From NCBI GenBank assembly GCA_963575745.1, contig CAUYUJ010022522.1, positions 1-64,000 on the forward strand: a stretch of DNA of 64,000 nucleotides, given 5' to 3'. The position numbers and the translations under genes are program-made. Within the stretch, counting starts at the first letter, position 1. Every line of letters starts with the position of its first letter. This DNA comes from Prorocentrum cordatum. Taxonomy: Eukaryota; Sar; Dinophyceae; Prorocentrales; Prorocentraceae. Positions 1 through 64,000 of the stretch are shown here, piece by piece. The notes below the pieces were generated by a model. It was given only the letters and a program-made list of their open reading frames with translations, ran no database searches and was not told the origin of the DNA.

Positions 1-365
1 TGGCTCCGGGCATCCAAAATCATGCCCGGGAATGGAGTTCTGGGAACTCGAAGACCACGAACTGGCCTACAGTTGGCTCCGGGCATTCAAAATGTGGCTC
101 GGGAATGGAGTTCTGGGAGCTCGAAGAACACGAAGTGGCCTACAGTTGGCTCCGGGCATCCAAAATCATGCCCGGGAATAGAGTTCTGGGAACTCGAAGA
201 CCACGAAGTGGCCTACAGTTGGCTCCGAGCATGCAAAATGTGGCCCGGGAATGGAGTTCTGGGAAGTCGAAGAGCACGAAGTGGCCTACAGGTGGCTCCG
301 GGCATCCAAAATGTGGCCCGGGATGAGGTTCTGGAGGTCGGAAGAAGCCGAATGTATGACTGTTG
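1..365. repeat. 73-bp tandem repeat, 5 copies
   Basis: Units begin at 1, 74, 147, 220 and 293, each with TGGCTCCGGGCAT-like starts and GGAATGGAGTTCTGGGA in the middle. Copies 1-4 differ by scattered substitutions; copy 5 is more diverged and fades out near 365. Period 73 is not a multiple of three, so the open frames across it are not evidence of a protein. The array probably continues to the left of the window. Confidence 0.93.
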
Positions 366-530
366 GCTTAAAACGACTTCTGCGGCACACCCTGCCGGCA
401 ACCCGCCAATACCCGCCCTGTGGAGTCATCTGCTGCTCTCTTTTGACCTACTGGGGAGACTAGCGTCATCTGATGATAGAAACTTATCAGACAAGCTGTT
501 AGGTAAAAAACAATATACAAGAATACACTT

Positions 531-760
531 GGCGGCGCGGCGGTTGCGGCGGCTGCGGCGGCGGCGGCGCGGTGGCGGCGGCGGCGGCTGCGGCGGCGCG
601 GCGGCGGCGGCTGCGGCGGCGCGGCAGGCGGCGGCGGCGGCCGGCGGCAGACGGCGGCGGCGGCGGCGGGCAGCGGCGGCGGCGGCTGCGGCGGCTGCGG
701 CGGCTGCGGCGGCGGCGGCGGCGGAGACGGCGGCGGCGGCGGCGGACTGGCCCCCAGTAG
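531..760. repeat. (CGG)n low-complexity tract
   Basis: Nearly pure GGC/GCG triplets with occasional GCT and GGA interruptions. All long open frames here are poly-Ala, poly-Arg or poly-Pro shadows of the triplet. Nothing recognisable is seen in 366-530 or in 760-1050. Confidence 0.9.
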
Positions 761-1059
761 CTGCCCATCCAAAGACGACTGCTGAATATGCTGAGGCTCG
801 GGCCAGACTCGGGTGCTACGTATGTGTCGGGAGGGCGGGTGGGAGTGAGCGAGACGGCTTGCGGGCGGGGAGGGGGTCTTGACCCCTCCCCGACCCCCTC
901 CCCTGGACTTGGACGGGGCGCCCCGCGAGGTGGCAGAGGGTCCTTTTTCGGCCCCTGGGAGGGCCAATGTTTGACACCCCTCACGAGGATCGTAGCCCCC
1001 GAGGGGGGGAGGCAAATCGAGGCCCCCACTCTTTTGATTGATGGTCTCCACGACGGCCT

Positions 1060-1300
1060 CAAGAGGTGCTCTAGGGCTCCTAAGAGAGCCCCAAGACAGC
1101 CCCTCTTGGGCCCCAAGAGGGTCCCAAGATGGCCCCCAGACGGCCTCAGAGAGGCCAAGATGACCTCCAAGATGGCTCAGATAGCCCGAGCTGGCTCAAG
1201 ATGGCCCCCAAGATGCTCCAAACGGTCCCAAAACCGCTCCAAGAGCGCCCAAGAGAGCCCCGTCCTGGGGGGGAGCTGAGTTGGGGACCCCCCCATCCTG
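1060..1300. repeat. degenerate CCCAAGANGGC repeat, locus 1
   Basis: Loosely spaced copies of CCCAAGATGGC, CCCAAGAGGGT and CCAAGACAGC fill this segment. The same degenerate word recurs at about 42250-42370, 48230-48330 and 54140-54240. It looks like an old short-period satellite. Confidence 0.6.
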
Positions 1301-1447
1301 TAATCGATGGCTTCCAAGATGATCCCAAGAGGGTTCCAAAAAGGCCCTCCAAACTCCCAGAAAGCAACAACAGCAGCAGCCGCAAGAGTACCTCTAGATG
1401 GTTCGATGAATCCTTGTCCGCGTCGTCCTCATCCTAGTACTCGTTTT

Positions 1448-1488
1448 CCTCCTCCTCCTCCTCCTCCTCCTCCTCCTCCTCCTCGCCC
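1448..1488. repeat. (CCT)n microsatellite
   Basis: Uninterrupted CCT triplets. The following 1489-2235 stretch has ordinary composition but no ORF or motif that I can support. Confidence 0.95.
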
Positions 1489-2236
1489 CCACGCGGCCCC
1501 CAAGGATGGCCCGAAGAGGCCTTCCAAAGCCACCCCTTTGCTCCCGGAGATCTTTCGGTTCACCCTGGTTGCTCTCTTTGTTTCCCTAGATGTGTCTCCT
1601 TGTCCCTTTTTCCCGTCAGCTCTCATGGGCAGGGCTTCTGAATGGGCCGGTGAGGATACGTTATTTGTTCGCGAGCGCGCAGGAAAGCCAGGCGCCGTCA
1701 AGAAACGCGGCTAACGAGCAGCGGTTTAAATTCCGCACAGGAGCGCACAGGAGCGAGCTACGCTGCGGCTCAGAAACTGGTGGGGCTACTTTTTGTCAGC
1801 AGCCGCAGGCGAGAGCGCCAGCGGCGAGTAACGTCCAAGCGGGCCGCGCGGGAGCCTAATTGCCTAGCGCGGAGCAGAGCAGGACCTGCCGCCAGGGGAA
1901 GCCGCAGCGCAGGGGCTGCGGGGCAGAGCCCGGGGTGGGGACTGCAAGCTGCTGTGGCTGCCAGGGAGCTGCAAGCGTGCAAAGACCAGGGAGCTGAGTC
2001 AACAGGTGTGTGAATTGGGGCCCCGGTGGGGATACTTTTCCTCGCGGCCTCAAGCGAGAGGCAGGAGGCGTCCGAAAAGTCGAAAACCTGGGGGGGGATA
2101 CGCGAAACGTGAAGAATGCGGGTCTGACAATCCTGGGCCCGTGGAAGGCCCCACGAAGCCCAGAACGGCTACGAACCTCGCGATCCGTTTCCCTCAGGGC
2201 CCGCTTACTTCATGGCGACTCTCCTTTCTACTTCTC

Positions 2237-2405
2237 CCTCGAGGAGGAGGAGGAGGAGGTAGGAGAAGGAGAAGGATGAGGGGGAGGAGGAGGAGAAGGA
2301 GGAGGAGGAGGAGGAGGAGGAGGAGGCGGAGGAGGCGGAGGAGGAGGAGGAGGAGGAGGAGGAGGAGAAGGGGGAGGAGGAGGAGGGGGAGGAGGAGGAG
2401 GACTC
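2237..2405. repeat. (GGA)n microsatellite
   Basis: Long GGA tract with AGA and GCG interruptions. It lies directly downstream (minus sense) of the channel exon at 2504-2431, so it would be intronic on that gene model. Confidence 0.95.
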
Positions 2406-2430
2406 CCCAGCAGGTCCGAGACCGCGGCCC

Positions 2431-2504
2431 ATGTTGCTGTCGCGGATGGGCTGCCTGTAGACGCCCGTGGCGTCCGCCGCGGCGTACATCACGTCGACCC
2501 AGCC
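2431..2504 (-). CDS. voltage-gated cation channel, exon after the pore helix (partial gene)
   Basis: Read on the minus strand from 2504 the frame gives GWVDVMYAAADATG followed by YRQPIRDSNM. This is the stretch after the selectivity-filter region in four-domain voltage-gated Ca2+/Na+ channels, where the family usually reads TTEGW-VDVM then QPIRD. It joins in frame to the exon at 3888-3820: that exon ends in ATTE and this one starts with GW, giving the classic T-x-E-G-W filter. The acceptor is CACGAG|GGC (AG|G). The exon's 3' end is uncertain; homology fades after SNM near 2431. Such channels sit in the plasma membrane and pass Ca2+ or Na+. The next exons (S6 segment) are not found between 1 and 2430 and may lie outside the window. 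Confidence 0.72.
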
Positions 2505-3819
2505 CTCGTGGAGGCTCGCAGGCCAGCGCAAGGCTGCACTGTGTCAAGGAGGCAGCGCGGGAAGGAGCAGCAGTGGAGGGGAGGTGCAGTCAACCCGTGT
2601 AAGAAGCATGCGCGGTAGGGATGCAAGGACCTTGGACGCCCATTTCGACGCTTTCCGAGCGGGCCGCGGCCAACGAAAGCGGCCAAGGGTGGGCCGGGGA
2701 GGCAAGGGTGCAAGGGTACCCTTGAGAAGGCTGCCCATCCTTGCTGTGCGGGTTGACTGTACCCAGGAGGGTGCGAGGGAGGGCACGGCAGCGCAAGGGG
2801 AAGGGGGGAGGGCGAAAAACGCGAGCACGAGAGAGAGGGGGGGGCAGAAGGGGGTGGAACACAACTGCGAGAGAAGGGGGGGCACGCCAGGCGCGCTGAC
2901 GCCTCATCTGACGTCCTGGCCCTCCCTCCTATCCCTTCCCGCTGAGCTGGCTTTTCTCTGTCCGCGGACGCGCGCCACGGCCGTCCTGCAGCTCCCACCG
3001 GAAGACCGCATCGTGTTGTGCGCAGTCGGGGACAGGGGAACTGCGTGCAAAAGATGGGGAGGTGGCGGGTGAGCAGAAGAGTGAATAATAATAATAAGAA
3101 GAAGAAGAAGAAGAAGAAGAAGGAGGCGCCGTGCACGTCAGAGGTGCACGGGCAGGAACAGTGGCGCCGGCATGACCGCCACCGAATGCAGTGAAACAAT
3201 GCGATGGACAACGCTCTCTCGGTATCCCCGTCCCCATGGGCAGGGACCGTCTAAACACTCGAAAAAGCCCGCAGAAGAGTGAGCGGGAGGAAAACGGCAA
3301 GGACGCACAGCAGCAGCAGGAGCTTGAGTGGAAGCAGCCGGAGGAGCAGGAAACCACGGGAAGGCGGAGGGGAAATGAGGGGGGCGACAACCACGAAGAG
3401 GGACTCGGATCTAGGAAAGCGGCCCGCGCTGGGGCGAGAGCACCTTTCTGAACGACAGGGGCACAGCGCCCATCCGAAAATGAGGCCCAAGCTGCAGCGG
3501 GAGCACCGTGTTGAGGCACCGAAGACAGTCGTATGAGAACAAAAGATATAACAGAACAAATCAGCATGCGGAGAGGGCCCGCCATCTTCTGGACAGAGTC
3601 AAGGGAAAGAGGAGAACAGTACTCATACTGCTTGATTGTGGAACCGGCGCGCGCTGGGCGTGGCCAAATGAGGGCAGGCAGCGTGGCATCGTCCTTTCCC
3701 CTCGCGCCCTGCCCCGGAGACAGTGCGACATGCCAAGATGTCCACCCTGCGGCCCTAGCCCTGTCCGTGGAACGACCTGGAGGGGAGCTGGCCCCGCCGC
3801 CGCAGGCAGGACGCCCGTC
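2505..3819 (-). other. intron between channel exons, GA donor / AG|G acceptor
   Basis: Inferred intron of 1315 bases. Its donor begins GACGGG right after the codon GAG at 3822-3820, and its acceptor ends CACGAG before GGC at 2504. GA and GC donors and a G after the acceptor AG are described for dinoflagellate introns. The intron contains an AAT/AAG run (about 3085-3124) and no other gene that I can support. Confidence 0.6.
3085..3124. repeat. (AAT)n/(AAG)n microsatellite
   Basis: AATAATAATAAG followed by an uninterrupted AAG run, inside the inferred channel intron. Confidence 0.93.
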
Positions 3820-3888
3820 CTCGGTGGTTGCGATCTCGAACAGCGCCAGCAGCGCGTTGAAGATGTTGTCGAAGTTCTGGCTCAGCAC
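3820..3888 (-). CDS. voltage-gated cation channel, pore-loop exon (partial gene)
   Basis: The minus-strand frame reads VLSQ then NFDNIFNALLALFEIATTE. This is the pore helix and start of the selectivity filter of voltage-gated Ca2+/Na+ channels, whose repeats typically read NFDN-x-x-x-A-x-L-x-LF-x-x-x-T-x-E-G-W. The exon is exactly 23 codons if it starts after the acceptor ACAG at 3889-3892 and ends with GAG. The acidic filter residue (E of TTE) is present. Upstream exons for the voltage sensor and S5 are not visible to 5.6 kb on this strand, so the gene has long introns or is a fragment. Which of the four domains this is cannot be told from one pore. Confidence 0.78.
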
Positions 3889-3902
3889 CTGTGTTCATCG
3901 TG

Positions 3903-3965
3903 AGCCTTCTCCTCCTCCTCCTCCTCCTGTGATCTGTGCTGCTGCTGCTGCTGCTCCTCTTCGGC
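3903..3965. repeat. CTC and CTG triplet runs
   Basis: A short CTC run followed by a CTG run (about 3938-3957), next to the pore exon on its upstream (minus-sense) side. Probably intronic. Confidence 0.9.
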
Positions 3966-5510
3966 CGACGCGGGGCAACAAGATCTGGTCTAACACCTCA
4001 AGGGATTGGGGAGGGTACAGCACAGGGCAGTAGGGAGGCATAGTATGTCAGAGCCGCTGACTCAACGGTCGGTACTGACTGCTGGCTTGGGCTATCGCGG
4101 CGATTGTCGATCGCATTGGGCTGGAACCACATGCACCGATCCCGACACGGGCTACTGGGACTGCTCTTTCGACGCGACCCCCAAAGATGACACCGACATT
4201 CCGCGCTCAACGACAATTGCAACGGGATATCGGTCGAAGGGAACTTGACCTAATCGAAGGCGTTCGATCTAAACGAACTTGCTTGGGGATCTACTTGCGA
4301 TCGGTGAACCTGGCGATCACTCGAATCCCGTCCAGTTGCTGCAAGGAACGCTTAGTATTTCAAATTACGGATTATCAGAACAACTTCTAAAAGGCATCGA
4401 AGCTTCGATACAGCTGCCCTGGCATGTAAACCAAGCATGGTTCGCCCTGTGCGACAGATTTTGCCGAGACAGAATCGACTGTCGCCTCCGTCTAGGTCGG
4501 GAGCCAGCCACACGACCTTCGCATAGAGCCTGAACACGAATCGATCGTCATCGTCGGAGAGGCCTTCCCTCGCATCAGGCATCGGCGGTATTTCCGAACT
4601 CTGGGTGGTGGTTATCCTGATCCAAACCGCATCCCCGCGCGAACCACTGGGGGGATCCCATTCGCATCGAAATCGTAGCGCATTCCACCTTGATCGGCAT
4701 GGTCGGAGTACCAGCTCCCCCATGGCCGACCAAGCCCTTGAGGCACGCGATGCGGGCTTCCAAATGGGAAAGTCGGATTGATCTCCTTGAATATGGTTGC
4801 GCCCAAAACTGTTCCTTCTTCGCCGTCGTCCATGTAATGCGCCACTCAATAAGAAACAGAGTGGCATGCCACTGCACGGCAGCGCAAGCGTTCTTGTCCG
4901 AATCTTGATGCACATCGGCACTGCTTCGCAAATCGACCACCCGCGCGTGCTGGAGAAACTGCACTCCGTCCGCTCGCCCTTGAGTGCCATCGAAAGTGCC
5001 AAATGATGTCACTTCCAAATTCAACTGCTGGGCCAAATCTTTTGTACGTATTCCGGTATTCATGCCGACGCTGATGTTTGACCCTTGTCACTGCGCCGGC
5101 TCTCGAAATCGGGCAGACGATCAAAGACTCTTGCGCCGCCGAGCCGTGACGACCATGTGGGACTCGAGCTTCTGACACGTAGACGTGATCGAGTGCCTGT
5201 GTAATTCCTGTGTGGCCTCCGCGATCTAGGCATCGTGCTACCATAAGGAACGCTAAACCTCTGACAAGTGGACTTTTCTGGCCACCTGCGAGCCCAGGCC
5301 ACGAACAGGTTCCTGGACATGAGACTAAGGAACGACCCGAAACCCATAGCCCTCCTAAGCCCATGCTGGTCCTCAATTTACCGTCACTATTGTATCTTCA
5401 CCAGTGCGGCTCTTCGGACTGAAGGTGCTCAGCAGCGGCTGCACTACGGCCCCTGCCATATCGAAGGGTGACCGCGCTCGCTGTGCACGTATGTCAGACG
5501 TGGCGCGGGC
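3966..5510. other. no supported gene; possibly decayed coding sequence
   Basis: The composition is more balanced here (less GC, no triplet runs) than in the surroundings. Minus-strand frames between 5376 and 4350 stay open in overlapping pieces (5376-4846, 5063-4575, 5002-4352) as if one ORF had been frameshifted several times, but no fragment matches a family that I recognise. It may be intron sequence of the channel gene or an old dead element. Confidence 0.3.
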
Positions 5511-5517
5511 ACGCCCG

Positions 5518-5567
5518 TCCTGCCTCCCTCCCTCCCTCCCTCCCTCCCTCTCTCTCTCTTTCTCTCT
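5518..5567. repeat. (CCCT)n then (CT)n tract
   Basis: Six to seven CCCT repeats run into CT dinucleotides, about 150 bases upstream of the LINE-like first ORF. It could be part of the element's 5' untranslated region, but nothing else supports that. Confidence 0.85.
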
Positions 5568-6065
5568 AGTCTCGGCTCGAGAGTGCTCTGCACTCAGACC
5601 GCAGCTACGACGCGAAGCGCCCCGCCTCGGAGTCAGACTCCCAGGCCTCGCGAGACCGGAGAGGTCCCAGCAGGACCCTACTGATTCGCGTCACCTCTCC
5701 GCACCAGAGTGCCCGCAGCAATGGCCCCCAAGAAGCCGGAGCGCCGTCACTCTTCAAAGCAGCCTCCGAGCTCCCGTCCCACGCGCCCTGCTGCTGAAGG
5801 GTCCCTCCTTCAACGCAAGCAGGACTGCATCGCAGCGTTCAGGCAAGCGGGGTCTGACCGCCCCACGGCCGCCTATAACGGGCTAGCCGAACTGAACGCG
5901 GACGAGCTCCAGGCAAAGTACGACATGCACAAGTCCAACAGGAAGAAGCTTGGCAGCGCCCTTATCCGCATGTGCGCCGCCAACCAGATCAGCTACACGC
6001 TCGACCACTACCAGCGCAGCAAGCCTAAGCGCACTGGCGGTGACACATCGCACCCACCATCGGGT

Positions 6066-6088
6066 TCCGCACGTCTTCAGGCTGCGGA
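6066..6088 (+). repeat. CTTCAG hairpin 1
   Basis: Outer stem TCCGCA/TGCGGA (6 bp), bulged C at 6072, inner stem GTCT/AGGC (one T-G wobble), loop TC at 6077-6078. It lies in the gag-like ORF, where the core is read in the CTT-CAG phase (RLQAA). Confidence 0.85.
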
Positions 6089-7401
6089 CACCCAATTCAT
6101 GGCCTTGGACCCTGCCTTTTGGAAGGTCCCTGTTCTTGCCGAACCCACCTCGCCTGACGACGGCAAGACGTACAAGCCCAGCATCAGCCTCCACGACTTC
6201 GAGAGTGGCGAACGGCTGCTGCAACACCACCTCGGGCAGGGCAAGCGAGCCACGGGCCAGCTCGCGATAGCTGTCATGGGCCCGAGAAACGACAACTACG
6301 TCGGTACCGAGCTCGCCGTCCCCGTCCTGAAGCGCCACCCCAAGGCGCCCAAAGTGGTCCACACGCACGCCCCCGTGATCGTGTACCAGCTGGGCACCAA
6401 GGAGGTCGCCTGCACGGAAAAGGTAGCCGTCGCCACCATCGACCCTGCCGACCACGTCTGCTGGATTCGGGCGACCATACACGAGACCGAGGCAATTGCC
6501 GCAGTCCCCTCCATGCACCAGGCCTTCGAGGACCAGTTCTCGGGAGGTGCCCCCGTGAACGGTGGTCCACGCGCCAAGGGCCCTTTTCGAGGCGACTCCG
6601 CTCCACTGGACAAGGCGCGCCAAAAGCACAAGGAGTCCAAGAAAGACGCTCGCCGCCAGGGGCTCGATGGCCAGCTCCAGGACACCTTCAAGGCCCTCTT
6701 CCACGGCAACTTTAAAGCCGTCACCATCCTCGAACCCTGCTAAAGCCTAGGCAGGTTTGGATCGGGCGTCGGAAAGAGGTCCCTGGCTGCCACCTTCGGC
6801 GTCAGTCTCCAAGCGGTCGACAAGGTCCTGGCGGGATCAGGGCAACTCGGTGCCACCTACGACCTCCGCAACGTAGGTGCAGACGAGCCCACCGCCGACA
6901 AGTATCAGACCGTGTGGTTCCCTGAGGACCAGCCCATCACGATGGCAGACGCGTTCCAGAAGTCGGTGGAACTCAAGGCCCTGGGAGTCGTCAGGCACGG
7001 CAAGTCAGGCCTGCTGGGGATCCGTGTTCCGCGGGGGTCTGACGTCGCCAAGGCCGCTGCTGTCAGCATCCGCGGCTGCGAGGCCACCCTCGCCAAGACG
7101 CGCTACCGCATCACTGGCATTGCGGCACGCCACGCCACGCTGACCCAGCTCGCCAAGACTCTCACGGGCCCGTCCGTTAAATGGAACTGCGAGGTCTACC
7201 ACACCGCCTGGGACCCAGCCACTGCGGCCCAGTTTGCCTTAGTGCGCGCTCATCGGCCCCCACTCACCTATACGGTGCAGGTCGCGGGGTGCCCCATCCC
7301 GTGGAGCATCACCGAGGCCCCGCTGGCTGAGGTGGCGCCGAAGCGGGACAACGTTACCATCGTCACGCCTACCACCATCACAGAGCCTGCGACGCCGCCA
7401 G

Positions 7402-7432
7402 CCGGTGGTGGCGGCTTCAGCCCCGCCACCGG
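7402..7432 (+). repeat. CTTCAG hairpin 2
   Basis: Outer stem 7402-7411 with 7423-7432, ten pairs with one T-G wobble (CCGGTGGTGG with CCGCCACCGG). Bulged C at 7412, inner stem GGCT/AGCC, loop TC. The core is read in the TTC-AGC phase and gives the peptide GGFSP. Confidence 0.92.
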
Positions 7433-8294
7433 TACACTCCTCACCAAAGCGGCCCAGAGCCCCTACCTCCACGACCTCATGACTGCCACGCCCAAAGGCA
7501 AGGGCGTCGCACCGCTCCTGACCCCCAAGGAGGAGCCTTTAGCCAAGAGCCACCGCTCCTCCAGCGGGAAACGTGACGCCACGCCGCCCGCAAGGCCACC
7601 CCGCGCCCCAGGCCGCAGCTCTTCTGCGCCCCCTCACGGCACGGACGGAGCCGCTGAACCGACGGCCGCCCCAGGACCAGGTGGCCACGACCCCTGGCTT
7701 GGCACGGCGGCGGCGGAAGGAGGGGGCCACACCGAAGGCGCCGCTGCCACAGCCGCCGAAGTACCAGGTGACGTCGTTGACGTCGAGATCCTCTCATCAG
7801 GCGATGAATACAGCGAGGCCTCCCACGAACTAAACACCTTCGGCGAGCGCTTCGCATCGGCCTCCAAACCGCCCGATGCTGCCACGACCCGCATCCAGCA
7901 CATGGAACAGCAGCACGAGCTACTAGCCACCACGGTGGATAACATGCAGATGCAGCTTGCGGGCGTTCTCTCCTCCCAGGCCACACTTACGGAGCACGTT
8001 TCAGGGCTGGAACGGGGGCTTGCCACCGTCGTCACCCAGCAACAGACGGCAACCGCCGACGCCGCTGCGCTGCGCGGCGACATCCAGACCCTCCTCGGGC
8101 ACCTCACGGGAGGCACCATCCACCTGCCACAAGCGGCCACTCTGGAAGCTAAGAAGGAGGAAGCCGCAGCGGCCGCCGAGCCCGCGGCAGCCTGCAGTGC
8201 GACCGACCAGCCAGGCCAGGCCACCCCAGGGACGGGCCCCCCAGGGGCCGACAAAGGCAAGGACAAGGGTCGGGCCACCCAGGAACCCGATTGA

Positions 8295-8594
8295 AGGTGC
8301 CTCAGAGAGCCCGCCTCAGCCCTCCGAGGAAGCGCCTTCAGAGGCATCTATTCCCTCTTCGCGTCGTATCTCTTTCTTGTCACCTCATGTCTGTTTTGGC
8401 AGCAGCACGCGCAAGCTATCTGGTGTAGGGGCACCCGTAGTCTTGCAGGGGGCGTGATTGTAGCAATGTACATGAGCATTCAGGGGTATTTGAGGACGTG
8501 TGCTGCCACGCAGCTTTCGGCTCATCGCTCGCGCCGCCCGCCAGGCCTCGCCATCATGTGTCGCCTTGCCTGCGGCCTGGCCCTCCCCTCGCTG
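8295..8594. other. no supported gene
   Basis: Spacer after the gag-like stop. It includes one CTTCAG at 8336-8341 that does not form the family hairpin. No ORF with recognisable content. Confidence 0.5.
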
Positions 8595-8631
8595 GCTGGA
8601 GCACACCCGTCTTCAGGCGGTGCGCCCCAGC
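8595..8631 (+). repeat. CTTCAG hairpin 3
   Basis: Thirteen outer-stem positions (8595-8607 with 8619-8631) pair except two A-C mismatches. Bulged C at 8608, inner stem GTCT/AGGC, loop TC at 8613-8614. It is outside any ORF that I can support, so coding constraint does not explain it. Confidence 0.92.
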
Positions 8632-8642
8632 ACGGAGGAGAG

Positions 8643-8959
8643 GCTTTCCTGCGACATGCGTAGCGTGGGACGCTCTTCTACCTTTACGATGACAGCATCT
8701 ACAAATACGATCACAGCGCCATTTTGGACCCGATCGTGAACAGCACCGCCGCCGCTGGTCCGTGCGGCACCGGGCTGCTGGGCGCCCCCGCGAGCGCCTG
8801 GCCTGAGCAGCACCAGGGGCCCTGCCCCACGCGCTGCCCCCCTGGGACTTCGACGGCTACTACTATGCCTACGCCGAGTACAAGCACGTCTCCTACGAGC
8901 ACGCCCTCGTCAACTACGACACATGCATCGCAGTCGACCGCCGATTTTGCCGCAGCTGA
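8643..8959 (+). pseudogene. decayed accessory ORF fragment of the LINE-like element
   Basis: One frame reads TLFYLYDDSIYKYDHSAILD after a TAG at 8661-8663. Past the C6 run at 8837-8842 a second frame reads PWDFDGYYYAYAEYK and continues to a TGA at 8957-8959. The Tyr/Asp-rich content in both frames contrasts with the Pro/Arg shadows of other frames and indicates real but frameshifted coding sequence. The family is not recognised. Confidence 0.45.
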
Positions 8960-9039
8960 GCTGACTCCTGCGTCCTCCGGCCACGCCTCACACCGCATGC
9001 AAGTTCAGCTACGAGGGCTACCATCACTCAATACGACGC

Positions 9040-9122
9040 CTGCGGTCGACCGTCGTACAGCATATCCTCGATGGCACCCTGTCTTCAGCTTGTCCTCGAC
9101 CGTCGTGCAGCATATCCTCGAC
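9040..9122 (+). repeat. short tandem duplication, about 54-bp spacing
   Basis: TCGACCGTCGTACAGCATAT followed by CCTCGA recurs about 54 bases later with one change (GTGCAG for GTACAG). A weaker third relative follows the A-rich tract near 9430-9470, where the same frame spells a similar peptide (LPSLNTTPAVDRRT against LPPTTTPAAVRRT). Confidence 0.6.
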
Positions 9123-9142
9123 AGGGCCGCTGGCAAGGCCCA

Positions 9143-9178
9143 GGCACGCAGTGGCGGCTTCAGCCCCGCTGCAGTGCC
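9143..9178 (+). repeat. CTTCAG hairpin 4
   Basis: Stem GCAGTGG/CCGCTGC (one T-G wobble), then a bulged A at 9173, then GGCAC/GTGCC. Bulged C at 9155, inner stem GGCT/AGCC, loop TC at 9160-9161. The central 28 bases are identical to hairpin 5. It ends about 20 bases before the A-rich tract. Confidence 0.92.
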
Positions 9179-9199
9179 ATGGCTGCCACCGCCCCCGCA

Positions 9200-9270
9200 T
9201 GAAAAAAAAAAAAAAAATAAAAAAAAAAAAAATAAAAAAAAAAAAAAAAAAAAATAAAAAAAAAAAAAAG

Positions 9271-9349
<79 letters not shown>

Positions 9350-9386
9350 AACAAAAAAAAACAAAAAAATAAAAAAAACAAAAAAG
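9200..9386 (+). repeat. A-rich insertion 1 (about 187 bp)
   Basis: Almost pure A with isolated T, G and C. Coding-like sequence with related peptides is present on both sides, so it looks inserted into the element and not its terminal tail. It could be a genuine 3' tail if two elements abut here. Confidence 0.7.
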
Positions 9387-10710
9387 CAACGCACGCCGCG
9401 CACGACCACATGCGAGAGTTACCACCGACCACGACGCCTGCCGCCGTACGTCGCACCGTGTACCCTCCAGAGTGTCGAACCCCCACAGCGTGCCGACCTG
9501 ACAGCTTCGACATTACTGACAGCGGTGGGTCGTGCCACGCTGGAAACCACGCCGCTGAGCCAGCGCCGCAGACGGCTCCACCGTGGCCCCCACAGACCAC
9601 AGGCGCCTCGCTGCGAGCCATCTGGCTCCTCGTGCCCTACCTGTGCATCACCGTGGAGCCCAACACGCTATGTGGGCTGCTAATTATGGCCGTGCTTAGC
9701 ACCCACGCACACGGCCTGACTACCAGCAACACAGCGAGTCCCGCTTCCCCTCTGTGCGCCAGGGGTGAACCGGATGAGGACCCCGCCTTCTGGCACATGA
9801 TGAACATCCGAGCACGGCTCATCCCGTGCGCCGCGGCGTGGGCACCAGGCGAGGACCATCAGGACGTTTACTGGGCATGGCTCGAGGACTGCGTCCCGCA
9901 CGTCCTGGCGACGCTCCATCTGCCACAGTACGACCACCTTTTCCAGGAGGACTCCGCGGAGAAAAAACGACGCCCTGCGCCACCGCACCGCGGTCGACAT
10001 GTGCGAGGATATCTGGCACAGAGCGGGCCCCGACAGACAGCGCACCAACCGCAACCTCACTCGTATTCAGGGCAGCCACGAGTACCCCACCCGTTACCTT
10101 GGCCTCCTTCTGGAATACCAGTGCGCTCGTGCCCAGCTCGTCGGCCCTGAGGCTTTCGCGGCACCACTGCCGCCATACCTCTCACGGGCCACGCCTTGCT
10201 GCCAAGAGGCCTCCCTCCGCCCGACCAAGACGCCCTGGCGTATCTCGTGGATGCGATCCCGCACCACCCGCCAGACCTGCAGCCGCTTGTCGAGGCGGAG
10301 CTCGCCGCGGCACCGATGGAACCGCTAAACCTACCACCGCCCGCTGGCCCCCCCGCCCAAAACGCCACGGGTGACCAGCCCGCGGCCGACGCTGAACCGC
10401 TTCTGCTCCAGCACGCAGCTGCCAGCGATATCAGCAACATATCCCTGGACTCGTTCCACGTGTCGGACGATGGCCAGAACGACTCCATCCACGACACGGA
10501 AACCCAGGACCCCGACGGCACGCCACCGCCAAGTGACGCTGCCCAGCGCGACCGTGACAGCGATCCCCACACAGGGCGCTCCCGGTCGCGCAGCAGTGCG
10601 CCCAACAACTCGGCCCAGGCCGACCCCAGCGCACAGCTCAGCGACGCCGAAGGTGCCACCGCCGCCGACGAGCCAGGCAATGCCACCGCACCGCCAGCTC
10701 CCACCAGCCC

Positions 10711-10740
10711 GCGCAGTGGCGGCTTCAGCCCCGCTGCAGC
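10711..10740 (+). repeat. CTTCAG hairpin 5
   Basis: Stem GCAGTGG/CCGCTGC, a bulged A at 10738 as in hairpin 4, then GC/GC. Bulged C at 10720, inner stem GGCT/AGCC. Read as GGFSP in the accessory ORF. Confidence 0.92.
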
Positions 10741-10749
10741 ACTGGCTGG

Positions 10750-10774
10750 ACCTGGGCGTCTTCAGACCTCAGGT
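10750..10774 (+). repeat. CTTCAG hairpin 6
   Basis: Outer stem ACCTGGG/CTCAGGT (7 pairs, one G-T wobble), bulged C at 10757, inner stem GTCT/AGAC, loop TC. It is the only member with a T-A pair at the variable core position. Nine bases separate it from hairpin 5. Confidence 0.88.
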
Positions 10775-11877
10775 GGCAGGGCCCCGTCCCGCACCCTTGT
10801 CCGCCGAGCTAACTCGACTGACTCCAACTCCAGCGCCGTCGACCACTGGCAGGCTGGCCTCGACAACGATCCCATCGAGGACGCGGACCCCGACGCCAGC
10901 GGCTCCCATGAGGCCCCGCACAGCGCAGCGGCCTCTCGACGCTGCGGCTGTCTCATCTGCCTCTTCGTGGCCACGTACGCCATCTTGGTAGCCATGCCGT
11001 ACCAGGACCAGATCGACGGGTACCTGCCGACACCGAGCCGAGACCCCAGCTACCGGCAGCGACGACGCCGTGAAGCTGCGGCACCAGGCCCATCCGTGTC
11101 CACTACGCCCCGACGCACACTAGCATACGACGCCGCGACCGCCCTGTGGGGTCTTCTCAGGTGGACCAGCGCCAAACTCAGGGACACTGTCTCGGGCGGA
11201 GCCAGCGCAGTCGGGTCTGGCCTCTGGGGCGCCCTGAATTGGGCCAGCGGCAAACTCGGAGCTATCGCCACAGGCGGAGTGGTTTGCGGTCTCCTCCTGG
11301 TCGGCGCCAAACTTCTCGCTCAAGGAGCCGTCGGACACGTGGGAGCCCGCATCTGTGCGCGCGTCCTGGACTCACCCACGGCCCAGTGGTGCCTCCGCTG
11401 TTGCCAACCGATCAGGAGCCCGCGCGATGAAGCCCCACACACGCTTCCGCGCACGCATCCCGACGACCCCGAGAGCCAGCACGTGCATCCCCTTCGACAC
11501 CCGCTGCTACAGGAACACTACGCCGCTGCAGTTGCCGCCGCAGTCGCCGATGTCACCACCGCCACCACCGCCGCCATCGTTGAAATCACTGCCGCGGTAT
11601 CGCGAGCCTCGTCTGTCACGCCACGGTCGACCAGCCCGTCCCCGCGAGACGGCCTCACAAGCGGCGCGGCCTCTGGCAACCCGCCGACTCACGAAGCCGC
11701 CGCAGCTCAGGCCACCGACGCCGAGGCAAGTGAAGCACGTGAGCGCACCCTCGACTGCGACGGCGTGCACGGAGCGCCCGACGACGAAGCGGATGCAAGC
11801 AACGCCCGTGGTTCCTCTTCCGACATGGACACCCAACCACCACGACGGCGAGCACGCCACTCATCACCCGCCAGGCC

Positions 11878-11898
11878 CCAGGCGCCTTCAGGCCCTGG
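11878..11898 (+). repeat. CTTCAG hairpin 7
   Basis: Outer stem CCAGG/CCTGG, bulged C at 11883, inner stem GCCT/AGGC, loop TC. Variable core pair C-G. Read in the TCA phase (QAPSGP). Confidence 0.88.
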
Positions 11899-13296
11899 TA
11901 CGCCCCACCCAGCCCTCTGGCCACCGACGCGCAACTTACGCAGCACCATCCAGCGCGACCCAGCGGTCCCCGTGCCGCCGACGAGCATCCTCACCTCCCT
12001 GTACCCGAACGGCTTTGCGCTTGGTAACAGTGGCGTGACTACGGAGGACATCGAAGACGCCCTGCGACTCTACGACCATCCTCGATTCACCCATGACCCA
12101 ACGCTCCAAGCATTGGCGCCGTGGACTGACATCATGCAGAGGCCCCCGAACCGACTCATTTGGGTACTGGAAGACTCGGGCGGGAACTCAGGCGAGACGA
12201 TCTTCCCCTACCTCACGTGGGACCTCCGTGCTCCTACCACTGACACGCCCACGGTCTTCTGGCACGGGACCCGCGGCGACCTTGCGGCCCGTCTTGCTTT
12301 CATCGGAGGTCACCTCCTGCCGGGCCCCCGCCGTGAAGCGAAGGGCCGAACCGCCACAAATGTCGACCGCACGTACGTGGGTGTGCACCCGTCGCTGGCC
12401 GCGTGGTACGCGGTGCCGCCTCACCCGCCCCGCAGCCTCGAAGACGACACCCTCGCCTGGGGACCCTTCGCGCTCTGGATGTGCGAGGCTACCAAACCGC
12501 CGCGCGGTGAGAACTGGCACAACTTCGTGAACGGGGAGGCTCACGGAGCGCGCCTCATCTACCCACGGGCCCTGGGCCTCCTCATCCGCATGGACTGGTG
12601 TGCCCCCGCCGAAGCTGCCTCCAGGTGCCGTGCCCTCCCGCACACCTGTGGCATGGGCGACTGCACGCACGCCCTCCACATTGCCGGCTTCGATCACCCA
12701 GACCTCCGCGAGGCGGCAGAAGCCCGCGACCAGGAGGCAAAGATCTGGCGCCGGCTGGACACCGCGGCAGCGTGGCCACCGCCGCAGGCACTATACTCGC
12801 CAGAGGCAGCGCGAGCATGGGCTACACAGCACTACTACACCGAAGCAGCCACCAGGGCCGACCCCAACCAGCCCCGTCCGCGTGCCTCGCTTCGCAAGCT
12901 CCAGCTGGACCCGCAGCCACTGATCGACCTGGTGTACACTGCCGCGGCCCAGGCTGTACCCGAGCGGTGGCAGTCTGACGTACGAGCGCCGCGCCCCAGC
13001 GGCTCCAGCCCTGGGGCCGCGTCTGGCCCATCGCACACCTCTCAGCCAGGTGCCGCCTCGGGACACAGTCCAGACCGCTCACCGACGGCATCGGGGGCCG
13101 ACGACCGCCGTACGCCGTCCCTTATCAGCGCGGCCGCCGCCCTCGCCCGAGGCCATGCTCGCTCACGGCGCTCCGCCTCACGTTCGTCACGGCAGAGCGG
13201 CGGCAACTCCACCTCTGACAGCAGCGACATCGATACGTGGGAGCACATCGAGACGGAAGAGGAGCCGACCGCCTACCACGTCCTCGCCTTCCACGT

Positions 13297-13356
13297 CCGC
13301 GATGTGCGGTCCCGTGTGAACGCCCCTGGCGTCGAGGTCTGGCTCGACCCAGGCGA
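13297..13356 (+). repeat. 60-bp direct duplication, left copy
   Basis: Begins CCGCGATGTGCGGTCC and ends CGACCCAGGCGA. It is repeated exactly at 13385-13444. The two copies flank a 28-base A-rich segment. Confidence 0.97.
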
Positions 13357-13384
13357 CAAAAAAGAAAAAAAACACAACCACAAA
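13357..13384 (+). repeat. A-rich insertion 2 (28 bp)
   Basis: A-rich with a few C and one G. Together with one copy of the 60-bp duplication it adds 88 bases and shifts the reading frame. Removing 88 bases joins the frame before it to the frame after it. Confidence 0.9.
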
Positions 13385-13444
13385 CCGCGATGTGCGGTCC
13401 CGTGTGAACGCCCCTGGCGTCGAGGTCTGGCTCGACCCAGGCGA
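13385..13444 (+). repeat. 60-bp direct duplication, right copy
   Basis: Exact copy of 13297-13356, immediately after the A-rich insertion. Confidence 0.97.
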
Positions 13445-14145
13445 GCATCACGATGGCGCCTACCTACCGTGGGGGCCGACCGTTGTGGGCCACCGCGTTA
13501 CTGACCCTGGTGTTGCGGGTCGCGATGGCTGGGTCATCCTTCACCACGACCACGGCGACACCACCACCAGGCTCTGGGCACCGACCCAAGTCCACGTCAA
13601 GGCGGACGACACTTGGCGCACGGTCATGATCGCAGCGGACCTGGGGCCCCAGTGGATCGAGCGCCATGCTGACGACGCTCGCCTCCCCGCGGAGGCGGTC
13701 CGCACTACAGGCCAGTCCTGGTTCGCCGACGTCTGGCCTTTGTGGGGTCGACCCCGACCCCACCCAGACGACGCAGTCACCGACGAGCAAGCGTTCCCGC
13801 CCCTACCAGGACGCTGGATTTGCCTACAGTGCCGATTCCAATGCTGCCAGTATTGTGCTGCCCGCCGCAACACGCAGCTCGGCACCTCGGGCCAACCGAC
13901 GTGCCCGGACTGCTCCCTCAGCGGACTGCGTGCACCTATGGACTGGTCCACGGACTACTCTTGCAACAGCTGGACGTGTGTGTACAGCACCGACAACAGG
14001 GACTCCGACACATGCTGCCTCTCCAGCAGATGCCCGCATCCGCCTCGTCCGCACAGCCTGTTCGACGTCCGTGCCACAGTGATGCCTCCGCACATCCTCG
14101 CCCGCCAATACGGCAACGCGCCAGCCCAGCACGACCTCATGGAGC

Positions 14146-14174
14146 CCCCCCGAGCGCCTTCAGGCCCCGGGGGG
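14146..14174 (+). repeat. CTTCAG hairpin 8
   Basis: Nine outer positions (14146-14154 with 14166-14174), paired except one A-C mismatch next to the innermost pair; mainly C6/G6. Bulged C at 14155, inner stem GCCT/AGGC. A bulged A at 14175 is followed by further partial pairing. Read in the TCA phase. Confidence 0.82.
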
Positions 14175-15227
14175 GAGCCTCCGCAACCAGGCCAAGCAGG
14201 ATACCAGGGCCAATGGTATCTACCACCGAGGCCGCGTCGCGTCCCCAAGCAGGGATTGCCCGACGGCACGAGGCGGCCACCAGGGTTCACAGGGACGGGG
14301 ATGCCTGAAGACCCGTCTCCCGACCAACCGCTGTGGAAGGAAGGCTACGTGCTCTTCGGCCCGCACCAGGCCCTCAAGGAGGATTTCATCTTCAACAAAG
14401 CGGTGCGCCGACCTTACTCCCTAGCCATCACCAACATGTACAGGGATCGTGTCACAGTCAGGACCGTCTGCGAGTCTATCGCCGAGCGCATCCACACTAC
14501 CCGCACGCGCTGGCGGGATGTGGTACTGTACTGGGATGCCGAGGGCGGCCCTGGGCCTCAAGCTCTCGACTACGACATGCGCCTCTGTGACGCCATGGTG
14601 AGTCGTGCCACGACCGAAGCCGAGTTGAACCACGACCGCAGCAACCGTGGTAGCTTCTGTCTCTATGGACCAGCGCACCAGCGGGCTGTGAACATCACGG
14701 TGCTCCCCGAGCCGCAGAACATTGACTTCGTGGAGCATGTGCGGCGCTACTCACCTGACGGGGAGACTTACCCAGACCATGCCTTCGAGCACGTCTACCA
14801 GGGCTGGCGGCGGCCCGACGTGCCGCCCATCCTCCCCGACACCCGCCCGCTCTCGAGAGCCGACCAGCAGCGCTACCAGCAGCACCAGCAGCGCACCCAG
14901 CAGCGCGACCAACGCGACGCAGGTCAGCCGAGCACGCCACGCAACCGCTCTCCCGCGCGCGTCCCGACAGGCGACAGCGCGGTGTACGGCGGGGGCGCCG
15001 CCTACCACCGTGGCCCCATTGGTGCCAGGCCCGCGGCGGCAGGGGCAGCCGCCTCCAGCTACGGCCACGTCCCCCACGCCAGGGTGCACCCAGCGGTCGT
15101 CGGCTACCCGCGCGCACTCGGGCAGGCTCCCCCACGGGCCACCTCGCCCGCGCCAGGGTCCACGCGTGCCTGGGGCCATTACCCAGGCCGCCACGACAGC
15201 ACCGCCAGCAACCAGTCCGCAGCGGCA

Positions 15228-15252
15228 CCCCCTGCGGCTTCAGCCCAGGGGG
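15228..15252 (+). repeat. CTTCAG hairpin 9
   Basis: Perfect 7-bp outer stem CCCCCTG/CAGGGGG, bulged C at 15235, inner stem GGCT/AGCC, loop TC. Read as AASA in the Pro/Ala-rich region. Confidence 0.92.
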
Positions 15253-16539
15253 CTGCGCCAAGCCGCGGCAGGACAGGGCGCCCCGCAGGATGGCGCGAGG
15301 CGAACGTGCGCGCCTGGCAACCGCGCCAACACACGCCCCCGCCAAACGTGGCCGCAGCGCAGCGCCCTGCCCAGGCAAAGCCCGCCCCCCCTGAGCGCGA
15401 GCGGCAGCCGCTCGTCCCGCTCGTCCTCACGCACACCCAGGCACACCACAGCGCCTCCCCGCGGCACAGCGAGGGTAGTGCCCACCGCGTCAGCCCCCGG
15501 CCTGACGCCGCCGACCCTGACCAGGCTGCAGCCTCGGCGGCGGGCGGCACAGGCGGCTCCCGCCCGCCTAGCCCAGCACCCAGCGCAGCGCCGATCCGCT
15601 CCCCGAGCAGGGCGGACTCTGCGCGCGCCAACGCCCAGGCGGCCTCGCCACGTGACCGCCACACGGGCGGGCGCGTCCCGCGCAGCCGGCCCAGCAGCCG
15701 CCACCGCTCGCGCAAGCCCCCTGGGAGTTCCACGAGCTCGCCGCCCCGCGAGACTCAGGCTGACGCCCAAGCCCCCGAGGTGGTGCCACGTTTCGGTGCC
15801 GGCGCCAAAGACCCTAACGAGGTCGACCTCGAGCCGACGCCGTCCACGGACCAGGAGCTGCCACCGCCCACCCGCGTCGTCGCCCCCGACGAGGCGCCGA
15901 CCTTCGACCCCTTCAAGCACAAGTACTCCGTCAAGGACCTCGCGGCGGGCTTCGGCGGCGGCTCACCGCTGTCTCCTCAGAGCCACGGCGGCGCCCCCGC
16001 CACCTCTGCCGCTGCCGCGGCAGCGGCGGCCCCGCGTGGAGTCAGCCCTGTCCGCAACGCGAGCCTCACGGCAGCGGGCATGGACGAGGCTCAGCGCCAG
16101 GCCACCGACCGCGCCGCTCGCCACGCCAGCTGGTGGCTGACGCGCTGGCAGGGCGTCCTCCGCCGCAGCCACAGGGCCCACCGCCCGAGGCGAGCGCAGA
16201 GGGCGCACACGAACAAGCTGTTCCAGCTGATGCTGCTCATCACGGCACTGACGGGGCGGGCGCGCCGCCGCAGGACGGACCAGCGGTGTCGCGTGCGCAG
16301 TATTCGCGCGCGCGCTGCGCCGCTGCCGCGCCGCGCTGCCGCCGCTGGTTTGCTTTTGCTCTTGCGCTCGGCAGGATGGATCGAGGAGTCGCCTCCCTCT
16401 CCCCCTGCTGCCGTCTCACCTTTCCTCCCTCCGCCCCCCACGGTACAGGAGTGAGGAGGTTTTTTCGAGGCAGTTTTGCCGATGTTTATGAACCCCCCCC
16501 GGCGCAGCGTCGACCATGCCTTGCCTACACTTTTGGCCC

Positions 16540-16560
16540 GACGGCGGCTTCAGCCCCGTC
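16540..16560 (+). repeat. CTTCAG hairpin 10
   Basis: Outer stem GACGG/CCGTC, bulged C at 16545, inner stem GGCT/AGCC, loop TC. It lies between the endonuclease-ORF start and the endonuclease fold; read as GGFSP. Confidence 0.88.
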
Positions 16561-18328
16561 CAAGCCAATCTGCTGCGACGCCATGAGCTCCTACTGTGGC
16601 CAAGCCTCCTACCTGGGTGACGGCCAGGCCGCCCTCCACCGTGCGGGGCGTGCTAACCCCAGCTCCACCGACGGAGATGGGCCAGGTCGCTCCATCCACC
16701 TCGTCAGCCTCAACATCACGAGTCTTCCAGCGAACTGGCCAACCATTACCGCCCTAGGTGTCGACCACAACGCCGCAGTCATAGCGCTGCAGGAGACCCG
16801 TCATGCCAAGCCTACCAGGCAAGCCATCGCCACCAACGCCGCCAATCCACACCACGGAGGATACCAGGCCAGTCTGGGACCTGACCTGGACCTGGCGCGT
16901 GCCCAGCGCAAAGCTGCTCACGGTGGCACGGACCACACGGTCGAGGGCAACACCGGCGCCTCGGGCGGGGTTGCCATCCTCTCTAAGGACGCCATCGTCG
17001 ACTCCACCGTCGACGACATTGCGACCTGTATCGCCACCCTCAAGGCCAAGAAACGATGGCACGAGGTCTTCCTCCCGCTCTGCACCCAGCACCGCCGCAG
17101 GCGGCGACGAAACAACCACGGTCCCGCTGGGATCTACATTGCGAGCCTCTACGGGGTCGCTGGAGGGGACAGCACCGATATATTTCGGCTTGCTGATTGC
17201 GCCGCCGCGAGGGTCGGCTCAGCCCCGTATTTCATTTGTATGGACGCCAACACGAACATCGACGACAATCCACACCTGCTGCACATGATGCAGCACGGAT
17301 GGTCCAACGTCGCTGAAGGCACACCAGACCACACCATGCACACATATGGCAATATCCCTGACTGGGACCGCGTCACCAAGTGCCCCCGCACTTCGCGCAT
17401 CGACTATGTCATCGCCAACCAAGCTGCGCGATCCCTTGTCACCGACTTCTGCTATCTGCGTGACTTGCCAGCGAAGTCCCATGTTGGCCTGCAGGTCACA
17501 CTCGACCTAAGCCGCCTCGATCACACGGCCCCACGCCTTTTGGCCCCCACGCCATACCCTCCAAACGACGGAGCTCATGAGGACCACGAACTCCAGGCAC
17601 TAGGGACCCACATCGCCGGACGATACCACGACCGCATGGAGCAGGCTGACGCACGCGACGATGTGGAACGCATGTTCGCCCTGGCAAACGAGGCCAGCCA
17701 TGAGTACCATCTCACCCGGCTGCGGGACCTGCCGCCCCCACCGCCAGACCACCCAAAAAAGAAGGCCCCTACCATGCACGGGCTCACACCCACGTTCGAG
17801 GAGCGGCCCGCCGTCCCCCGCGCCTTTCCCACCTACGGAGCTTCCACGATTCACATGAACCACCTTCGCAAGCTCCATCGGCAACTTTGCGAGCTTCGCT
17901 TCATCGGACTGCACCATCATATAGACTGCCGTGCTATCCCGCCGTACCTGGCGCAACGCATCGACTGCACGTGGGCCGCGGCCCGCCTTCTCTGCCACAA
18001 GCCGCGCCCCACGGCCCTCCTGGCTTTTCCTGACGCCTGGACCCCCGACGTGCCAGCGCCACGCGGAGAGCAGCTCGATCGTCTGATCCAAAATCTAGAC
18101 TCGGAGCTGGCGCGACGTGCAAACCGAGCCAAAGCTGAACGCATCAAGATCTGGTCTGAGGGCGTCCGCGAGCCAAGCGGGCGAAAGGCGGCCATATACG
18201 CACGGGCTGCCGACTGCTCGCCCACGGCGTATCTCCGCACGCCTACCACTCCCGACGATGCACAGCTCCACTGCGACATCACCGCCTTCAACCCTGACCA
18301 AGCTAGCACGGACGACAGTGACGCCGAC

Positions 18329-18361
18329 ACCGACGCCGGCGGCTTCAGCCCCGGCGACGGT
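18329..18361 (+). repeat. CTTCAG hairpin 11
   Basis: Outer stem CGCCGG/CCGGCG, an A-A mismatch (18333 with 18357), then ACCG/CGGT. Bulged C at 18340, inner stem GGCT/AGCC. It sits in the acidic linker between the endonuclease and reverse-transcriptase domains; read as GGFSP. Confidence 0.92.
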
Positions 18362-20585
18362 AGCTCGCCCGACACGGACAACGACGACGGCCCCATTCGT
18401 GGCCCACTACCAGCCCAGGTTCCCGACGCCCTCCCCGCCAACGCTATCGTTGCCAACACCAAAGACATGCTCAAGCTCATGGTCGACACCTGGGAGCCCA
18501 TCCTGGGCACGTACCGCGCTCGCGCGGGCCATGACGCCGAAGCTATGCCGACGTGGGCGGACTTCTACGACGAATACCGCCAAGAGCTGCCTACGCCATC
18601 ACCAGCAGCCCCCTTCCACCTTACCGACGACCAACTCATCCACTTCATTCGCACCCGTTCACCGCGCCGCGCGGGGGGACTCGACGGCGTGACGACCAAG
18701 GAGGCAAAGGAGTTACCCGACGACATCCTTCGCCTCTTCGCCAGCGTCTTACGTGCTATGCAACGCACTGGCACCATCCCCGAGCCCCTCCTGCACGTGC
18801 CAAACCCGTGCCTCCGAAAAGGCCGAGGGGAACTCCCGACGGACCAACGGCTTCTCTCGGTTCTTTCCGTGTGGATGTATGCGTGGGAGGCGCCGGCCTA
18901 CCGTAGCCTCACGACCTGGCGGCAAGGATGGACCCATGCCACGAGCTTCGGCGCCGTTCCCAAAGCCACCATTGGGGATGTCAGCACTTCTCTCGCCCTG
19001 CGCATCGAACACGCCAGGACTTTACTCCTCCCCTTAGCTGGAGCAGCCCTTGACCGACAGAAGTGCTTCGACTACCTCATCACGGACATCTGTCTAAACC
19101 TTGCGCTGCACGCGGGGTGCCCACAAGACATCGTTACTGTCCGCCGAAACTTCTACAGACACCACAAACGCTACATCCGCATGAACGGAGCGTACTCCAG
19201 GGACCTGGCCAGGACAAACGGTCACCTCCAGGGCAGCTCGTGGTCCCTGATGACATCAAGCTGCTCATGTGCGTGTGGACAAAGAGGCAGCACCGATACG
19301 TTCCTCGATCACTCAGCACTACCTTCGTTGACGACAGCAACTCCACTACCCACACCGCTCCTGAGCTGCAGAAATCTCTCGACGAAACCGCCAAGTTTGA
19401 CCGATTCTCCGGTCAACGCATTCACCCTGGTAAAGTGGCAGGGTGGGCGCTCACCGATGAGCTGCACGCCGCCGTCACCCAGCTCACACTGGCGGATCGC
19501 CCCCTCCGAGTGGTCGATTCCTTCAAGCTCGTCGGGAGTTACATCAACGCCGAGGCAGCGCCGGCTCCAGCCGCGCTTAACCTCACGGCCACTGCAGACG
19601 CCCGTGTGCGGAGGGCGACTATCCGCCTGCCGCGCATTGGCAAGCTCCCGTCGCCGATGCTTATCAAGGCGCGGCACGCCCGATCCCTGGCCGCCAGCGT
19701 CTGCACCACGGGCACCGACATCCAAGCACCATCAGGCCCAGCCAAGACTGCCTACAACCACGCCCTCAAGGCGGCTATCCGCCCCAAGGGGAACAAGTGG
19801 GTCGAGTTCTGGACTCTCATGGCCGTGTGCGTGCCGGGACACGCCCTTGAGATCGACGCCATCACGCAGCGTGAAGCATTCCTGTGCCTGCGGCGTCAGG
19901 TTAACCGCGACGTCACACTCTGCGGGCTCGCCAGAGACCTCCAACACCACGTCCAGACCCTGTTTGGTGGAGGACCCGTCGGGCGACTCGTCCAGTCGCT
20001 CCAGCAGCTCCGATGGACCTGGCCCACATTTGGCATCATGTACGATGACTGGGGCTGCCCGATCAGCTGGCTGAATCTACCCCAAAACGCCTTCCTGCAC
20101 ATGCTGCGGGCCTCACAACGCAGGGCATTTCTGCGGAAGATCAAGCCACGGCGACACGACCTTGGCTACCTCGCCTCGGTCAGACAGGGCCTTGACCTCT
20201 TCGCCAGCACGTGGCTCGCGCGAACCAAAGGAGCAGCCAAATGCACTGCCTGGCAGCTGGCGCTCCTCCTGAACTACCTGTCGGGCGGGGACCACACCCA
20301 ACAGCGACGATCCCGATCCAACACGTCGGCAGACCCCAGCCCCATGTGCCGCTACTGCGACGAGGAAGAGGAAACTCAGGAGCACACTGTCCGCGACTGT
20401 AAGTGCTGGGCCCGAGAAAGAGTTCCTCTCACCACCCTCATCAGTGACGACCAGTGGGCCCGTCTTCCGCCGCACACAAGACACTGCGTGCTCTTCGACG
20501 AAGACCCAGCCCCCCTCGACCTGCAGGCCGACCTCGCGAGGGACCCGCTGCCACAGCCCATCCCGCGGCCCCCCCCTGAGGGGGA

Positions 20586-20606
20586 TCCTGCGGCTTCAGC
20601 CCAGGA
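20586..20606 (+). repeat. CTTCAG hairpin 12
   Basis: Outer stem TCCTG/CAGGA, bulged C at 20591, inner stem GGCT/AGCC, loop TC. A separate C/G hairpin (CCCCCTGAGGGGG) abuts it on the left. It lies in the linker between the CCHC knuckle and RNase H; read as AASA. Confidence 0.88.
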
Positions 20607-21713
20607 CACCTACACCACCTACCTTGACAACGACACTGGATGGACATGGGTCTATGCTGCCACGGACGGTGCGTGCACCAACCAAGCCATCCCACTCCTA
20701 GCACGAGCGGGCAACGGCGTCTACTACGGCATCGACCACCGCATGAACTACAGTGCACGCGTTCACGGCCTAACGCAGAACGCCCAGGTTGCGGAGACCC
20801 TTGCCATCGTCCACCTTACGGCGTGTGCCGAACGGCCCGTGCACTTCTTCGTAGACAACCAGGCGGTGGTCGATGGGTTCCAAAGCATCATCGACGGACA
20901 TCCAGCGCCGCAGGGCACGCACGCGGAGCTCTGGGCAATGATTCACCGATGTGTCATGGCCAAGCCCGACATGTTTCGCGTCGAAAAAATCGCCAGCCAC
21001 CTGGGAGACCTGGGCATCGACCTTGGGCTCATCGGGCCCATCGCGGAGGAGTTCAACCGTCAGGCCGACGCCCTTGCCACAGCGGCGGCACGCACGCACA
21101 ACCTCTCCGACGACATCGTTGAAGCTGCCAAACCACGACATCGCCAAGCGACCGTGCTCCACGGGGTCGCTGTCGCCATCTACGAGCGCAGACACCGTAC
21201 TCTGCCGCTCCCACACCGCAGGGCTGGGTTTACAGCGGCTGAACTCAGCAAAATGGAACCGAACCCCCTGCTGTCGGACCAGGCACTACCCGCGGCTGGA
21301 CCAGACATCCCGCAGAACCCGGACGAGCTCTGGGCCGAGGCCCAACGTGCGATGTACGACGAACAGGAGGACGACCCGTTCGGCTTCGGCGGGGGACTAG
21401 ACTTCCTGGACGACGGGCCAGCCAGCGCCAACCATGCCCCGTCGGGCATCCGCACGATGCCCACCTCGACTCTGCCACCGAGAGCGGCACCGCACCCACA
21501 TGATGACGTCGCTCACCTCCTAGACGCCGACGAGGACTTTTATGATCCCCTCGGATTGGGTGGCAGCATAGACGACGTCCCGCCGACACCCCACGCTGCC
21601 GACGATGCCGCTTCATCGAGTCGCCACCCGGTCACGCGGCCGACCTCTGAGCCCTCGCACGGCATCATGATTGGCCCCTCCGTGCCACCCACCCCGTCCC
21701 CCCACCAGCGCCA

Positions 21714-21747
21714 GCCCGCGGGGGCGGCTTCAGCCCCCCCGCAGGGC
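21714..21747 (+). repeat. CTTCAG hairpin 13
   Basis: Outer stem GCGGGGG/CCCCCGC, a bulged A at 21743 (same place as in hairpins 4 and 5), then GCCC/GGGC. Bulged C at 21725, inner stem GGCT/AGCC. Read in the TCA phase. Confidence 0.93.
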
Positions 21748-21836
21748 ACTGAGCCAGTCAGACCGTCGCGCCCCGTCCACGCTCCTACTGTTGCAGGCTG
21801 CGAGGCTGCGGCTCCTCCGCCCTCATGGGGCGTTGC

Positions 21837-21857
21837 CCCAGCGGCTTCAGCCCTGGG
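21837..21857 (+). repeat. CTTCAG hairpin 14
   Basis: Outer stem CCCAG/CTGGG, bulged C at 21842, inner stem GGCT/AGCC, loop TC. A second small hairpin, GGGGC-GTT-GCCCC, overlaps its left edge (21827-21839). Confidence 0.88.
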
Positions 21858-21904
21858 ACCGCGCGACACCCTCCAGTCGCCTCGCCACGGGCCGACGGCC
21901 GCCA

Positions 21905-22020
21905 TAAAACAATAATTATAAGAAAACCGCACGGACCGCGGCGCACCGCGCTGGTCCCACCACCTTCCAAAACAAACAAACAAAAAATAATACCAGTAAA
22001 AAAATTGAAAAAATCAAAAC
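21905..22020 (+). repeat. A-rich insertion 3 (two A-rich blocks)
   Basis: Two A-rich blocks (about 21905-21928 and 21969-22020) separated by about 40 GC-rich bases. They carry the stop that ends the RNase H frame. A coherent frame in the same phase resumes at 22021. Confidence 0.65.
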
Positions 22021-22332
22021 CAAGGCGCAAGCCCGAATGACCTCGTCCCCGCCGCGAGGCCCGCCGCCGCGGGCACAGAGCAGCCGCCCCGCACCGACCG
22101 CGAAGCCGAGCTGTCCCAGTCTACGGCCGCTCTCCAGCAGAGGTGCGCAGCTCTCGCCGCCGACCTTGCCGCTGCCCAAGCCCGTCAAGGCCCTTTGCTC
22201 CAGCGCCTCCACCGCGCCGGTCGTGCCCTCGCCGAGCTGCTTACACCCCCGCCCGATGGTGCTGCGCCGCCACTCACCCTCCATGCTATGCTGTCATCGC
22301 TCCGCGGCGCTCCGCCTGGAGCCCCGCGCTAA
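22021..22332 (+). pseudogene. coiled-coil C-terminal fragment of the LINE-like polyprotein
   Basis: In the same phase as the reverse transcriptase/RNase H frame, 22021 to the TAA at 22330-22332 encodes NQGASPNDLVPAARP and then an Ala/Leu/Gln heptad-like stretch (STAALQQRCAALAADLAAAQ, then LHRAGRALAELL). It is probably the real C-terminus of the ORF, cut off by A-rich insertion 3, but it could be the start of a different unit. Confidence 0.45.
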
Positions 22333-22694
22333 CCTCCGCCATTCTGCCTGCCCGCGTGCACGCGTGGCCCCGCGTCCACGGTGTCAGGGCGTGGGGGCGG
22401 GGGGTGCCCCGTCCCTGCGCGCCGCGCTGCGGCCAAGCGCCCAACTGGCGGTCTGCCAAGCCGCCTAGCCACGTGTCCGCACGTCGCCTTTCTTGTTGGG
22501 GCCTTCTTCGTCGCGCGGTCTGACACGTGAGATCTTCACAGTCTGTCCGCCGTCCGTAGCTTCAGACGCAATGCGCCGGGGGAGGGGGTCTGTTGCCCGC
22601 CCTCGTATCTTAAGGCTGCACCGCCGCTAATAGTGTTTTGCGGGTTGTCGCACCGCAGTGCGCCTCGCGGACGGACCCTGGTTCGCCTACTTGT

Positions 22695-22697
<3 letters not shown>
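22333..22697. other. no supported gene
   Basis: GC-rich spacer between the LINE-like remnant and the CT microsatellite. No motif seen. Might be the element's 3' untranslated region. Confidence 0.4.
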
Positions 22698-22743
<46 letters not shown>

Positions 22744-22901
22744 CCCCCTCTCTCTCAACTTACTCTCTACACTCATCTTTCTTTCTCTCTCTCTCTCACT
22801 TCATCTCTCTCTCATCTCCTCTCTCTCTCTCTCTCATCTCTCTCCTCTCTCTCACTCGTTCTCACTCTCTCTCTCTCTCTCGCTCTCTCTCATCTCTCTC
22901 A

Positions 22902-22937
<36 letters not shown>

Positions 22938-23097
22938 CACTCCTCTCTCGTCTCTATCTCTCTCTCTCGCTCTCTTCATCTCTCTCCTCTCTCACTACTC
23001 TTCTCTCTCACTACTCTCATCTCTCCTCTTCTCTACACCTCTCTCTCTCTTCTCTCCCTCTCTCTCTCTCCTCTCTCTCTCTCTCGTCTCTCCTCGC
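22698..23097. repeat. long (CT)n microsatellite
   Basis: About 400 bases of CT dinucleotide with scattered TCA and CCT interruptions. It keeps all three frames open as Ser/Leu-rich shadows. 23100-23660 has ordinary sequence with no gene seen. Confidence 0.95.
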
Positions 23098-23689
23098 ATC
23101 AGTGCAGGTCAACCAGCGGGCCGGGCCCGCCATGGTCCCCCCCCCCTCCTCGCCTCGGATCGTCCGCCTCCTCCTCCGCCTGCCTCCGCGTCCTCCTCCT
23201 CTTTCTCCGCCTCCCCCTTCCCCCATGAGACGAATTATTCCCCCCCGCAAGCCATCGCCCTCCGCTTTTATTTTCTCTTTGATTGGCATGCGCAGAACCA
23301 AAGAACTGAATGCGCGCGCGTGTGAGAGTTTTCTCATGTTGCATTGCAGGCCGCCCCCTGAAGGCGTTCATTTTCGTTTTGATATTACGCAATGCTATTC
23401 GCGCGCGCACGTCTATATTTTATCAGAATAGTATAAGTCAACTAGTGAATTAAAAACGCGCGGTAATGACGCAAGATTCCTGGACGCCAGAATTAGAATA
23501 TTTTGGATGGCTTCAGGAGAAAATGTAAGGACGCAAGGCTGTTCCTTGGAAGAGTCGGTCGCCCTTACTATGCGCGGCGATCTGGTTCGCGCAGGCTTCT
23601 GCTATTGCGTTGTTGGCTGCATTTGGCTGAGTTTTCTAAGCCTCAGCACTACTATGTATAACAAATTATGCAGATTCTGAGTTCCAGCG

Positions 23690-24185
23690 GATTTGCAAAT
23701 TGCAGCAAACTTCAGAGTTGTTTCAGCCCTGCTTGCCTGGCCCGGCCAGCCCGGCCAGATTTGCGAACTGAAACAAAACTTTCAAGTTTCACCGCGGCTG
23801 GGCTGGGCCGGGCCGGCCGGGCCGGGCAAGCTGGCATGGGTTCGCGGATTTTACATTTTAATTATTTCTGAAAGCTTCAGTTTCTAGTAGAACGCATTAT
23901 AGCAGGTTAGCTAGCCGGCCCCGGCCGGCCCGGCCGGCCGGGCCGGGCAAGCCGGGCCTGGATTCAATTTCCGGATTTTACATTGTAAGTATTTCTGAAA
24001 ACTTATCAGTTTTTAGTAAAACGCATCAGTAGCAGGTCAGCTAGCCGGCCCGGCCGGCCCGCCCGGGCCGGGCAGGCCGGGCTGGCTTCAAACTCAGGAT
24101 TTTACATTTCAAGCATATCTGAAAACTTATCAGTTTTCAATGAAGACGCGCCAGGCCAGCTGGCCGGCCGCCGGGCCGCTTGGAA
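23690..24185. repeat. GGCCGG-rich tandem repeat, about 126-bp units
   Basis: Three units start with GGATTTTACATT near 23846, 23973 and 24098. Each has an AT-rich half (TATTTCTGAAAAC, TCAGTTTT, AAACGCAT) and a half built of GGCC/CCGG palindromes (GCTAGCCGGCC, GGCCGGGC). A more diverged GC block precedes at 23735-23840. Confidence 0.88.
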
Positions 24186-24436
24186 GTTGGAGGTTTCATG
24201 AAAACAATTGAACGTTTTTCAGGAATTAATATTAGGTTGGGCGGATGCCAAAATGGATTCATGCATTTTTTATAATGCGCAAAATAAACGTTGAATTATC
24301 CACAAGGGAAAAACCAGTTTTGGATTATTATCTACGCTGTGAAATACGTATCCATCTGAAAATTGTAGGTTGCGTTCTTTTACGAGGCTGACAGCATGCG
24401 CACGCACGCGCAAACACTCCCTCCCCCTCCTGTCGC

Positions 24437-24484
24437 GGCCTCCTCTGTCGCGGCGTCACGCATGACGCCGCGACAGAGGAGGCC
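24437..24484. repeat. perfect 22-bp inverted repeat, 4-base loop
   Basis: 24437-24458 pairs exactly with 24463-24484 around the loop CGCA. The arm starts GGCCTCCTCTGTCGCG. A diverged relative is at 25425-25462. Confidence 0.95.
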
Positions 24485-24499
24485 CCGCATCCCCTCGTC

Positions 24500-25140
24500 C
24501 TCCCCACTCCTCCTCCTCCTCCTCCTCCTCCTCCTCCTCCTCCTGTCCTCCTCCACCTCCTCCTCGCCCTCCTCCTCCTCACTCACCTCCTCCTCCGCCG
24601 GCAAAAGACCCCTCCCTCCTCCTCCTCCTCTCCTCCCTCTTCCCCCCCCCTCCGCCGCAGGCCGCTCCTCCTCCTCCTGACTCCTCCTCTCATCCGCCCC
24701 TTCCTCTCCCCCCCCCCCCCCCCCCCCCCCTCACCTCCTCGCCCCCCCCTCCTTCTCTCTCCCCTCTGCGCACTCCTCCTCCGCTTGTGTTTCTCTGCGA
24801 ATAAGACTCCTCCCCGCCCTCCTTGCCCATCCCCTCCTAGTCCTCCTCTACTCGTCCTCGTCTCATCTCATCCGTCATCATCATCACCACCATCGTCATA
24901 CTCCCCTTCCTTCCTCCTTGACTTCTGCTCTCATTATAGTAATTCCTCCTTCTCTTTGCATTCTGGCTCCTCGTCCTCTTCTGGCTTCTCCTCTCCTCCT
25001 CCTCCGCCCTCCGCATCCTGCTCCTCCTCGTCCTGCTCTCCTTTCTCCCTTTGTCCTGCTCCTCCCCCCCCCCTCCCCCCCCCCCTCCCCCTCCCCCCCC
25101 TCTTCCCCTCCTCCTCTTCCTCCTCCTCCGCAGAAGAGGG
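24500..25140. repeat. polypyrimidine CTC/C-rich DNA with repeat-family copy
   Basis: CTC triplets and C homopolymers (for example 24708-24730). Within it, 24784-24990 resembles 25840-26045 and the reverse complement near 30310-30500 (shared TTGCATTCTGGCTCCTCGTC). Confidence 0.8.
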
Positions 25141-25424
25141 GGGGGGGGGGGAGGGAGGTGGGGGAGGAGGAAGGAAGAGGGGGGCGGGGAATCACCCCCA
25201 ACGGCGCCATTCCCAATGTTACCCATATTGCTGGCTCTTGCAACGGCAGCAGCAGGGGGGATAAGTCAAGGGCAATTGCTGGGGGGGCCGCCATCTTCGC
25301 GGCAGCGGCGCCGGGGGCTAACTAGATTGAACCACAACTGGGAAAACACGCGAAACAAAGAAGGAAGGAAGACAGATAGGAGGAGTGCACGTGCCACGTG
25401 GCCGCCGGCGGCCGCTACCAGGCC
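25141..25424. other. no supported gene
   Basis: A G-rich run (25139-25175) follows the C-rich DNA and is followed by ordinary sequence. ORFs here are short and lack recognisable content. Confidence 0.4.
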
Positions 25425-25462
25425 CCTCTGCCGCGGCGTCAGGCGCGACGTTGCGACAGAGG
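25425..25462. repeat. diverged copy of the 22-bp inverted repeat
   Basis: Arms 25425-25440 and 25447-25462 match at 13 of 16 positions. Arm sequence CCTCTGCCGCGGCGTC resembles the core of the arm at 24437-24458. Confidence 0.7.
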
Positions 25463-25729
25463 GCACCGTCGTGATCAGCAAGGGTGCTTGTCATCAAAAG
25501 TTGATTTTGTCATTGCCCTACGCGTGCTTTTGTTTCTTACTAGCCCCTCCCACTACGCGTTTCCGCAGCCCCGCCCTGAGACACTTGCGTTTCCTTTCCC
25601 TGAGCCCTTCGCCCAACCAACGCATGTTCCTCAGTCCGTCGAACCTGAGGTCCTGCAATTTCACTGCCGCCTGCCGCTCGCAGGAAATACCTATAGCCAT
25701 TATAATGCAGTATATCAAAAGAAAGCTCG

Positions 25730-26965
25730 GCATCCTCATCGTCATCACTGCCGCCGTCGCGTCGTCGTCGACGTTGTTGCCGCCCCTTTTCTTCTCCGTC
25801 TTGCTTCCCTCAAAACTTCCATTCATCCAACGTGCTGAGGCTTGCGTTTCTCTGCAAAGGACTCCCCCCCCCCCCCACTCTCCCACTCCCCTTACTCCTG
25901 CTCCTCCTCCTCGTCATCGTCCTCCTCCTCCTCCTCATCATCATCATCCCAGCGTCTTACTCCCTCTTTCCTCCTTGACTTCTGTTCTCATCGTAATAAT
26001 CCTCCTTATCCTTGCATTCTGGCTCCTCGTCCTCTTCTGGCTTCTTCTCCTCCTCCTCCTCCTCCTCCTGCTCCTCCTCCTCCTCCTCCATCCCCCCCCC
26101 CCCCTCCCCTCCGCATCATGTTCCTCCTCCTCCTCCTCCTCCTCCTCCTCCTTCCTCTCCCTCCTTGTCCCCCCCCTCGTCTCGTCCTCCCCCCGCCCCT
26201 CCTCCCCCCCCCTTCCTCCCCCCCTTTTCCTCCCCCCCCCCCTCCCCGCTCTAAAAAAGCCTGGGGGCAGGGGGCTCTGCGCCCGGCCGACCGCCGGACC
26301 CGACGGCCGAGCTTGGCCGACCACCGTGCCCTGAGAAATTCGTGCGAACACCTCACAATGGCACCCTCCCAGAGCTCAGATTTGCGAGGATGTCTCATGC
26401 GAAAAGCGCAACCCTGGACAACTCAGGAACGCGAGCTCTGAGGATGTTTCAAGCGAAACGCTCGCGCTGATGAGATCATTGCAAACCCCTCGCGCTGCCC
26501 CCCCCCCCCCCCCCCCATCGGCCCATTCTAGTTCTCATCGCAACAGCGCCCCAGTCAACGCAGTTGTTCGGGGAAAACAGCAAAGGGCTCTCCTAGCTGG
26601 GAGGCGAACTGGGAGCCTAGAACACCTCGGGCGCGGCGTCTGGGAGCGCAGAATTGCGAGGACGTCTCAGGCGATACGGCCCGGACCACCTCGTGCGCAG
26701 GAGTTCGGGGCAAAGAAATTCGAAGGTGTCTTAAGCGAAACGGGCCAGACCACCTCTCCCGCGGCTCCCAGAGCTCAGATTTGCGAGGATGTCTCATGCG
26801 AAACGCTCAATCCTGGACAACTCAGACACGCGAGTTCTGAGGATGTCCCAGGCGAAACATTCAAACTGATGCAGTTGTTGTGAACGCCCCGCACTGGCAC
26901 CCTCCCTCGGCCCGTTCTAGTTCTCATCGCAACAGCACCCCAGTCAACGCAGCTGTTTGGGCAAA
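25730..26965 (+). repeat. dispersed repeat, forward arm of a diverged inverted duplication
   Basis: Order: GCATCCTCATCGTCATCACTG; CTC/C-rich core; GGGGGCAGGGGGCTCTGCGC and GGCCGAGCTTGGCCGACCAC; a block with TTTGCGAGGATGTCTCATGC; and a block TTCTAGTTCTCATCGCAACAG followed by GCCCCAGTCAACGCAG. The same blocks occur in reverse order and complement at 29416-30620. The last two blocks are present twice within this arm (26340-26580 and 26760-26965). Confidence 0.8.
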
Positions 26966-27480
26966 AATTGCTTCCGGGCTGCGTCAGCAGCATCGCGTTG
27001 CGCGTCATAGACAGCGGAATGCGGGCGGCCCCTGCCCAACCAGCGGTCGCGATCGACCCTTGACCGCACGACGACCTGACGACTTCATTCTCTTCGCTGG
27101 CGGCGGCGGCTGATGCAATTTGTTTTCCAGAGCAGCAGCCATTGCCATCCATGTCTCGTGTCCTACGTCGCTATCAGCATCCGACGGCACAATTCACCAT
27201 TGCTCTATTGCTCCTTGCGTCCTGCTGTCTTGCAGCTCTATGTCTTTCGCAATTGATATGGCCTCGCCATCTTCCCATTTAATCCTCCTACATCAGCCTA
27301 TCATCATGAGTGCATCAGCCTCCTGTATCATTCTACATCATCTTGCGCCATCTTCTCACATCCGACATCATCTTGCATCATTATCTTACTACATCACCCA
27401 CCTACATAATCTGTTTCTTCCTCCACCTTCTTCAAGAGTCAGCACCACCACCATGATATCAATGATCATCAGTGACTTCC
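26966..27480. other. no supported gene; CATC-rich
   Basis: Degenerate CATCATCTT words from about 27270 to 27470. Open frames are low-complexity shadows. Confidence 0.45.
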
Positions 27481-27690
27481 GCCCCCCCCCCCCCGGGGGG
27501 GGGCGAGAACTGCAACCTCCGAGGTTGCAGTGCTTGAAGGGGCGGACCCCACGAGGATGGCCTAAGTTCCAGGCCCCCCCCCCCCCCGGGGGGAAGACTT
27601 ACTTTGGAACTTTGGCCATCCTCGAAAGCTCTACCCTGCAAGCACTGCAACCTCCGAGGTCGCAGTTCCCCCCCCCCCGGGGGGGGGGGG
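27481..27690. repeat. nested palindromic element with C/G homopolymer joints
   Basis: Outer arms 27507-27536 and 27639-27668 are inverted copies with one mismatch; each contains the palindrome CTGCAACCTC-C-GAGGTTGCAG. Inner arms 27554-27570 and 27606-27622 pair as AGGATGGCC(T)AAGTTCC. Runs of C joined to runs of G lie at both ends (27482-27503, 27669-27690) and at the centre (about 27574-27593). Confidence 0.9.
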
Positions 27691-27825
27691 AAATGGAAAT
27701 CACTGTGGCGCATGTTGAGCAACTTCTTCATAACGTTTGCTACAGCATCTGCGACGCTCGGGGTAAAACTTCGCCGCCACGTCGGCTGCTGGGCGCCGAC
27801 GTGCGTTTTGGGAGCGGAGCAGCCG

Positions 27826-27957
27826 CTGCTACCTCCGAGGTTGCAGTGGTTGCTCCAGCAGCAACTTCCGGTTCTTGCCCTTTTGGGACGACTTCCGGTT
27901 CTTGCAATCTGGGGGACTTCCGGTTCTTGCCCTTTTTGGAGGGACTTCCGGTTCTCG
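27826..27957 (+). repeat. ACTTCCGGTTCTTGC tandem motif, 4 copies
   Basis: ACTTCCGGTTCT recurs four times at about 26-29 base spacing from 27865. It is preceded by ACCTCCGAGGTTGCAG, the same word as in the palindromic element at 27481-27690. Confidence 0.85.
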
Positions 27958-28269
27958 GTCCCAAGCGCGATCCCTCCTGAGCAGAGCTTTCAGTTTAGCC
28001 CCCCCTCGCCGCCCCCCCCCGGGGCCTGCCTGCCGGCCTGCTTCGCTCTCATTTTGCTCAAGCCTGGCCCGCCACTTGCTAGCCACTGCGTGCTTAGAGG
28101 CTGGTGTTTCTCATGCTACTTAAGGCGAGTTAGCGCTGAGTACTTCACGTAACTTAGTCGACTTCCCGTTGCAACTTAGCGCTACTTACTAAGTTATGTA
28201 CTGAGATACTTAGGGTACCATATGTAGGTTACATCTGTCATACATATAACTACCCATATCTTTTTAAGA

Positions 28270-28460
28270 GGGGGGAGGCGCATAAATGGTGGGCGGCGAC
28301 GACGGCGACGGCAACAGAAGAGACGTCGGTGGCGGCGCTGGCGGCGACGGTGGCGGCGACGGAAACGACGTCGGTCGACTGCGGCATTGCATTGGCGGCG
28401 ACGACGGCGGCGGCGGCGGCTGCGATGAGCGCGGTGGCGAGCGCGGCGACGGCGGAGGGT
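28270..28460. repeat. GGCGAC/GGC degenerate triplet tract
   Basis: GGC, GAC and GGT triplets without a convincing gene. Confidence 0.8.
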
Positions 28461-28479
28461 GAGAGCGGAGGTCTTGTGG

Positions 28480-29285
28480 AGGAGGGGGATGGGGGCAGCG
28501 GGAGGGGGAGAGCGTCTTGGAGAGGAGGAGGAGGAAGAGGGCGGAGAAGGACGAGGAAGGACGGAGCAGGGAGGAGACAATAGGAAGGCGTGGACAGGAG
28601 GTGGATGCAGGAGAGAGGAGAGATGCTATTAGATGAGGAGGAAGGGCGCGAGAGGAGGAGGAGAAGGAGAAAACGTGATGATAAGTTGGAGACGGAGGAG
28701 AATCAGGAACAGGAGCAGGAGCATGATGGATGATGGACAGGGCAAGGGCGGCGGTGGAGGTGGGTGAAAGAAGGGGAAGCAGAGAGGAGGAGGCGAACTT
28801 TGATAAGGATGAAGGATTTGGGAACACGCTGAAAAGAAAAAGGGAAGGCAAGAAAAGGACGATGAGGATTAGGACGGAAGAACAGGGCGGAAGATGAGGG
28901 CGAGGAGGGAGAAGGAGGAGGATGGAGGAGGAGGAGAATGGAGGAGGAGGAGGATCAGGAGGATGAGGACGACGGACGGGGAGGACAAGGAGGAGGTGGA
29001 ACGAGCAGGTGGAGAATCAGGAGGAGGAGGAGGAGAGGGGGGGAGAGAACAAGGGCGAGGGCGCGGCGGATGGGGGACAAGGAGGAGGGCGGGGGGCGAC
29101 GGACGAGGAGAACGAGGAGGATGTGGGGCGAAGGGGAAGAGAATGAGGAGGAGAAGGAAGAGAAGAAGGGCGGAGAGGACAGAGACGAGGGCGTGGTGGA
29201 GGAAGACAGGCAGGAGGGCGGGAGGGGAGGGCGGGTCTGGCGGGAGAGGCGAACGGCGTAGAGGAGGGGTTCAGAGGGCAGGATG
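28480..29285. repeat. purine-rich GGA tract
   Basis: About 800 bases of GGA/GAA-rich DNA. Long frames are Arg/Glu/Gly shadows. Confidence 0.85.
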
Positions 29286-29415
29286 AAGAGGCGGATGCCA
29301 CATTCTTCACGGGATCGAGTTTCTCAACGGTGTGAGTCGCGTATGACCTTGGAAATTATCGCAAGTGCCGTAAGTAGCACGCAATGTTATCTGGTTGTCT
29401 TCTGTGTGTTATCTT

Positions 29416-30620
29416 TTGTTCCCCAAACAGCTGTGCTGACTGGGGTGCTGTTGCGATAAGAACTAGAACGGGCCGAGGGAGGGTGCCAGCGTGAGGCGCT
29501 TGCAAAAATATCATCAGTTTGACCGTTTCGCCCGAGAAATCCTCGGAGCTCGCGTTTCTGAGTAGTCCGAGATTGAGCGTTTCGTTTAAGACATCCGCGC
29601 GAATCTGAGCTCTGGGGGCCGCGCGAGAGGAAGTCCGGCCCGTTTCGCGCGAGACATCCTCAAATTTCTTTGCTCCGAGATCCTGCGCGCGAGGTTGTCT
29701 GGGCCGTTTCGCTTGAGACGTCCTAGGCTCCCAGTTCGCCTCCCAGTTCGCCTCCCACCTGGGGGGGCCCTTTGCTGTTTTCCCCGAACAGCTGCGCTGA
29801 CCGGGGTGCTGTCGCGAAGAGAACTACAGCGGGCCGAGGGGGGGCTTTGCAACAATTTCATCAATTTGAGCGTTTCGCCCGAGACATCCTCAGAACTCGC
29901 GTGTCTGAGTTGTCCGGGATTGAGCGCTTCGCCTGAGACGCCCTCGCAAATCTGACTGAGCTCTAGGAGGGTGCCAGTGTGAGGTGTTCGCGCATTTTGT
30001 TATAACTCTGGTGGTCGGCCAAGCTCGGCCGCTGGGCCCGGCGGTCGGATGGGCGCCGAGCCCCCTGCCTCCAGGGGATTTTTTTTTCGGGGGAGGAGGG
30101 GGGGGGGGGGGGGGGGTGGGGGGGGGGTGGGGGGGGAGGAGGGGGAAGAGGAGGAGGAGTAGGAGGAGGGGGAGGAGGAGGAGGAGGAGGAGGAGGGGGG
30201 GGTAGAGGAGGAGGAGGACGAGGAGGAAGAGAATGAAGAGAAGGGGGAGGAGAAGGAGGATGAGGAGCATGATGCGGAGGAGGAAGAGGAGCAGCAGGGG
30301 GGGGAGGTGCCGGGAGAGGACGAGGAGCCAGAATGCCAGGAGAAGGACTATGATTATGATGCGAAGCAGAATTCAAGGAGGAAGGAAGGAGTATGACGAT
30401 GATGATGATAATAATGGCGATGATGATGATGACGAGGGCGAGGAGGAGAAGGAGCTGGAGATGGGGGGCGGAGAGAGTGAGGGGGAAGTCTTTTGCAGAG
30501 AAACATAAGACTGACTACGTACGAGGATGGGCAGTTTTGAGGGAAGCGAGACGGAAATAAAAGGGGCGGCAACGACATCGACGACGACACGACCACGGCA
30601 GTGATGATGATGAAGACGTT
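29416..30620 (-). repeat. dispersed repeat, reverse arm of a diverged inverted duplication
   Basis: Reverse-complement order of the blocks at 25730-26965: CTGTTGCGATAAGAACTAGA (29450), a second copy near 29800, the GAGACATCCTC blocks, GGCCAAGCTCGGCCG (30016), a G/GGA-rich core, and finally CAGTGATGATGATGAAGACG (30600). Confidence 0.8.
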
Positions 30621-30954
30621 CAGTTCTGTTTGGGGTTGCTACGCTATGGCTGTGCTATTTTTTGTTATCCAGGGATTCGCGATCCCAGGCTAACGCAACT
30701 GAGCATGTTACCCTTTAGGATGCCATGTGATCATGTAGATAACGCGCCAGGGGGGCATATTATCCTATAGGGCAACAAGTTATCGTATGTTATCCTGACG
30801 CGGGATCCTATATGATACCAGGTTATATTTTGTTACCGTGGGATTCTGGATCCCAGGGCAACAGAATATGACAAATGAATAACAAAACGATAGCACCGCG
30901 TGCTGCATACGCTACTTACGCTACTTGCAATACTTACCAGGACAATGCGCGTAC
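30621..30954. other. AT-richer spacer, no gene seen
   Basis: Words such as GTTATC and GGATTCNNGATCCCAGG recur loosely (30670-30690 and 30840-30860), but no ORF or known motif is present. Confidence 0.45.
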
Positions 30955-31035
30955 ATCCTCCTCCTCATAATCATCCTAATCATTACCACCCTCATCATCA
31001 CCACCATCACCATCGCCATCACCATCACAATTATC

Positions 31036-31066
<31 letters not shown>

Positions 31067-31257
31067 TCATCCTTTCTCTCCCCCCTCCCCCTCCTGTTTC
31101 CCCCTCCCCCGTCCCCTCCCACTCCCCCCCTCATCTCTCTCTCTCCCCCCCTCCCTCCTCCCCCTCCTCCTCTTGCTCCTCTTCGTCCTGCCTGATCCTC
31201 CTCCCCCCCTCTCCTCCCCCCTCTCCTCCTCCTTCTCCTCCTCCCCTTCTCCTCCTC

Positions 31258-31289
<32 letters not shown>

Positions 31290-32030
31290 TCCTGCCCCCC
31301 CTCCTCCTCTCTCCTCTCCTTCCCCCGCCCCCCTCCCTCATTCTCTCCCTCCTCCCCCCTCCCTCCCTCCCCCCCCCCTCCCCCCTGCCCCCCCGTGCGC
31401 CGCGAGCGCCGCGGCGGGCCGAGTCCGCGCGGGCCCTCTTCCTCCTGGCCCTTCCTTCTCCCAAGGCCTCCAAGGGCTCCTCGTTCTCCTTCTGTTGGCG
31501 CGCCCGTGGGCGGGCTGGAGAGTTCGCACTGCTGCGCGGAGAGGGGGCCCCTTCGGGGCCCCATGTAGTCAGCGCCAGCACACCTCCTCCTCCTCCGCCT
31601 CCTCCCTCCCCTCCTCGTCCTCCTCCTCCTCCTCCCCTCCCTCTATGCTCCCACCTCCTCCCCCACTCTGTTTCCTCCTCCCTCCTTGTCCTGCCCCGCT
31701 CACCTCCTCCTCCTCCTCCGCCTCCTCCTCCCTTCCTCCTCCTCCTCCTTCTCCGCCCCCCTACTCCTCGCTCCATCCTTCCTCCATCCTCCTCCTTCCT
31801 CTTCCTCCTCCTCCTCCTCCTCCTCCTCCTCCTGCCCCGTCCTCCGTCCTCTTTCTTTTCCTCCTCCTCGTCCTCCGTCCTCCTCCTTCTCCTCCGTCCT
31901 CCTCTCCTCCTCTCCTCTTCCTCCTCCTCCTCCTCCTCCATGCTCCGTCCTCCGTCCTCTTTCTTTTCCTCCTCCTCGTCCTCCGTCCTCCTCCTTATCC
32001 TCCGTCCTCCTCTTTCTCCTGCGCCCCTGC
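30955..32030. repeat. CAT-rich then CTC/C-rich tract
   Basis: ATC/CAT triplets to about 31075, then about 950 bases of CTC and C-rich DNA. A short unique GC-rich patch lies at about 31395-31575. Confidence 0.9.
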
Positions 32031-32750
32031 CCAGGGTCACGGCGGCCGCGGCGGCGGCGCGGTCGAGCGACGATGAGTGAGCGATGATAATAATGGCGAT
32101 AATGATGATGACCACCAGAGGATGATGAGGGGGCGGGAGGAGAGGAGGTGGACGAAGAGGAGGACGAGGGATAAGGAGTAGGCGATGGGGGGGGAAGGAA
32201 GGGGGGGGAGGGGGGGGGGGAGTTGTAGGCGGAGGATGAGGGAGTGGAGGATAGGCTTCAGTTCCGCAGAGCTGTCATTGACAAGGCCTATATTATTTAC
32301 TGCGACGTTCACCTATGCTGCTTAGATGTATTTGCTAGGTAGCTTGGCTCGGTGCTCAAAGGCTGATACATGCTCAGAAGTACCGGAGGTATACTTACAC
32401 GGCAACGCCAACACTTACAGCACTTGCAGCATTATTATGCCACTTGCGAAACTTATGCCCGAACACACGTAACTTCAGCCCAACCGCAAGCACCCCCAAC
32501 TAGCGCAAGAAGCTCCATCCTCTAAGTCAAGCAAGCGGCGCTAGCAGAGTTGCGCGTTTGGGGGGCTACAAGTGGCGATATCCTTAATTCACACCACCCG
32601 CGAGATTTGGACGCGGTAGAACTGTGGGCTGGCAGGAAGGCTGCAACGATTGCTGCCCGCTGAGCCGCTGCATCGAGTTGTGAATAAAACGTAGAAGAGA
32701 CATGACATCAGGGGAAAATCAGCCAGTGGCTTCAGGAGGCGACGAATACG
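32031..32750. other. no supported gene
   Basis: Mixed sequence with a short purine tract (32120-32240), then unique, less GC-rich DNA. No motif recognised. Confidence 0.45.
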
Positions 32751-32751
32751 T

Positions 32752-35714
32752 TCAGTTGCCCCACTTCGGGACTTGGCCTAGTGGTGTATATTGGCGTAGT
32801 ACGAGTAGTATCCTAGGTGCCGAATGCTCGTGGGCAAGGTGCCGAATAGCACGGTTAGACTTTAAAGGTGCCAGGTCCTTAAAGTCTGGGCAGGCCACCT
32901 CGGTGGGGGGCTCGACCGCGGCGGGTGCACCGCCGGCGGCTCTCCCACGCTGCTGCTGCTGTGCTGCAAGTGCCCTGCAGTGTTGGCACGGCGGGGGTTT
33001 GCTGGACACCGCCGGGCTGCCCTCCTCCTCGGATGCGAGGTGTGTCTCCCAGCCCATGGTGGGGAGCTCCTTGAGGTCCTTCCCGCTCGTGGCCCAGGTG
33101 CGAATCAGTTCGTCGGCCACCCGTCGGCCCTCGGCGCCGGACGGAGGGTGGAGGACACGCATGTGCCCGCGATGGATGATCGCGTGGCACTCCTGCTTGG
33201 GTTCTCCAGCTGGTAGGACTGTGTCAATATCCAAATGACCCCAGCGATCTGCCCGCCAGACTCCGAGCACCACTTCGTCCAACGCCTCGCACGGGAAAAA
33301 GGCGACACACCTGAAATCCTTGTCGTGGTCGCGGTGCGCCGCGTCGTGAATGTGCATCTGGACCTCGGCCTCCCTGGGAGATATCCAGGGTGGGGCGTCC
33401 GCGAGGCCTGCAGCAGCGTCGGTCGCCTTCTCCAGGAGGTCCCTGCGGATCTCGAGGGCCAAGTCCTTGACCTGCTGGGCGTCAGGTGGCGCCGCGAGCT
33501 ACACCCAAAGCTTGGCTGCCGCCAGATGGAGTGGGAGACGTTGGCGTTCTTCCGAAACTCCGGGGGGCACATGCAGACGCTTCGCGATGCACTCGTCGAG
33601 AGGCAGCTGGTCCTGGCAGTCAAGGTAATGCCAAGTCTGGCCCTGCACGGTGACGGAACCCTGGCCCACCGACTTCTCCGCGTTCCACCGCACTGGGGTG
33701 ATGATGACGTCTGGGTCGGCCCCCAGGTTGCCGGCTTTCGCCCCGATGCGGTCCAGGAGCTCGCTAGCCTCGGCAGCCAAGGTGGGGCCCCCGTGGCGCG
33801 TTGCCTCAAGGAGCACCTGCTCGACTGAGAGCTCTTCCCCGCGCCCGCGAGCACAGGCAAGGCGGGCCAAGACATGTGACCGTAGGTAGTCACTGGCGTG
33901 GCTCATGGGGTCGAGCACTCCGCTCTCCTGGACAGCCACGAGCAGCTTCTGCTGGGCCAAGGCCCCCGCGTCTGTGCAGACGCTCGCCCCAGTCAGGGCG
34001 GGGCTGTCGGCGCGCGGGCCCTTCAGCCAAGTGGCGTCGGGTCCCTGGGCAGCCTCGCGGAGCTCGGACTCCAGCTTGGTGCGCTGAACCTCGGCGTACT
34101 CGTCGGGTGGGGCCCAGCCCGTCTTGGTCGGCTGGTTCTCCGTCGCCCCCGCGCCTGCTGCCCGCTTGCTGTCCGCTTCTGTCTTGGCTTGGGCCCGCAG
34201 CTGCGCGATCCTCCCGTTGACCGAAGCCGGGTCGATCTTGGCGGCGTTGCGGAGCCCGCCTCGCCTGAGCAGCTGGCACTGCACGGTCCAGTGCACATCC
34301 TTCAGGCCCTTGATGAGCTCGTGTGAATGCGAGCACCTTTGAGTGCCCTTCTTGCAGCCGATCCAGGTCGAGTTGTCCCAGCAGAGCGGCTTGCCCTGCT
34401 TGTCGCAGGGCGCGTGCAGGACGGAGAGCTTGATCTCCTGTGCGTTCAGCCGCTCGCCAGCGGGGTAGGCGGCGCGCGCTGAGGTGGCTTTCGGCTGGGC
34501 CTTGGCCTTGGGCTTCCTTTTGGGCGCTGCTCCTGCCCGCTGATCTTGCAGCTCAACAACCGGTTCGCCCCCTTCTCCGACCTATCCTGCCTTGCCCGGG
34601 ACGCCGCGCACCCCGTGCATCGAGTCGTTGAGGACGGTCTGCAGGTAGCGCTGCTGGCGAGGGCGCACGACCTCCTGGTAGTAGCCCGTGGGGGGCTCTA
34701 GGTCAAAGACGTTGGGGAAGACGAACGCTGGGCGGCCGTCCGCCTTGGGAGCGAAAGCCACCATCTTGAGGTCCTCCTTCCGGGGGTTGTCCGTCTGCAG
34801 CACACGCAGGAGTCCTCGCTTCTTCTCTCGGAGGCGCTCGCGCCAGGTCCACCACAGCTCCTTCCATAGTTCATATACGAACTTGGGCGGGGAGGCGCGG
34901 TCGTCCTTCCGAAGACGAGCCCGAAGAACTTGGTCATGTTCTGGGCCTGTCGCTTCCACTGGTCGAAGACCACTGGCGCCCTGGGCCTGGGCTCCAGCTT
35001 GGCGTCGCGCGGCGCGCTGCACTTGTCGAGCGCGACCGTCTTGCATGTCGGGAAGTCCGCCGCTGAGGCAGACCACGGGGCCAGGTTGTCCAGGCTGCTG
35101 CCGCCGAAGCTGAGCGAGGCGCAGGCCATCGCGATCCGATTGGACACCGTCGTGGGCGCTTCGACCGCGAGCATCGGGGCCTTGTTCTGCTCGCAGGTCC
35201 GGCGCAGAGCATAGAACAGCTCGCGCCCAAGGACCTCGTCGCAGACCTCCACCGTCAGCTGGCCGCACCCGCGCGCCAAGTAGACGTCCAACTCCTCTGC
35301 TCTTCCCAATGCCGCCACCGTCCCGCGCTGGGCCGCCTTGTCGCCTTGGCGGGCGCTAGCGACCCCTTCCAGGGCGCGCAGCATCCGCGCGGTGTTCGCA
35401 TCCGAGGGTGCTCCGGGCTGCATGAGGCCAAACGGGTCGCTTCCTCCGCCTTCCTCTGGGGCTCCCGCGGCATAGCGTGCCGGAGCTGCAGCCAGACCTC
35501 GGGGTAAACCCAAGTCGCTGATGTGATGGTCGTAGCGGAATAGGGCCCCAACGTTTGGAGCCTGTGGGCGAACGACTGGAGCGAGCCCAGCCGCGGCCGG
35601 CAGGGGGCCGGCATCCCGCAGCCCAAATGCAAGTGCCGGTGCAGGCGCTGCTGGCGGGCGGGGCGGCCGCGTCTCGATCGAGGGCGCGCTATCGGCCTGG
35701 GTGGCCGGCGGCAC
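32752..35714 (-). pseudogene. CCCH-finger retroelement-like protein, copy 1 (broken)
   Basis: Minus-strand gene sharing 32864-35153 with the plus-strand copy at 60012-62351. It keeps the N-terminal part missing from copy 2: 35714 inward, Pro/Ala-rich, then TVEVCDEVLGRELFYALRRT. It contains the CCCH-like motif around CSHSHELIKGLKD. Lesions: a 58-base deletion after CTTCGG (about 34917, relative to copy 2) shifts the frame; a TAG at 33501-33499 stands where copy 2 has CAG; the homology stops at 32864, so the methyltransferase-like domain is absent. The order gag-like, CCCH, then C-terminal cargo suggests retroelement origin. I have not matched the N-terminal part to a named family. Confidence 0.65.
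32857..32888. repeat. inverted repeat at the duplication edge
   Basis: AGACTTTAA and TTAAAGTCT flank GGTGCCAGGTCC at the exact end of the region shared by the two copies. It may mark the breakpoint. Confidence 0.7.
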
Positions 35715-36264
35715 TTGCGAGCGGTGGCGCTCGGGCGGGAGCTTGAGCAGACCCTGCGGGCTGCTCGGCGCTGCCTCCGGGGTCTGAGGCCGTGAAGTTG
35801 GTAGGCGCGGCTGTGTGGCCGGTCTCGAATAAGGTAGGGTTCGCCCCGAGGGGCGTGGTTCAAGATATTGAGGTGGCCCAAGGAACGTGGTTCAAGGTGC
35901 TTTGCGGTGGTTTAAGGAATGCCCCTGCCCCAAGAGCAGCGGCGCAAGAAATTGTCGCCCCGAAATCTCAACCAACAATGTAACGTTGATTGTTCGAATT
36001 GGCAAAGGATCTCGCGGATGCCACGGTTGCAGGACAGGGTCGCCCTTTCAAACACAGATCAGATCATAGTGTTGTTGGGGCCGTGAGCAGGGGGGTGGCC
36101 TTAGCCATGGCCCCTCTGGGGCCAAGGCCCCTTTCTCCAAGGAGTGCACCATAGGCGCGCCGACGCAGCACGATATGCGTACATTCGCGCGCCGTCCGTT
36201 TAGGGAAATATGGCCTGTGAGCAGGCACAAGGCCTCATATGGAATTATATTCGGGCGCCTAACG
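35715..36264. other. no supported gene
   Basis: Unique DNA. A loose GTGGTTCAAGG/GTGGTTTAAGG word recurs near 35865-35920 and resembles the array at 45012-45178. Confidence 0.45.
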
Positions 36265-36545
36265 CATGTAACACCATCGCCATCGCCATAACCATCATCA
36301 TCACCCTCACCTGTGTCACCAACGTCATCGCCATCATCAATCTCAGAATTTGCTTTACTACCACCATTAAGATACTCGTCCTCATCACCACCACCGTTGC
36401 CGCCAACATCACCATCACCGTCATCACCACCAACATTATCATTATCATCTCGCCGTCATTTCCACCATCGTCGTCACCATTGCCACTGCCGTTATCATCG
36501 CCATCATCATCGCCATCATCGTCACCATCAGCATCACCATCACCA
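36265..36545. repeat. CAT/ATC-rich degenerate triplet tract
   Basis: CATCACCATCGCCATC-like words throughout. Open frames are Ile/Thr/His shadows. Confidence 0.85.
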
Positions 36546-36574
36546 GTATTGAGAGAAGCGCGGGTCGCTTGGCC

Positions 36575-36660
36575 CCCCCCCCCTTCCCCCGCGGGAAAGG
36601 ATTGCCCAACCGCCCGAGGGTTTCACCGCCCCGACTGGCGGAAACCTCGGGGGCTTGGGT
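36575..36660 (+). repeat. hairpin module A (second hairpin family)
   Basis: A small leading hairpin (CCTTCCCCCGCGGGAAAGG) is followed by the main hairpin 36605-36659: outer stem CCCAA/TTGGG, middle stem GCCCGAGG with CCTCGGGGGC (two bulged G), inner stem CCGCC/GGCGG. Confidence 0.85.
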
Positions 36661-36740
36661 AGGCCTCTCCCAGGGGGCAGGGGGCGGGGGTGCCGAACGA
36701 TTCTGCAGCGGCAGAGAGGCGTGAATCGTTTGGTCCATTA

Positions 36741-36827
36741 CTCCTCCCCCACCCCGCGGGAGGAGGGCCCCTCAGGCCCGTGAGGGTTTAACCGCCTCGA
36801 CGGGCGGGCGCCTCGGGGGCTTGAGGG
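36741..36827 (+). repeat. hairpin module B (second hairpin family)
   Basis: Leading hairpin CTCCTCCC (36741-36748) with GGGAGGAG (36758-36765). Main hairpin 36769-36827: outer stem CCCTCA/TGAGGG, middle GCCCGTGAGG with CCTCGGGGGC, inner CCGCC/GGCGG. Confidence 0.88.
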
Positions 36828-36926
36828 TCCCCCTCCAACGGGGAAGGGGTGGGGTTGGGAACCGAGTGATGTGGCGGCGCGGGCGGGGTGAGTCGATCAC
36901 CCCCTCCCATTCCCCAAGGGGGGTGA

Positions 36927-37010
36927 CCCCGCAAGCCCCCGAACGAGCTCGCCTCCTCGAGGAGGGAACGTATCGGGGCTGCGGGGCCCTCCCTCCTACA
37001 GGGAAGGAGG
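36927..37010 (-). repeat. hairpin module C (second hairpin family, opposite strand)
   Basis: Minus-strand reading: leading hairpin CTCCTTCCCTGTAGGAGGGAG (about 37009-36989), then outer stem CCCCGCA/TGCGGGG (36986-36980 with 36933-36927), middle GCCCCGA with TCGGGGGC, inner CCTCCT/AGGAGG. Confidence 0.85.
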
Positions 37011-37069
37011 GGGGATGAGCGACCGACTCAGCGGCGGCAGAGGAGCAATGTGAGGAGGAGAAGACCCTC

Positions 37070-37165
37070 CTCATCCTCCTCCTCCCTCCTCCTCCCTCAT
37101 CCTCCTCCCTCTTCCTCCCTCCTCCTCCCTCCTCCTCGCGCCTCCTCCCTCCTCCTCCCTCCTCC
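37070..37165. repeat. CTCCT-rich tract
   Basis: CCTCCTCCCTCCTC repeats. From 37166 to 37850 ordinary sequence follows, with a weak repeat of GTATCGGTG-CTCA (37372, 37637) and GCAACGCA words; no gene seen. Confidence 0.85.
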
Positions 37166-37854
37166 AGCCGTTTTCTCTCCCGCTCTTCTTCCTAATCGCC
37201 GTATCCGTCGGCCTCTTGTGTGAATAAGTATTGTAGGTATTGCTATGCCCACCCACCCTCCTGCTCGAGATTTTTGCATGGCGATCCTTGCTTGTATAGC
37301 CGTCAACGTGCGCCCCAACCCTGCAGCGCAACGCATTGCAATCCACCTGCGCACGAATGTGCAATGCAATCTGTATCGGTGTCTCACTCCTGTATCGGCA
37401 GCGATAGCTACCGCCCTAACCTGCAACGCAACGCAATGCACGTGGGGTTGGTGATTAATGCGGGTCGCCAGATACACGAGGAATGGCTGTTTGTGTTCTC
37501 TGAGCTCGTGGCCGAGCCTCGGCAAGCTAGAGCTCGCGACCGAGCCATCCCAAACGACTGGGTTCTGCACTCGAGCAACACCCCCGAACTACTCTGTGCC
37601 GCTCGCGGTGCGACTCTGGTATTTCGGAGTCGTCCGTATCGGTGCCTCATTACCCCCCTCATCCTTCTCATCTTCCTGGTCGTCGTAGCCCCACCGACCA
37701 CCTCATAGTCCTAAGCGAGGCTCTCAGGAGGAGCCGTGGAAGCGGGAGAGCGCATCTAAGCGCCCCTTGTACATTTTACCAGACATGCCCCTCAGATACT
37801 CGGCGTTGTGGCCCTGGGCCGCCGCGGCGACCCCCTGCCCCACAGCCTCGGGGC

Positions 37855-38160
37855 GCGGGGGGAGGGCGGGGGGAGGGGAGGGGAGGGGAGGGGGGAGGAG
37901 GGGAAGGAGGATGGAAGGAGGAGAGAAGGAGGGAGGGAAGGGGAAGACGAGGGAAGGAGGAGGGAAGGAGGGGGGGGAGGAGGGGAAGGAGGGGCGGGGA
38001 GGCGGGGGGGGAAGGGGGGGGAAAGGAGGAGGGGATGGGAGGCAGGTGCTCCTGGTACTCACTATCCTCCTCGCATTCCTTCTCTTGCTCATCCCCCTCC
38101 CCCCTCCTCCTCCTCCTCCTCCTCCTCCTCCTCCTCCTCCTCCTCCTCCTCCTCATCGTC
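37855..38160. repeat. GGGGA-rich then CTC-rich tracts
   Basis: A G/A tract (37855-38045) and then a CTC run (38100-38150) at the 3' end of the minus-strand gene that follows. Confidence 0.88.
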
Positions 38161-38164
38161 ATCA

Positions 38165-40444
38165 TCATCCTCCTTCTGTTGTTGACCCTGCGCCAGCCTC
38201 GAACCTCGCTGCGTGGAGCAGCGGCAGGAAGACGGAGTGGCCGAGCTGGATGCTCTTGGCGCTGGGCGCCTCCGTCGGGAAGTAGAGCGGCATGACCAGA
38301 CCGCCGTTCGGCACGTAGATGGCCGTGCCAGGGCCAGCGGTGATCATGTCGGACTGCAGCGTGGCCTTCTGCCCCTGGTCAGTCTCCGCGAACTTGAAGA
38401 AGTCCTTCAGGGCGACCCCCTGCGACACGATGGAGGCCACCCTGTGCGCGATGTACGCCATGCCGTCCGTGAGCGGGAAGATGATGCACACGTAGCCTGG
38501 GAATGGCACGGCCGCGGGCCCAAACCGAGGCGAATCCGCTTTCACTGTGCAGAGCCACGGAACCATGCCCCCACGATTGATCTCGAAGATGCCATCGCCT
38601 ATCGATTGGAAGTCGAACGCGGGGGGCTCGGCCGTGACCCTACCACTGCAGCCCAGCCACTTGTCTCCATTCAGAGTGAACTGCCCGACGTGGACCTTCA
38701 CCTTGGAGTCGACGTGCGGTTCGATGGTCTTCGTATACCCTGTGAGCAGCGCGAGCTCGGCCACCTCAGGGCCCTTCAGGAAGTTGACCTTGGTGCCGTC
38801 GAAGCTCTGGTCGGTATCGAAGTCCGCCTGGGAAGGGGTTGCTTTCTTCACCTTGCCTTTGCCGCCCCCCTTGGAGGTCTCCATCAGGGAGGTCTTCTCA
38901 TCGTCGCCCACGGCGGCGTAGAGGGCCCGACTGACTCCGTCCCCAAGCTCCTTGCCGAACCCTCCCTTGTTCAGCCTGCGCACGATCTTCATACGCTTGT
39001 TGTAATGGGTCATGTACGCGATCGACTTGCCGGTGTTGGCCTTCTCAGATCAGTATTTCAATCCGGACAGCTGGCTCTGGACGTGCTTCCTCTGGCCGTC
39101 AAGCTCGGTCATAAACGAATCGATGGTCTTCGCGTGCTTGACGAATTCAAGTTTCGTGCACCTCTCCCCGATTTTGTCGATCATGTTGTTGAAGTCCTCG
39201 GCCAACTTCACCAGGTGGTCGACCAGCACAGCCGTAGGTTGAGCAAGGTACGTCTCTAGCTCACTGCCGATGCCCTGGGAGGCACTCTTGAGCTGCTTCA
39301 CGTAGCCGCTGGCAGGGCCCATGAAGCCTTTGACGGTGTGGGCCGACATGGCCGCCCAAACCCTTTTCGTCTCCATGAAGTCGATCGGCGCCGTCGCCTC
39401 CACCTCGGGGGCACTCGGGATGGCTCGCTCCCTGGTCTGATCATCGATGTTCATCGACACCTTCGGGTTGAAGAGCTTCTTCGAGGCGCTGCCCGCAGCC
39501 GAACGAGGGCGCCGACTTCCGCCAGCCTCCGAACCATCCTGTGCATCACCGCCTGACTTCGACGACGCCCCTGCAGAACGCGGCCGCTGTAAGCCCAGGG
39601 TAGGCGCACCAAGCGAAGAAGCAGCATCACCGTTGACCTGGAAGTGCTCGCTGGAGAACGCTGCCGCACTGGCATAGCCGCCACCATGCGCCTGACCCCC
39701 AAGCGTCCCCGCACTGAGAACCTGGAATCCATTCCCAGCGGATACCTTGTTCGATAGACGCCTGCGCTTCGTCTCGTACTCGTCCTTAGTCACGTCATCC
39801 TCCTGCCTGGTGTAGTCCCTCGAGGTTTGTCCAGTCTGCGTCCTGATGCGGGCGATGTCCTTCACCCCGGTCCTCTTCGCGATGACCTTGCCGCTCAAGT
39901 CCTTCTCGCCCCATGTGCCGTGTTGCTCCCCGTGGATCTTGTGGAACTCCGCCTCGCTCGCATTGCCTGGCTTCCTGCGCCACATTGCCTCGAAGCTTTG
40001 GTATTCAACCAGGCTCAGCTTCATAAGGTCGTCGATGCCTGACTGCTCGTGGAACTTCGAGGACTCGGGCCCTGACTTGTAGGATGAGAGCGTCGCATCA
40101 CGAGCGGCCCTCCTCTTGTGCGTGTCGGCACTCACCCACGGCATTATTCGTTTCCTCCAAGCGGGGCGGTCCTCGTTGAACTCGTCAAGGACCTGCTGCT
40201 TCACCTTCGTGGGCGCCGCACCCAAGGTGCGATTGTGCGCCCTCGCGCCGTTCCAGCAACATGGGTGCAAGCTCAACCCCTTCCAGTGCTGGCAGACCTC
40301 GGCCGCCGTGCCCTGGACCTCGCACGCGCCACGCTCGATCAGCTGCTCGTCGATGGACTCGCCCCCGCCCCCGAAGCAATCGTCCAAGTCCGCGGAGGCG
40401 GCTTGCACGTGCCCCCCCATGCTGCCCACCAATATGTCAATCAA
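38165..40444 (-). pseudogene. unrecognised long ORF, one in-frame TGA
   Basis: One minus frame runs from ATG 40444 to the stop at 38165 with a single TGA at 39052-39050. Reading resumes at once in frame (SEKANTGKSIAY), for about 759 codons in all. The N-terminal part has a Cys/His-containing segment (CQHWKGLSLHPCCW), the middle is Ser/Gly-rich and basic, and there is a coiled-coil-like stretch before the TGA (LVDHLVKLAEDFNNMIDKIG). The C-terminal 282 codons look globular (GQFTLNGDKWLGCSG, PGYVCIIFPLTDG). Codon use and composition stay even across the TGA, so it is one gene. No family is recognised; it might be a retroelement gag or capsid-type protein or a host gene. Confidence 0.6.
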
Positions 40445-40969
40445 TCACACGTTCGATTGTTGGAGAAGAAAAACGACCGCAAGCAAGACACTTTTGAGCC
40501 ACAACGGCTACATACGGGAAGCCCCAGTCGCCCAAGCTCCCTGAGAGGGGGCGGTCGCAGAGGACCTCGATGAGGGGGGATCGTTCTGGCGGTGCTGCGT
40601 CGCCCAAGACCCCCGCAGACAAGCTGAGTGAAAACACGTTGGCCCACTTTCTGAACTTTATTCCTGGGCGGGCGGCCCGGGCACTTCTAATGGCGAAATC
40701 GGCGAGGGAACCTTTGTCCCTACCAGTGGTTGCAAGCGGAAGGCCTGCATGAGTCAACGCGTCTACGCCGAGAGGGTCGCACTGTATTGACAAACGAACG
40801 CGCGGCCACTCACTGCAAATCGATGGCGCCACATGGCCACTCAGAATCAGACAACTCGGACTCCGCCTCGTCACCAGTGGTCGGGTTGCCAGTGGACTCA
40901 GCGCCATCCTGGGGGTAGGAGGGGCGCCCCCCCCCCCTCGTGAGTCCCCTCCCTGCTCGTCCTACTCAT

Positions 40970-41075
40970 CATCTTCCTCCTCCTACTCTTACTCCTCCCA
41001 TTCCTCCTCCCCCCCCTCCTCCTCATCCTCCTCCACCTCCTCCTTTTCCTCCCCCCCCCCTCCTCCTGGTATTCT
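40970..41075. repeat. CTC/C-rich tract
   Basis: Triplet and homopolymer pyrimidine DNA between two minus-strand ORFs. 40445-40969 is ordinary sequence without a supported gene. Confidence 0.85.
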
Positions 41076-41088
41076 TAGCCTTCCTAAT

Positions 41089-41511
41089 CTATATGGCATA
41101 TGGTCTCCCTCCTTGTTTCACCTTCTCTTTGCAGCTGGGCCCCGCGGGGTCCTCCACCGCGGCTGGGGCGGGCGCAGCGGCCTCGCGGTGGCCCTTGAAC
41201 AAGGGCCCGCCTGGCTCGGTCGGGAACGTAACCTTGGGTGGCAAAACGAAATGGACGTCCCCGAGGTTCGACAAGGCCCCGCCGATTTTGGTCACCAGCT
41301 TGCGAAGCTTGCCGTTCGATCTCCTCTCAGCCGTAGCTGCTGCCTTCCAAGCATCACGTTCCTTCATGACTCGTTCGAGTTTTAGCTTGAGGCCATCAGC
41401 AGAGCCCGGCAGCTTCGGCATAGTGCAACCCCCGAGCACACACGCCTGCCCACAAGACTGTGTAAGTTGGTGTACCCCGCACCAGCTTTTGCACCCGAAG
41501 CGAAATGGCAC
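41089..41511 (-). CDS. small unrecognised protein, Cys-rich start and coiled coil
   Basis: 140 codons from ATG 41511. The first 30 residues carry five Cys and a His (CKSWCGVHQLTQSCGQAC). A later Met (MPKLPGSADG, codon 31) opens a basic heptad-like stretch (LKLKLERVMKERDAWKAA), then a Pro/Ala tail. The translation is balanced and unlike a repeat shadow. It may be an exon of a longer minus-strand gene with the ORF at 43707-42820. No family recognised. Confidence 0.4.
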   Translation of the reverse strand: MPFRFGCKSWCGVHQLTQSCGQACVLGGCTMPKLPGSADGLKLKLERVMKERDAWKAAATAERRSNGKLRKLVTKIGGALSNLGDVHFVLPPKVTFPTEPGGPLFKGHREAAAPAPAAVEDPAGPSCKEKVKQGGRPYAI

Positions 41512-41764
41512 GGTACAACGACAGATCTGGCGTATAAACAGAGCGCACAGGATGGCGAAAGATCGTCGGCCACGTGGGGCCTTTAAGGTTAGTAAGAGAA
41601 TGCTTCAAACTTCCTAGCCTTCAAGGCCAGCTCCTGGCGTGGGCCCGAACTTAAAGCAGCAACGCGTCTGGGCGATCCGCCCATGTAGTAGAGATGCCAA
41701 ATCACGCGAGCAGGCGCAGTTGACATTCGGCTGTCCGCCACATAAACAAGTACTACGATGTGCG

Positions 41765-42175
41765 GTGCTATGGTATGCGTTTGCTGCACCATGCTATACT
41801 ATGGCATGATATGGCATGCTATGGTGTGTACCCCATACAATGCCATGGTATGATATGCACTTGTATGTGGTGCTATGCTACGGTATGATGTGCGATGTTG
41901 TGCTATGGTGCAATATGATAGACCGTGGTGTGCTACGCTATGATATGCAACAAACGTTGAGGTCCCGAGGCGCACATGTGGCATTGTAAAGCTGTGATTT
42001 GGTGTGGTGTGACATGGCATGCTATGATAGGCGATGGTATGACAGCACATGGTATTTTATGGTATGTCATGCTATGGTATATGATGAGTTGCTGTTGTAC
42101 GACATGTCATAGTATAGTATACAACGCTGTGCTATGCTATGCTAGGATATTCAATGCTACGATCTGCAATGCGAT
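41765..42175. repeat. degenerate TATGGTATG satellite
   Basis: Short words CTATGGTATGATATG, GCTATGGT and GGTGTGCTA recur every 10-20 bases with many changes. Confidence 0.75.
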
Positions 42176-42249
42176 GACATTCGCGGGTATTCGATGCGAT
42201 GCCCGTAACTGGCGCCGAGGGGGGGCGGCCCGAATAAATTGAATGTCTA

Positions 42250-42370
42250 GCCGCTCCGCCCGAGATTGCCCCCAAGGTCACCAACGTGCACTCACGTGGC
42301 CAAGGGGGCCCTGGAGGCCCCGAAGATGCCCCCAAAAGCCCCAAAGAGACACTAGACATCCCACCGAAGG
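42250..42370. repeat. degenerate CCCAAGANGGC repeat, locus 2
   Basis: GCCCCCAAGGTCACC, CCAAGGGGGCCC and GATGCCCCCAAAAGCC-like words relate it to 1060-1300. Confidence 0.45.
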
Positions 42371-42659
42371 CCCGCAGCTGCATCCATGGAGCCCCCGACA
42401 GGCATCCTCGGATATCCTACCACGCGTCGAAGGGCCCCACGCACGACCCAGACATGGTGACGGAGTTGGCGGCATGCCATTAGAAATATTGGGTGGTGCC
42501 CTCGTCCTTATACTGCCCCCCCCCCCCCCCCAGACGGCCCCAACGGACTAGACAGCCTAAGATGGCCTCGGATGTTGTCCTAGGACGGCTGGCCACATGG
42601 ATACGCATAAGGACGCAAGGGCACCCTGCGGGAAAGCGCGTCCTCCCCATCATCCTCCG

Positions 42660-42725
42660 CACCCCCACCCTCCACCTCCTCCTCCTGCTCCTCCTCCTCC
42701 TCCTCCTCCCCCTCTTCCCTCTCCT
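42660..42725. repeat. CTC-rich tract
   Basis: CTCCTCCTGCTCCTC run at the 3' side of the minus-strand ORF 43707-42820. Confidence 0.88.
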
Positions 42726-42819
42726 CACCTCCCTGGAGGGCGGAGGGTGTGCGGGGGGGGAGGGCGAGTAGGCGTGGGAGGGCGACTGGAAAGGGGGTGG
42801 TTGGAGTGGAGTGGTGGGT

Positions 42820-43707
42820 TTATTGATTTTGAATAGACGGACCTGGTTCAAAGCTGCACTGCCGCACGTACTGGCGGAGTTCGTGCCTGATGTCCTTGGG
42901 CAAGGGCGCGATGGCGCCCGCGTGGATCTTCTCCTCGCGCTTCCAACGGTCGAAACCCTGCTCGCATTCCTTGTCGAGCTTCTCGAGGCGCGCGGCGCAC
43001 TCTTTGCACCGCTTCGCCGCGGCCGAGTACTCCTGGTGCGCCTCCTCGATGCGGATGAACCGGTTGAGGAGCTTGGGGGTGGCGTGTATCACGGAGCCCT
43101 GGTCGTTCTCGACGTCGATGCCCTTGCGGATGGCATTGTCCAAGTCCTTGTCCTTACCCTTGCCTTTGTGGTGGCCCTTGCCTTTGCCCGTGTGGTGGCC
43201 CTTGCCTGTGCTCTTTTGCTGGTCCTTGCCGTTGCTCTTGTGCTTGCCCTTGCCTTTGCTCTTGTGCTTGCCCTTGTCCTTCACCTTGGACTTCTGTGCC
43301 TTGCCCTGGACCTGGCCCTTGGGGGCAGGGGCGATCGTGTTCCCGTCGCGGGGCTTCATCGGCTTGATCAACTTAAGGCTATCGGCGCCGCCGCCATCAA
43401 GGCTGCCAGCAAGCTTGCCATCATGGCAGTCACCAGCGTGGCCGACTCCTGGTTTGAAGTGCGGAGGTGTGACTGGTGCGTTACTGCTGCCGCGGTTGAC
43501 GGGGGCTTGCGAGGGCGCTGCCGTCGGAGGGGTCGGCGGCGGCGATTTCGACCTCGGTTGCCAGACTGCTGGTAGCTCCGACTGGGCCTTGGCCTGCGAG
43601 GGCTGCGGCTTGAGCAGGCGCGCTGGCGGTGACACCGCAAGTTGCTTCGGGGCCGCGGCCGCCGCCGCAGCGGACGATACGCCCGAGCGGCCGGCCAGGT
43701 CGGACAT
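42820..43707 (-). CDS. unrecognised Lys/Gly-rich basic protein with coiled coil
   Basis: 295 codons from ATG 43707 to the TAA at 42822-42820; AATAAA lies over the stop on the minus strand. Order: an Ala/Pro/Ser-rich first 90 residues; a highly basic low-complexity segment of KGKGKHKSKGK type (about codons 125-190), likely to bind nucleic acid; then an acidic/basic heptad-like coiled coil with CKEC (IEEAHQEYSAAAKRCKECAA). It resembles a gag or nucleic-acid-packaging protein in layout, but I recognise no family. Confidence 0.5.
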   Translation of the reverse strand: MSDLAGRSGVSSAAAAAAAPKQLAVSPPARLLKPQPSQAKAQSELPAVWQPRSKSPPPTPPTAAPSQAPVNRGSSNAPVTPPHFKPGVGHAGDCHDGKLAGSLDGGGADSLKLIKPMKPRDGNTIAPAPKGQVQGKAQKSKVKDKGKHKSKGKGKHKSNGKDQQKSTGKGHHTGKGKGHHKGKGKDKDLDNAIRKGIDVENDQGSVIHATPKLLNRFIRIEEAHQEYSAAAKRCKECAARLEKLDKECEQGFDRWKREEKIHAGAIAPLPKDIRHELRQYVRQCSFEPGPSIQNQ

Positions 43708-43789
43708 CTCGGGCCGACGCGGCTGAGAGGGGGGGGGGGAGGGAGTACGAGGGGGGAAAGGGGTTGGAGGTGAGAAGTCGTCATGTAAG

Positions 43790-44165
43790 CTACGTATCGC
43801 AGTTCATGTGGTGCAAACTGAGTGGTGCACTCAATGTGGGGCAATCTACGTGGGCCATCCTATGTGGTGCAACCTTTGTGTTGCAAGCAATGCTGTGCAA
43901 TCTAAGTGACGCTATCTTTGTATTGCAACATGTGTACATATATGGCACAATCTAGGTGGTGCAATCTATATGGTGCAATATATGTGGTCCAATCTAGGTG
44001 GTGGTGCACTCCATGTGGTGCAATATGAGTGGGCAATGTATGCGGTGCGATAGTTGTATCGCAAGCAACGTAGTACATCCCAGCTGGCGCAATCTATGTG
44101 GTGCAGCTCCTGTGGAACAACCTGCGTGATGCAATATGCGCGGTGTAATCGGCCAAGCGCGGTCT
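43790..44165. repeat. TGTGGTGCAATCTA degenerate satellite, array 1
   Basis: About 15-base words (ATGTGGTGCAATCTA and variants such as GTGGTCCAATCTAGG) repeat through the segment. The same satellite is at 48660-48960. Confidence 0.85.
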
Positions 44166-44224
44166 AGGCTGTGCTGGGCTGGGCCACGCGCAAGCTAGGA
44201 TTTGCACGTACGAGGAAAACAGAC

Positions 44225-44575
44225 CCTTTAATACTGGCCCAGATTTGTGTTGGCTCATTTAAGCGCTGGCTCGAATTTGCACCGACTCGATTGTTTAGCG
44301 TTGGCTCTGAGTTGTACCGATCTGAAAGTCTTGAACGCCGGCGCGGGTCTGCACCGACCAGGAAAGCTTGAGCGCTGGCTCGGGGTTGTACCGACCAGAA
44401 CAGTTTGAGCGCTGGCTTGGATTTGTACGGCCCAGAAAAACCAAGCGCTGGCTCGAACCAGCACTGGCCAGCAACAGTTGGGCGCTTGGTCGGATGCGTA
44501 CCGACCAGAAAATCATGGGCGCTGGCTCGGGTTTGTACCAACCAGAAATCTTGAGCACTGGCCCAGATTAGCACA
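44225..44575. repeat. 36-37 bp tandem repeat, about 9 units
   Basis: AGCGCTGGCTCG-like starts occur near 44262, 44297, 44333, 44370, 44408, 44443, 44480, 44518 and 44554, each followed by TTGTACCGACCAGAA-like words. Confidence 0.88.
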
Positions 44576-44885
44576 GCCTAGCCCAAACCGAGCCTGCGCC
44601 TAGCCTACCTTGCGCCTAACCCAACCTAGCTTGCGCCTAGCCCAGACTAAGCCTAGCTTGCGCCTAGCCCAGCCTAGCCCAGCTTGCGCCTAGCCCTGCC
44701 TAGCCCGAACCGCTCCTGCGCCTTGCCTAGCTTACGCCCAATCTAGTCTATAGCCTAGCTTGCACTTAGCCCAGCCTAGCCTAGCTTGCGCTTAGCACAG
44801 CCTAAATCGAACCGAGCCTGCGCCTAGCCTAGCCTGCGCTTGGTCCAGCCTAGCCTAGCTTGCGCCTAGTACGGCCTAGCCCAGC
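44576..44885. repeat. CCTAGCTTGCGCCTAGCCCAG satellite, array 1
   Basis: Degenerate words TAGCTTGCGCCTAGCCCAG and GAACCGAGCCTGCGCC alternate. The same satellite is at 46135-46735. Confidence 0.88.
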
Positions 44886-45011
44886 GGTTACGTTGTTGCT
44901 AAACGCGAGTGGACGGGCCGCGGGCGTCGGCGACGGCGCAGCGGCGCAGCGCTGGACTCCAAAGGCTCAAGGTGGCGCGCGTGGCCGATGGCGACATGAT
45001 GACAACCACGC

Positions 45012-45178
45012 AAGCTTAAGGTGGTTTAAGTTTGGTTTAAGGTGGTTTAAGGTGATTTAAGTTTGGTTTAAGGTGGTTTAAGTTTGGTTTAAGGTGGTTT
45101 AAGTTTGGTTTAAGGTGGTTTAAGTTTGGTTTAAGTTTGGTTTAAGTTTGGTTTAAGTTTGGTTTAAGTTTGGTATAT
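45012..45178. repeat. TAAGTTTGGTT / TAAGGTGGTT tandem array
   Basis: Alternating 11-base (TAAGTTTGGTT) and 10-base (TAAGGTGGTT) units, about 16 in all, ending with a pure run of the 11-base form. It does not match the TTTAGGG telomere unit. Confidence 0.93.
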
Positions 45179-45616
45179 GTTTGATTAGGCGAGAGCGGCT
45201 CGGGATGGTCTGCATGGCGAAGTCACAATATCTATGGAGGCTCAAAGTAGGAAGCTGTCCCAAACGTAGGTGGTGCAAAATAAAAAGGCGTAGATAATTA
45301 TCTTAATTGATTTCCTATTAAAATATGTATCCCGCCCACTAAGTACGGGTGCAAAATAAAAAAGCCCGCCATCGGTCGTCGGAGCAAATTTAAATAGATT
45401 TCCAGCGCCCGCCTGCCCATTCACGCGGAGAGAGCGCCCGCCCGCCGCCCGAATCAGCCGCGCGCCATTCGTTCCGCGCGCGCGCGCGACCGCGGCGCGG
45501 CGGGATGGGCGGGCTCGAGGCGGGCGCCTCGATCGGACAAGCGCGCGTCGGATTGCGCCGCCACCGCGCAGACGCTCGCTAGACCTCCTAGCCAGGGGAC
45601 GCGCGGTGCCGCACTG
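45179..45616. other. no supported gene
   Basis: AT-richer to about 45400, then GC-rich with a (CG)n run near 45475-45490. Confidence 0.45.
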
Positions 45617-45617
45617 G

Positions 45618-46094
45618 TCAAGGTCTTCCCGCTGCTAGTGCGCGAATCCAAGCAGGCCCCGTCGGCTTGAGGCAGGCGAGCGCCCTGCCGCCGCGCACGG
45701 TGCTGGCCGCTTCCATGGCGTAGTCGTCTTCCCGCGGCAAGTCAATGCTGCCGAACGCTTGCCTGTGGTCAGGGGGGCGACGACGCGGGGCGCGCGCAAA
45801 GGGGGTCGGCGAAAGATCGGCGCAAGCCGCTCGGACGGCATTCATGCGACCTGAGGCGCCGAGACGGCCGACCCCATCCCCCCGTCCCAGGGGCACGAGC
45901 AGCGCCACCAATTCCTCCTCGGTGGGGGCCCGCACGCGGAGGCTCTCCATCACCCGCATCTCGTGAACCTCGTTGGCCTGCTCGCTCTCGTCCGCAGCCA
46001 TCTGCTAGCGCTCCCAGGCCGCAACGTACTCGGCGTGTTTGGGCTCCGCGTCGGCCGAGTTCGCACTCCTGGCGGGCGCGGCCCAGCAGCCCAT
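45618..46094 (-). pseudogene. small unrecognised protein with N-terminal MGC and one in-frame TAG
   Basis: From ATG 46094 the minus frame reads MGCWAAPARSANSADAEPKH, meets a TAG after 29 codons, and continues in the same frame through MAADESEQANEVHEMRV to the stop at 45618. MGC at an N-terminus is the usual context for myristoylation plus palmitoylation. The C-terminal half is Arg/Ala/Pro-rich. Real coding is suggested by even composition on both sides of the TAG. A start at 46001, after the stop, is the alternative. Confidence 0.35.
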
Positions 46095-46134
46095 TGCAAT
46101 GGAATAACGAGTTATGCGTTCCACCCTGCCGATA

Positions 46135-46735
46135 TCCAGAACAGCCTAGCCTAGCCTGCGCCTGGTCTAGCCTGGCTCGAACCGAGGCTGCGCCTAGCCT
46201 AGATTGCGTCTAGCCCAGCCAAGCCCAGCTAGCTTGCGCCTCGCTCAGCCTGGCATAGCTTGCGCCGAGCCCAGCCTAGCGCGAACCGAGCCATGCGCCT
46301 AGCATAGCATGCGCCTAGCCAAGCTTAGCCTAGCCTGCACCTGGCACTGCCTAGCATAGCTTGCGCCTCGCGCAGCCTAACCCGAACCGAGCCTGCGCCA
46401 AGACCACATTGCGCCTAGCCCAGCAGAGCCTAGCTCACACTTGGCCCAGCCTAGCCTAGATTGCGCCTAGCCCAGTTTAGCCCGAACTGCATAGCCTAGC
46501 ATGCGCCTCGCACCACCCAGGCAAGCCTGCGCCTAGCCCAGCCTGGCCCGAACGGGGCCTGCGCCCAGCCTAGCTTGCGCATGGCCAAGTCTAACACAGC
46601 TTGCGCCTAGCCCGCGTCCAGCCTAGTTTGCGCCTAGCGCAGCCTAGCCCGAACCGAGCCTGCGCCTAGCCTGGCTCGTGCCTAGCCTTGCTTGCACCTG
46701 GCCCAGCCTAGCTTAGACTGCGCCGCGCGCGCGCG
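46135..46735. repeat. CCTAGCTTGCGCCTAGCCCAG satellite, array 2
   Basis: Same degenerate words as 44576-44885, about 600 bases, ending in a (CG)n palindrome at 46722-46750. Confidence 0.88.
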
Positions 46736-47335
46736 CGTACGCGCGCGCGATGCATCTTGGGCTGGTTCTATGCATTCGGCGGCCATGTTAGGTTGAAAAC
46801 CCAATGGTGGGGACCCAATGCAACCATCATCATCGTAGCACAAGCGGCTGTCATCTGAACGTGGAATATAGAGAACTTGTATACAATTTGCCAGGAACGC
46901 GCGCTGCGATGCATCTTGTATTGGTTATATACAATCGGCCGCCATGTTAAGTTGAAAACTCACTTGCGAACACCCAAATGTAAACATTCATTCTCGGGGC
47001 AGAAGGGGCGACCACCTGAACGTAGAACATATGGAACGTATATACAATTTGCCAGGAACGCTTGCGCACGCGCGGGTGGTCATGGTCACGCGCGCGCGCT
47101 CGCCCGCACGCGCGCGCGATGCATCTTGCATTGGTGTTAAACAATCGGCCGCCATGTTAAGTTGAAAGCTCAATGGTGGAAACCCAATGCAAAAAAATCA
47201 TTCTCTGGGCACAGGAGGCGGCCACATGAATGCGGAATGTAAAAAAGCCAATACAATATTACAGGGGCGCGCGATACATCATGTATGGTTTTTATACGCC
47301 CTGCCGCCATCCCAAGGTGAAAACCCGCTTGTGCA
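46736..47335. repeat. tandem repeat of about 165-200 bp with (CG)n heads, 4 copies
   Basis: GATGCATCTTG-ATTGGT, CGGCCGCCATGTTAAGTTGAAA and CAATTTGCCAGGAACGC recur from about 46749, 46908 and 47117, with a partial copy from 47268. Copies are separated by CGCGCG-rich stretches (46722-46750, 47083-47120). Confidence 0.85.
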
Positions 47336-47344
47336 AACCCAATG

Positions 47345-47664
47345 CAAGCTACTACGACTACATCTACGGCGGTGCGTAAGACTACGACGACGACGACGGC
47401 TACTACGACTACGAATAGGAATAGTACTACTCATACGACTATTTCTGCTACTATTTGTTTTACTACTACTCATACAACTACTGCGACTACGCCGACGACT
47501 ACTACTACTTCTACTACACTATTACTTCTGCTACTGCTACTACCACTACTCCTTCTCCTACTACTACTTCGACGACGACTGCTAATACTAATAATACTGT
47601 TGCTGCTGCTACTGCTACTGCTACTGCTACTACTACTACTACTACTACTACGACTACGACTACG

Positions 47665-47747
<83 letters not shown>

Positions 47748-47775
47748 GGCTGCTACTACTACGACTACTACTACG

Positions 47776-47864
<89 letters not shown>

Positions 47865-47880
47865 CTACTACCTACTACCC
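47345..47880. repeat. long (CTA)n triplet tract
   Basis: About 530 bases of ACT/CTA/TAC triplets, nearly pure between 47620 and 47870, with a CTG insert near 47715-47750. It is followed by CTC-rich DNA to 47995. Confidence 0.95.
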
Positions 47881-48129
47881 CCTCCCTCCCTCCTCCTGCC
47901 CTCTCCTGATCCTCCTCCTCCTCCGCCTCTTCCTCCTCCTCCTCCTCCTCCTCATCTTTCTCCCCTTCCTCCTCCTACCTCCTCCTCCTACCTCCCTACC
48001 TCCGCGCGGAGGTTCGCGCGGAATGCTTGGATCGGCGTCGCCTCCAGCGCCAGGGAGCGGGGCCCCGACGCCGATCCAAGAATTCGGCACGGACGTCCGA
48101 CCATAAATGTTTATATGTTTTTTCCTTCA

Positions 48130-48240
48130 CGCATGGAGGCCCATTCGCAGTGGGCATTCTTGCAATGGGGGCCATTCGCCCTGGGCATTCAGGCGGGCGG
48201 GGGCCCTTCGCCCTGGGCATTCAGGCGAGCGGGGGCCTCA
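48130..48240 (+). repeat. 33-bp tandem repeat, 3 copies
   Basis: GGGGCCATTCGCCCTGGGCA followed by TTCAGGCGGGCG is repeated with small changes, the last copy near 48204-48236. Confidence 0.85.
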
Positions 48241-48335
48241 AAATTGCCCGAGACGGCCCAAGGCGCCCCCAAGAGGCTTCAACAACACCCCCAAGGACCC
48301 CCAAGAAGCCCAGGACGGCCCAATACGACAAGGTT
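48235..48335. repeat. degenerate CCCAAGANGGC repeat, locus 3
   Basis: GACGGCCCAAGGCGCCCCC, CCAAGAGGC and CCCCCAAGAAGCCCAGGAC words. Confidence 0.55.
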
Positions 48336-48659
48336 TCACATGTGACGGCTCCCCTATTCCTCCTGTTCCTCATCTTCCTCATCTTCCTCCCCTTCCTCCT
48401 TCTCCTCCGCGCCAGATGGGCCACGCTTGCCGCAGGCATTCGCAGAGAGCCACGCTGCACATTGCAAGTGTTCGGCACCCCAGAGGACCCGTGTGGACGA
48501 CCAGCGTGAGTCCGAGACGAAGGGTCAGCATCCACATAAAAGTGTACATATTTACTTATATCTAACGCGACCAATACTCTATACGTGCGTGCAATATGTT
48601 ATGACCCATTACACGCATGGCGCAACATGGCCGCCAGCGTGTGAACCCTAACAGCGGTT

Positions 48660-48960
48660 TCTAACAACCTGCGTGGTGCAATATGTGTGGCGAAACCTAT
48701 GTGGTGCAACCTAGGTGGCGACACCTACGTGGTGTATTCTATGTGACGGAACCTATACGGCGCGGGCTATGCTGTGTAAGATGTGCGTTTCAGCTTATGT
48801 GGTGAAACATATGCGTTGCAATACATGTGGTGCAGCGTGTGCTGTGCAACACAGGTGGTGCAATCTACGCAGCGCAACACAATTGGTGCAACCTTTGTGG
48901 CGCAATCTACGTGGTGCAATCTAGGTTGCGCAACCTATAGTGTGTAAGCTATTCGGCGCA
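48660..48960. repeat. TGTGGTGCAATCTA degenerate satellite, array 2
   Basis: Same word as 43790-44165 (GTGGTGCAACCTA, TGTGGCGCAATCTACG), 4.5 kb further on. 48961-49257 holds no gene that I can support. Confidence 0.85.
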
Positions 48961-49257
48961 ACCTGACAGCGCAATATATGTGGATAGGGGCAACACAGCT
49001 CGCCACGATACAGTGGGCACACGGGGTGGGGCGCGGTTACAGCCGAAGGCGTTGTGATAAACATTGTGGGGCATTGAATGCACCGACCCGCGTCAATATG
49101 TTTGGATTGCTGTACATGATTGCATGACCTTGTTTTGACTGCTTGTCCGAAACCTGATCCAGAATAACGGCGCAGGTGTATGCGCAAGGCTGGTTTCAAT
49201 GAAACGGCGTGCAATGTTGCATGACACTGGTGACATATAATGTGTTTTTTTTTTTCC

Positions 49258-52200
49258 TCACGGGTGGTCCCTCGCGCATTGAGCGACCTCAGCTTTATAA
49301 GGTTTTCGATGGGCAGCCTTATCTATTGCACCATCGGCCAACTTTAACCAAGCCCCTAAAAAATATTGGGCAGCTTTGGGCCCCAGAGTCTCGCGGTCGA
49401 GCTTCAATGAACGAAAACACCTACACTGGCCGTGATCTGGGTTGCTGCATGATACACGGAGACCCTCGTTCACCCCTGATGCCGTCTTATGGACCTCCTT
49501 GCGAACACGTTGGCCCTCTATGAAAAAAGGGATAGGGTATTCATCGCCGCCGTCAGGCACCCCCGCAACGGGAGCTACAGGTGGGGGCGCAGGGGGATCA
49601 GACGGAGCATCATGTTGTCCGTCGTCCCCCCCGACATCGTCATCACTGCCCTCGTGGGCGTTGCCGTGTACACCGTCATCGACTGGCACGGGGTCGATGC
49701 CAACCTCTTCCTGTGGGACCTCTGGCTCTACTAACTCCATCCCGTCGTCGCCGCCGACTTCGTCTTCGATCTGAGCTGGAGCGTGTTTGACTTTCTTGGC
49801 AGGGCGGTCCGAAATAACGAGACTGTCTGTGCCGCCATCCTCCATACTGTCCAGGATGGCTTTCAATCTCTTCACGCTCTGCCCAGCAACTGCCTTGCTA
49901 GGCGACTTAAGTAGCAACTGGTAGAACACATCTGGTTCCTCCGAGGTGAAGGGCGTGGCGCCTTTTTCAAACAACGTGTCCAAAGAAAGCAAACATATGT
50001 AATAGTGCCGTCTCCCAACTCGCAGTTTCCGACAATCCAGCTTCGACGCTGATTCAGCGTCATCATATTGAACCATATCAAATTCTCTAGCCCATCCAGT
50101 TCGGTCGAGCTCGTCCAAAAGTGCAAGTGCGGGCCAACTGAAGAAGGGGCCACTTGGTGTTGCAATGGTTGGTTCGTACAACGTCAAACACTCCTCAACG
50201 TTCGACTCCTTGGTTTTCCAATGTCTTAGTTTCTGCCGCGACTGAAGACTCGAATCTAAAAACTCAAACAAGTCCAGTGGGCCAGGATCCTGTATAGGGT
50301 ATGTGTCAACGAAATCTGTGTGCACCTCGTCGTCTGCCAACGGCTGCAGTATCTGGGCGTGCACCACAAACGATTCTACATCCTCCTTCTCCCTGATGGA
50401 AACTGTCTCCACGATCTTGGCCCGCACCTTTAAGCTCAACACTTGTATAAACAACTGCCCGTAGTCCTCCTCCTCGCCGTCCTCTGCAACCCTCACGGAG
50501 TAGTACTGGTGTTGCACGAGCGTCATTGCTCAAGTAGTCACTCAGGAGGCTGGCCTCGCCAGGATTGAACCCATAAGCACGTTTTCTCGTAGATCTGACG
50601 GGTCGGCGGCCGCCGCCGCCGCCAGCGCCACCGCCGCCAGGATCAGCCCCATCACCTGCGTCATGATGGTCATGCCCGTCATCGTCCTGGGGATGATGCG
50701 GATTATACCTCCGCCTCCTCTTCATCCTCCTCCGTCTCCTCCTCCTCCTCCTTCTCCTCATCCTCCTCGTCATCCTCATCGTTTTCGTCCTCTTCCTCCT
50801 CCTCTGTCTCCTCATCGTACTCCTCCTGCTTCTCATCATCCTCCTCATCCTGCCCCCCTCCGAGTTGTTTGTAGGGTCAGCGTCCTCCTGGTCGGCATCC
50901 CCGTCCGCAGCGGGCATGTCAGCGTCACCTCCAGCACCGCCGTGTCCGTCGCCGCCTCCGTCTCCAGCGCCTCCGCCGCGGTTGACAGCACCGCCGCGAT
51001 CAGCCATGCCGTAGCGAATGCCACATAGATGCTTCACGGTGTAGGTGCGTTCCTCTGCCAATTTCCGAGGTAGCTTCACAGCAGCATGCGCGCGAGACAG
51101 TGGCCCAGGCGCTCGCAAGACAGATGTAGCATTGTCCCACTGCTCATCCAAGCCCGCGTTGAGCGCCGTCGAGAATTCGCCCACGTCGCCGAGGTTGCTG
51201 TCGAGCCGCGTGCAGGCGGCTATCCACGGGAACAAAGCGCGACGCGCCCGCAGGTGATAGTGCCGACCAACAGCGTGGGGCCGTTCTGCCACAGTGTCGT
51301 CGAGCGGCGCGTAGCGTATCGAGTCGACCTCCGCCTCGAGCTCTGGGGTCAAGCCTCCGCCCATGTTGTCCATTGCGTCAACTGCTGCGCGGAGCGGCGT
51401 GCCAGGTTGAAGCACAGCTAGCGTGGTCGAGTCATGGCACACAACAGGATGTGCGTTGAACAACTGAATGCATCGATCCCTGACCCCAGCTTCGTGCAGC
51501 CTGCCTAATATATAAGGCAAGTCGTCGAGAAAGGCCACCTTCAAAAAACCGAGCGCCAGCGTGCTCTTGGCGAGGCCTTGGCCATCTCTCACGAGCTCTG
51601 GGCAAGGGCCGAACCTGGTATCCGGCCACGCGTTGGCTTCGGCCACGCCCTTCCTGAGGGCAGCACGGGAGTGCGTATAAGCGAAGCCCAAGACACATCC
51701 TTTCTTCTGGCAATTGAAACCTGTGCGACCAGCGTCCCACAGCTCCTGGTGGCACGGGCAAAATCCAGCGAATGCCATAAGGCGCCCAAGCCACGTGGAA
51801 TACCACTTCATGAGATCGAACTCGTATTGAAACCGGTCACTGGAAAGAGCGCCGAACACCTTATCAAGTCGAACTCTGCCCCTCACATCGCCGAGCGCCG
51901 CCCTGTCGAAGTGCCCCCTCACTGACCATGTGAACTTGCCCAGTCCGACAAGGCAATCCAAAAGCTTTCTCCAGCGCCACTCCGCGAAACAAGGGAGCGA
52001 CACATCCTCAATGAGAGATGCTAGTCCATGGAGGCCGTTGCTGCGCCAATGTTTTGACAACGTATCTCTGATGCCCTTCCAGCGATCCAATTCAATGAAG
52101 CACCGCCAACGCCACCTTCCCCCTTGCCCCCCCCCCAAAAGGATTTCTCGTGCACGAGTTCTTGTCCGTCGCAATATGCGTCGCACGTCGACGTTCCCGC

Positions 52201-53809
52201 CCCCTCCCCCATGCGGGGCCACCTGAGGGCCATTGGGGGGAAGGTGATTATAAAGCTGGATTTCCGTCGAGTTGGATCGCCCGCCCTGGCGGCCTCGTCC
52301 CGAAACATCGATATGAGTGCTTTGATCCTGGCCAGAAAAAGCGGGAACCATTGTAATGAATGACGTCCTGTGCGTAATAACACATCTATTTTGTGGCGCC
52401 ATCCAGGGATAAGCATAGCTCGTGGAAACAGCAGAGCCCCTCGAAGCACTCGACCTGGAAATCCAAGCTGCGCGAAGAAGTCTGGCAACATGTCGTTCAT
52501 TTTGGCCAAAGCGTATTCTGTCCCCATGTCGCTCACAAGGTCACGTACTCTATACAGGAACCGTCTCATGTGATCAACTGCGCCACCAAAGCAGAGCCAA
52601 ATTTGCAATAGAAGGGCAGCGCACTTGTGTAGCGCGCTCAACTGGGTCCGCATCAGCAATACTGGTGGAAGCATGCGCGTCATGAGGTCGCGGCCGCCTC
52701 GTCGGACGGTGAACGACGCCGCTTGCATCTCCCAACCCCGCCCCTGTGGAGACCCGTCGATGTGTGTGAACAAGTCGATCTGTCGAAAGTCAGTTGTGGC
52801 GAATAGTTGCCTGGTCAGGCGCATCGCCATCCAGTCAACGCGCACTCTTGCACCCCGAAGTGTGTCGTAGCGCACTGCCGAAAAGGCCCTGTCTCAAGGA
52901 ATCACGTTCCAAATTAAGGCTGCGCTCAAAAAGGTTCCCCCAGTTTTTTGCTGATTTCCATGCGTGCCTCGCTGCCTTCAAATCTTTCGATGCCCTCAAC
53001 CACTCGATCACCATATCTGCTGGCATGGACATATGACGACGGACCGCACCTGGTGGATGTGCTGGTCCTCGGGCGGGCCTCGCGATCTGCATCTGCGGAG
53101 GGTGGAGCTCTCGAAACCTCTTGAGGACATGAGCTGGTGGGCCTTGATGCAACATTTGATGAAACCGAGTTTTCACAGCACAGCTGCTGAACACGCTCTG
53201 GATTGATGAAACAATTCCAATGGCCAGAGTCGGGCACACAAGCAACGGGCAATAAAACGGCACGTCGCTGCGACCATGGAGAAGCTTGTTCAGCATATCT
53301 TGCCACACACCCTCTGTTTGGCCATCTGGCCCTGGCTTGTGGTAAATGCACATCATGTCTTGTATCGCAGCGAACACTTCAACAGCGCTGCGCGCGGTGC
53401 ATTCGATGGGGCATGTAACTTCAATACTCTCGGTTGCACTGTGAACCAGAACTCCAGATATCTCCTGACGTCTGGCATTGGCCAAAGAAGCGTTTTTGAT
53501 GATATGATCGGGCCCGCCCGCAGCATCGGCCAACGCTTTCGCAGCGTCAACCGTCAGCAACTTCCACCGTCCCAATACCACGCCGAAAAAACGCTGAGCA
53601 CCATCATCGAACCTGGTCGCCCCGACGTGCCTGAACTCATGAGTCCATGCGGCGCCAGAGACTCCGAAGACGAAGAACAAAGTCAGTCGGCCTTGGAAGC
53701 CTGCTCGTCTCCTGCCACCGCCACGGGGTGGGGCGGCAAGCACAGGTGGTGGCACGGGTGGCAATGCATCGCCTGGAACACCTGCGTCGCCGCCAACCTC
53801 ATCATCCAT
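49258..53809 (-). pseudogene. large unrecognised gene in several minus-strand frames
   Basis: Coding sequence continues over 4.5 kb through overlapping frames: 53809 to about 52890; 52885 to about 52130 (HIDGSPQGRGWEMQAASF, SDMGTEYALAKMNDMLPDFF); about 52125 to 50900 (Cys/His-containing FAGFCPCHQELWDAGRTGFN then CQKKGC); an Asp/Glu/Arg low-complexity stretch (50880-50700); and 50526 to 49258 (acidic middle, Cys-His end CSNPDHGQCRC). The shift at 52130 lies in a 10-base C/G homopolymer and the one near 52890 beside a short T run. The 50526 ORF has its own ATG and may be separate. The acidic residues in DGSPQ and SDMGTE could be part of a DDE-type transposase site, but that is only a guess. Confidence 0.5.
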
Positions 53810-54119
53810 GTCAAGTTGGGCGACAGGATATTGGGCTGTCTCGAAGAAACCAGCGTGGGGCTATAAGAGGCCGAATAGTTTGGGCCAAAACGGTTACGGA
53901 CGGGTGGACAACCTCACCGAAAACCTCCAACCCCGCCGTAAACAGAAACGGCCCACACCCCCCTAAGCCCAGTCGATACAGAAAACGCTCCCCACCCACC
54001 CACCCCAACAACGACCCTAATCGGCATCGATTCCACTGTTCTTGGGATTGGGGGGGAGTGGGGGGGGGTCGTGTGGTGTTTTTGTTTTCGGCGAGGTTGT
54101 AGGTCATTGCTTGAAGGGA

Positions 54120-54245
54120 ACTTTGCTGTTTGTTGGCAGGGCAAGACGGCCCCAAGACAGCCCAAGACGGCCCCAAGACGGCCCCCAGACGGCCCAAGAA
54201 GCTTCCAAGACGGCCCGTGAGGCCCCCAAGACGGCTCCATCTGGT
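54120..54245. repeat. degenerate CCCAAGANGGC repeat, locus 4
   Basis: The clearest copy: CAAGACGGCCCCAAGACAGC, CCAAGACGGCC and CCCCCAAGACGGCTCC in near-tandem. Confidence 0.75.
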
Positions 54246-54525
54246 ATGTCATTGTCCAAAGCAAAGATATCGAATAATGCATAAGGGCAAACATCTGCAC
54301 AAGGGCAACCATACGGGCAACCATATGTTACGGGGCAAAATGAACATGCATAAGGGCAACCATATGCTATGTGAGGAAGCCAGCCAACCACATCGAATAG
54401 TGATGTATACGTTCCCCAACAGCGCACTCGTGCTTCATCTTTGGGGGAGTTTAAGTTTACATTGTCCGCTTTAAGGAATTATTATTGCTCTTTCTACTTT
54501 GCACCCCCCTTGCGTGGGCGATATT

Positions 54526-56547
54526 CTACCTTAACCACACAAGCGTGCCTATCAACCGTGAAGGCACCTGCTGCAGCGCCTCCCAGCTGCCAGTGTGCCC
54601 ATCGAGCCGTGCGAGCTCCTCAGGCTCGGTCGTCTGCTGCCTGAGGTGCTGGGCGTAGCGAATGAGGTTGGCGAGCGCCTGGTGGGCCTCCTCGCCGAGG
54701 CCGGCGGCCACACTCTGCACCGCCGCTGCGTCGCTCGATCCCCGGGCCTTCTCCTCCAAGTAGCATGCCATCATATCCCCGCCGTCGTCCTCCTGATGGC
54801 TCTCTCCCGATGCGGGTGCCTCGGAGCTAGCTGCGCGCCCGCCCTCGGCTGACGGGGGGCGCGAACCTCGCCGGGCAGACCCGGCTGGCGGCTTGGGCGA
54901 GCTGCTGCGGTCCAGCCGCTGCCAGTGGCTGCGCAATTTGGCGTCTGCCTCGGTAGCTCTCGCCTCGAAGCTCGGGCTGGGCGCCACTCCACCTTCAGGA
55001 TGCCACTGGACTAAGCTGGCCACCTTCTCGCGGAGCAGCTGCCAGCGGGCCTCGCTGAGTGGCCCGGCGCGGCCGCCCACGGGGCGCCCGTGCCACGCAG
55101 CCAACTTGTGCCAGACTTTCTCGGGTATGTTGGTCGCCAGGACGCTGATGCCGAGCTCCTCGCAACCCAAGGGTGCGTGGTGGAGCATCTCCTCGATGAA
55201 CCCTGCGGGCAGGCGCCCCGAGGGCCCCGGGGCAGGTGCACGGATGACGCCGTCAGGCTTCACCAGAAAGCGGATGACGGTGCCTGTCGGATCCTCCACT
55301 TCGAGGGCCATCGCGCCGTCAAGGTACTCGGCGACCGCGCTGGCCGCGGCGGCGTCGGCTGCCCTTCCCCTGAAAATCATCCACTGCGCCCCGTCTGGCC
55401 ATTGCACCCTCGCCCGAACGATGAAATGCTGCCCGAGCGGCATGGGCGGCGGCGTGGGCGGCTTGGGGAACTCTGGGACCGGCGGCGCCTCAAACCGCAC
55501 GCTCGGTGGTCCCGCAGGCGCGGGGACAGGATCGCCTGGGCTGGTGGGTGCCTCCGGGGCAGGGACCGCCGGGGTGGAGCGCTCTGGAGTGCGGCTCCGG
55601 GCTGGGGCCGCAGCGGCACGCTCTGGCGTGCGGCTCCGCGGGGCAGGGCTCCTCCGGGTCCGACGCCGCAAACCTGCGAAGAACCCGCCACCTGCGGAAG
55701 TGTCGTTGATCGCTTTGGCAGCGTCGCCGCCGAGGTGCTGCAGGCAGAGCGGAACCCCTGAGGCCATGCCCACCGCTTCGCGGAAGCACGTTACCTGAGA
55801 GCACTTCTCGCCATAGCGTAGGACCATGTAGATCTGCTTGTGGTGCTCGCATAGGCAAGCCGTCGCATTCCCCTCACTGGGGGGCTTGAGGTCCGAAGCT
55901 CGGCCGTCCTCCACCAACAGCACGGTCGGCTCACCGCGGGCGGCATCGCGACAGCCTTCAGGCGCCAGTGGACGCATCTTGCCTTTGATCATGGGCCCCA
56001 CCTTCACCGCCTCGCAGGGGTTGTCCTCGACGTCCACCTCGGACTCGGACTCCTGGTCGAGCAGCCTCGCCACGGACCCCTGCACACCAGGCTCCGCATC
56101 GCCAGTCTTGCGACGGCGGCGTCGCCGGCGGCAGATGCACGCCCCGCAGCACGAAAGCCATGAGATGACGTACAGCAGCAGCTTGTAGGTCAAGCCCAAC
56201 CACCGCCAGAGCCAGACGAAGATCCGGCATGGTGTGAACTTCGAGTAGTCGCCGAGGTCCACGATGGCCTCGTTATCGAGGGCGGCGCACTCCTTGCAGT
56301 GCAGCTCGTTCTCGCGCCCCTTGCACCCAGTGCAGCCGGCGGAGCGGCACAGGTGAAGCCAGCGCGGGTCGCGTTGCTCGAGCTCGCGCCGGAAGCCCTT
56401 GTCGCTCGCGCCCTTCACGGAGTCGCACTCGACCCACAGTCCTTGGCGGTTGATGCGCTCCGGGGACTTCATGTTGAGCTTGAGCCGCGCGACTCGGTAG
56501 TCGACCCTGAGATATTCCCTCAAGCAGCACTGGTAAATTAAAAACAA
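54526..56547 (-). CDS. gag-like protein with a membrane segment and Pro-rich linker
   Basis: 673 codons, open throughout; the first plausible Met is at 56547 or the internal MKSPERINRQG. Order: a Cys-rich segment (HLCRSAGCTGCKGRE, HCKEC); a hydrophobic segment near codons 112-135 (FVWLWRWLGLTYKLLLYVIS) followed by CCGACIC and seven Arg; an acidic linker; a second Cys/His cluster (CLCEHHKQIY); a long Pro/Ala/Arg linker with repeated SRTPER; and a globular C-terminal third (WMIFRGRAADAAAAS, WHKLAAWHGRPVGG). Neighbouring tyrosine-recombinase and methyltransferase-like genes suggest a retroelement structural protein. Function not demonstrated. Confidence 0.55.
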   Translation of the reverse strand: MFLIYQCCLREYLRVDYRVARLKLNMKSPERINRQGLWVECDSVKGASDKGFRRELEQRDPRWLHLCRSAGCTGCKGRENELHCKECAALDNEAIVDLGDYSKFTPCRIFVWLWRWLGLTYKLLLYVISWLSCCGACICRRRRRRRKTGDAEPGVQGSVARLLDQESESEVDVEDNPCEAVKVGPMIKGKMRPLAPEGCRDAARGEPTVLLVEDGRASDLKPPSEGNATACLCEHHKQIYMVLRYGEKCSQVTCFREAVGMASGVPLCLQHLGGDAAKAINDTSAGGGFFAGLRRRTRRSPAPRSRTPERAAAAPARSRTPERSTPAVPAPEAPTSPGDPVPAPAGPPSVRFEAPPVPEFPKPPTPPPMPLGQHFIVRARVQWPDGAQWMIFRGRAADAAAASAVAEYLDGAMALEVEDPTGTVIRFLVKPDGVIRAPAPGPSGRLPAGFIEEMLHHAPLGCEELGISVLATNIPEKVWHKLAAWHGRPVGGRAGPLSEARWQLLREKVASLVQWHPEGGVAPSPSFEARATEADAKLRSHWQRLDRSSSPKPPAGSARRGSRPPSAEGGRAASSEAPASGESHQEDDGGDMMACYLEEKARGSSDAAAVQSVAAGLGEEAHQALANLIRYAQHLRQQTTEPEELARLDGHTGSWEALQQVPSRLIGTLVWLR

Positions 56548-56710
56548 CTTGAGCCTAGTGAGGTGAGGCTCAAGAGGAGGAAGTGGCGCTCAGAAGATGA
56601 TGACGATGAGCGTGCATCCTTTTTGCCAAGGAGCTGTGCTGCTCCTCTGGCGCCTGGCGCCTGGCGCGCCGGCGCCTGTCTTGGGCCACGCGTCGCGGGC
56701 CACGCCGCCG
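56511..56710. repeat. direct repeat of about 200 bp, left copy
   Basis: Begins GATATTCCCTCAAGCAGCAC and ends at GGGCCACGCCGCC. It matches 56950-57148 closely. Inside, CTTGAGCCT and AGGCTCAAG form a 9-bp inverted repeat. Confidence 0.93.
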
Positions 56711-56949
56711 AAGCGCCTGAGCGCCTCGGCGGCGCCGAGAAGTCCAGGACAGGGCGGGAAGGGGGCCTGTAGGCCCCCAGGGTGGGCCAGCTTGGCCTTT
56801 GAAAAGGCTTGAGCCGCCAAGCGGCGGAGAGAGGGGACGAAGCGGGAAAGGGCAAGCAAGGAGGCAAGGGCAGGAGCAAGGGGGCCGCAAGTGGAAGCCC
56901 GCGCCAGTCCTGGAAACGGGGAGATCCATCGGTTTTACCAAACATCCTA

Positions 56950-57148
56950 GATATCCCCTCAAGCAGCACTGGTAAACTAAAAGCAACTTGAGCCTAGCGA
57001 GGTGAGGCTCAAGAGGAGGAAGTGGCGCTCAGATGATGATGACGATGAGCGTGCACCCTTTTTGCCAAGGAGCTGTGCTGCTCCTCTGGCGCCTGGCGCC
57101 TGGCGCGCCGGCGCCTGTCTTGGGCCACGCGTCGCGGGCCACGCCGCC
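56950..57148. repeat. direct repeat of about 200 bp, right copy
   Basis: Second copy, about 439 bases to the right, with a handful of substitutions. The sequence between the copies (56711-56949) is unique. Confidence 0.93.
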
Positions 57149-57577
57149 AACCTCCTCCTGTGAATGCACCGCCGCGCCGAGCTGGCCGCAGTGGGTCACG
57201 TAGCCGCCGGTCCTCTCGGCGTGGAACTTAACAGTCCTGGCGTCCGCGGCACGCTGCCACGTCTGCCCAGCAAGGTGGGTCCGCAGGCGCAGGGTGGCAC
57301 GTCGCCGGCGCCTACGGTGGTTCTTCATGCGCCCTGTGCGGCAGCCCTGGCTGGGCCAGCCGCCGGCGCCTCCCTCGTAGCCGCCGCCGCCGCCCCCCCT
57401 TGACGGCGCTGCCGGTTGCCAGGCCGGCGCGCTGCTGCCGCTCCGCGCCCAGCTGCTCGCAAGCGCAAAACTGATCGCGAGCGCCAGGCTGAACTCAGCC
57501 GGCGCCGCTCGCACGGCGGGTGCCGGCGGCGGACCTCCGCTGCCCGCTCGGCAATTGGCCGGCGGCAGCCTCGCACC

Positions 57578-60012
57578 TCAGTCACGGTGCGGCCTTGGTT
57601 CTCCTCCTCGGGGCCATTCTGGCGGCCCGCGGTGCCCTGACGGGGCCGCTTCCCGTGTCACCTCGTTGGCCCGGCGGAAGCCCTGGGTCTCGTGCACGTA
57701 CCTCGCGCCGTTGTAATGCACCGGGCCCATCACTCCCGCGTCGCAGTACGTCTTCTGCGGCTGCTTGGGGAGCTTGGGCGCCTTGGGCGTCGGCTGCACT
57801 ACGGCCCGCTGTGCTTCGTGCTCCGGCACCTTCCTGCTTTTCCTGGCCATCCCGCAGCAGCAGCAGCAAAGCACCCCGATGCCCGCTGCGAACAACACTG
57901 CGATCATGGCCGCCACCTTCAGCGCCGTCTCCACCGGGAAGACGATCGCCACCGTGCTCATCTGCGGCTCCCAGCGAAGTGTAACCCCCTGGGTCTTGTC
58001 GTCGACCGCCGCCATCTCCTGGCTCTGTGTCTCCCCCGCTGCCGTTGCGAGCGCCGTTGCCATTAGCGCTGCGCACGGCAAGCTCGCCCTGGGGTTGCGG
58101 GCCCGCAGCGCCGCCGCTAGCAGCATCCCCGCTGCCACTGCCCACGTCATCAAGCTGACCGGGAGCACGAAGATCAGTAGGTTCTGGCTCTCCGCCGGGT
58201 CGACCTTGATCACGTAGCCGTCCGCCCCGCCGGCTGTGGAGGAGAGCGTCGCCGCGGCCAGCACAGCTCCGGGCCATAGCGGGGTCGGGCTCTTGCCCGC
58301 GCGGCGCTCGCTCTCGGCCGCGTGGGCCGGCGGCGCCGTGAGCTCGGACGTGTCTGTCGCCATGTCGGTCGAGATGCCGCGCATGGGTTCGTGGCTCTCC
58401 CATAGGTACCCATGGAAGCTGTCGGAGGCCCAGCGCCCGAAGCGCTTGACGCGCTGCAGGTCGTCCACGGCATGGTACATCGCCGTTGCGCCTCCTATGC
58501 GGAGGCTGCGTGAGCAGATCTCCTCCTTCCTCAGCCCGGCGGCCAGCCCTGCTACCGTCAAGTAGTGCTGCACCTCCTCGCGGCGGATGGGTGCACCGTT
58601 CGCCCAGCGGAAAAGTGGGAGCTCCTCCTCGCTGCCTCGCAGCCTCTGCGGGTAGTGCTGCTCCAGCTGGCGGATTGCGGCCACCGGGCACAGCGATGTG
58701 CCCGTCTCGCAATGGTTCCTCACACACCCCAAATTATATTGATCCGTATCTTCGAAGAGGTGATGTGGAGCACCACCTCCAATGCATCTCTGAAGGCGCA
58801 GGGCTGGTTGTTGCTGTCGCGGCCCGTGATGTCCACGCCGCGCACGACGCGCTCCTGGCTCCACGTCTTTCCAGGCTGGATCAAGTACTCGGACGCCCTC
58901 AACATGAAGAAGAAAGCCACAACCACGGCGGCCCACAGGACCGTGGCATCCGTCGCGGGGAGGTCGGTCTGGTCCTTCAGGAAGCCATGGAGCCACAAGA
59001 GCATGCGCGGTGTCACAGGCCGCTTCCGCCCGCTCGGCCCTTGGCCCCTCTCGAGGCCGGCGAGCGTGGACCAGAGGCGGCCTCGGTGGAGTAGAGGGTC
59101 AGGATATCCGACTACGAGGTGGGCAAAACGCACAGCAAACAACTTCTGTTTGATCGTACCTTCTGTGCGCTTCAGCACCTTGGCCAACACAATGATGAAT
59201 CCCAGCAACGCTTCCTCGTTGGCGTAGCGCTCCTCGCGGTCGCGCCCCTCGAGCCAGGGCGACTCGCCCTGGGCTGCCCTGAAGCCCTGCCACTGCCGCC
59301 AGCCGGTCTCATAGCGGCGCGGGTCCCCTCAGACAGCCGCAGCATCAGCGCCTCGCGCTTCTGCTCCTCGGTCCACCTGCCGCAGTCCTCCCCTCCCAGG
59401 GTCGGGTGGTCCGGCAAGGCGATGGCAGCCCGAGCTTGGCCCAGCGCGATTGGCTTGACTAGCCTCTGGGTCTCCACCTTCTTGCCCCTGTTGGGGCTCC
59501 GCCTCCGCCGCCTCTTGGGCGTGTCGACAACCACGTTCAGGTCCACCTCCTTGGCGTCAGGTGGGGGCTCGGGGCCTCGCACGAGGTCCTCCTCGATCGC
59601 TCTGAAGCGGACGCCTTGGCTCTTGCGCCTCGCTTTGCGAACATCATCGCTTAGCACTCCCGCGTGTCGGTCGTCCTCTGCGGCCTCGGCCTTCACGCGG
59701 AGCTCGCCCTGCGCCCAAGCCCTGAGCCACCTCCGGGTCGTCTCCCAGGCGGCGGACTCCGCGGGGTCGCAGCAGCCGCCTGCCGCCTGCCCGCTGGGTG
59801 GTCTGCAACGTCGCGTCCGCGACGGCGCCCAGGACAGCTCTCGCCGTCTCTGGCGGCAAGGACCTCGCAGCTTCCCGCATCAGGGTATCCTCCGTGTCGC
59901 CCTGGGCCCGCCTCGCCACCCAAGCCGCCTCGTCGCCCCCTTGCACGATCCAGACTTCTTCGGGCGACAGCGCTCGGATGCGCCCGTCGCAGCTCCCCGG
60001 GATGTGGACCAA
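57578..60012 (-). pseudogene. tyrosine recombinase fused to membrane segments (frameshifted)
   Basis: Reading from 60012: ALSPEEVWIVQGGDEAAWVA, a basic linker (TPKRRRRRSPNRGKK), then the recombinase. In the core, FFFMLRASEYL carries the first catalytic-type Arg. CSRSLRIGGATAMYHA (box with Ser in place of the usual His, then Arg) and VKRFGRWASDSFHGYLW supply the C-terminal R-x-x-x-Y arrangement of phage-integrase-fold recombinases used by DIRS and Crypton elements. At least three frameshifts (about 59720-59830, 59210-59330 and 58757) split it. After the recombinase, the same frame runs on into two or more hydrophobic segments (NLLIFVLPVSLMTWAVAAG, AAMIAVLFAAGIGVL) ending in a run of Cys. Recombinase call strong; the meaning of the membrane part is unknown. 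Confidence 0.75.
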
Positions 60013-63000
60013 CGACGGTGTCCAATCGGATCGCGATGGCCTGCGCCTCGCTCAGCTTCGGCGGCAGCAGCCTGGACAACCTGGCTCCGTGGTCTGCCTC
60101 AGCGGCGGACTTCCCGACATGCAAGACGGTCGCGTTCGACAAGTACAGCGCGCCGCACGACACCAAGCTGGAGCCCAGGCCCAGGGCACCAGTGGTCTTT
60201 GACCAGTGGAAGCGACAGGCCCAGAACATGACCAAGTTCTTCGGGCTCGTCTTCGGACGGGAGCACGTCAAAGAGCGTCTGGACTGCCTGGAGATCCTTG
60301 CGCGGGAGTGCGAGAAGGACGACCACGCCTTCCCGCCCAAGTTCGTATATGAACTATGGGAGGAGCTGTGGTCGACCTGGTGTGAGCGCCTCCGAGAGAA
60401 GAAGCGAGGCCTCCTGCGTGTGCTGCAGACGGAACACCCCCGGAAGGAGGACCTCAAGATGGTGGCCTTCGCTCCCAAGGCGGACGGCCGCCCGGCGTTC
60501 GTCTTCCCCAACGTCTTTGACCTAGAGTCCCCCACGGGCTACTACCAGGAGGTCGTGCGCCCTCGCCAGCAGCGCTACCTGCAGACCGTCCTCAACGACT
60601 CGATGCACGGGGTGCGCGGCGTCCCGGGCAAGGCAGGAGAGGTCGGAGAAGGGGGCGAACCGGTTGTTGAGCTGCAAGATCAGCGGGCAGGAGCAGCGCC
60701 CAAGAGGAAGCCCAAGGCCAAGGCCCAGCCGAAAGCCACCTCAGCGCGCGCCGCCTACCCCGCTGGCAAGCGGCTGAACGCACAGGAGATCAAGCTCTCC
60801 GTCCGGCACGCGCCCTGCGACAAGCAGGGCAAGCCGCTCTGCTGGGACAACTCGACCTGGATCGGCTGCAAGAAGGGCACTCAAGGGTGCTCGCATTCAC
60901 ACGAGCTCATCAAGGGCCTGAAGGATGTGCACTGGACCGTGCAGTGCCAGCTGCTCAGGCGAGGCGGGCTCCGCAACGCCGCCAAGATCGACCCAGCTTC
61001 GGTCAACGGGAGGATCGCGCAGCTGCGGGCCCAAGCCAAGACAGAAGCGGACAGCAAGCGGGCAGCAGGCGCGGGGGCGACGGAGAACCAGCCGACCAAG
61101 ACGGGCTGGGCCCCACCCGACGAGTACGCCGAGGTTCAGTGCACCGAGCTGGAGTTTGAGCTCCGCGAGGCCGCCCAGGGACCCGACGCCACCTGGCTGG
61201 AGGACCCGCGCGCCGACAGCCCCGCCCTGACTGGGACGAGCGTCTGCACAGACGCGGGGGCCTTGGCCCAGCAGAAGCTGCTCGTGGCTGTCCAGGAGAG
61301 CGGAGTGCTCGACCCCGTGAGCCACGCCAGTGACTACCTACGGTCACATGTCTCGGCCCGCCTTGCCTGTGCTCGTGGGCGCGGGGAAGAGCTCTCAGTC
61401 GAGCAGGTACTCCTTGAGGCAACGCGCCACGGGGGCCCCACCTTGGCTGCCGAGGCTAGCGAGCTCCTGGACCGCATCGGGGCGAAAGCCGGCAACCTGG
61501 GGGCCGACCCAGACGTCATCATCACCCCAGTGCGGTGGAACGCGGAGAAGTCGGTGGGCCAGGGTTCCGTCACCGTGCAAGGCCAGACTTGGCATTTCCT
61601 TGACTACCAGGACCAGACGAGTGCATCGCGAAGCGTCTGCATGTGCCCCCCGGAGTTTCGGAAGAACGCCAATGTCTCCCACTCCATCTGGCGGCAGCCA
61701 AGCTTTGGGTGCAGCTCGAGGCACCACCTGACGCCCAGCAGGTCAAGGACCTGGCCCTCGAGATCCGCAGGGACCTCCTGGAGAAGGCGACCGACGCTGC
61801 TGCAGGCCTCGCGGACGCCCCACCCTGGATATCTCCCAGGGAGGCCGAGGTCCTGATGCACATTCACGACGCGGTGCACCGCGACCACGACAAGGATTTC
61901 AGGTGTGTCGCCCTTTTCCCGTGCGAGGCGTTGGACGAAGTGGTGCTCAGAGTCTGGCGGGCAGATCACTGGGGTCATTTGGATATCGACACAGTCCTTC
62001 CAGCGGGAGAACCCAAGCAGGAGTGCCACGTGATCATCCATCGCGGGCACATGTGTGTCCTCCACCCTCCGCCCGGCGCCGAGGGCCGACGGGTGGCCGA
62101 CGAACTGATTCGCACCTGGGCCACGAGCGGGAAGGACCTCAAGGAGCTCCCCACCATGGGCTGGGAGACATACCTCGCTTCCGAGGAGGAGGGCAGCCCG
62201 GTGGTGTCCAGCAAACCCCCACCGTGCCAACACTGCAGGGCACTTGCAGCACAGCAGCAGCAGCGTGGGAGAGCCGCCAGCGGTGCACCCGCCGTGGTCG
62301 AGCTCCCCACCGAGGTGGCCTGCCCAGACTTTAAGGACCTGGCACCTTTGCGCTCTCGACCCGCCTTCGCATTGGGGCTCAGGACGCGGGAGATCTTCGC
62401 CGGCACAGGGCGCTGGACACAGGCCATGAAGAACGCGGGCATCGCCACCAGCGAGTCCGTCGAGTACTACGGGCAGCCTCTGCTCGGCAAGGACCCCAGG
62501 CCGCAGTTCGACATCCGCGACCCGCTAGTGCGCGAGCGCCTGTACCAAGAGTTCAGTGCGCCTCCAGGCCCGGACGAAGCCAATGTGCTACAGTTCGCTC
62601 CTCCCTGCGTGAGCCACTGCCCCTGGCAGTTGGCGGCAGGAGGGACGAGGACCTTCGAGTGCCCAGATGGGACTGGTGAGCGTCAAGTCGAGATCGATGG
62701 CAACGTGTTCGGGGAGTTCGCGTGCATAGGCTGCATAGGGGCAAAGCAGGGCTACGAGGCAGGACGAGAGTTTCTCATCGAGTCCTCAGCACGGGACGGC
62801 AGGTACCCCAAGCTCTGGGATCGACCCTGCATGAGAGCTCTGGTGCACGCGACTGGGGCCCGGGTCCTCGCCATAGACACGTGCGAGTGGGGGCTCGCAC
62901 CCCCGGACGAGCCCCAGTGTCGGTACCAGAAGCGAACCTGGTGGCTGGTATCACTCGGGCTCTACCCTTACGCTCTGATCTTGGCCAGGCGGTGCTCGGG

Positions 63001-64000
63001 CAAGCACACGCACCGCACGTTGGAGGATGGCCTGCCGTACGACTTGACGGACGCCCAGGTGGAAGCCTACAACCTCGACGCACGCACGCGGCTCAGCAAG
63101 GCCGAGGCAAGCGAGCTGATCAACCTCAACACCAAGTTGAGTGAGGCCAGCGGGTGCTATGGCCTTGACGAGGACGGCGTCACAGTCAGGCTGTCCCCGG
63201 ACGACAAGCTGCTCCGCGTGAACCAGCTCATCGCGCGGGCCGCCCCAGACAACTTCCACTGGGCGCGGGTGGACTTCCGCACCAAACGGCACTACTCTGC
63301 TCTGTCCGAGAACCAGTGGGCCCTCTACTTCGGAAAGACCCCCGAGGGCGAGCTCCGCTCCATCATCGGCACGCAAGCCCCGCCCAACCTGGAGGGTGGA
63401 GGGCGCGTCCCCAGCGGCACCCCCCAGCTCAGTGCTGCAGTGAAGGGGGAGCTGGGAAGCGCCGGCTTCGGGCTGAGGCTGCGGGGCATGCGGAGGACCC
63501 AGCGCGCGGGGCAGTATGCGCCGCGGCTGTGCGCTGCCTGGGCAGTCGCGCTGAAAGCAGCGGCTGCCGGCACCGCCCCCGAGAAGCTGGAACAGCAGAT
63601 TGCGGCGATGGACGCCGAGGCGCGGGCTTTGGAGGATAAGTTGGAAAGCAAGGTGGCGCGGGCCGGGCGTTTTGACGCCCTGGAACAAGACACCCCTCCT
63701 TCATCACGCCCGTCAGCCTGTTCGGCAGAGGGCGCCGTGACCGAGGACGGGGCCATCCGCGAGCATGGCGAGAAGTGCGGCAGCTTGAGGAGGAGCGCCA
63801 TCACTAGTAAAGCAGAGGAGGATCGGAACAGGTGCAGTTGCAGCCACGACGACAGCTGGCTTGAGGCCCCCCTCAGCTGCTGCGGCGTCTCGGACTGCCT
63901 ACCCCGCCCGAAACTGAGAAGCTCAACGGAGGTCAGGGCTGACGAGGGCTCGAAGGGCCCCCGTGGGGGCGGTCGTTCAAAGGACGGCTATCCAGAGAGA
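60012..64000 (+). pseudogene. CCCH-finger protein with C5-methyltransferase-like domain, copy 2 (partial at window end)
   Basis: Homology to copy 1 starts at 60012 and ends at 62351. The first frame holds to about 61617, where 10 bases present in copy 1 are missing; the frame then changes and stays open to the end of the window. Order: NRIAMACASLSFGGSSL; a charged helical part; a basic linker (APKRKPKAKAQPK); a CCCH-like finger with C-K-K-G-T-Q-G-C-S-H-S-H spacing (about 60870-60905); a helical region. From about 62390 comes a domain with EIFAGTGRWTQAM (methyltransferase motif I) and QFAPPCVSHC (Pro-Cys of motif IV), a variant middle, then KLWDRP, DTCEWGL and CSGKHTHRTLEDG. C5-type methyltransferases carried by retroelements are known from dinoflagellates. 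Target and activity are unknown. Confidence 0.65.

Follow-up and report, generated by a model that had tools for sequence, protein, structure and literature searches.

The iron-responsive element combines a fixed bulged C and a fixed loop with variable stems, 5 bp leading to a CAGUGN hexaloop, and the histone 3' stem-loop carries a pyrimidine-rich tetraloop of the UUUC type on a conserved six-bp stem with no bulge. The MS2 hairpin has an inner stem of 2 bp, against 3 bp in the hairpins described here. Rickettsia palindromic elements are short and scattered in and between genes, with sequence in common along the whole repeat. The MS2 motif combines an xxYA loop with an A bulged on the 5' side (PMC6281560). 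The stringent-type LINE ZfL2 has a 3'-tail stem-loop that is bound by ORF2 (PMC4176376), and the mitochondrial palindromes of Volvox are reportedly short and scattered in and between genes (PMC2670323).

The window (the whole 64-kb stretch of DNA that was analysed) contains 16 hairpins, all on the plus strand between 6.06 and 21.87 kb, as found by a scan of both strands in which the loop was left free. They resemble MS2-type packaging signals in being many scattered stem-loops with a small common motif; the UYCA of 16/16 hairpins fits the xxYA of the MS2 signal, and the bulge is 5' in both (PMC6281560). They differ in the bulged base, which is A in MS2 and C in 16/16 hairpins here, a base that the listing scan required. 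They also differ in the carrier, which appears to be a LINE and not a capsid virus and gives no coat protein match (Pfam scans of 8 element frames returned no capsid-type match, at E 0.01, and no recombinase match). By analogy the hairpins are thus MS2-packaging-signal-like and not members of that class, and the general features of a dispersed signal are present: 16 copies, a common motif and covarying stems. As in ZfL2, there is a stem-loop in LINE RNA; unlike that 3'-tail stem-loop (PMC4176376), it occurs in 16 copies across 15.8 kb, and 14 copies fall within open frames. The family shares a fixed bulged C and a fixed loop with the iron-responsive element and is set apart from it by 3 bp and UYCA, while its likeness to the histone 3' stem-loop lies in the pyrimidine-rich tetraloop and a CUU...CAG flavour; no Rfam family, these two included, reached its gathering score in the window. 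Unlike mobile palindromic elements, only the apex is common here, and the stems differ yet pair. The first-pass annotation of this DNA knew of no description of such a family, which holds within Rfam at gathering score and within the literature searched; our searches found none and covered only a small fraction of the matching literature.

Sixteen hairpins with a common apex

The architecture common to 16/16 hairpins comprises a 5' bulged C (required by the listing scan), a 3-bp stem GNC/GN'C, a UYCA loop (UUCA in 14, UCCA in 2) and a covarying outer stem. The core pattern is CGNCTYCAGNC, and the carrier region in which it was counted is 5701-22335. The members are as follows.

Hairpin 1: 6058..6096, + strand; core 6072-6082, N:N' T.G, z -5.2
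Hairpin 2: 7398..7436, + strand; core 7412, outer stem 11 bp uninterrupted, z -5.3
Hairpin 3: 8594..8632, + strand; core 8608, T.G, without an assigned long ORF
Hairpin 4: 9141..9179, + strand; core 9155, stem as in hairpin 5, without an assigned ORF, poly(A) tract just after
Hairpin 5: 10706..10744, + strand; core 10720, same stem as hairpin 4
Hairpin 6: 10743..10781, + strand; core 10757, T-A, weakest member at 25 bits, z -1.1
Hairpin 7: 11869..11907, + strand; core 11883, C-G
Hairpin 8: 12986..13024, + strand; core 13000, loop TCCA, new to the list
Hairpin 9: 14141..14179, + strand; core 14155, C-G, outer stem interrupted by A.C at its second position
Hairpin 10: 15221..15259, + strand; core 15235
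Hairpin 11: 16531..16569, + strand; core 16545, upstream of ATG 16583 in the EN-RT frame
Hairpin 12: 18326..18364, + strand; core 18340, between EN and RT regions
Hairpin 13: 19548..19586, + strand; core 19562, loop TCCA, new to the list
Hairpin 14: 20577..20615, + strand; core 20591, flanked by the Cys-rich motif and RNase H
Hairpin 15: 21711..21749, + strand; core 21725
Hairpin 16: 21828..21866, + strand; core 21842

The first-pass annotation had counted at least 14 members, all on the plus strand between 6.0 and 21.9 kb. Those 14 cores were located, on the plus strand only, and strand and range stood up in the scan of both strands; leaving the loop free raised the total to 16 by adding cores 13000 and 19562, both with a TCCA loop. 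Only two further hairpins of the same architecture occur in the 64 kb on both strands, and their loops are unrelated. The reported composition of the variable core pair N:N' in the first 14 was reproduced (G/C 9, T/G 2, T/A 1, C/G 2), and the apex, drawn then as a TC loop on a 4-bp stem, is more aptly shown as a UYCA tetraloop on a 3-bp stem. An outer stem of 5-13 positions had been described as paired in every case; it is uninterrupted over 5-11 bp in 14/16 hairpins, the exceptions being core 8608 (4 bp, with A.C at the fifth position) and core 14155 (1 bp, with A.C at the second position and then 8 further pairs). Cores 9155 and 10720, which were thought to be the one pair with the same stem, do have 8 upstream bases in common, and 13000 and 21842 have 7; at least 7 common upstream bases are thus found in 2/120 copy pairs (chance 0.0015).

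The word CTTCAG occurs 16 times on the plus strand of 5701-22335, 14 times within family members. The family architecture is absent from the 2 remaining words and from the 16 elsewhere in the window on that strand, in agreement with the earlier remark that such words, where checked outside this region, do not fold alike. The complement of the word, CTGAAG, is not enriched as a partner word (4 in 5701-22335, 8 elsewhere). The surroundings of the hairpins are GC-rich and repetitive.

Pairing, covariation and strand

The stem is present at 16/16 cores in 5701-22335, whereas local dinucleotide shuffling, repeated 1000 times, gives 0.003 on average and never more than 1. The 14 core matches of the first list compare with a mean of 1.01 per dinucleotide-shuffled window (100 shuffles, largest 5). 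The shuffle check that had been proposed for the family therefore comes out by a wide margin, and chance and low complexity are ruled out by these shuffles. Outer positions are paired in 99/112 cases, against 56.7 +/- 5.1 when the 3' arms are swapped (20000 swaps, largest 79). The covariation score of 0.731, against 0.151 +/- 0.036 after shuffling and at most 0.190 in slid alignments, bears out the claim that a fixed loop and bulge sit on compensating stems; two-sided changes in 8/10 pairs are a less striking measure, equalled in 23/500 shuffles. This compensation is seen among 16 paralogous copies within one element. Pairing lies above that of swapped arms at positions 8-14 (0/20000) and no longer does so at 13-25, and the stem pairing extends to about 14 positions.

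In an open-architecture scan, which asked for one bulged base of any kind on the 5' side, a 3-bp stem, four loop bases of any sequence and an outer stem of 5 bp or more, the combination of bulged C and TYCA accounts for 14/17 hairpins on the plus strand of the element, 0/15 on its minus strand and 0/63 in the rest of the window, and no TYCA hairpin with a non-C bulge was found on the element's plus strand. The stems contain 6 G.T against 2 A.C in 96 cells (two of the 6 G.T fall in the near-duplicate pair 9155/10720), an excess which weakly favours the plus strand as RNA. Shuffles that fold as well as the native sequence exceed 1% in 5/16 hairpins, reaching 32/200 for 10757.

The carrier element and its relatives

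The coding regions of the element are arranged as follows.

5721..8291, + strand: ORF1-like region, one stop at 6741-6743; Pfam gives only a below-cut-off Flagellin_N match
10151..16451, + strand: long ORF2-like region, no family, two frames flanking a 60-bp duplication
16583..21912, + strand: EN - RT-like - Cys-rich - RNase H region, with a change of open frame at about 19.25 kb
22099..22302, + strand: C-terminal segment of the EN-RT protein, homology to P0008 and P0012

Judged from its sequence, the carrier reads as a broken LINE, probably of dinoflagellate origin, with endonuclease and RNase H matches, in keeping with its first description as LINE-like. A Pfam scan identified an APE-type endonuclease (PF03372, 28.3 bits, cut-off 24.5, E 1.8e-6). 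RNase H (PF00075) scores 23.1 bits in the window, below the cut-off of 25.8 (E 9.2e-5), and 26.8, above the cut-off, in the relative P0002; zf-RVT is weak in the relative P0004 (17.6 bits, cut-off 27.5). The RT part is unrecognised by Pfam: two pieces of the window give no RVT match even when the limit is relaxed to E 5. By eye, the RT-like region contains an FVDD motif-like stretch. The ORF2-like region has a Cys-rich stretch at about 13.8-14.05 kb. The ORF1-like region seems coiled-coil-like near its C end, and its product is a candidate hairpin-binding protein; an AlphaFold model of the piece 6786-7379, made without an alignment, has a mean pLDDT of 35 and is uninformative. With its frame changes and its stop, the present copy is broken and so not a functional element in its own right. 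The last hairpin lies upstream of the C-terminal coding segment 22099-22302.

Searches for relatives, which scored only the candidates with the most words in common, returned 0/8000 for the EN-RT protein, 1/8000 for the RNase H part and 12/8000 with profile A1, that one included. None were found by protein in viral contigs and genome contigs, by DNA search among plasmids, or among PDB sequences. A 15-base core scan of viral contigs yielded 115 stretches, with one match each among the 80 listed, which by rough estimate is about chance level. At 20591, the single site with protein relatives, 4-5 of the residues encoded by the stretch of hairpin 14 are missing in 7/7 spanning relatives, one of them 82% identical. 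This copy is therefore probably a gain, of about 12-15 nt as judged at the protein level (one filled site, 7 apparently empty), and its absence from relatives means that no conserved position is shown at that site. Peptides encoded by the core are not above shuffles in the 12 relatives (best P0008, 6 vs 2.8, P 0.06).

Codon position and spacing

Among the 14 copies within open frames, the core starts at codon positions 1/2/3 in 2/8/4. Since all three positions are used, the hairpin is not a peptide motif, as the first-pass annotation had held, and candidates such as a protease site RLQ/A or GFSP or AASA linkers are ruled out. By eye, these 14 copies lie in low-complexity, linker-like stretches. 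With neighbouring hairpins merged after inspection of the data, the hairpins are ~1.2 kb apart (CV 0.24), and 0/200000 uniform placements match this evenness; once a 500-bp exclusion is imposed, P is 0.001. The spacing may simply reflect the alternation of domains and linkers.

Discussion

We strongly infer that a protein recognises these hairpins. To the reading that all 16 represent a single cis-acting RNA recognition site, one that most likely serves a protein of the element itself, we give a probability of about one half. The protein would contact the bulge and the loop on single-stranded sense RNA, with the stem as a scaffold only, and the most likely reader would be the RNA-binding protein of the element, either the ORF1-like or the RT protein. 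Fairly even sites could label the RNA as 'self' and aid its coating or condensing into an RNP, much as scattered packaging signals do for RNA phages and viruses. New sites might arise via small in-frame gains in linker-coding stretches under weak protein constraint. More tentatively, and at somewhat worse than even odds, the hairpins may form an element-long RNA address code, with a hairpin roughly every 1.2 kb, gained and compensated again and again in stretches that encode linkers, through which the element's own protein packages a very long LINE RNA in a virus-like manner. We know of no earlier dispersed packaging-signal system in a LINE, and none was found in the literature searched.

The same structural evidence (pairing, covariation, shuffle counts) would apply if a host factor read the hairpins on RNA, whether for export, processing, silencing or a pause in translation where domains meet, and the 14 open-frame copies in what look by eye like low-complexity linkers would suit such a role. 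We consider this rather unlikely: the rest of the window holds no such hairpin, so that a general host signal is not seen there, and for pausing neither the bulge nor the loop would have to be fixed. It is also unlikely that the hairpin is a micro-mobile or selfish unit, whose core spreads within the element as reverse transcription copies it, at times along with the stem, and survives only where harmless. The apparent gain of about 12-15 nt at 20591, the two copy pairs with 7-8 common upstream bases (against the chance value given above) and the placement of copies in linkers by eye all fit such a history, but the remaining copies have different stems that still pair to about 14 positions, and simple copying, we reason, yields no new matched stems. 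Fold-back copying as the sole cause was rejected by reasoning alone, because the bulged C would be copied and not left unpaired every time.

An action as single-stranded or cruciform DNA, in an integration intermediate, replication or recombination and like attC or REP-type sites, is improbable. The fold should by reasoning be possible in DNA too, and all copies are on one strand; however, the copies are dispersed within coding regions and not at element ends, the 8 element frames scanned lack a recombinase match, and the G.T excess in the stems argues weakly the other way. The GC-rich, repetitive surroundings might suggest chance, low complexity, a coding repeat or an assembly artefact, an explanation made extremely improbable by 16 hairpins against 0.003 expected, by the use of three codon positions, by stems that differ and covary, and by the lack of any such hairpin elsewhere in the window.

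Recognition of the hairpins by the element's own protein, if confirmed, would bear on how LINE proteins choose their own RNA, above all in elements for which no 3' hairpin is known, and would connect the assembly of LINE RNPs with the way in which RNA viruses use packaging signals. Sixteen natural variants in a single element suggest a recognition code directly, in terms of fixed and free positions, which is testable with short RNAs, and the hairpin is possibly a new tag for RNA work. In dinoflagellate genomes the hairpins also provide a sensitive marker by which these large elements can be found and dated.

A family of hairpins with a fixed apex and covarying stems

All 14 cores of the form CGNCTTCAGN'C reported by the first-pass annotation were found where it had placed them on the plus strand, with none on the minus strand, and compare with a mean of 1.01 core matches (maximum 5) in 100 dinucleotide shuffles of the whole window, the kind of check which that annotation had proposed. 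A scan of both strands that left the loop open (a bulged C, then G-N-C, four unspecified bases and G-N'-C with N:N' paired, at least 3 of 4 and at least 5 of 6 outer positions also being paired) returned 18 hairpins in 64 kb. Sixteen of these lie in the LINE-like element on the plus strand, and the two elsewhere carry unrelated loops. The loop is TTCA in 14 of the 16 and TCCA in two, 13000 and 19562 (hairpins are named by the first base of the 11-base core), which raises the earlier count of at least 14 to 16. A looser scan, in which the single 5' bulge base and the four bases of the loop were left free and 3 bp plus at least 5 uninterrupted outer base pairs were required, found 17 hairpins on the plus strand of 5359-21912, 14 of them with the C bulge and TYCA loop; members 8608 and 14155, with interrupted stems, fall outside its rule. 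The same combination occurred in 0 of 15 hairpins on the minus strand of this interval and 0 of 63 in the rest of the window, where one hairpin has a TYCA loop with a different bulge base. Within 5701-22335 a stem is present at all 16 core matches, compared with a mean of 0.003 for core plus stem in 1000 local shuffles (500-base blocks).

The 16 members align gaplessly across 39 bases. At outer positions 1-7, 99 of 112 cells are paired, against a mean of 56.7 (SD 5.1; largest 79 in 20000 swaps) when 3' arms are swapped among members. The 10-pair structure is paired in 91.9% of 160 cells, and its covariation score of 0.731 is reached by none of 500 shuffles (0.151 +/- 0.036) nor by slid versions of the alignment (at most 0.190). 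Two-sided changes occur at 8 of 10 pairs, a weaker measure matched by 23 of 500 shuffles; the two invariant pairs, G-C and C-G, flank the N:N' pair and belong to the fixed apex. When the window is scored with a covariance model, the members reach 25.1-41.4 bits and nothing else exceeds 15.3 bits; these figures express separation and not discovery, the members matching by construction. The copies are paralogues inside one element, and because their stems mostly differ (14 distinct 5-base arms among 16), common descent does not explain the pairing. Exceptions are 9155/10720, the one pair of like stems already noted, with 8 upstream bases in common, and a second pair that had been missed, 13000/21842, with 7 (chance of two such pairs, 0.0015).

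An outer stem of 5-13 positions had been described in every case. Uninterrupted stems of 5-11 bp are present in 14 members, with 4 bp in 8608 and 1 bp in 14155. On folding, most members pair further below, past a mismatch, bulge or small internal loop, the interruption being a single unpaired 3'-side base in five (6072, 9155, 10720, 15235 and 21725). Arm positions 8-14 (0/20000) and 8-17 (P 5e-5) pair better than swapped arms, positions 11-20 do so marginally (P 0.08), and neither positions 13-25 (P 0.33) nor positions 21-35 (P 0.75) exceed them. The structured unit is therefore about 37-40 nt. Folding energy is clearly better than that of shuffles in 11 of 16 members (at most 2 of 200 equal); shuffles fold as well in 3/200 for 8608, 6/200 for 10720, 32/200 for 10757, 6/200 for 11883 and 13/200 for 21842.

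The carrier element

Parts of the element that carries the hairpins
5721-8291, plus strand: ORF1-like part, with one stop
10151-16451, plus strand: long ORF2-like part, in two frames
16583-21912, plus strand: endonuclease (EN), reverse transcriptase (RT)-like, Cys-rich and RNase H part, with a frame change near 19.25 kb
22099-22302, plus strand: continuation of the EN-RT-RNase H protein, by homology

Pfam matches in the element comprise Exo_endo_phos (E 1.8e-6, above cut-off) and RNase_H (E 9.2e-5, slightly under cut-off, though above it in the protein relative P0002); reverse-transcriptase models gave no match, even at E 5, and the putative RT label comes from an FVDD-like motif seen by eye, domain order and relatives. 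Given the EN and RNase H matches, the RT-like motif and the stop and frame changes, this copy is most likely a broken LINE. An interrupted poly(A) tract of 184 bases (9202-9385) lies just past hairpin 9155; it may represent a separate element's 3' tail or else a further tail-only insertion. Hairpins are found on both sides of it, in 5.6-9.4 kb and in 9.4-22.3 kb, which, given the poly(A) between, may be one element or two. A perfect 60-base duplication (13297-13356 and 13385-13444) around a 28-base A-rich stretch resembles the target-site duplication that a tail-only retrotransposon insertion would leave, and coincides with a frame change in the ORF2-like region. A-rich sequence at 21913-22098, with a stop directly after 21912, separates the RNase H region from the C-terminal segment 22099-22302 and is possibly another insertion. 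Part of the ORF2-like region (12240-12740; FWHGTRGDLAARLAFIGGHLLPG...) recalls, by eye, ADP-ribosyltransferase-type folds; it has no Pfam match.

Reading frame, spacing and the probable gain of one hairpin

In agreement with the first-pass annotation, a shared peptide motif was rejected as the cause of the repeated core, since the 14 open-frame copies begin at all three codon positions. Two copies (6072 and 10757) begin at position 1 and encode RLQ; eight (11883, 14155, 15235, 16545, 19562, 20591, 21725 and 21842) begin at position 2 and encode AASA, APSG or APA; and four (7412, 10720, 13000 and 18340) begin at position 3 and encode GFSP or GSSP. By eye, all 14 lie within linker-like stretches rich in Pro, Ala, Ser, Gly and Asp. 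Hairpin 16545 precedes the ATG (16583) of its open frame, and 8608 and 9155 are outside any assigned ORF.

Successive cores are separated by 1340, 1196, 547, 1565, 37, 1126, 1117, 1155, 1080, 1310, 1795, 1222, 1029, 1134 and 117 bases. Merging neighbours less than 150 apart, a rule picked after the data were seen, leaves 14 points with a mean spacing of 1204 (CV 0.24), an evenness equalled in 0 of 200000 uniform placements (P 0.001 allowing a 500-base exclusion); unmerged, the CV is 0.45 (P 0.0008). The even spacing is suggestive, because the merging was post hoc and interdomain linkers alone could give some regularity.

Three protein searches gave 12 relatives (P0001-P0012). The site of hairpin 20591 is spanned by seven (P0001, P0002, P0004, P0005, P0006, P0007 and P0010); P0003 starts just past it, P0008 and P0012 start later, and P0009 and P0011 end ahead of it or drop out of the alignment there. 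In each of the seven, 4 or 5 residues of the hairpin-encoded stretch EGDPAASAQ are missing, including in P0002 at 82% identity and in P0010 (48%), which aligns poorly at this site. From this comparison, hairpin 20591 is probably a gain of about 12-15 nt. A 12-nt gain would mean that part of both arms derives from older sequence that was altered to match; a 15-nt gain could have brought one arm along with the core. In the relatives, peptides that the core would encode do not exceed shuffle levels, and protein-based searches of viral and genome contigs found no DNA of relatives.

Other features of the window

Spliced-leader-like sequences occur on the minus strand at 53879-53899 (4/21 mismatches, 70 bases upstream of a minus-strand ORF beginning 53809) and 40493-40513 (5/21 mismatches, 49 bases upstream of one beginning 40444), scored against the dinoflagellate spliced-leader consensus; they are possible relics of retroposed mRNAs. 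Part of the minus-strand ORF 57578-58996 resembles, by eye, the C-terminal half of a tyrosine recombinase (SRSLRIGGATAMY...GRWASDSFHGYLWE). ORFs 34698-35714 (minus) and 59664-61856 (plus) have long near-identical peptide stretches in common (SNRIAMACASLSFGGSSLDNLAPWSASAADFPTCKTVA...), from which a gene or element seems to have been duplicated within the window. G+C by 2-kb block is 55-71%; PMC10666404 gives 59.7% for P. cordatum. The source is likely to be a dinoflagellate.

Discussion

A bulge and a loop that stay constant while the stem varies freely but keeps pairing are the trace left by protein recognition of an RNA hairpin, as with the MS2 coat protein and the iron-responsive element. 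The use of one strand and of one element in the window, with a slight excess of G.T over A.C in the stems (6 versus 2 of 96 cells, two of the six in the near-duplicates 9155 and 10720), points to action on the sense RNA. On the most economical view, a protein of the element itself would read the hairpins, and such a set of spaced sites would serve to mark and compact a long RNA for RNP assembly; we infer this path from recognition to assembly.

PMC6281560 describes multiple dispersed packaging signals with a common motif in RNA viruses, and an MS2 signal with a (x)xYA loop and A in the 5' bulge; the element's UYCA loop fits this motif but its bulged C does not. In zebrafish L2 ORF2, the region between EN and RT binds a 3'-tail stem-loop, recognising the stem generally and the loop specifically, according to PMC4176376, which offers a precedent for a LINE protein that reads such hairpins. 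The words hairpin, stem-loop and non-LTR do not occur in the main text of a dinoflagellate genomics review (PMC11453091). No Rfam family reached the gathering score in the window, and among the papers listed by literature searches of open-licence PubMed Central, judged by title and start of abstract, there was no description of repeated hairpins within a LINE. Dispersed RNA recognition hairpins are familiar as a kind; to our knowledge, none were previously known in a LINE.
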